In this document: positions 1-32,646 of the stretch, piece by piece
Layout of the letters: each line of letters opens with the position of its first letter
How positions within the stretch are numbered: position 1 is the stretch's first letter
Assembly: GCA_009692785.1 (NCBI GenBank)
Contig: SHYN01000008.1
Span: forward strand, 1-32,646
Origin: Chloroflexota bacterium
GTDB taxonomy: Bacteria > Chloroflexota > Limnocylindria > P2-11E
Length of the DNA stretch: 32,646 nt
Direction: 5' to 3'
Made by a program: the position numbers and the translations under genes
Notes under the pieces: generated by a model
Seen by the model: the letters and a program-made list of their open reading frames with translations, nothing else
Told to the model about the DNA's origin: nothing
Database searches by the model: none

Positions 1-1
1 G

Positions 2-75
2 TGGGCTCTACTGGGTTCGAACCAGTGACCTCAGCGATGTCAACGCTGCGCTCTAACCAACTGAGCTAAGAGCCC
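2..75 (-). tRNA. tRNA-Val (anticodon GAC)
   Basis: Reverse complement GGGCTCTTAGCTCAGTTGGTTAGAGCGCAGCGTTGACATCGCTGAGGTCACTGGTTCGAACCCAGTAGAGCCCA folds as a cloverleaf: 7-bp acceptor GGGCTCT/AGAGCCC, anticodon stem CAGCG/CGCTG, loop TTGACAT, T-loop GGTTCGAACC. 3' CCA lies at or beyond the window edge. Confidence 0.95.
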
Positions 76-106
76 CTCCGATAGTGCGTGCCATCGGCGA
101 ACAGCC

Positions 107-1228
107 TTAAGGATACGCGTGACCGGGCGGGCGCGGCGGACCGAACAGGCTGAGTCCGTCCTGAGGCGCCTCCTTCGCGAAGCACATGACGACGAACGCC
201 CCCAGGCCCCTGGGGTCGAGGAGTGTCTCCACGGCGGAGCGGCGGCTCGTCGCGCGGAGGAGGTCAAGCGGGCCGCTCGGACGGGCGACTGCCTCACGAG
301 CACCCAGCGCCAGCAGCACGTCGCGTTGGGTGCTTGTGCCGACGTGTTGCAGCCCGGCCCCCTCGGCCGCGCGACGGATCGCGGTGAAGTTCACGCTCGC
401 GGTGAGGTCGTGCGTACCCGGCTCTGCGAGCGGGTCCTCCACGAGGCGATGGCGCGCGTAGCCTCGGACGGTCCCCGCACCCGAGCGCGCGAGGAGTCCC
501 GCCTCGTCCGCACCATAGTCGATGAGCAGCAGGTAGCCGCGTGAGAGCGCCGCCGCGATGCCCGCCAGCCAGCCCTCCGCCGCGGGGCTTGCCTCCCACC
601 GGCCACCGGCGGGAACGGTGTCGGGGATGCGCAGGCGCAGATCAGGGTGGCTCGGGGCGCGCAGCACCTCAACGAAGCGGCCGTCTTCCACCGCTACGAA
701 CACCTCGCGCACGCCGTCGGTGCCGCGCACCAGGATGTGCACGGGAAACGCATCGAGCACCTCGTTCGCGAATACCACGCCGTCGATCGGGGCGAGGGCG
801 CGTGCGACCGACGCGTAGCGAAGCTCGCGACCCTCGAGGGCCAGCGCCTGCTGGTCTCTGAGCCGGGGCGACACCTCGACGATCGCGGGGCGAACGCCGC
901 GCGCGGCCTCCGGCCGCTCGCGACCCAGCGTGCCGAGCAGGTCGCGCATGAGAACGCCCCGCCCGGCCCCCGCCTCGACGAGGTCCCAGCTCGGCGGGTG
1001 ACCGAGGGCGGCCCAGAACTCCCCCATCGCCCGTGAGAGCGCCTTGCCAAAGGTCGGGCCAAGGTCGGGCGAGGTGAGGAAGTCACCCTCGTAGCCGATG
1101 GCGGCGCGGCTCGTGTAATAGCCGTCCGCCGGGTCGTAGAGCGCGGCTTCCATGAACTGGGCGAAGGTGAGCGGCCCGTGCGTCCGGATCCGCGCGACGA
1201 GACGGTCGCCGAGCGTCGCCGCGGTCAG
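107..1228 (-). CDS. MidA/NDUFAF7-family (DUF185) SAM-dependent methyltransferase; candidate CTG start overlapping the upstream stop
   Basis: HGPLTFAQFMEAALYDPADGYY N-terminus, VEAGAGRGVLMRDLL SAM motif, FANEVLDAFPVH, LLLIDYG; typical of the Methyltransf_28/MidA family. Confidence 0.88.
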   Translation of the reverse strand: MTAATLGDRLVARIRTHGPLTFAQFMEAALYDPADGYYTSRAAIGYEGDFLTSPDLGPTFGKALSRAMGEFWAALGHPPSWDLVEAGAGRGVLMRDLLGTLGRERPEAARGVRPAIVEVSPRLRDQQALALEGRELRYASVARALAPIDGVVFANEVLDAFPVHILVRGTDGVREVFVAVEDGRFVEVLRAPSHPDLRLRIPDTVPAGGRWEASPAAEGWLAGIAAALSRGYLLLIDYGADEAGLLARSGAGTVRGYARHRLVEDPLAEPGTHDLTASVNFTAIRRAAEGAGLQHVGTSTQRDVLLALGAREAVARPSGPLDLLRATSRRSAVETLLDPRGLGAFVVMCFAKEAPQDGLSLFGPPRPPGHAYP

Positions 1229-3630
1229 GCCCCCCAGGGCGGCGGCCCGGGCGGGCGGATCTCCGGCGGGCGCGTGTCCTCGTGGCCGCCGAGCGGGATC
1301 TGCTCGGAGACCTTCCAGGTGCGCGCACCGGCAAGCTCCTCCTTGGAGAGGACCGTCACACCGAACCGCTTGTACGTGGAGAGCTCGAAGTTCGGCGTTT
1401 CGCCGAGCGCGCCGTGCGGGCAGACCTCGACGCAGTCGCCGCAGTAGATGCAGCGCACGACATCGATCTCGTACGAGGTCAGATCGCGCTCGCGGAGCAT
1501 GAGCGCTCCGGTGGGGCAGGTCTCGACGCAGGCGCCGCACGAGACGCAGTCGGTGAAGTTGAGTGAGGCATTGAAGGGTGTCGTGACGATCGAATCGAAG
1601 CCGGTCCCCATGAGCCCATAGCAGTCGGCGCCGATGACGTCCTTGCAGATCCGCACGCACTGCGTGCAGTTGATGCATTTGTTCAGGTCGCGAAGGATAA
1701 AGTCGTGGGTGAGGTCGTACTCGTAGTCGTGGTAGTCGACCGGTTCCGCGCGGTGGAACCGGTTATCGGTGAGCTTGTGCTCCAGCGACAGCCGCTGGAG
1801 GTCGCAGCGGCCAACGTCAGGGCAGACACACTGGAGGCACCGGCCCGCCTCCTTCTCGGCGGCGGCCTTGTTGTAGCCCTTCTCGATGAGCTCAAAGGAG
1901 AGGACGCGCTCGGCATACGGGAGGAAGGGCATCCGGACCTGTGGCTCCTCGGGCTTGTAGGGAACGATGTCGATAAGCTCGGGGACCTCCTCCTCGGCGG
2001 CGATCTCCTTCGCCACCTCGGCCATGTCCGCACCCGCAAGGAAGCGGTCGATCGCCTTCGCGGCGAGCTTCCCCTGGGCGACGCATTGGATGACGGTGGA
2101 CGCGCCGATGACGGCATCACCACCGGCAAAGACGCCGGGACGGTCGGTCACGAACGCCGCATTGGTGATGATCGTGTCGCGCCTCGTCTTCCGGAGGCCC
2201 TGCTCCTTCTTCACGAAGTCGAGGTCGGGCGTCTGACCGAAGGCCGCGATCACGATGTCGCACTCGATGACGTGCTCCGACCCGACCACGGCGATCGGCC
2301 GGCGACGACCCGAGGCATCGGGCTCGCCGAGCTCCATCCGCTGGAACTCGACACCGGCGACCCTGCCGTCGCGCTCGACGACGCGCACCGGCGCGACGAA
2401 GAACTCGAGCCGGATGCCCTCATGTTCGGCGTCGTCGACCTCGGTGTAGTGGGCGCCCATCTCCTTGCGGGAGCGGCGATAGCAGAGCGTCACCTCGGCC
2501 CCAAGGCGGCGGGAGGTGCGCGAGCAGTCGAACGCGGTGAAGCCGCCGCCGAGCACGACGACCCGCGAGCCCTTGCCCACCTCGACGGGAATCCCGGAGG
2601 CGTTGTCGCGGAGGAACTGCACCGCCGGGATGACGCCCCGAAGGCCCTCGCCGGGGACCCGCATCTCGTTCGACACCCAGGCCCCGATACCGAGGAAGAC
2701 CGCGTCGTAGCCCCTGGTCAAGAGGTCGTCGACGGTGAAGTCGCGACCGAGCTCCATCCCGCCCTTGAACTCGGTGCCCTGGAGCTGCCAGACGCAGTCG
2801 AGCTCCTTGTCGAGCTTCACCTTGGGGAGGCGGTACTCGGGAATGCCGTAGCGCAGCATCCCGCCCTGTTTGGCGAGGCGGTCGAAGACGGTCACCGCAT
2901 GTCCTTTGAGGGCCACGTAGTAGGCCGCGGTCATCCCCGCGGGACCCGCGCCGATGACCGCCACCCGCTTGCCGCTGGCGACCTCTTGCGGGAACGGCGT
3001 CGGCGCCTGGTCCATCTCCATGACCATCTCGCCGGTATAGCCGTGGCACTGGCAGATCGCGATCTCCTCTTCGACGAGACCGCGACGGCAGACCTCCTGG
3101 CAGGGGCGCGGGCAGACGAGCCCGAGCGTGAACGGGAAGGGCAACGTTTCCTTGACGAGCCGCGCCGCCTCGACATGCTGGCCCTTGGCCATGAGCTCCA
3201 GGTAGCCGGGAATGTCGATGTGCGTCGGGCAGGAGACCTGGCACGGCGGCAGGCAGTAGGCATTGTGGTCCGAGAGGATGTACTCGAGGTTCTGCCGGCG
3301 CTCCTTGAAGAGTCCGTCGCTCGCCGACACGATGCGCATCCCGGCTTCGACCGGCAGGTGGCAGGAGGGCAGCGGGCGGTCGTGACCCTCTACCTCGACC
3401 AGGCACATCCGGCAGGCCGCCGCGGGCGCGAGCTTCTCGTCGTCGCAGAGCGTCGGCACGTTGAAGCCTGCACGTTGTGCGGCGCGAAGGATGGCCTCGC
3501 CCGCCACGGCAGTGATCTCCTGGCCGTCGATGGTGATCGTGACGGTGGGCTGCCCGGACGGGATCTCGCCGTGGTGGGAGACGGTCGGCAGCTGCGACTC
3601 GCCGGGCTGGAGGTTGGTGAGGAGGCTCAT
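1225..3630 (-). CDS. 801-aa composite FeS flavoprotein: NuoG-type 2Fe-2S N-terminus, GltD-type FAD/NAD(P)H oxidoreductase, NuoG-type and NuoI-type 4Fe-4S clusters
   Basis: 2Fe-2S Cys (C62/C73/C76/C90), HNAYCLPPCQVSCP, Rossmann VIGAGPAGMTAAYY and VVLGGGFTAFDCSR, CYRRSRKEM, then CINCTQCVRIC, CVSCGACVETCP and CIYCGDCVEVCP. ATGA overlap with the upstream gene. Confidence 0.9.
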   Translation of the reverse strand: MSLLTNLQPGESQLPTVSHHGEIPSGQPTVTITIDGQEITAVAGEAILRAAQRAGFNVPTLCDDEKLAPAAACRMCLVEVEGHDRPLPSCHLPVEAGMRIVSASDGLFKERRQNLEYILSDHNAYCLPPCQVSCPTHIDIPGYLELMAKGQHVEAARLVKETLPFPFTLGLVCPRPCQEVCRRGLVEEEIAICQCHGYTGEMVMEMDQAPTPFPQEVASGKRVAVIGAGPAGMTAAYYVALKGHAVTVFDRLAKQGGMLRYGIPEYRLPKVKLDKELDCVWQLQGTEFKGGMELGRDFTVDDLLTRGYDAVFLGIGAWVSNEMRVPGEGLRGVIPAVQFLRDNASGIPVEVGKGSRVVVLGGGFTAFDCSRTSRRLGAEVTLCYRRSRKEMGAHYTEVDDAEHEGIRLEFFVAPVRVVERDGRVAGVEFQRMELGEPDASGRRRPIAVVGSEHVIECDIVIAAFGQTPDLDFVKKEQGLRKTRRDTIITNAAFVTDRPGVFAGGDAVIGASTVIQCVAQGKLAAKAIDRFLAGADMAEVAKEIAAEEEVPELIDIVPYKPEEPQVRMPFLPYAERVLSFELIEKGYNKAAAEKEAGRCLQCVCPDVGRCDLQRLSLEHKLTDNRFHRAEPVDYHDYEYDLTHDFILRDLNKCINCTQCVRICKDVIGADCYGLMGTGFDSIVTTPFNASLNFTDCVSCGACVETCPTGALMLRERDLTSYEIDVVRCIYCGDCVEVCPHGALGETPNFELSTYKRFGVTVLSKEELAGARTWKVSEQIPLGGHEDTRPPEIRPPGPPPWGA

Positions 3631-4856
3631 GGTTGGACCATTCTTTCGTAGCGCCGCACGCGGGTGGGCGCGCAGGTTCCGGTCGGGCAGCGGCCATCGT
3701 CGATGTGCGCGCGGTACTCGGCGCCGAATTCGGCCATCGTGGTGCGGAGGATCTGCGGCGCGGTGATCCCGAAGCCGCAGAGCGAGAAACGAGCCATCTG
3801 ATCGCCGATCTCGGTGAGCCACGGCAGGTCCGCGGTGCGACCGAGGCCGGAGGTGATGCCGGCCAGGATGCCCTCCACGCGCTTGGTGCCGACGCGGCAG
3901 GGCACGCAGATCGCGCAGGACTCCTCGGCGAGGTAGGCGAAGAGCCGGCCCGCCTCGGCGACGACGCAGGTCTCGGCGGGAATCGCGCGGATCTGCGCCG
4001 ACCCGAGGTGCGCGCCCACCGCCGCGAGCTCCGCGTAGTCGAGGGTGACATCCCGGCGCGACGCCGCAAGGAGACCACCGGTCGGGCCGCCCACGTGAAT
4101 CGCCTTGAGGCCCGCGGCAACGCCCGCACCGTCGAGGATCGTTCCGAGCGTCGTGCCAAAGCCGACCTCGTACACGCCGGGGCGGGCGACCGCGCCGGTG
4201 ACCGAGACGAGCTTCGTGCCGGGGGTGGCGGCGGTGCCGCTCGCGCGGAAGCCGTCCGGTCCCTCACGGACGATCGAGGGCAGCCAGGCGAGTGTCTCGA
4301 CGCTCTGCACGAGCGTTGGCCGGCCGCGCAGGCCCTCCCGCGCCGGATACGGCGGCCTCTGGCGCGCCATCGCCTTCCGCGACTCCAGCACCGCGAGCGC
4401 GATCGATTCCTCACCCCCCGCGAACCCGCCCGGACCGATCGCGATCTCGACCCCGAGGTCGCCAAGGTCAGAGGCGGCGGTGGAGAGAGCTGCCAGCGCT
4501 CCAGTTCGGGTCGCGGTGGACTCGGGATGCAGGTACAGATACGCGCGGGTCGCGCCCACGGCACGCGCGGCGATCGCGATGCCGTCGAGCACGCGCCGCG
4601 GCTGGCGCTCCAGCAGCGTCGCGGCGATCGGGCTCTGGCGGTCGGCGTCGTAGCCGTTGGCAACGACAAAGGGCTCCCGTCCGCCGGCCGCGCTGCCGAG
4701 AACGGCGCGGAGCTTGGCACCCGTCGAATAGCCCGCCCCACCGCGACCCCGCAGCCCCGACCGCTCGACGCGCGAAACGATCTCCTCCGGGCTCACCTCG
4801 GTCGCACCGAGTGCACCGCTGGCCGGTGGGTCACCCAGGAGCCGCGACACCCGCAC
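3627..4856 (-). CDS. Divergent NuoF-like protein (SLBB and N3 4Fe-4S retained, NADH/FMN motif degenerate)
   Basis: GLRGRGGAGYSTGAK, GRPTLVQSVETLAWLP, ESCAICVPCRVG...CGFG; lacks NADESEPG. GTG start inferred; start uncertain. Confidence 0.82.
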   Translation of the reverse strand: MRVSRLLGDPPASGALGATEVSPEEIVSRVERSGLRGRGGAGYSTGAKLRAVLGSAAGGREPFVVANGYDADRQSPIAATLLERQPRRVLDGIAIAARAVGATRAYLYLHPESTATRTGALAALSTAASDLGDLGVEIAIGPGGFAGGEESIALAVLESRKAMARQRPPYPAREGLRGRPTLVQSVETLAWLPSIVREGPDGFRASGTAATPGTKLVSVTGAVARPGVYEVGFGTTLGTILDGAGVAAGLKAIHVGGPTGGLLAASRRDVTLDYAELAAVGAHLGSAQIRAIPAETCVVAEAGRLFAYLAEESCAICVPCRVGTKRVEGILAGITSGLGRTADLPWLTEIGDQMARFSLCGFGITAPQILRTTMAEFGAEYRAHIDDGRCPTGTCAPTRVRRYERMVQP

Positions 4857-4857
4857 C

Positions 4858-5580
4858 TCAGTCGGCAAAGGCTGCCTCCATGACGTGATGCACCTCGTCC
4901 TCGTGGAGCCGATCGTGCGAGGGCGGCGACGAGACCGGGGGCCAGGCGCCGGCGATCCCGATATTCCCGGTGAAGCGCCGCTCGCCGCGAGGGACGGACG
5001 TGCCCGCACCCTCGGGGGCGCCGCGGAAGTTCGAGAGCGCCGAGGCCGCGGTGTAGACCTTCGTCACCGTCATGTCGAGCTCGCCGGCGATCTGCGCGGC
5101 GGCCGCCCACGGCAGATACCCGTACGCCGCATGCGTCGCCCAGAGCGCGCGTGTCAGGCGGTCGGCGCCGCCCGCCGCCTGCTCGCCGAGGATCCTCGTC
5201 ACCGGACCAAGGTCGAGCCCGGGCTCATCGTTCGGATCGATGGTCACGACCACGGTCGACACCGGTCGCCGAGCACCATACGGCATCGCCGCGACCATGC
5301 GGATGCGGTAGTAAGCCGCGCGCGGCGCGATCGGTGGGCGCTTGCGGAAGCCGTTGCGGAACGAGTACGAGATCGAGATCGCACGAGGCGGACAGGCCTT
5401 CTCGCACAGGAGACAGGACTCGCACTTGAAGATGCTCGTCTCCGGCTCAAGGAGGAGGGCGATGAGGCCGCGGCTCCGCTCGGGGAGCTCGCGCTTTTCG
5501 TACGGATACTTCCGAGTGACCGGCCGAGGATGCACGAGATGCTCGAGCGTGCGGAGCATTCCGCCGATGATGCCGAACAT
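4858..5580 (-). CDS. Fusion of a NuoI-like N-terminal half (one 4Fe-4S) with a NuoE-like helical domain (no 2Fe-2S thioredoxin domain)
   Basis: MFGIIGGMLRTLEHLVHPRPVTRKYPYEKRELPERSRG...CESCLLCEKACP followed by ALWATHAAYGYLPWAAAAQIAGELDMTVTKVYTAASALSNF. AGGAG 5' of ATG at 5580. Confidence 0.75.
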   Translation of the reverse strand: MFGIIGGMLRTLEHLVHPRPVTRKYPYEKRELPERSRGLIALLLEPETSIFKCESCLLCEKACPPRAISISYSFRNGFRKRPPIAPRAAYYRIRMVAAMPYGARRPVSTVVVTIDPNDEPGLDLGPVTRILGEQAAGGADRLTRALWATHAAYGYLPWAAAAQIAGELDMTVTKVYTAASALSNFRGAPEGAGTSVPRGERRFTGNIGIAGAWPPVSSPPSHDRLHEDEVHHVMEAAFAD

Positions 5581-5665
5581 TACCTGTCCACTCCTGGTGC
5601 GCGGCCAGCCGCGCGCCCGCAAGCGGTCGAGAGTCGCTCCTCGCGGATGAACCGCTCGTCGCTCC

Positions 5666-6841
5666 TCACCTGTCCACCTCGCCGAGCACGAAGTCAAGCG
5701 ATCCCATGATCGCGACGGCGTCGGAGACGAGGCGACCGCGCAGCAGCCAGGGCAGGACCTGCAGATTCAGGAACGAAGGCCCGCGGAATTTCGCGCGGAA
5801 CGGATTGGGGCCGCCGTTCGAGATCATGTAGACGCCGACCTCGCCCTTCGCACCCTCGACCGTGTAGTAGGCCTCGCCCTTGGGGCACTTCCATACGTGG
5901 CCGAGGCGGGCGCGCACAGCCCCGCCCGGTAGGTTGGTGATGCACTCGCGGATAAGCCGGATGGCGAGGCGCATCTCCCCCACCCGGACCTTGTAGCGAG
6001 CGAAGGCGTCACCTTCCTGCATGATCACCGGCTTCATCTCGGTGAGCTCGGGATAGACCCCGTAGGGCCGTGTCCGCCGCAGATCGACCTCGACGCCGGA
6101 GCCTCTGGCGATCGGGCCAGACACGCCGTAAGCGACGGCGATGTGCGCCGGGATCAACCCGATGCCGACCGTCCGCTCCAGGAAGATCTCGTTGCTCTCC
6201 AGGAGTCCCACGTAATCCGATTCGATGTGCTCCTCGTAGCGGTCGAGGAGGCGCTCGAGCTTTGCGAGCCACCCGGGAGGCAGGTCGTAGAGCACCCCGC
6301 CGGGCCGGTAGTAGTTGAAGTTCATGCGCGAGCCGCAGAGCTCCTCGAACAGGTCGAGGATCTCCTCGCGGTCGCGAAAGCAGTAGAGGAGCGGCGTCGT
6401 CGCGCCCACATCAAGGCCGTACGTGCCGAGCCACACGAGGTGCGCCGCGCAGCGCGACAGCTCGTCGACGATGACGCGGATGTACTCCGCCCGTCTCGGG
6501 ACCTCGATCGCCCCGATCGTTTCCATCGCGCCGGTGTAGCAGTGCTCGTTAAGCATGTTCGAGACGTAGTCAGCCTGGTCCGCATAGCGGATGCCCTGGG
6601 TATAGGTGCGCCACTCAAAGATCTTCTCGATGCCTCGGTGCAGGTAACCCATCACCGGGATGCATTCGACGACTCTTTCACCCGAGAGCTTCAGCACGAG
6701 GCGCAGCACGCCGTGGGTCGAGGGGTGCTGAGGCCCCATGTTGAGGATGAGCTCCTCGGTCTCGATGCCCTCGTCGGACTCCACGATCGGGAGGACGATG
6801 TTCCCGCCTTCCAGGGTCGCTTGGACCTCGGCGTCAACCAC
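5666..6841 (-). CDS. nuoD: NADH-quinone oxidoreductase subunit D, second paralog (NuoD2)
   Basis: [56 protein letters not shown]-terminal [15 protein letters not shown] start overlapping nuoB2. Confidence 0.95.
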
Positions 6842-7415
6842 CCTTTGCGATCTTCTCCCGGAGCCGCAGGACTCCCTCCGTCAGCGCTTCGGGCCGGGGC
6901 GGGCACCCCGGGACATATACGTCCACCGGCACGATCGTGTCGACACCCTGAAGGGTCGCGTACGAGTCCCAGAATTCTCCACCCGACGAGGCGCAGTTGC
7001 CCATCGCGATGACCCATTTCGGCTCCGGCATCTGCTCGTAGAGCCGCCGGAGGCGTGGGGCCATCTTGTGCGTCACCGTGCCGGCCACGATCATGACGTC
7101 GGCCTGCCGCGGACTCGACCGGAAGACCTCGGCACCGAAGCGCGAGAGATCGTGGTGCGAGGCGGCGGTCGCCATCATCTCGATCGCGCAGCAGGCAAGC
7201 CCGTATCCGAGCGGCCAGGGGCTCCGCGAGCGCGCCCAGTTGACGAGCGCGGTGAGGCTCGCGAACACGATGTTGTCGTCACCGGCCAGGATGCCCGGCG
7301 TGGGTGCCGTCGCCGCCGGCGCGGCGAGTCCGGCCTGATCGGTTTCGGGTCGGCGCTGGATGACGTCGTGCTCGAAGTCGATCGGGCGCAGCGGGAGCTT
7401 CTCGAGTGCGGTCAT
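6834..7415 (-). CDS. nuoB: NADH-quinone oxidoreductase subunit B, second paralog (NuoB2)
   Basis: [55 protein letters not shown]2 cluster cysteines intact. Confidence 0.96.
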
Positions 7416-8254
7416 CGCGACAAGTTTAGGGACTCCGCGCCGGTCTGCACGGCAGCCCGGAGCAGCGCGAGGAGCGACTCGTGGAGCGCCGCCCCGCTTG
7501 CGACGATCCGCGGCTCACCGCCGCTGGCCGCGGCCAGCTCGCTCACGCGGCCTCCAGCTTCGGTGACGAGGAGCGCACCCGCGACCCAGTCCCAGGGATG
7601 CGAAACAGACTCGAAATACAGGTCGTGGCGACCCGCCGCGACCCAGGCCAGGTCGAGCGCGGCCGAACCGTGCCTGCGGACGTCACGGACCCGCGGGAGG
7701 ATGGTCGCGAGGATGGCCGCCTGCCTGGCCCGCTCGTGCGCTTGATACGAGAACCCGGTCGACGCGAGCGCGAGCGCCAGATCGCTCACCGCATTCACCG
7801 CGAGCCGGCGGTCCGGCCCGCCACCCGGCCCGCGCAGCCAGGCGCCGCCGCCGCGGCACCCGAGGAACAGCTCGCCCTTGAGCGGATCGAAGACGACTCC
7901 CGCCAGCGCACCGTCCGCGTCGGCGCAGGCGATGGCCACGGACCAATGAGGGATGCCGTAGAGATAGTTCGCCGTTCCATCGAGAGGATCGACGAACCAG
8001 CGGATGCCGCTGGAGCCGTCGCCACCGGCAGAGCCCTCCTCCGCGATGATGCGGTCCGCGGGGCGGGCCGCACGCAGACCCCTGACGATCGCCGCCTCGG
8101 CAGCCCGGTCGGCGTCCGAGACCGGATCGGTCGCGCTCGACTTCGTCGAGGCGCCCTCGGCGGGACGGCCGAAGCGGCCAACGAGGATCGCACCCGCTTC
8201 CGCCGCGCACCGCTCGGCGAGCGCGAGCGCCTCGGACGCATGCAGCCGACTCAC
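7412..8254 (-). CDS. Inositol monophosphatase family protein
   Basis: [42 protein letters not shown] and C-terminal [15 protein letters not shown] motifs. Confidence 0.93.
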
Positions 8255-9897
8255 CGCTCCTGGACCACGCGGCCGTCCGGGCGCGGATCGACCGGTGAGT
8301 GCGCCGTCACATATGCGGCGACCACGTCGACATCAAGGTCGCCGAAGAGGACGTTCGTGCCGACCGCGAACTCGCTGTGACCGTCGCCGCCCAGATGGAG
8401 GTAGTCGATGGTGGCCACGTGGTAGATCCGGGCGGGATCGATCGGCTTTCCTCCAACGGCGGCGCTCAGGACCCTTCGTCCCGGTGGATTCTCGAACCGG
8501 TACGTCCATCGCACGCCGCCAGGATGCAGCCGTCCCGCGCCGCCGGACGCCGCCTCGAGCACGTCGCGCAGGGCCGCACCGGTCAGGTCGACGTTCACGA
8601 CGGTGTTGCCAAAGGGGAGCGCATCAAAGAGCGCGCCGTAGGTCAGGGGACCGGCGAGGAGGGAGGCGCGCAGGCCCGCGCCGTTATAGAACGACACATC
8701 GGTCTCCCAGCGCTGGGAACGACCGTACTCGAGGAGCGCATCGGCCACGAGGTTGCCCAGGCCGGTGTCCGGATCGCGGCTCGCGGCGAGCGGGCTCGTA
8801 GCGCTTCCCACGACCCGCGCGGTGTAGGTCAGGGTGAGCGCGCGCTGGGCCTCGACGATCCTCGCCACCTGCGGGTCGGATCCCGCCGCGGTGCCGGCCA
8901 CCGCGATGAGCTCGTCTGCCCTCGTCACGGCGACGATCTTCCGCGCCGCGATCCGGAGATCCAGCCGGCCGAGATTGAGCGCCGCCGTGCCGGCCTGCAC
9001 GATGGTGGTCGTCCCGACGAGCCGCGCGGTGCGGAGCGCGGTGTGCGAGTGTCCACCGACGATGACGTCGATCCCGGGGACCGCGGTCGCGAGCATGACG
9101 TCAGACTCATCCCAGGCGTACCGCTGGTCGATCCCCAGGTGCGTGAGCGCCACGACGATGTCCGCCTGCTTTCGCAGTTCCGGCACCCACCTCCGCGCGG
9201 CCTCGATTGCCGATGTGAAACGGAGCCCGACGACGTTCGAGGCTTTGGTGTTCACATGGGGATACGTGAGACCAAGGACCGCCACCTTCACGATGCCGAG
9301 GTCTTTTACGATGTACGGCCGGGCGTAGGACGGGACGGCGCCCTGCGCGTCCGCGAGGTTCGCCGCCAAATACGGGAACGGCGACGCTCCAGCGCGCTTC
9401 GCGAGGTTCTCCTGCCCGTAGTCGAATTCGTGGTTCCCGATGGCCATCGCGTCATAGCGCATGAGCGCCATGACGCCCGCCATCGCCTCGCCCTTGCTCA
9501 CGGCGGAGGCGAAGGTGCCCTCCCACGCGTCTCCCGCGTCGATCAGCAGCGTCCGCTCCGGCCCGCGGGCACGGTACGCCGCAGCGAGGCCGGCGAGACC
9601 GGCCATCCCGCCCTGCTGGAACGACCCGTTGCCGCCGCGCACGGTCTCCGCCTCGAGGTGCCCATGCAGATCGTTCGTGTGCAGGATCTGGATCTCGTCC
9701 GCGGCGAGCGCTGGGCGGGTGGCGACCGATCCCACGGCGGGCGCGGCCGCCGCGAACGGTGTACCTCCGGCTCCAGGAACGACCGCGTCGGGGCCACAGG
9801 CTCCGAGGAGGAGCGCAGCGGCAAGGAGCGCACGCACCGGGGACCCTGGACGCTCGCTACGCGCCGGCGACCTCTGCCGCACGGTACTGGAGCTCAT
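8251..9897 (-). CDS. 5'-nucleotidase / metallophosphatase (UshA-like), predicted lipoprotein
   Basis: Lipobox LLLGAC; ILHTNDLHGHLE, LIDAGDAWEGT, IGNHEFDYG, GGHSHT; 5'-nucleotidase C-terminal domain. A GTG start at 9837 is an alternative that would avoid overlap with the ABC gene. Confidence 0.93.
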   Translation of the reverse strand: MSSSTVRQRSPARSERPGSPVRALLAAALLLGACGPDAVVPGAGGTPFAAAAPAVGSVATRPALAADEIQILHTNDLHGHLEAETVRGGNGSFQQGGMAGLAGLAAAYRARGPERTLLIDAGDAWEGTFASAVSKGEAMAGVMALMRYDAMAIGNHEFDYGQENLAKRAGASPFPYLAANLADAQGAVPSYARPYIVKDLGIVKVAVLGLTYPHVNTKASNVVGLRFTSAIEAARRWVPELRKQADIVVALTHLGIDQRYAWDESDVMLATAVPGIDVIVGGHSHTALRTARLVGTTTIVQAGTAALNLGRLDLRIAARKIVAVTRADELIAVAGTAAGSDPQVARIVEAQRALTLTYTARVVGSATSPLAASRDPDTGLGNLVADALLEYGRSQRWETDVSFYNGAGLRASLLAGPLTYGALFDALPFGNTVVNVDLTGAALRDVLEAASGGAGRLHPGGVRWTYRFENPPGRRVLSAAVGGKPIDPARIYHVATIDYLHLGGDGHSEFAVGTNVLFGDLDVDVVAAYVTAHSPVDPRPDGRVVQER

Positions 9898-11722
9898 AGA
9901 GGCGATGGTAGACGCCGCGCTCCGCGAGGAGCTCGCGGTGCGTGCCCGCCTCCGCGACGCGGCCTTTGTGCAGGACGATGATCCGATCGACGTTCTGGAT
10001 CGTCGACAGACGGTGCGCGATGATGATCGAGGTCCTTCCGATCATCAGCTTGGCGAGGGCGTCCTGGATCAGACGCTCGGTCTCGGTGTCGACCGAGGAG
10101 GTCGCCTCGTCGAGCACGAGAAGGATCTCAGGGTTGAAGGCGATGGCCCGCGCGAACGCGAGGAGCTGCTTCTGGCCGACCGACAGCGTCGAGCCTCGCT
10201 CGGTGACCGGCGTGTCGTAGCCCTGCGGGAGCTTCTGGATGAAGGCCTCGGCGTTGACGAATCGCGCGGCGGCGCGCACGCGCTCGTCGTCGATCCCCGG
10301 GTCGCCGAGCCGGATGTTCGACGCGATGGTGCCCGCGAAGATGAACGGGTCCTGGAGCACCACCCCCACGTGCCTCCGGACATCCGCCTGCAGCATGTCG
10401 CGGAGGTCCACCCCGTCGAGTCGGATCGTTCCGCGCTGTACGTCGTAGAAGCGTGAGATGAGGCTGATGATCGAGGTCTTTCCCGCCCCGGTCGCGCCCA
10501 CGATCGCGACGCTCTCTCCCGCGCCGATCCTCATGTCGACGTCTCGCAGCACCCAGTCCGGACCGCCGCGCCCATCCGCCGCCGCCTCTGTGGGCGCATC
10601 CGCGCGGCCGGAGTTGTAGGCGAACCAGACATGGTCGAAGGCGATCTCGCCTCTCACGTGCTCGAGATGCACGGGGTGCGCAGGCTCCTTGATTGTCGCG
10701 GCGGTGTCCATCAATCGGAAGATGCGCTCCGAAGACGCCATCGCGGCCTGGAGAATGTTGTATTTCTCGGCGAGGTCCTGGATCGGGAAGAAAAATCGGT
10801 CGACGAGCTGCCAGAAGGCGAGGAGCGTACCCAGGGTCAGCTCACCGTTCTGGATCAGCAGCGCACCAATGCCGAACAGCAGGGCGCTCGTCACCTGGCG
10901 GGTCAGGGTGATCGAGGGATGGAATGCGGACATCACCCTGATCTGACCGCGATTCGCGACGAGAAGGTCACGATTCAGGTCATCGAACTGCCGGAACGCA
11001 GCACGCTCGCGCGCGAAGAGCTGCACCACGGACATGCCGGTGATGTTCTCGTTGAGGTAGGCGTTGATCCGCGCGAGGCGGATGCGGATGGCCCGAAAGG
11101 ACTCGCGCATGACCCGGCGGAAGTAGCCGGTGAGGAGCACGACGATTGGCATCGAGACGAAGGTGACGAGCGTGAGCCTCCAATCGAGCAGGGCCATCGC
11201 GCCGGCCACGACGACGAGCATGAACAGGTCGCTGATGATCGACACGACCCCCCGCTGCACCATGTCGATGAGCGCATCGATGTCGTTCGTCAGCCTCGTC
11301 ATGAGCCTTCCGACCGGATTGCGATCGAAGAACGTCAGGGAAAGCCACTCGACATGCCGGAAGAGCGCCACCCGCAGGTCGTACATCGCACGCTGCCCGA
11401 CGTAGGCGGTGAGAACGTTCTGGCCATAGCGGATCGCGGCGGTCCCGAGGAGTACGCCGACGTAGAGGAGGCCGAGCGGCAGGAGCCGAGAGATGCCCTC
11501 CTCGACCCCGATCCTCCGAGCGACGGCCGGCCCGATCGATTCGTCGATGATGAACTTCTGGAGCAGGGCCGGAGCGATCTGGGCGAACGACATGCCGACG
11601 ATCAGGGCGACCGACAGCGCGAGAAGGCCGCGGTACGGGCCAAGGTAGCTGGAGAGGCGACGCATGAGCTTGGCGTCGTAGGCCTTGCCCAGCACCTCGT
11701 CCTCGTGGAAGTAGCCCGCCAT
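9857..11722 (-). CDS. ABC exporter subunit (TM288-like half of heterodimer; catalytic Glu present, signature LSVGQ)
   Basis: ABC membrane domain plus NBD: GATGAGKTS Walker A, LSVGQKQLLAFARAI, LVLDEATSSVDTETE, AHRLSTIQ. Confidence 0.96.
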   Translation of the reverse strand: MAGYFHEDEVLGKAYDAKLMRRLSSYLGPYRGLLALSVALIVGMSFAQIAPALLQKFIIDESIGPAVARRIGVEEGISRLLPLGLLYVGVLLGTAAIRYGQNVLTAYVGQRAMYDLRVALFRHVEWLSLTFFDRNPVGRLMTRLTNDIDALIDMVQRGVVSIISDLFMLVVVAGAMALLDWRLTLVTFVSMPIVVLLTGYFRRVMRESFRAIRIRLARINAYLNENITGMSVVQLFARERAAFRQFDDLNRDLLVANRGQIRVMSAFHPSITLTRQVTSALLFGIGALLIQNGELTLGTLLAFWQLVDRFFFPIQDLAEKYNILQAAMASSERIFRLMDTAATIKEPAHPVHLEHVRGEIAFDHVWFAYNSGRADAPTEAAADGRGGPDWVLRDVDMRIGAGESVAIVGATGAGKTSIISLISRFYDVQRGTIRLDGVDLRDMLQADVRRHVGVVLQDPFIFAGTIASNIRLGDPGIDDERVRAAARFVNAEAFIQKLPQGYDTPVTERGSTLSVGQKQLLAFARAIAFNPEILLVLDEATSSVDTETERLIQDALAKLMIGRTSIIIAHRLSTIQNVDRIIVLHKGRVAEAGTHRELLAERGVYHRLYELQYRAAEVAGA

Positions 11723-13572
11723 CAGGGCTGCCCATCTTCGCTCAGGCCGGCGCGGCGACCACCGAGTCGCGGCGGCTCAACGGCCAGCGCGGGATCCTCG
11801 GACCGGACCCGCCGCTCGTGCTCCACCTGCTCCTCGTCCACCTGGAGCTCCTCCTCGACGAGCTGGCGCCGATACATCCGGGCATAGAGGCCTCCCTGCT
11901 CGAGGAGCGTGCGGTGGTCACCACGCTCGGCGATGCGTCCGTCGTCAAGGACGAGGATCAGGTCTGCATCCTTCACGGTCGAGATCCGATGCGCGACGAT
12001 GATGCTCGTCCGCTCGCTCATGACGCCGCGAAGCCGCCGCAGGATCTCCGCCTCGGTATAGGTGTCCACGGCGGAGAGCGCGTCGTCCAGGATCAGGACC
12101 CGCGGATCCTTGGCGACGGCGCGCGCGATCGCGGCGCGCTGCTTCTGCCCTCCGGACAGCGTCACGCCCCGCTCGCCGATCATCGTCTCGTACTTCGCCG
12201 GAAAGTCCGCGACGTCCTTGTTCAGCTGCGAGACGTCGCCCGCCCATTCGAGCTGCGAAGGAGTGAGCGCCCGCTCCGCGCCGAAACCCACGTTCTCCCG
12301 GAGCGGCACCGAGAACAGAAAGGTCTCCTGGGGCACATACCCGATAGCTCGGCGGAGCATCTCGAGCGGAAAGCGCCTGACACTCACGCCGTCAAGGAGC
12401 ACCTCACCCTGCTGCGCGTCGAAGAGCCGAGGGATGAGGTTCACGAGCGAGCTCTTCCCCGCTCCGGTGTGGCCGACGATCGCCAGCGAGCTGCCCGCGG
12501 GAACCCTGAACGAGACGTCACGCAGCACGACCGTCGGCCCGTAGGCAAAGGTAACCCCCCGGAACTCCACCTCACCGCGGATCGGACCGGCGACCGGATC
12601 GGCCGGCTCCGCGATCTCGGGAACCGCGTCGTACAGCTCCTGCAGCCGCCGCAGCGAGGCCCAGCCCTGCTGGATGAGATTCGTGACCTCACCGAGCATG
12701 ATCATCGGCATCGAGAGCAGCTGGAGGTAGGCAACGAACTGCACGAGCTGGCCCAGAGTCAGGTCACCGCGGATCGCATCCTGGCCCCCAACCCAGAGCG
12801 CTGAGAGCACCGCGAGGCCGATGAGAAAGCTCATCGCCGGCCAGATCAGCCCATCGACGCGCGCCAGCTGCACCGCACGAGCGGCGTACTCGTCGGTCGC
12901 TCGCGCGAAGCGCGCGATCTCGGGCTCCTCCTGGGAGAACGCCTTGACCACGCGAATGCCGGAAAAGTTCTCCTGCGCCCTGGTCGACAGCTCCGCGAAC
13001 TGCTCCTGGAGCCTCTCGAAGAGAACATGCACACGACGGCCGATGCTCCAGAACGCGAGCGATACCAGAGGCATGATGACGAGAGCGATGAGCGTGAGGT
13101 GGACCGATACGGCAAGCATCGACACGAGGCTGAAGACGAAGATCACCGCAGTCATCACCACCGCTTGTACGCCAAAGCCCATCATCTGGCGGACCGCGCC
13201 CAGGTCGTTGATCATCCGCGCCATGATGTCGCCGGTTCGTTGGTGCTGGAAGTAGGCGAGGTGCATGCGCTGGAGATGGGCGAACAGATCGTTGCGCATG
13301 GTGTATTCGACCTCGCGGGAGACGTTCAGAACGCTGTAGCGCCCGATCACCCGCAGGAGTGACTCGACGACGGTCGCGGCCACGATCCCCACCGCGAGCG
13401 CCCCAACGGCCGCGAACGCGCTCGGTCGGCCCAGCTCGTCGAAGATCGCGCCCACCAGGCGCGGCGGGATCACCGCAAAGAACGCGGCGGCTGACAGCGC
13501 GAGCGCGCCCTGGGCGAGTTGCCGCCGATGCTGCCCCATGTGATGCAGGAAGGTGTCGCGAGGTCGAGCCAC
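11722..13572 (-). CDS. ABC exporter subunit (TM287-like half of heterodimer; Asp at catalytic Glu position)
   Basis: GHTGAGKSS Walker A, LSGGQKQRAAIARA, LILDDALSAVDT Walker B, AHRISTVK. TGATG overlap with the next gene. Confidence 0.96.
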   Translation of the reverse strand: MARPRDTFLHHMGQHRRQLAQGALALSAAAFFAVIPPRLVGAIFDELGRPSAFAAVGALAVGIVAATVVESLLRVIGRYSVLNVSREVEYTMRNDLFAHLQRMHLAYFQHQRTGDIMARMINDLGAVRQMMGFGVQAVVMTAVIFVFSLVSMLAVSVHLTLIALVIMPLVSLAFWSIGRRVHVLFERLQEQFAELSTRAQENFSGIRVVKAFSQEEPEIARFARATDEYAARAVQLARVDGLIWPAMSFLIGLAVLSALWVGGQDAIRGDLTLGQLVQFVAYLQLLSMPMIMLGEVTNLIQQGWASLRRLQELYDAVPEIAEPADPVAGPIRGEVEFRGVTFAYGPTVVLRDVSFRVPAGSSLAIVGHTGAGKSSLVNLIPRLFDAQQGEVLLDGVSVRRFPLEMLRRAIGYVPQETFLFSVPLRENVGFGAERALTPSQLEWAGDVSQLNKDVADFPAKYETMIGERGVTLSGGQKQRAAIARAVAKDPRVLILDDALSAVDTYTEAEILRRLRGVMSERTSIIVAHRISTVKDADLILVLDDGRIAERGDHRTLLEQGGLYARMYRRQLVEEELQVDEEQVEHERRVRSEDPALAVEPPRLGGRRAGLSEDGQP

Positions 13573-13597
13573 GTGAGGACGATTCTAGGCGACGGTC

Positions 13598-13611
13598 ACC
13601 CTCGCGAGGGT
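13598..13611. promoter_or_regulatory. 14-bp perfect palindrome ACCCTCGCGAGGGT at the MFS/ABC junction, possible operator
   Basis: Self-complementary sequence starting at the MFS stop codon and lying upstream of a TAGAAT -10-like hexamer (minus strand) before the ABC start at 13572. Confidence 0.3.
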
Positions 13612-14948
13612 CACACCTGCGCGGGCGCCGCGGCTGCACGGCGGATGCGCCCCCCGCCGATCCAGGCACCCCACACGATGGCGCTACCGCCGAGAAAGAC
13701 CGGTGCGACACCCCACGCGTCCGCCACCGGCCCGACGAGGATGAGCGGCAGGAACGAGAACACCGAGACCAGACTGTTCAGCACACCGAAGACCCGACCG
13801 CGAAGGTCCTCACGCAGGTCCTCCTGAAGCATCGTGATCGCGGGGACGATGATCCAGGCATAGGTCATGCCGAACACGAACATGACCGCACCGACGACGG
13901 CGACGAAGAACGGAAAGGCCTCGCCGAGCTCGGCCGTCGCCGTCCGCCGGAAGACCTCGGCGAACGGGCGCGCGAGCGCAAGCGCCACGAGCGCGCCGCC
14001 GAGCACCACAAGCGCGACACCGATCGCGTTCGCCCGCGAGACCCGGGCCCCCAGAAGATTGAGGAGGACAAGGCCGGCGATGACCCCGAGCCCGGCCGGC
14101 GCGACGAGGTAGATGACATCGCGCTCACCAAGTCCCAGAACCTCGCGGACGAAGCCCGGCGCCAGCGCGCCTGCGACCGCAACCAGCGTGTTCGCGATGC
14201 TGATGTAGATGAGGGACCAGACGAGAAGCGGCGTCGAACGAAGGAAGCGGAATACCGTCCAGACCTCATGCAGCCCGCGACCTGTCTCCTTCACCGCGAG
14301 CCCGGCAGCGGCCCGCCCGAGCGAATGATCGACCGCCACCTCGCCGGTCCCCGCCACGTCGCCGGTCCCGGGGAGCGTGACGCAGAGGACCCCGGCCCCC
14401 GCGAACATCGCGGCCAGCATGACGAACAGGACGTCGAAGCCAAAGAACTTGATGACCACGGGAGCGAGCAGCACGAACCCCGCGAGGAACGCGCCGTTAA
14501 AGGTGAAGGTGAAGAGCGAGTTCGCGACGAGCAGGTCCTTCTTGCGAACGATCGTGGGAAGCATCGCGGCCTCGGCGGGGACGAAGAACACCGTGATCGT
14601 CGCGACGAGCACGTTGACGACGTACGCCGCGGCAACGTCCTGCTGCAGGATGAGAAAGACCCCGACCGCGACAGCCCGGAGACCGTTCGTGACGACGAGC
14701 ATGTGCTTCCTGTCGCTGCGGTCAACGAGGACCCCCGCGAACACACCAAAGAGCACCGCCGGGATGACCGACAGGAGGATGAGCAGCGACGAGGACACGT
14801 TCGAGTGCGTCCGCTCGGCCACGAGCACGATGAGGGCGAATGTCGTCGCGTTCGCGGCGACCTGCGAGAGGATCTGGGCGAACCAGATCGCGAGGAACGC
14901 ACGGTTGCGCAGGGGGCCGCGCTCCGCGGCGACCATGAGATCGGCCAC
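13611..14948 (-). CDS. MFS transporter (MFS_3 / EntS-like)
   Basis: 12-TM hydrophobic profile; RNRAFLAIWFAQILSQVAANATTFALIVLVAERTHSNVSSSLLILLSVIPAVLFGVFAGVLVDRSDRK. Confidence 0.92.
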   Translation of the reverse strand: MADLMVAAERGPLRNRAFLAIWFAQILSQVAANATTFALIVLVAERTHSNVSSSLLILLSVIPAVLFGVFAGVLVDRSDRKHMLVVTNGLRAVAVGVFLILQQDVAAAYVVNVLVATITVFFVPAEAAMLPTIVRKKDLLVANSLFTFTFNGAFLAGFVLLAPVVIKFFGFDVLFVMLAAMFAGAGVLCVTLPGTGDVAGTGEVAVDHSLGRAAAGLAVKETGRGLHEVWTVFRFLRSTPLLVWSLIYISIANTLVAVAGALAPGFVREVLGLGERDVIYLVAPAGLGVIAGLVLLNLLGARVSRANAIGVALVVLGGALVALALARPFAEVFRRTATAELGEAFPFFVAVVGAVMFVFGMTYAWIIVPAITMLQEDLREDLRGRVFGVLNSLVSVFSFLPLILVGPVADAWGVAPVFLGGSAIVWGAWIGGGRIRRAAAAPAQV

Positions 14949-14951
14949 GCG

Positions 14952-15173
14952 CTACGCTCGCGCGACCGGCGCGAGCGGCCCCCGTGCCACGAAAAGTGCG
15001 ATGTCACGCTCGACCTCCGCGCGCGGCAGAAGGACCCGCCGCTGACAGGAGGCGCAGCGCAGCCCGATATCGGCGCCGAGCCGCACGACGCGCCAGTCAG
15101 AACCGCCGCAGGGGTGGCGCTTTCTGAGCGTCACGACGTCATCGAGAAACAGGGGCAGCGGCGGCCTAGTCAT
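14952..15173 (-). CDS. DUF951 domain-containing protein
   Basis: Small protein; VVTLRKRHPCGGSDWRVVRLGADIGLRCASCQRRVLLPRAEVERD matches my recall of the DUF951 signature. Confidence 0.88.
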   Translation of the reverse strand: MTRPPLPLFLDDVVTLRKRHPCGGSDWRVVRLGADIGLRCASCQRRVLLPRAEVERDIALFVARGPLAPVARA

Positions 15174-15194
15174 GAAGGTCCGAGTGTATGGGCG

Positions 15195-15851
15195 TCAGGG
15201 CAGCGGGCGCGTGAGCGCCGGAAGCTCCAGGGCGCTCTCGCTCGTGGCGCCGAACCGCGTCCGCGGGTAGAACAGGCCGAATTGAGCGAGGATGCCCCCG
15301 GTCCGGGTCAGCGCGACCCGGATGACCTCGGGCGCGCCGAGAGCCCGCACCGCGAGCGGACCGGCCACCGGCGCTCCATCCACCGTGAGCACGCGGTCGA
15401 TGCCGGTGCCGAACCAGGTCCGCGGCCCGACCCGGATCCGATTCACGTCAACGGCTTCCGCCCCGGCGTTCCGCAGCTCGTTCACAAGGTCGGCCAGCGC
15501 GCGCTCATCGAACGCTCCATCCACGACCACCGTCACGCCCGGCCCACGCGCGGGCCCCTCGGCGGCGAAGATCCTGAGCGCCGTGAGCTGGCGCTCGGCC
15601 TCGGCGAGCGACCCCCGGCCGCTCTGTGCGGCCTCCTGCGCGAGCTCGACCCGGACCCGGAGGTCGAAGATCTCATCGCGCAGTGCCGTATTGCGCTCCG
15701 CGAGGTTCGCGATGACCGTGGTCAGCGAGGCTGGGGTCTCAAGCTGGAGGCCGCGGGAGAATGCCTGCTGCGAGCCGAAATGCGTCGCGACGAGCACGCC
15801 GAGCAGCAGGGCGACCGCCGCCGCCGCGATCCCGCCTGGGGACCTCGTCAC
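15195..15851 (-). CDS. DUF881 family protein
   Basis: N-terminal TM and coiled coil, then GPGVTVVVDG...ALADLVNELRNAGAEAVDVNRIRV. GTGA overlap with the upstream gene. Confidence 0.85.
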   Translation of the reverse strand: MTRSPGGIAAAAVALLLGVLVATHFGSQQAFSRGLQLETPASLTTVIANLAERNTALRDEIFDLRVRVELAQEAAQSGRGSLAEAERQLTALRIFAAEGPARGPGVTVVVDGAFDERALADLVNELRNAGAEAVDVNRIRVGPRTWFGTGIDRVLTVDGAPVAGPLAVRALGAPEVIRVALTRTGGILAQFGLFYPRTRFGATSESALELPALTRPLP

Positions 15852-16567
15852 CGCGGCGTGGCCTGTTTCACGGTCAGCGCACCGCTGTACTCGGGCACGC
15901 GCAGCGCGGACGCACGGGTCACCCGCAGCCCGAGCCCGAACATATCCCGGCGCTGCTTGATGTCCCGGAGCTGCGCGGGATCCTCGAACGCGGCGAGGAG
16001 CGCGGCGGGATCGCCGATGATGGCGACCTGAAACGGAGGCGACATGAGCGTGCCGTTCACCGTGATCGTCGAGCCGATGCAGTAGACACTCGAGGTTCCG
16101 ACGATCCGTTCGTCGTTCACCGCCACGGCCGTCGCCCCGCCACGCCACGCGGTGTTCACGATGTCCGTGACGTCGGTCGAGTGGCAGACGGCCTTCTCGA
16201 GGTCCTTGGCCGCCACCGGCCCGCGACCGTCATCCAGCAAGACCATGATGCCGTCACCGCTGCGCGGGGTGAGGCCGCCCCGTTGCTTGAGGGCACCGAT
16301 CCGTGCCTCCAGGTCACGGCCGGTGCCGCTCTGGCTCGCCGCGCTCGCCTGGATCTGATCCACCCGCGCTCGCAGCTCGGCGAGCTGCGCCTTAAGAACG
16401 CCCTGCTCGCGCTGAAGGGCGTTCGCCGCCTCCAGGAGCGGCGCGTTGTAGCGGACGGAGACCTCGCTGCGCTCCTGCTGGCCGCGCCACTGCGCCGCCA
16501 CGAGCAGCCCGAGCACGAGCGCGGGCAGGAGCAACACGGCGCCTCGCGCCGCGCGCTCTCTCCGCAT
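15848..16567 (-). CDS. DUF881 family protein
   Basis: N-terminal TM and coiled coil, GDGIMVLLDDG, TDIVNTAWRGGATAVAVNDERIVGTSSVYCIGSTITVNGTLMSPPFQVAIIG. Confidence 0.9.
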   Translation of the reverse strand: MRRERAARGAVLLLPALVLGLLVAAQWRGQQERSEVSVRYNAPLLEAANALQREQGVLKAQLAELRARVDQIQASAASQSGTGRDLEARIGALKQRGGLTPRSGDGIMVLLDDGRGPVAAKDLEKAVCHSTDVTDIVNTAWRGGATAVAVNDERIVGTSSVYCIGSTITVNGTLMSPPFQVAIIGDPAALLAAFEDPAQLRDIKQRRDMFGLGLRVTRASALRVPEYSGALTVKQATPR

Positions 16568-16570
16568 GCG

Positions 16571-18730
16571 CTAGAAGGTGCCTGCCGACGGATTGGGATC
16601 GAGCGCCAGGCTCGAATCGCTGTCGATCACGCGCCGGACCTGAAGCGTGGTATTAGCGGTCCCCCACTTCCCGTCCGCGCTGGTGCAGAGGATCGTGAAC
16701 GTCTTGCTGTCGCTCGTGCTGACCGAGACCGTCCCGCCGGTGACGCAGAGATCGCCGTAGGCGCCGGTGCCGGTGCCGCCGGTGCCGCCGTTCACGCTGT
16801 AGTTGTTCGGATTCGTCGCCGAGCCGGCATCCGTGGTGGCGCTCGTGCTCATCACCTCGCTGAAGGTCACCGAAAAGCCGTTCGCCGAGATGAAGGTCGC
16901 GGTCGCGAACTTCGGCGCGGAGTTGGCCACCGTGACCGTGCTTGCCGTCGGGTCCGGGCTGACGAGGTTCGCGGTGGAGATGTTGTCGGAGACGCCCGTA
17001 ATCGAATACGTGTAGCTGCCCTGGACGATGCCCACCGCGGGGGTGAAGGTGAACGTCACTGTGCGCTCATCCGACGAGATGAAGCAGGTCGTCGCCGCGT
17101 TCGCCAGGGCGGTGCCCATCGTGCCCTGGAGCGTGTATTTCGCCTTGTTGTCGATCTGCGTTCCGGTGCCGGCGCAGACCGTCGCGGTGGCGTTGGCGAC
17201 CGCGACGTGGTTCATCGCTTTGGAGTAGGTGACGATGAATTGCAGCTGCGTGGCGGTCACGGAGGACACGGTCGGCAGGATGCTGGTGCCGGTGTACTGG
17301 AAGGTCGTCGACTGCGTCGTCACTGAGTTCCCCGCCTGGTCGGCGAAGTTGGCGACAACGAGGGTATAGACGGTGGTCGTACTGAAGTTCGCGCCGAACG
17401 TGATGCGCGCCTTCGTCTCGTTGTAGAGCGCGGCGTCGGACGACGTCCCGCCACTTGTCGCAGCGGTCGCCAAGATCGCCGAGCCGGTGCCCGAAGTACC
17501 AGTCGTCGTCGCGGCGCTCCCGTCAGGATTTTGAAGCGTGTAGCGCGCCGTCACGTCGATCGCGTTCGTGATCGGGAAGTACGTGCTCGTGCGCATCGCC
17601 TCGCTGAAGGTGAGGTCCACGATGTTCGCCGCGACCGCGGTCGCGCTGCTGAGGGAGGGAGCAGTGGAGTCGGCCGTGGTCACCACCGTGAAGGAGGTTG
17701 GATTCGGGGTGAAGACGGTGTTGTCCTGGAACGTCTGGTCGTACACATCCAGGGTGTGGGTGCCCGCGGCGGGCAGGGTGCTCGAAGTGAAGTCGAGGCG
17801 CACCGCGAGCGAGCCGGCCTGGAGTGTCGGCGTGCTGGGGAACGCGCCGCTGTCCCACTTGTACTTCGCAGCGGTGACCGGACCGGTGTTGAGCGCCTTC
17901 GAGGCGGTGATGATGATCGAATGCGTGCCGGGCCGCGAAAGCGTGAGCGTGCCCGACGTGGTCGTCGTCGTCGAGCCACCGGTGGACGCGGTGAGCACGG
18001 TGTAGGTGAAGACGGCCGAGGCGGTCGCCCCGGTAGCGGTCGCGGTGAGCGAGTGGGCGCCCAGGCCCAGCGCATTGGTCAGCGCGATGCTGAAGGTTCC
18101 GGTGATGGTGGAGGTGCCCGACCCGACGACGGTGGAGCCGTCGAGGATCGACACGGTCGTAGAGGCCGGAGCCCCGCTGCCGGCCACGGTCGGATTCGAG
18201 GTCGTTGAAGGGGTCGCCGGAGTGGTGCCGGTGATCGTGAGCAGCGTCGAAGTGACCGTCGCGATCTGGTAGTAGCCGTAGTCCTCGAGGGGCCCGACGC
18301 CGTCGATGACCGGCCGACCGTAGAACGTCTTCGCCCCCGCTGCCGCGCCGGCGGGGACCTTCACGTTGTAGACGAAGAAGCCCACCTGCCCCGGGGCCAC
18401 GAGGTCCGAGAGCTGATTCGCGTAGATGCTCGACGAGACCCAGCCCGAGCTCCAGCCAGCCGTGTCGTTGGTCGTGTTGTCGAGCGGAGCGGCGGTGTGG
18501 AGGCTGAGCGCCTTGCCGGCGACACCCTTCTGCCAGGACTGGTCGCCGGTATTCGTGAAGCCCACCGAGAACTGGCCGATCTGTCCATCGGTCAGAGTGA
18601 TGAACGAGCTCTCGGAGAAGTAGGCCAGGTGAAAGCCGGCCTCTGCGGCGGCCACCGGGTAGCTGAGAAAGGCGCCTGCGAAGAGCGCGAGGGCGCTCAC
18701 CACGGTGAGGAGCATCTTGTCCGGCCGCAT
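16571..18730 (-). CDS. Secreted multidomain Ig-like surface protein (NBR1-type Ig-like N-terminal domain, tandem SbsA/Big-like domains)
   Basis: Signal peptide MRPDKMLLTVVSALALFAGAFLSYPVAAAEA; FTNTGDQSWQKG...VPAGAAAGAKTFYG; three Big-like units with LTFSEAM / VTYSKAM / VTFSEVM. AGGAGAGG RBS upstream of ATG. Confidence 0.8.
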   Translation of the reverse strand: MRPDKMLLTVVSALALFAGAFLSYPVAAAEAGFHLAYFSESSFITLTDGQIGQFSVGFTNTGDQSWQKGVAGKALSLHTAAPLDNTTNDTAGWSSGWVSSSIYANQLSDLVAPGQVGFFVYNVKVPAGAAAGAKTFYGRPVIDGVGPLEDYGYYQIATVTSTLLTITGTTPATPSTTSNPTVAGSGAPASTTVSILDGSTVVGSGTSTITGTFSIALTNALGLGAHSLTATATGATASAVFTYTVLTASTGGSTTTTTSGTLTLSRPGTHSIIITASKALNTGPVTAAKYKWDSGAFPSTPTLQAGSLAVRLDFTSSTLPAAGTHTLDVYDQTFQDNTVFTPNPTSFTVVTTADSTAPSLSSATAVAANIVDLTFSEAMRTSTYFPITNAIDVTARYTLQNPDGSAATTTGTSGTGSAILATAATSGGTSSDAALYNETKARITFGANFSTTTVYTLVVANFADQAGNSVTTQSTTFQYTGTSILPTVSSVTATQLQFIVTYSKAMNHVAVANATATVCAGTGTQIDNKAKYTLQGTMGTALANAATTCFISSDERTVTFTFTPAVGIVQGSYTYSITGVSDNISTANLVSPDPTASTVTVANSAPKFATATFISANGFSVTFSEVMSTSATTDAGSATNPNNYSVNGGTGGTGTGAYGDLCVTGGTVSVSTSDSKTFTILCTSADGKWGTANTTLQVRRVIDSDSSLALDPNPSAGTF

Positions 18731-18745
18731 CGGTACCTCTCCTGG

Positions 18746-18761
18746 CCGCCCTGGAGGGCGG
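18746..18761. repeat. Inverted repeat CCGCCCT-GG-AGGGCGG in the 5' region of the surface protein gene
   Basis: 7-bp perfect arms with a 2-bp centre, about 16 nt upstream of the surface gene start codon. Confidence 0.4.
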
Positions 18762-18820
18762 GATGTTCGCTCTGCTGGGCCAACTCTATAACGGCGGGCT
18801 GCGGGGTGGGACTGGGGCGG

Positions 18821-18852
18821 GCATCCCATCCTCGCTTCGCTCGTCGGGATGC
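18821..18852. repeat. Inverted repeat GCATCCC-N18-GGGATGC with CTTCGCTCG loop
   Basis: 7-bp perfect arms; loop ATCCTCGCTTCGCTCGTC. Confidence 0.7.
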
Positions 18853-18872
18853 GGGTGGGACGGGGGCTGTGT

Positions 18873-18917
18873 CTGCCACTACGCTCCGCTCGCTTCGCTC
18901 GCTACGCTCTGTGGCAG
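18873..18917. repeat. Inverted repeat CTGCCAC-N31-GTGGCAG with repeated CGCTC motifs in the loop
   Basis: 7-bp perfect arms; loop TACGCTCCGCTCGCTTCGCTCGCTACGCTCT. Confidence 0.7.
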
Positions 18918-18945
18918 CATCCCCTCCTCACTTCGCTCGTCGGGG
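18917..18945. repeat. Third copy GCATCCCC-TCCTCACTTCGCTCGTC-GGGG, whose 3' arm is the tRNA-Arg 5' GGGG
   Basis: Loop nearly identical to the copy at 18821-18852; 4-bp arm ends inside the tRNA acceptor stem. Confidence 0.6.
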
Positions 18946-19017
18946 CTGTAGCTCAGCGGATAGAGCGCCGCCGTCCTAAGGCGGGCGTCGCCGGTTCGAT
19001 TCCGGCCAGCCCCTCCA
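18942..19017 (+). tRNA. tRNA-Arg (anticodon CCT) with encoded CCA
   Basis: GGGGCTGTAGCTCAGCGGATAGAGCGCCGCCGTCCTAAGGCGGGCGTCGCCGGTTCGATTCCGGCCAGCCCCTCCA; acceptor GGGGCTG/CAGCCCC, anticodon stem CCGCC/GGCGG, loop GTCCTAA, T-loop GGTTCGATTCC. Confidence 0.96.
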
Positions 19018-19047
19018 CCAGGGAGGATCCACCACCGACGAGTGGGG

Positions 19048-20457
19048 TCAGTAGCGGACCTGGCGGGCCAGCTCGAGGAGCGGGAACGGGGCGAGGCCGA
19101 CGACGAGGGTGAAGGCGGCGCCGAGCGCGACGACCGCCTTCGCGGTGCGCCTCGGTCCGGTCGCCACACGTGCCGGCTCGCCCGGGCCGAGGCAGACGAA
19201 CGCGACGCGCAGGTAGTAGGCCGCGCTCACGACGCTCGCGAGGACCGCGATGAGCAGGAGCCAGAGCAGCCTTGCCTGCGCGAGGGCCTCAAAGATGTAC
19301 AGCTTGCCGATGAAGCCCGCGGTCGGCGGCAGACCGGTCAGGCCCATGAGCACGATGAGGAGTCCGATCGCCTGGAGCGGTGCGCGTCGGAACAGACCGG
19401 CCAGGTCGTCGATCGTGGGGTCGTCGTCGGGCAGAAGCGTGAGGAGTCCGAATGCCGCGACGGCGAGCGTCCCGTACACGACGAGGTAGAAGGCGATGAA
19501 GGGCGCCGCATCCACCCCGGCGGCTGCCGCCGCCGCCACGTAGCCCGCGTGCGCGACGCTGGACCAGCCGAGCAGGCGCCGCACGCTCCGCTGACCGAGC
19601 GCGGCGAGATTCCCGATAACGAGGGTGAGACCGGCGAGGACGGCGAGCGTCGTACGCCAGTCCGCCGCCGCGACCGCGCCGGCGCTCGTCGCACCAAGGA
19701 TGCGCAGCAGCGCGGCGAACGCGGCGGTCTTCACGGCGATCGCCATGAACGCAGTGGCCGGAGGCGGCGCGGCCTCGTAGACGTCGGGCGCCCACGAATG
19801 AAAGGGCACGAGCGCCGCTTTGAACCCGATGCCCGCGAGCAGCAGCGCGATCCCGGCGAAGGCGAGCGGATCTGGCGGCGTCGCGCCTCGCGCGAGAACG
19901 TCCAGCCGGATCGTTCCGGTCGCCGCATACAGAAGAGCGACCCCGTAGAGGAACACCGCCGACGCGGCGGCACCGAGGAGAAAGTACTTGAGCGCCGCCT
20001 CATCGCCGTGCCGCGCGCGCGTGAGGAGGCCGGTGAGCGCGTACAGCGGCAGGGACAGGAGCTCAAGGCCGAGGAACACGATCAGCAGGTCGCCGCCCGC
20101 GGCCATGAGACCGGCGCCGGTCGCGGAGAACAGGATGAGCGCGACGAACTCGGGGCCAGGCAGGCTCTCCTCGCGGGCGAGGTAGTCGGCAGCGAGGAGG
20201 AGCGCGGCGGCCGTACCCGCGGCCACGAGGGCGACAAAGAAGAGCGCTCCGGCGTCGCGCTGGACCGCTCCGCCAAATCCCGCGCTGCCTGGGCCAAGGC
20301 GTGCCGCGAGCACCGCCGCGGCGATCGCGACACCGGCGCCGAGACGAGCCGCTCCACGCCCGGACAGCGGGCTCACGACATCGAGCGCCAGGATCGCGCA
20401 GGCACCGCCCGCCAGGACGACGAGTGGAAGGATCGCCATGAGATCGCCGAGCGTCAT
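19048..20457 (-). CDS. nuoN: NADH-quinone oxidoreductase subunit N
   Basis: Multi-TM proton-pumping type; ALKYFLLGAAASAVFLYGVALLYAATGT, AALVPFHSWAPDVYEAAPPPATAFMAI, GLTGLPPTAGFIGKLYIF. Confidence 0.96.
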   Translation of the reverse strand: MTLGDLMAILPLVVLAGGACAILALDVVSPLSGRGAARLGAGVAIAAAVLAARLGPGSAGFGGAVQRDAGALFFVALVAAGTAAALLLAADYLAREESLPGPEFVALILFSATGAGLMAAGGDLLIVFLGLELLSLPLYALTGLLTRARHGDEAALKYFLLGAAASAVFLYGVALLYAATGTIRLDVLARGATPPDPLAFAGIALLLAGIGFKAALVPFHSWAPDVYEAAPPPATAFMAIAVKTAAFAALLRILGATSAGAVAAADWRTTLAVLAGLTLVIGNLAALGQRSVRRLLGWSSVAHAGYVAAAAAAGVDAAPFIAFYLVVYGTLAVAAFGLLTLLPDDDPTIDDLAGLFRRAPLQAIGLLIVLMGLTGLPPTAGFIGKLYIFEALAQARLLWLLLIAVLASVVSAAYYLRVAFVCLGPGEPARVATGPRRTAKAVVALGAAFTLVVGLAPFPLLELARQVRY

Positions 20458-21869
20458 CGTGTGACCTCGGCGCGATCGGCGCTCGCCCCGGGCACGCGGT
20501 CTGAGACGAGCCGAGGCGCCACGCCGATGAGGAGCGCGAGCACGAGCAGAGGGGCCACGAGGAGCCGCTCGCGTGCGCCGAGATCCCGCCGCGCCGGTCC
20601 CTTGGGGGGCCCGTGGAACGCGCGCCGAAGCAGGCCGAGACCGTACACCGCGGAGAGCACGACCACGAGCGTCGCGACCACCGCGGCACCCGGAAATCGC
20701 GCGTATGTCGCGGCGAGGATGAGGAACTCGCCCGCGAAGCCGCTCGTCCCCGGCACGGCGATCGCGGTGGAGATGGCGAGGGCGAAGAATCCGCTGAGAA
20801 CGGGTGCACTCGCCGCAACGCCGCCGATGTCGGCGAGCGACCACCCCCCGACGCGTTCGGCGAGGAACGCGGCGAGGAGGAAGAGGGCGCAGACGACGAG
20901 CCCGTGGGAGACGCTGGCGACGAGCGCTCCCTGGGTCGTCGCGGCGCTCGCGCTGAAGACCCCGAGTCCGATGAGGTTCAGGTGGCTGAGGCTCGAGAAC
21001 GCGATGATCCGCCGCGTATCCCGCTGGCGCGTCGCGACGAACGCCCCGTAAAGGGTGCCGATCGCCGCCAGCGCGACGAGGATGGGCGCGAGGCGTGCCA
21101 TTCCGGTCGGGAAGAGCGGCAGGCAGAGGTGAATGAGCCCGTACACCGCGGTCTTCGCCACAACGCCTGAGAGCACCGCCGCCACCGGTGTCGGAGCGGC
21201 CAGGTACGCACGCGGAAGCCAAGCATGCAGGGGAAAGAGCGGCAGCTTGACCGCGAACGCCCCGACGAAGAAGAGCGCGAGGATCGTCTGATCGGCATCG
21301 GGAAGCGGTCGGAGCACGAGCGCCGCAAGATCCGAGGTTCCCCGCGCGACGACGACCGAGACGATCCCGGTCAGGAGCAGTGCGCTTCCCACCATCGTCG
21401 CGAGGAGGAACCGCAGAGCCGCGCCCCGCGCGTCACCGCCGCCCCAGAGCCAGATGAGCAGCGCGATCGGGATGAGCATCGCCTCCCAGAACACGAAGAA
21501 CAGCACGAGGTCCTGCGCGAGGAACACACCGGTGACCGCCGCCTGCGTAAGACACCACAGCGCGTAGTAGGTGCGCGGCCGGGGGGTGCCCGCGCTCGCC
21601 GCCGCACCGACCGCGAACAGCACGCCGGTGAGGACGAGGAGCACAAGGCCGAAGCCGTCCGCACCGAAGGCGTACTGTGTCAGCGGTCCGGCCCATGGGA
21701 ACCGCTCGGTCGGGATACCGTTCGTGCCGCGCGCGACAGCAAGCGCCACAACGAGCACCGCCTCCAGGATCCCCGAGGTCACCGCCACGATGCCGGCGAA
21801 CCTGCCCACCCGGAGCGCGCAGGCGGCCGCGGCAACAAGCGGGATGAGGATGATCTGAAGCGTTGTCAG
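20454..21869 (-). CDS. nuoM: NADH-quinone oxidoreductase subunit M (candidate CTG start)
   Basis: FVFWEAMLIPIALLIWLWGG, KLPLFPLHAWLPRAYLAAPTPVAAVLSGVVAKTAVYGLI, FSSLSHLNLIGLG. Confidence 0.96.
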   Translation of the reverse strand: MTTLQIILIPLVAAAACALRVGRFAGIVAVTSGILEAVLVVALAVARGTNGIPTERFPWAGPLTQYAFGADGFGLVLLVLTGVLFAVGAAASAGTPRPRTYYALWCLTQAAVTGVFLAQDLVLFFVFWEAMLIPIALLIWLWGGGDARGAALRFLLATMVGSALLLTGIVSVVVARGTSDLAALVLRPLPDADQTILALFFVGAFAVKLPLFPLHAWLPRAYLAAPTPVAAVLSGVVAKTAVYGLIHLCLPLFPTGMARLAPILVALAAIGTLYGAFVATRQRDTRRIIAFSSLSHLNLIGLGVFSASAATTQGALVASVSHGLVVCALFLLAAFLAERVGGWSLADIGGVAASAPVLSGFFALAISTAIAVPGTSGFAGEFLILAATYARFPGAAVVATLVVVLSAVYGLGLLRRAFHGPPKGPARRDLGARERLLVAPLLVLALLIGVAPRLVSDRVPGASADRAEVTR

Positions 21870-23647
21870 CGTGCCGCTCCGGTGCCGACCCCGAGCGACC
21901 ACCACGCCAGAAGCAGGACGGCGCCCGCCAGCAGATAGGCCTCGTACGAGCGCACGAAGCCGCTCTCCAGCCGCTGCGAACGCGCCCCAGTGCGAAGGAT
22001 CAATCGACCGACCGCGTCGAGCGACCATTGGAGCGTGGCCTCGACCCCACGATCGAGAGCCGCCGCAATCGTGCCCACAAGCCACGAGCCGCCGCGGACG
22101 AGCGCCCGATCCGCGCCAAAGCCAGCGAGAGCCGCGCGTCCGAATCCGGCCGGAAGCAGCTCGAACGGACCCCGCCGGTACCGCAGCAGGCCGAGCCCGG
22201 CGCCGGCGAGCGCGAGCCCGGCGGCGCCCAGGGTGAGCGCAAGCGGTGCGCCCTCGGTGGCAGGCACGCCGAGCGAGATGCCGCCAACGGCAACGAGCGC
22301 GCCGAACCCGAGCGCGGGTAGCGCGAGCGCCACCAGTGGCACGAGCATCAGTCGCGGCGACTCATGTGCCCCGCGGATCACCGCTGATCCGGCGGGCGCG
22401 ACGAACACCAGCGCGAAGAGGCGCGCGGCGTAGAGCGCGGACAGCGCCCCGGTCGCGAGCACCGCCACGGCGAGCAGCGGCCGATCGAGCGCGGCGGCCG
22501 CGATCGCCTCTTTTGAGAAGAACCCCGACGCCGGCGGAAGCGCCGCGAGGCCGAGGGCCCCTGCGGCAAATGCGGGTGCCGTCCAGCGCAGCCGGGGGCC
22601 GAGCGCTCCCAAGCGGCGGAGGTCCTGCTCGTTGCCGGTGGCATGCATGACGGAACCCGCGCCAAGGAACAGCGTCGCCTTGAAGAATGCGTGCGCAAGA
22701 AGGTGGAAGAGCGTTGCGAACACCGCGCCGATCCCGGCACCAACGAACATGAGGCCGAGCTGCGAGATCGTCGACCAGGCGAGGACGCGCTTCAGGTCCG
22801 TCTGGGCGAGCGCGGCCAACGCGGCGCCGAGGGCGGTGAACGCACCGAGGCCCGCCGCCGCCGCGAGCACCTCCGGCGCCAGCGCGCCGCCAAGTCGTAG
22901 CAGGAGCACGACGCCGGCGGTGACCATCGTTGCGGCGTGAATGAGGGCGGAGACCGGCGTCGGCCCTTCCATCGCATCCGGTAGCCAGATGTGCAGGGGG
23001 AACTGCGCCGACTTCGCGAGCGCGCCGCAGAGCAGCAGGGCACTGGTCAGGATCGAGAGCCCGCCGAGGTCGTCGAGCGCCAGCGTGCGTCGCTCGGCAA
23101 GGATCGCGAAAAGGCCGACGAGGAACGCCGCATCGCCCGCGCGGTTGACGACGAAGGCCTTCACCGCGGCGGCGGCGGCCGCCGGGCGCTCGCGCCAGTG
23201 GCCGATGAGCAGGTACGAGCAGAGTCCCACGAGCTCCCAGCCCGCAAAGACCACCGCAAGATTCGCGCCCAGGACGATGAGGAGCATCGCGGCGACGAAC
23301 AGGTCGAGCGTGGCGAAATACCGCTGCGTGCCCGAGTCCGTTCCGAGGTACCCGATCGAGTACACGGCGATCAGGGCCGCCACTCCGGTGACCATGAGCG
23401 CAAGGGGCATGCCGGTCCGATCGATCGCCAGCGCGAGATCACCGCCTGCGATTGGGAGCCAGGGCCCGAGCGTCGCGCGGAGACCCTCGCCGCGCCCCGC
23501 CGTCGCCATCGAAAGCACGGCGCCGAACGAGAGCGCGATCGAGCCGGCGCCGATCACGCCGTGCAGACGCCGCGTGAGGCGACCGCCGGCGACTGCCAGC
23601 ACGACCGCGCCGCTGATGGGCAGGAGGACCACGAGCCAGAGCGTCAC
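21866..23647 (-). CDS. nuoL: NADH-quinone oxidoreductase subunit L
   Basis: [75 protein letters not shown] start. Confidence 0.97.
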
Positions 23648-23943
23648 CCGGCGAGATCGCTCGCTTTGTCGACGTCCACAGAAACGTGCCGGCGTGCGAT
23701 GTCGACGACGATGGCCAACCCCACGGCGACCTCCGCCGCCGCGACCGCGATCACAAAGAACGCCACGATCACGCCGTCGAGCTCGGCAAACCGTCTCGCG
23801 GAGGCCACAAAGGTGAGGTTGACGGCGTTCAGCATGAGCTCGACGGAAACGAGCATCGACAGCGCGTTCGACCGCGTCACGACTCCTGCCGCACCGAGCG
23901 CGAACAGGAATGCACCGAGCAGAAGGTAGGCGGTCGTTGGCAT
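23644..23943 (-). CDS. nuoK: NADH-quinone oxidoreductase subunit K
   Basis: [60 protein letters not shown]. Confidence 0.97.
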
Positions 23944-24464
23944 CAGCGGCGCGGCCACTCGCGCTCGGTCGAGCGCTTCCGGGTGAGAACGACCGCCGCT
24001 ACGAGCGCCGCCAGCAGAAGCACGCTCGTCACCTCGAACGGGAAGAGGAATCGAACGAAGAGGGCATCGGCGATCGCCTCGACCGTGGTCGCACCCCCCG
24101 GTGCCACGGCGACCGGAAGCCGGCCGCGGACGATCGCCGCACTCAGGATGAGGAAGAGGAGCGCCGCGACGACCGGACCCACGACGCCCAGCCGAGGCGC
24201 CCGAGCCAGGATCTCGACCGCGCGCGTCTGGCTCAGGATCATGATCGCGACCGTGAACAGGACGACGATCGCTCCGGCATAGATGCCGACCTGGACCGCG
24301 GCGAGGAACTCGTACCCGAGCCCGAGATAGATCACCGCGAGCGAGAGGAGCGTCACCACGAGGGAGACCGCCGCCGCGAGCGTGTCCTTCCTGAACACGG
24401 CGTTCACGGCCGCCACGGCGCAGATCGCGCCCGCGACCCCAAAGATGCCCTGCTCCGCTGTCAT
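23943..24464 (-). CDS. nuoJ: NADH-quinone oxidoreductase subunit J
   Basis: [54 protein letters not shown]. Confidence 0.96.
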
Positions 24465-24919
24465 CAGGGCAGCCACGAGTCGCCCGCTTCGCGCCTCACG
24501 GTGCGGGCAAGCAACCTGTCCTTCGTGTAGATGAGGGACTCCCGATCGACTCCCGCGAGCTCGAAGTCGCCTCGCATCTGGAGCGCCTCCGTCGGGCAGG
24601 CCTCGACACAGAGGCCACAGAAGATGCAGCGCAGGAAGTTGATCGTATAGGTCTTCGCGTACCGCTCCCCGATCGAAATTGGGGCGTCCTTCGGGTTCTC
24701 AGCGCCTTCCACGTAGATCGCATCGGCAGGGCAGACGAGCGCGCAGAGCTCGCAGCCAACGCACTTTTCCAGTCCATTCTCGTGGAGTTGGAGCTCGTGA
24801 CGGCCCCGGCTTCGCGCCGGGAGCACCGGGCGCTGCTCGGGATAGCGGAGCGTCACCGGCGCGCGCAGCATCGTACGGAACGTGACCCGAAAGCCGCGGG
24901 TGAGGGCGCGCAGATCCAT
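24464..24919 (-). CDS. nuoI: NADH-quinone oxidoreductase subunit I
   Basis: Two 4Fe-4S motifs [12 protein letters not shown] and [12 protein letters not shown]; start could instead be GTG at 24943. Confidence 0.95.
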
Positions 24920-24950
24920 CAGAAGCCCCTGCAAGCGCCTCACGCTGACC

Positions 24951-25907
24951 TCATCGCAGGACCACCAAGAGCGCCACGATCGCGAGGTCGATGAGCGACA
25001 GCGGCAGCAGCACCTTCCAGCCAAAGGCCATGAGGCGGTCGTACCGCACGCGCGGGAGGCTCGCGCGGAGCCAGACGAAGCAGAACATCACGAACGAGAC
25101 TTTCAGCCCGACCGCCGCCAGCCCGAGCAGGCCGCCGCTGAAGGGCCACCAGCCTCCGAGGAAGAGCGTCGTGATGAGCGCCGCGGCCACCAGTGCGTGC
25201 AGGTACTCACTGAGCATGAAGAACGCGAAGCGGAAGGCCGAATATTCGGTGTGGTAGCCGGCACCAAGCTCCTGCTCGGCCTCGGGAAGATCGAACGGCG
25301 CGCGACTTGCTTCGGCGAGCCCGGCGAGGACGTAGACGGCGAAGCCGATCGGTTGGGTCACGATGAACGGGACCGGGAACTGCGCCTCAACGATGCTCAC
25401 GAGTGACAGCGACCCCGTGGCGGCCACCACGCCGAGCGCCGCGATGCCCTGCGCGAGCTCGTACGAGATGAGCTGCGCGCTCGAACGGAGGCTGCCGAGG
25501 AGCGAGTACTTGCTGTTCGCGCTCCAGCCGCCCAGCATCACGCCGTAAACGCCGATCGACGAGATCGCAGCGACGTAAAGATAGCCGACATTCAGATCCG
25601 CAAGGCGCCACTCGGGCGACAGCGGGATGACCGCGAAGACGAGCACGACCGGAACGAGCGTCATGAGCGGTGTGAGGAAATGCAGCCAGCGGTCCGCCCC
25701 CAGCGGACGGACGTCCTCCTTGAAGAGGAGCTTCAGGACCTCGGCGAGCGGCTGGAGCAGACCGCCCGGGCCGACACGGTCGGGCCCGACGCGCGCCTGC
25801 ATGCGCGCGATCACCCGCCGCTCGGCAAGGATCGCGTAGGCGCCGATCGTGAAGATCGCGAGCAGCAGGCCGGCGGCCTTGACGCCGGCGATGAGGACCT
25901 CGCTCAC
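24951..25907 (-). CDS. nuoH: NADH-quinone oxidoreductase subunit H
   Basis: [77 protein letters not shown] overlap. Confidence 0.97.
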
Positions 25908-28495
25908 GCCTTTTCCACCTCGATCCGTGGCCAGGGGTCGCGCCAGGCGAGGAGGAGATTCGTGCGCACACCGACCGCGTTCTCCGCGAGGAAGGCGCGA
26001 CCACGGGGCATCGCCGCGACGTGACGCGCCGACGCGTGCACCTTTCCGTGGCGGCTGCGGATCTCCACCGCATCGCCGTCCGCCACGCCGCGAGCAGCCG
26101 CATCCTCGGGGTTCAGCTCGATCACGCCGGCGGCCGCGCCCGCCACCAGCGTCGTCGAGTGCGCGAGCATCGTGCCGTCGCCGATGAGGAGCGGCGCCGT
26201 CATGAGCAGGATCCCCTCCCCCGCCTCCGGGCCGCTCGGAGCGAGCCACGCGTAAGGCCCGTGCGAGGCGGATGGACGGGCCGGACGCGTCACCACGCCG
26301 GGGACGGCGACACCGTGTGGCTGGTCGGATGTCCGAAAGAGTTCCTCGCCGGCGCTCAGGGGAACGGCCGCGAGCGACGAGCCACGCCGGATCGGGCTCA
26401 CCCGAGCCGAGCCGGGCATCCCCAGCGGCCAGCCACCCGGGGCGAAGAACGCCTTCTGCGTCGTCACGCCGCGGCTCTCGGGAGTCGCACTCGCGTAGAC
26501 GCCGAGCACCCCACCGGGCGGGTGCGCCATGGTCGTACCGGGCCCGGGCGCGCCGGCCATCGGGAGCGCCGCCGACACCTCGGGCAGCCGCGCAGCCCGT
26601 AGCAGATAGGCGCTCGCCGGCTCGCGAAGATCGAGGCGCGCGGCCAGGTCGAGCAGGATCGCGAGATCCGTTCGCGCCTCACCGGGCGGCTGGGTCACCG
26701 GCGCCACCGGCTGCGTCCGGCCTTCGATATTCGTGACCGTTCCCGCCTTCTCGGGCAACGCGGCGGCGGCGAAGACGGCATGCGCCTTGCCGGCAGTCGC
26801 CGAAGGCGCGATGTCCTGCACGACCAGGAGCTCGACCCTCGCAAGGGCGCGCTCCACCATCTCGCGATCCGGAAATGTCCGGAGCGGATCGACCCCGACG
26901 AGGTAGAGGGCCTTGATGCGGCCCTCCGCGGCCGAGGCGATGATCTGGCCACCGGCGACGCCTCCCGGGCCGGGGAGCAGGCCGGCACGGGTCGCCCCCA
27001 TCGCATTGGGTGCTCGCGTGAGCACACCCGTGCGCTCGAGCGCGTCGGGACCGCTCGCCGTGAGCGCCAGCGCCGCCAGCGCGCGCGCCACGGCCTCACC
27101 GTCGGGCCGGGACTCGAGCGTCGCTCCGGCGAGATAGAGCGGCGCTCGGGCCGCCCGCAGCGCCGCCGGTGGCGCGGCGGCGATGGCGTCGAGCGCGGCG
27201 GCCTCCCCCCCCACGTCGGCACGGATCACCGTCGTCGCATCGCGCTCCACCTCGAGTGGCCGCGCGGACACCACGATGAGGATCGCGCCCCGGCGCACCG
27301 CCTTTCGCAGTCGCAGCCAGAGGATCGGCAGCTCCTCGGTGAGATCGCAGGCGACCAGAACGATGGCGTCCGCGTGCTCGACCTCGGACAGCGAGACCGG
27401 AAGACCGAGAAGGTCCGCGAGCGCACCGCCCGCGCTCCGCGCGGCGCTGCGATGGTCGATGTGCGGCGTGCCCAGCCCCTGGCCGAATACTCGCTGCAGG
27501 AGGACGCACTCCTCATCGGTGAGGCGCGAGCCGCCGAGCACCCCCACCGACTCGGGGCCGTGACGCGCGACGATCGCGCGGAGCTGCTCGGCGACAAAAC
27601 CGACGACGTCGTTCCAGCGACCCGGCACGAGCAGGTCGCCCTCACGTCGAAGCGGCTGCTCGAGACGGGGCGCCTGACTGACGTACTCGATGCCGTACAT
27701 GCCCTTGTCGCACAGCCAAACCTCATTGACCTCCTCGTGCTGGCGCGGCTTCACCCGGATGACCTCGCCCGATCGCGCCTCGTAGCGCACCGCGCAGCCG
27801 ACCGCGCAGTGGCCGCAGACCGAGTCGCCGTACGCGAGGTCCTGCGGCCGCGCGCGAAAGCGATAGGGCTCGCTCGTGAGCGCGCCGCAGGGGCAGAGCT
27901 CGACGATGTTGCCCTGGAACTTCGACCGGAGCGGTCGCCCCTCGAACGTGCCGAGCACGCTCGTCGCACCTCGCTCGGAGAAGGTGAGCTCGGCGTCGCC
28001 GGCGATCTCGTCCATGAAGCGGGTGCAGCGAAAGCACATGATGCAGCGCTCCATGTCAAGCACCACGAGCGAGGAGAGCCGCTCTGCCTTCACGCTGCGC
28101 CGCTTGGGCATGCCAAAGCGGGACACGCTCGGACCGTAGAGGTGCGAGTAGTCCTGGAGCGGACACTCCCCCGCCGCATCGCAGACCGGGCAATCGAGCG
28201 GATGGTTCACGAGCAGGAACTCGAGCACCGAGCGTCGCGCCACGGCGACCTCGGGCAGGTTGGTATGCGCGATCATCCCGTCGGCCACTGGTGTCGTGCA
28301 GGACGTCTGGAGCCCCGGCAGCTTTTCCACCGACACGACACACAGCCGGCAGGCGCCGGCGAGCGACAGCTTGGGGTGGTAGCAGAAGCGCGGCACATGA
28401 ACGCCGGCGAGCCCGGCGGCCTCGATGAGCGGTGTTCCCGCTGCCACCCCCACCGTCTGACCGTCGATCGTCACGCTGACCAGGTTCGTGCTCAT
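25904..28495 (-). CDS. nuoG: NADH-quinone oxidoreductase subunit G
   Basis: 2Fe-2S N-terminus, HPLDCPVCDAAGECPLQD, CIMCFRCTRF...CPCGAL, additional CGHCAVGC...C motif (N7-like), molybdopterin-oxidoreductase-like body. Confidence 0.96.
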   Translation of the reverse strand: MSTNLVSVTIDGQTVGVAAGTPLIEAAGLAGVHVPRFCYHPKLSLAGACRLCVVSVEKLPGLQTSCTTPVADGMIAHTNLPEVAVARRSVLEFLLVNHPLDCPVCDAAGECPLQDYSHLYGPSVSRFGMPKRRSVKAERLSSLVVLDMERCIMCFRCTRFMDEIAGDAELTFSERGATSVLGTFEGRPLRSKFQGNIVELCPCGALTSEPYRFRARPQDLAYGDSVCGHCAVGCAVRYEARSGEVIRVKPRQHEEVNEVWLCDKGMYGIEYVSQAPRLEQPLRREGDLLVPGRWNDVVGFVAEQLRAIVARHGPESVGVLGGSRLTDEECVLLQRVFGQGLGTPHIDHRSAARSAGGALADLLGLPVSLSEVEHADAIVLVACDLTEELPILWLRLRKAVRRGAILIVVSARPLEVERDATTVIRADVGGEAAALDAIAAAPPAALRAARAPLYLAGATLESRPDGEAVARALAALALTASGPDALERTGVLTRAPNAMGATRAGLLPGPGGVAGGQIIASAAEGRIKALYLVGVDPLRTFPDREMVERALARVELLVVQDIAPSATAGKAHAVFAAAALPEKAGTVTNIEGRTQPVAPVTQPPGEARTDLAILLDLAARLDLREPASAYLLRAARLPEVSAALPMAGAPGPGTTMAHPPGGVLGVYASATPESRGVTTQKAFFAPGGWPLGMPGSARVSPIRRGSSLAAVPLSAGEELFRTSDQPHGVAVPGVVTRPARPSASHGPYAWLAPSGPEAGEGILLMTAPLLIGDGTMLAHSTTLVAGAAAGVIELNPEDAAARGVADGDAVEIRSRHGKVHASARHVAAMPRGRAFLAENAVGVRTNLLLAWRDPWPRIEVEKA

Positions 28496-29775
28496 GCGAG
28501 GGTCATTGCCTCCCGCAGGGGACAGCGGCCGGCCGCGTGCGCGGCGAAATGCTCGGGGAACTTACGCAGCGCGCCGAGCTGGGGCGCGGCGGCGAATGCG
28601 CCGAGCGCGCACAGCGTTCGCCCGACGAGCTGCTGGCTCACGTCGCGGAGGACTTCGACGTCCCGCGTGTCGCCGGTGCCGCTGGCGAGGCGCTCAAGGA
28701 CGAGATGCTGCCAGACCGTTCCCTCACGACAGGGCACGCATTTGCCGCAGGACTCGTGGCGGAAGAAACGCGCGAAGCGCTCCAGGGTCTCCACGATGCA
28801 CACGGTCTCGTCCATCACGGCGATGCCCCCCGCGCCCAGCTCGGTGCCCACCTTCCGCAGCGAGTCGTAGTCCATCGGCACATCGAGCTCGCTCTCAACG
28901 AGCGCGGTCGACGCCGCCGCGCCCGGAATGACGAATCCGATCCGCCTGCCGCCGCGGATCCCTCCGGCGTGCTCTTCGATGAGCTCCCGCAGGGGCGTGC
29001 CCATGGGCTGCTCGTACACGCCCGGGCGCCTCACGTGGCCCGACAGGCAGTAGATCTTTGGCCCGGGCGCGGCCTCCGGTCCGATCGTCTTGAACCAGGC
29101 GGCACCGCGATCAACGATATCCGGCACGCAGGCGAGGGTCTCCACATTGTTGATGACGGTCGGCCTCCCAAAGAGCCCGACGACGGCGGGAAACGGCGGA
29201 CGCGAGCGCGGTTGGGGACGGCGACCCTCGATGGACTCCAGGAGGGCCGTCTCCTCGCCGCAGATGTATGCGCCGGCGCCGCGGAAGACGTGGACCTCGC
29301 ACGAGAAGGCTGTCCCGAGGATCTTGCCTCCCACGTAGCCCCTCGCCCGTGCCTGCGCGACCGCGCGCTCGAGCGCCCGTGCTCCAGCCAGGTTCTCGCC
29401 GCGGATGTAGATGTAGGCGGCGCCGATGCCGACCGCGTAGCAGCAGAGGAGGATGCCCTCGAGAAGCGCGTGCGGGTCGGCGTCGATGAACACCCGGTTG
29501 TTGAAGGTCCCCGGCTCGCTCTCATCCGCGTTCACCGCGAGATACTTCACCGGGGCGTCCGTGGGGATAAAGGACCACTTTCGACCGGTCGGAAATCCGG
29601 CCCCTCCGCGTCCGCGGAGCCCCGACGCGCTGACCTCATCCATCACCTCCTGCGGCGACAGCGAGGTCAGCGCCTTGCGCAGGGCGCGATAGCCGCCGGA
29701 CCGCTCGTACACATCGAGATCGAAGGATCGATCGAGACCGCGGCGCCGGAGCAGGACCGGCTCGAAGACCGTCAC
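28492..29775 (-). CDS. nuoF: NADH-quinone oxidoreductase subunit F
   Basis: GLRGRGGAGFPTGRKW, NADESEPGTF, GAGAYICGEETALLESIEG, ESCGKCVPCREG. GTG start. Confidence 0.97.
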   Translation of the reverse strand: MTVFEPVLLRRRGLDRSFDLDVYERSGGYRALRKALTSLSPQEVMDEVSASGLRGRGGAGFPTGRKWSFIPTDAPVKYLAVNADESEPGTFNNRVFIDADPHALLEGILLCCYAVGIGAAYIYIRGENLAGARALERAVAQARARGYVGGKILGTAFSCEVHVFRGAGAYICGEETALLESIEGRRPQPRSRPPFPAVVGLFGRPTVINNVETLACVPDIVDRGAAWFKTIGPEAAPGPKIYCLSGHVRRPGVYEQPMGTPLRELIEEHAGGIRGGRRIGFVIPGAAASTALVESELDVPMDYDSLRKVGTELGAGGIAVMDETVCIVETLERFARFFRHESCGKCVPCREGTVWQHLVLERLASGTGDTRDVEVLRDVSQQLVGRTLCALGAFAAAPQLGALRKFPEHFAAHAAGRCPLREAMTLA

Positions 29776-30239
29776 GCGAGCTCCGCGAGAAGCGCTTCGG
29801 CGCTCGTGATCGGCCCGCGGTATTCGAGGTTGACCTGCACCGCCGGCGCCTGGTGGCAGGCGGCGAGACACTCCTGTCGCCGCACCGTGAACCTGCCGTC
29901 CGCCGTCGTGTCGCCAGCGCTGATGCCGAGACGCGAGCAGAGCTCGTCCAGGAGCTCTGCGCCGCCATTCGCCAGGCAGACAAAGCTGTCGCAGACGTCG
30001 ATGACCTTGGCCCCACCCGGGGCGCGGGCGAAGAGAAAGTAGAACGAGGCGACGGCGGCGGCATCGGCCGGCGCCAGGTCGAGCGCTCCGGCGACGGCGG
30101 AAAGCGCCTCCGGGGAGATCCAGCCGCTGCTCTTTTGGACCTCCCAGAGCGCGGGGAGGAGCGCGGCGCGCTTGGTCGGGAAGCGGCCCGCAAGCTCGCG
30201 GACCCGCGAGAGGAGCGCGGGGTCCAGGCCGGCGGTCAC
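29772..30239 (-). CDS. nuoE: NADH-quinone oxidoreductase subunit E
   Basis: Helical N-terminus plus 2Fe-2S thioredoxin-like domain with CDSFVC and CLAAC. Confidence 0.94.
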   Translation of the reverse strand: MTAGLDPALLSRVRELAGRFPTKRAALLPALWEVQKSSGWISPEALSAVAGALDLAPADAAAVASFYFLFARAPGGAKVIDVCDSFVCLANGGAELLDELCSRLGISAGDTTADGRFTVRRQECLAACHQAPAVQVNLEYRGPITSAEALLAELA

Positions 30240-31435
30240 CGGTCCACCTCGCCCAGGACGAAGTCGATCGAGGCAAGGGTCGCGACGCAGTCGGCGACCA
30301 TGCCGCCCCGGACCATGCCCGGCAGCGCCTGGAGGCTCGCGAATGAGGGCGCGCGGAACCTGACTCTCTGCGGCAGGTTCGTGCCGTTGGACACGACGAA
30401 CACGCCGAACTCGCCGCGCGGCGACTCCACCGCGGCGTAGGACTCGCCGGGTGGTGGGATCGGACCATCGGTCGCGAGCTTGTAGTGGTGGATGAGCGAT
30501 TCCATCGAGGTGTGAATGAGGTCGCGCTTTGGGAAGGCGGCGGTCGGATCGTCGATCCGGATCGCACCCTCGGGCAGGCGCGCGAGGATCTGGCGGCAGA
30601 TGCGCGCGCTCTCGTCCATTTCGCGGCGGCGCACGAGGTAGCGGGCGTACGCGTCTCCGGCCGTCTCTGTGATCACGTCGAAGGCGAGCTCCGGATAGAT
30701 CTCGTAGGGCAGCGCGCGCCGCACGTCGTAGGGCACGCCGCAGGCGCGGAGATTCGGCCCGGTCATGCCGTAGGCGATCGCGTCCGCGGGAAGGATCTTG
30801 CCGATCCCCTGCGTCCGCGCTTTGAAGATCGGGTTCTCGCGCAAGAGGTCGTCGTACTCCTGAAGGTGCGCGGGAAACTCGTCGAGATATCGCGCGGTGC
30901 CATCGAGGAATGCCGGTGTCGCGTCCGCCGGCAGCCCGCCGATCCGGATGAACGAGGTCATCATCCGAACGCCCGAGAGCTCCTCCATCAACCGGAGGAT
31001 GCCCTCCCGCTCGCGGAAGGCGTAGATGAGCATGCTCGAAGCGGCCAGATCGATCGCCATCGTTCCCAGCCAGATGAGGTGCGATGCGATGCGATTCAGC
31101 TCCGCGATCAGCACGCGCAGCCAGCGCGCGCGACCCGGCGCGACGATGCCGAAGAGCTTCTCCACCGCGAGCACATAGGCCAAGTTGTTCGAGTACGGCG
31201 AAAGGTAATCGATCCGGTCGGTGAGCGTGATCGCCTGGTGATAGGTCCGGTACTCGCAGGATTTCTCGATGCCGGTATGGAGGAACCCGATGTCCGGGTG
31301 CGCGTCCACCACGACCTCGCCGTCGAGCTCGAGCATGAGGCGGAGCACCCCGTGCGTCGACGGGTGCTGCGGCCCCATGTTGAGCAGCATCGTCTCGTGA
31401 GCCGGTAGCGTGGCGGCCCCGATCTCGTGCGTCAT
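30236..31435 (-). CDS. nuoD: NADH-quinone oxidoreductase subunit D (NuoD1)
   Basis: [78 protein letters not shown]. Confidence 0.97.
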   Translation of the reverse strand: MTHEIGAATLPAHETMLLNMGPQHPSTHGVLRLMLELDGEVVVDAHPDIGFLHTGIEKSCEYRTYHQAITLTDRIDYLSPYSNNLAYVLAVEKLFGIVAPGRARWLRVLIAELNRIASHLIWLGTMAIDLAASSMLIYAFREREGILRLMEELSGVRMMTSFIRIGGLPADATPAFLDGTARYLDEFPAHLQEYDDLLRENPIFKARTQGIGKILPADAIAYGMTGPNLRACGVPYDVRRALPYEIYPELAFDVITETAGDAYARYLVRRREMDESARICRQILARLPEGAIRIDDPTAAFPKRDLIHTSMESLIHHYKLATDGPIPPPGESYAAVESPRGEFGVFVVSNGTNLPQRVRFRAPSFASLQALPGMVRGGMVADCVATLASIDFVLGEVDR

Positions 31436-31451
31436 GACATTCTCTTCACTT

Positions 31452-31909
31452 TCATCTGCTCGTCCCCTCGGGGAACACGAGCGGCGCGACGGTGTCGCGC
31501 CTTCCGGCGGCGCCGTAGTCGACGACCTCGCCACCGAGCGGATGGTCGCGGCGCAGCGGGTGTCCCACCCAGTCGTCCGGCATCAGGATCCGCCGAAGGT
31601 CCGGGTGACCGCTGAAGGGGATGCCGAAGAGGTCGTAGAGCTCCCGCTCGTACCAGTTCGCCGCTGGGTAGAGATCCGTGACCGAGGCGAGCGCAACACC
31701 TTCGCCGACCCGCACCTGCACGCGAAGACGCGCGTGATCGGCAAGACGATGGAGCACGTAGACCACATCGAATCGGTCCTCGCGCTCCGGGGTATCGAAG
31801 GCCGTCAGGTCCACCAGCAGCCCGTGCCCCGCGGCGTGCGCCCGCGCGACCGCGTCGTGGGCCTCGCTCGCCTCGACGAACGCCGTTGGAATGCCGTCGG
31901 CGACGTGGA

Positions 31910-31913
<4 letters not shown>
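31452..31913 (-). CDS. nuoC: NADH-quinone oxidoreductase subunit C
   Basis: [64 protein letters not shown] start overlapping the nuoB stop. Confidence 0.95.
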
Positions 31914-32418
<505 letters not shown>

Positions 32419-32419
<1 letters not shown>

Positions 32420-32646
32420 CACTCCCACCGGAGCGCGCCCTTCCGCCAGACGTAGGCGTAGCCGAGAAGGAGCAGGCTGGAGAAGACGGCCATTTCGGCC
32501 AGACCAAAGATGCCCAGCCGGCGCAGCGACACCGCCCAGGGCACCATGAAGATGACCTCGATGTCGAACAGCACGAAGAGCATCGCCGTCACGTAAAAAC
32601 GGATTGGCACACGCTTCCAGGCGGGACCGATCGGACTCATGCCGGA
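32419..32646 (-). CDS. nuoA: NADH-quinone oxidoreductase subunit A (5' end truncated by window edge)
   Basis: [28 protein letters not shown] is the NuoA core; the N-terminal helix must lie upstream, outside the window. Confidence 0.93.

Follow-up and report, generated by a model that had tools for sequence, protein, structure and literature searches.

The locus raises the question of what a GltD-type flavin dehydrogenase is doing inside a NuoG-type iron-sulfur protein and to which enzyme such a protein would belong. The window, by which we mean the whole 32,646-nucleotide stretch of DNA analyzed, encodes this 801-residue protein, here called GltDG, near one end (Table 1). Our reading is that GltDG probably belongs to a variant complex I, a proton-pumping NAD(P)H:quinone oxidoreductase with NADPH as the more likely donor, in which electrons would enter at the GltD-type FAD inside NuoG.

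Table 1. Features of the GltDG gene and its partner genes in the window
Feature	Position	Strand	Basis
GltD-NuoG-NuoI(C) fusion protein (GltDG), 801 aa, ATG start	3630..1225	minus	
Residues 28-103, NuoG-type N-terminal [2Fe-2S] domain (C62, C73, C76, C90)	3322..3549	minus	Pfam Fer2_4, 1.1e-20; Cys invariant in 24/24
Residues 126-533, GltD/NfnB-like module with FAD and NAD(P)H Rossmann folds, a pair of [4Fe-4S] clusters, and YRR at 384-386	2032..3255	minus	
His196 codon, aligned with StnC Lys170	3043..3045	minus	StnC alignment; His in 24/24
Residues 598-710, NuoG/StnC-type Fe-S region (C598/601/603/609, C652/655/658/662, C695/698/701/705)	1501..1839	minus	Pfam Fer4_Nqo3; StnC alignment to residue 733
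Residues 713-770, NuoI C-terminal half (motif II, C727/730/733/737)	1321..1494	minus	TIGR01971 positions 69-112; PDB NuoI chains, C-half, best E 4.8e-13
NuoF-like subunit, start TTG 4868 or GTG 4856; N3 cysteines kept; NADExEPG altered to NGYDADRQ	3627..4868	minus	
NuoI(N)-NuoE(N) fusion, 240 aa; just four cysteines (C53/56/59/63)	4858..5580	minus	
NuoI N-terminal half, with the docking stretch for the membrane arm of complex I	5350..5571	minus	TIGR01971 positions 1-66; PDB NuoI chains, N-half
NuoE/StnA-like helical remnant without [2Fe-2S] domain	5008..5190	minus	PDB matches 8oh5_A, 7q4v_C
NuoD (variant lineage) with retained quinone-site HPSTHG and without NiFe cysteine motifs	5666..6841	minus	
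NuoB (variant lineage) with retained N2 cysteine motif	6834..7415	minus	

The original prediction placed a GltD-like module within a NuoG-type wire, and both Pfam domains and all 24 relatives bore this out. GltDG matched Fer2_4 at residues 28 to 103 (1.1e-20), Fer4_20 at residues 126 to 206 (4.8e-15), and Pyr_redox_2 at residues 222 to 520 (2.2e-28), followed by Fer4_Nqo3 at residues 644 to 710 (5.9e-9) and more Fer4 matches up to residue 741. The entire architecture was found in each of the 24 aligned relatives (46 to 81% identity), across which we tabulated 35 key positions. The Fe-S cysteines were all invariant, as were H122, H196, and R260, the last of which aligns with R239 of StnC; Y384 and R386 were present in 24/24 relatives and R385 in 23/24. 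The conservation of both the architecture and the Fe-S cysteines excludes chance or a chimeric assembly as the source of the fusion. Residues from about 30 to 134 had been read as a NuoG N terminus, and the [2Fe-2S] domain with its four cysteines (C62/C73/C76/C90; Fer2_4) agrees with that reading, but the H122/C126/C130/C134 stretch is a NuoG/GltD hybrid that is shared with StnC (DHRGDCRPPCMLACP) and has no pure N5 motif.

The closest solved chains to GltDG were StnC (8oh5) and NfnA of two NfnABC complexes (9bov and 9n5u), the NADPH subunits of StnABC/NfnABC transhydrogenases, which matched from residue 29 or 30 to residues 711 to 733 with E values of 5e-163 to 9e-139. StnC and NfnA proteins also stood at the top of a Foldseek search with the GltDG model. 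The AlphaFold prediction of whole GltDG, made from the 24-row alignment, was confident for the GltD part and below 50 for residues 574 to 801, so the Foldseek match applies to the N-terminal two-thirds of the protein only. Like GltDG, StnC and NfnA carry a NuoG-type [2Fe-2S] domain, a GltD/NfnB FAD-NADPH module, and NuoG-type Fe-S clusters in one chain. This identical order is solved and assigned (PMC10482914), which refutes the claim of novelty for the architecture taken alone; what is new is its place in a complex I gene context.

StnC of the Sporomusa ovata StnABC complex joins a NuoG-like domain to a GltD-like NADPH domain whose FAD serves as an electron input without bifurcation, and electron transfer through it runs both ways (PMC10482914). 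The [4Fe-4S] cluster proximal to this FAD has a noncysteine ligand, which StnC supplies as Lys170 and NfnB as Glu (PMC10482914). In GltDG the ligand predicted from the alignment is His196 rather than lysine, and StnC C114 is replaced by I140, which is Ile in 24/24 relatives. A histidine ligand at the FAD-proximal cluster would be new relative to StnC and NfnB. GltDG also differs at the C terminus, which is half of NuoI as opposed to the FdhF-like domain of StnC and NfnA, and in its partners, which are NuoB, NuoD, NuoI, NuoE, NuoF, and a membrane arm, whereas StnC works with the bifurcating StnAB. An NADPH preference had been proposed from the YRR motif; the motif is conserved as in NADPH-using relatives, and by analogy with them NADPH is the probable donor over NADH.

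The sequence after the GltD module had been assigned to NuoG as a whole. This holds to about residue 710 (Fer4_Nqo3 and the StnC alignment), but from about residue 713 GltDG is the C-terminal half of NuoI. The N-terminal half is found in the adjacent NuoI/NuoE (I/E) fusion. Against the NuoI profile TIGR01971 (121 positions), the I/E fusion covered positions 1 to 66 and GltDG residues 713 to 756 covered positions 69 to 112. I/E residues 4 to 76 matched PDB NuoI chains at the N-half (8qby_I, 17 to 87 of 163), and the GltDG fragment 712 to 790 matched them at the C-half (8qby_I, 91 to 150 of 163; 6.2e-13), with a similarity that extends past the cysteines. We placed the halves by these profile and PDB coordinates; a MAFFT alignment had put both of them on motif II. 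All 22 I/E members matched NuoI, and all had motif I only. Both [4Fe-4S] motifs of NuoI are present in the set, but they are divided between two proteins. In ordinary NuoI (Nqo9), each of the two clusters is completed by a fourth cysteine that belongs to the other motif. If this exchange holds here, GltDG and I/E would have to pair to form N6a and N6b, and the two proteins would be locked together.

GltDG is the last gene of a five-gene set on one strand, in the order NuoB, NuoD, I/E fusion, NuoF-like, and GltDG, with genes that nearly or actually overlap, and the same order was found again in relatives from the window's family. The original prediction did not give the minus strand or the NuoB, NuoD, I/E, and NuoF partners, nor did it note that NuoI is split and that NuoE and NuoF are degenerate. 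Neither the full set of [2Fe-2S] cysteines of NuoE nor the NADExEPG motif of NuoF, both features of a canonical NuoEFG, were found. NuoE was reduced to its N-terminal helical part in the examined f1, f4, and Ktedonobacterales-like copies, and the longer NuoE domains of L094 (family f5) and of the f3 copies had no second cysteine pair. The NuoF NADExEPG motif contacts FMN and NADH in Nqo1. It was altered in every complete copy compared, to N(A/G)YDAD in the window's family (group A) and in Ktedonobacterales-like genomes (group C) and to NLIGAD, NLMGAD, NGYGAD, or NGYESD in families f3 to f5 (group B). The N3 motif CGKC had also become CGKA, CGKS, or CGKT in 5/5 group B copies. The GRGG and GEE motifs of NuoF were largely retained, so NuoF may still bind flavin. 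Groups A and C keep these motifs together with all four N3 cysteines, an observation that counts against our reading, and a second flavin site in NuoF of these groups may still be working.

Such a site is central to a bifurcating or confurcating complex I ("Nuo-Stn"), in which the GltD-FAD would take NADPH while the NuoF flavin still exchanged NAD(H) or another carrier, coupling quinone reduction to two pools. NuoF is present in all loci, and N3 and part of the flavin site persist in groups A and C. There is also a precedent in Nuo-Bfu, a complex I proposed for Geobacter and others with a bifurcating module replacing NuoEFG, so that replacement of the complex I N module is already a known idea (PMC9304861). 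Nuo-Bfu resembles the variant in having a complex I operon with a nonstandard electron-input module in the place of NuoEFG, but it has BfuABC with extra clusters and ferredoxin/NADH confurcation; the variant is without those, and its input would be the GltD-type FAD in NuoG. The bifurcating core associated with StnC and NfnA (BfuB with clusters B2 to B5 and the BfuC [2Fe-2S] cluster) was likewise not matched. The NuoF-like protein, at about 410 residues, does not have the N- and C-terminal BfuB extensions that carry B2 to B5, the NuoE remnant lacks the [2Fe-2S] cysteines, and the BfuC/NuoE [2Fe-2S] cluster is missing or short of ligands in the copies compared. Because these clusters define bifurcating enzymes, and with NADExEPG altered everywhere and one N3 ligand lost in group B, we regard bifurcation as unlikely.

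As in respiratory complex I, NuoB has the N2 cysteines, NuoD has the quinone-site motif without NiFe cysteines, and membrane-arm genes A, H, J, K, L, M, and N were found, although the arm is only partial (contigs C92 and C52) in the window genome. The absence of NiFe cysteine motifs rules out a NiFe-hydrogenase reading of NuoB and NuoD. In a tree of 17 variant-lineage NuoDs and seven canonical NuoDs, one branch divided the two sets with 100/98 support, which is a separation and not a rooted clade since the tree has no outside root. About 25 residues common to all seven canonical NuoDs were absent from 17/17 variant-lineage NuoDs.

We also considered that the five proteins of the window's family form a soluble complex apart from the membrane arm, with NuoB and NuoD as a hydrogenase-like or other module. 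The five-gene cluster has no membrane genes, and the best PDB match of the NuoF-like protein is HydB of HydABCSL, an electron-bifurcating NiFe-hydrogenase (7t2r) that shares with the variant a NuoG/F/E-like core and a NuoB/D-like pair. The variant departs from HydABCSL in having no NiFe site in NuoD, no BfuB extensions, and both NuoI and a membrane arm. Its NuoD has HPSTHG, and its NuoI N-half retains the docking stretch. In three genomes of the window's family (G075, G091, and G163) there is a single NuoH, and neither a further NuoD nor a further NuoB/D-linked NuoF is present, so a soluble complex would leave their membrane arm without a peripheral arm, and in other families of the class the genes form a single operon. 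These points make a soluble complex quite unlikely.

The operon arrangement was seen at five same-class loci (families f3, f4, and f5), where GltDG lies within a complex I operon in the place of NuoG. Loci L085 and L086 have the order B, D, H, I/E, F, GltDG, J, K, L, M, and N, with NuoA and the NuoC region readable in their ORFs (by reading, not by profile), and L087, L088, and L094 have the parts of the operon that fit on their contigs. In the window's family, H, J, K, L, M, and N are at a second locus (L098, L100, L101, L102, and L109), and in L100 NuoA can be read upstream of H. Ktedonobacterales-like genomes have three loci (B-IE-F-GltDG, A-C-D-H, and J to N) plus a separate canonical nuo operon; in G068, which is a single contig, there are exactly two NuoJ genes and two L/M/N sets. 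In the window genome, a second NuoH lies on C92 and L-, M-, and N-type subunits lie on C52, with a NuoJ interrupted by the ends of these two contigs; the nuo operon of a canonical NADH complex I is at 18.9 to 32.6 kb of the window itself. The unlinked peripheral and membrane genes of the window's family and the Ktedonobacterales-like genomes count against the variant reading.

The best NCBIfam match of GltDG was PRK12814 (564.8 bits over residues 29 to 665; curated cutoff, 916 bits), named "putative NADPH-dependent glutamate synthase small subunit." That name would fit an independent glutamate-synthase-like oxidoreductase merely adjoining nuo genes. However, the PRK12814 model of SfrB-type proteins (657 positions) stops short of the NuoI-type C terminus, and GltDG carries half of NuoI and takes the operon place of NuoG in genomes that have no other NuoG, which makes an independent enzyme highly improbable. 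A glutamate synthase was rejected, with no large subunit in the cluster and NCBIfam matches under their cutoffs.

GltDG used as a query at E ≤ 1e-100 gave matches in 113/400 phylum genomes, including 51 of the 55 listed same-class genomes. Because the weakest matches (about 40 to 46% identity over residues 120 to 620 only) are other GltD-type proteins, the full fusion occurs in at most 113. This whole-genome survey covered one phylum, Chloroflexota, and a scan of genome contigs gave full-length matches in Chloroflexi records only. Among 25 genomes tested, NuoG above the TIGR01973 cutoff was found in the window's own and in eight Ktedonobacterales-like genomes only. It was absent from the remaining f1 genomes and from the f2 to f5 genomes tested, where the searched genomes are 89 to 99% complete and mostly draft metagenome bins (the window's own is 67% complete). 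GltDG fell below this cutoff, matching NuoG positions 1 to about 95 to 134 alone. G021 (99% complete) has a single copy each of NuoH, NuoD, and NuoF, as do G075, G091, and G163. Extra lower-scoring NuoH/NuoD-like matches were found in G250 and G345 and extra NuoF matches in G345 and G243. The variant is often the only complex I found, as in most of the tested f1 to f5 genomes, with a weaker case for G250, G345, and G243. The domain composition, split NuoI, gene linkage, degenerate NuoE and NuoF motifs, and lack of a canonical NuoG in most relatives are well supported by the sequences.

This distribution bears on the direction of flow. Running in reverse, the complex would use quinol and proton-motive force to reduce NADP+ for biosynthesis, a use for which an NADPH site would be suitable. 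The bidirectional electron transfer of StnC agrees with this, and a canonical NADH complex I stands alongside in Ktedonobacterales-like genomes and the window genome. Where the variant is the only complex I found, reverse operation would leave respiration without a coupled NAD(P)H entry, and we consider it very unlikely.

Our preferred reading of a forward-running variant complex I draws on the complex I operon with GltDG in L085/L086, where NuoA and NuoC are readable; on the lack of a canonical NuoG in tested f1 to f5 genomes other than the window's own; on the membrane-arm locus of the window's family and the second membrane arm of the window genome; on the NuoI halves, the altered NuoF motif, the N3 ligand lost in group B, and the truncated or cysteine-poor NuoE; and on the separate NuoD lineage and the StnC precedent for a GltD-FAD as NADPH input. 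A flavin entry point within the chain normally fed by NuoE/F, as predicted originally, is the best reading of GltDG given this gene context. We infer the assembly, electron path, NADPH preference, and proton pumping of the complex as follows. NAD(P)H, more likely NADPH, would reduce the GltD-domain FAD by hydride transfer. Single electrons would then move along the GltDG chain over its two GltD-type [4Fe-4S] clusters and its NuoG-type clusters. They would continue through the two NuoI-type clusters (N6a/N6b) and N2 in NuoB to quinone at NuoD/NuoH, and quinone reduction would drive the membrane arm. NuoF and the NuoE remnant would be kept mainly as structural or regulatory parts.

In the usual view, complex I has a single NADH site (NuoF), or none at all in 11-subunit forms, whose donor is often unknown. 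Canonical NADH complex I and the variant share NuoB, NuoD, NuoF, the NuoI pieces, and the H, J, K, L, M, and N arm. Compared with the canonical enzyme, the variant has no molybdopterin-type NuoG, a split NuoI, a NuoE without [2Fe-2S], an altered NuoF motif, and a NuoD about 25 residues shorter. We give even chances to the stronger proposal that the GltD-type NADPH/FAD site in NuoG is the sole working dehydrogenase site, with a His-ligated FAD-proximal [4Fe-4S] cluster and N6a/N6b built across two polypeptides, and that, as the sole complex I found in several Chloroflexota families, this enzyme would start coupled respiration from NADPH and not NADH.

We found no description of a GltD-type replacement in complex I or of a split NuoI in the open-access literature searched. 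A widespread Chloroflexota group appears to build complex I with a different fuel inlet while its standard NADH-oxidizing parts look degenerate. The lineage suggests that the input of complex I can move into the middle of the wire, makes it testable which part of the NuoEFG module coupling needs, and provides a naturally occurring candidate for an NADPH-linked, proton-pumping dehydrogenase. The annotation of respiration in widespread uncultured Chloroflexota should change, since profile annotation fails to recognize NuoG and suggests the small subunit of a glutamate synthase.

The contig that carries GltDG also carries a canonical nuo operon that includes a molybdopterin-type NuoG. Canonical NuoG was absent from the tested relatives of the window's own family, which suggests that the operon was possibly acquired later; alternatively, the contig may be misassembled.

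At most own-family loci, a Methyltransf_28 gene comes after GltDG, and at two same-class loci from other families (L087 and L088), it is placed before the nuo operon. NDUFAF7, a relative of the Methyltransf_28 protein, methylates the NuoD homologue in mitochondria. Given this activity of NDUFAF7, the association of the Methyltransf_28 gene with GltDG and the nuo genes may be functional.

Features of the window and of loci in related genomes
Feature	Location	Strand	Context
Methyltransf_28 gene	window, 107-1216	minus	after GltDG
Canonical nuo operon, B to N	window, 18.9-32.6 kb	minus	same contig as GltDG
Molybdopterin-type NuoG	window, 25904-28495		within canonical nuo operon
Interrupted GltDG	L048, 9989-12337		frameshift near residue 620-634
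NuoG/GltD protein	L076, 10016-12127		adjoins NuoF-like gene (motif NAADADPQ)
Tandem GltDG (three)	L080 (genome G321), 6984-14646		after one NuoF-like gene
Second GltDG copy	L097 (genome G352), 9693-12113		no adjoining nuo genes

The Chloroflexi protein at L076 has a NuoG N terminus and dicluster followed by GltD, unlike the order in GltDG, and is possibly a fusion that arose independently. For Thermomicrobium roseum, a figure legend names nuoA-E and nuoH-N, with nuoF and nuoG not among them (PMC6776052). The species is a candidate for a GltD-type input.

The frameshift in one relative (L048) reflects either a pseudogene or a sequencing error. Two of the three tandem GltDG genes at L080 score identically, and the triplet is either an amplified gene or an assembly repeat.
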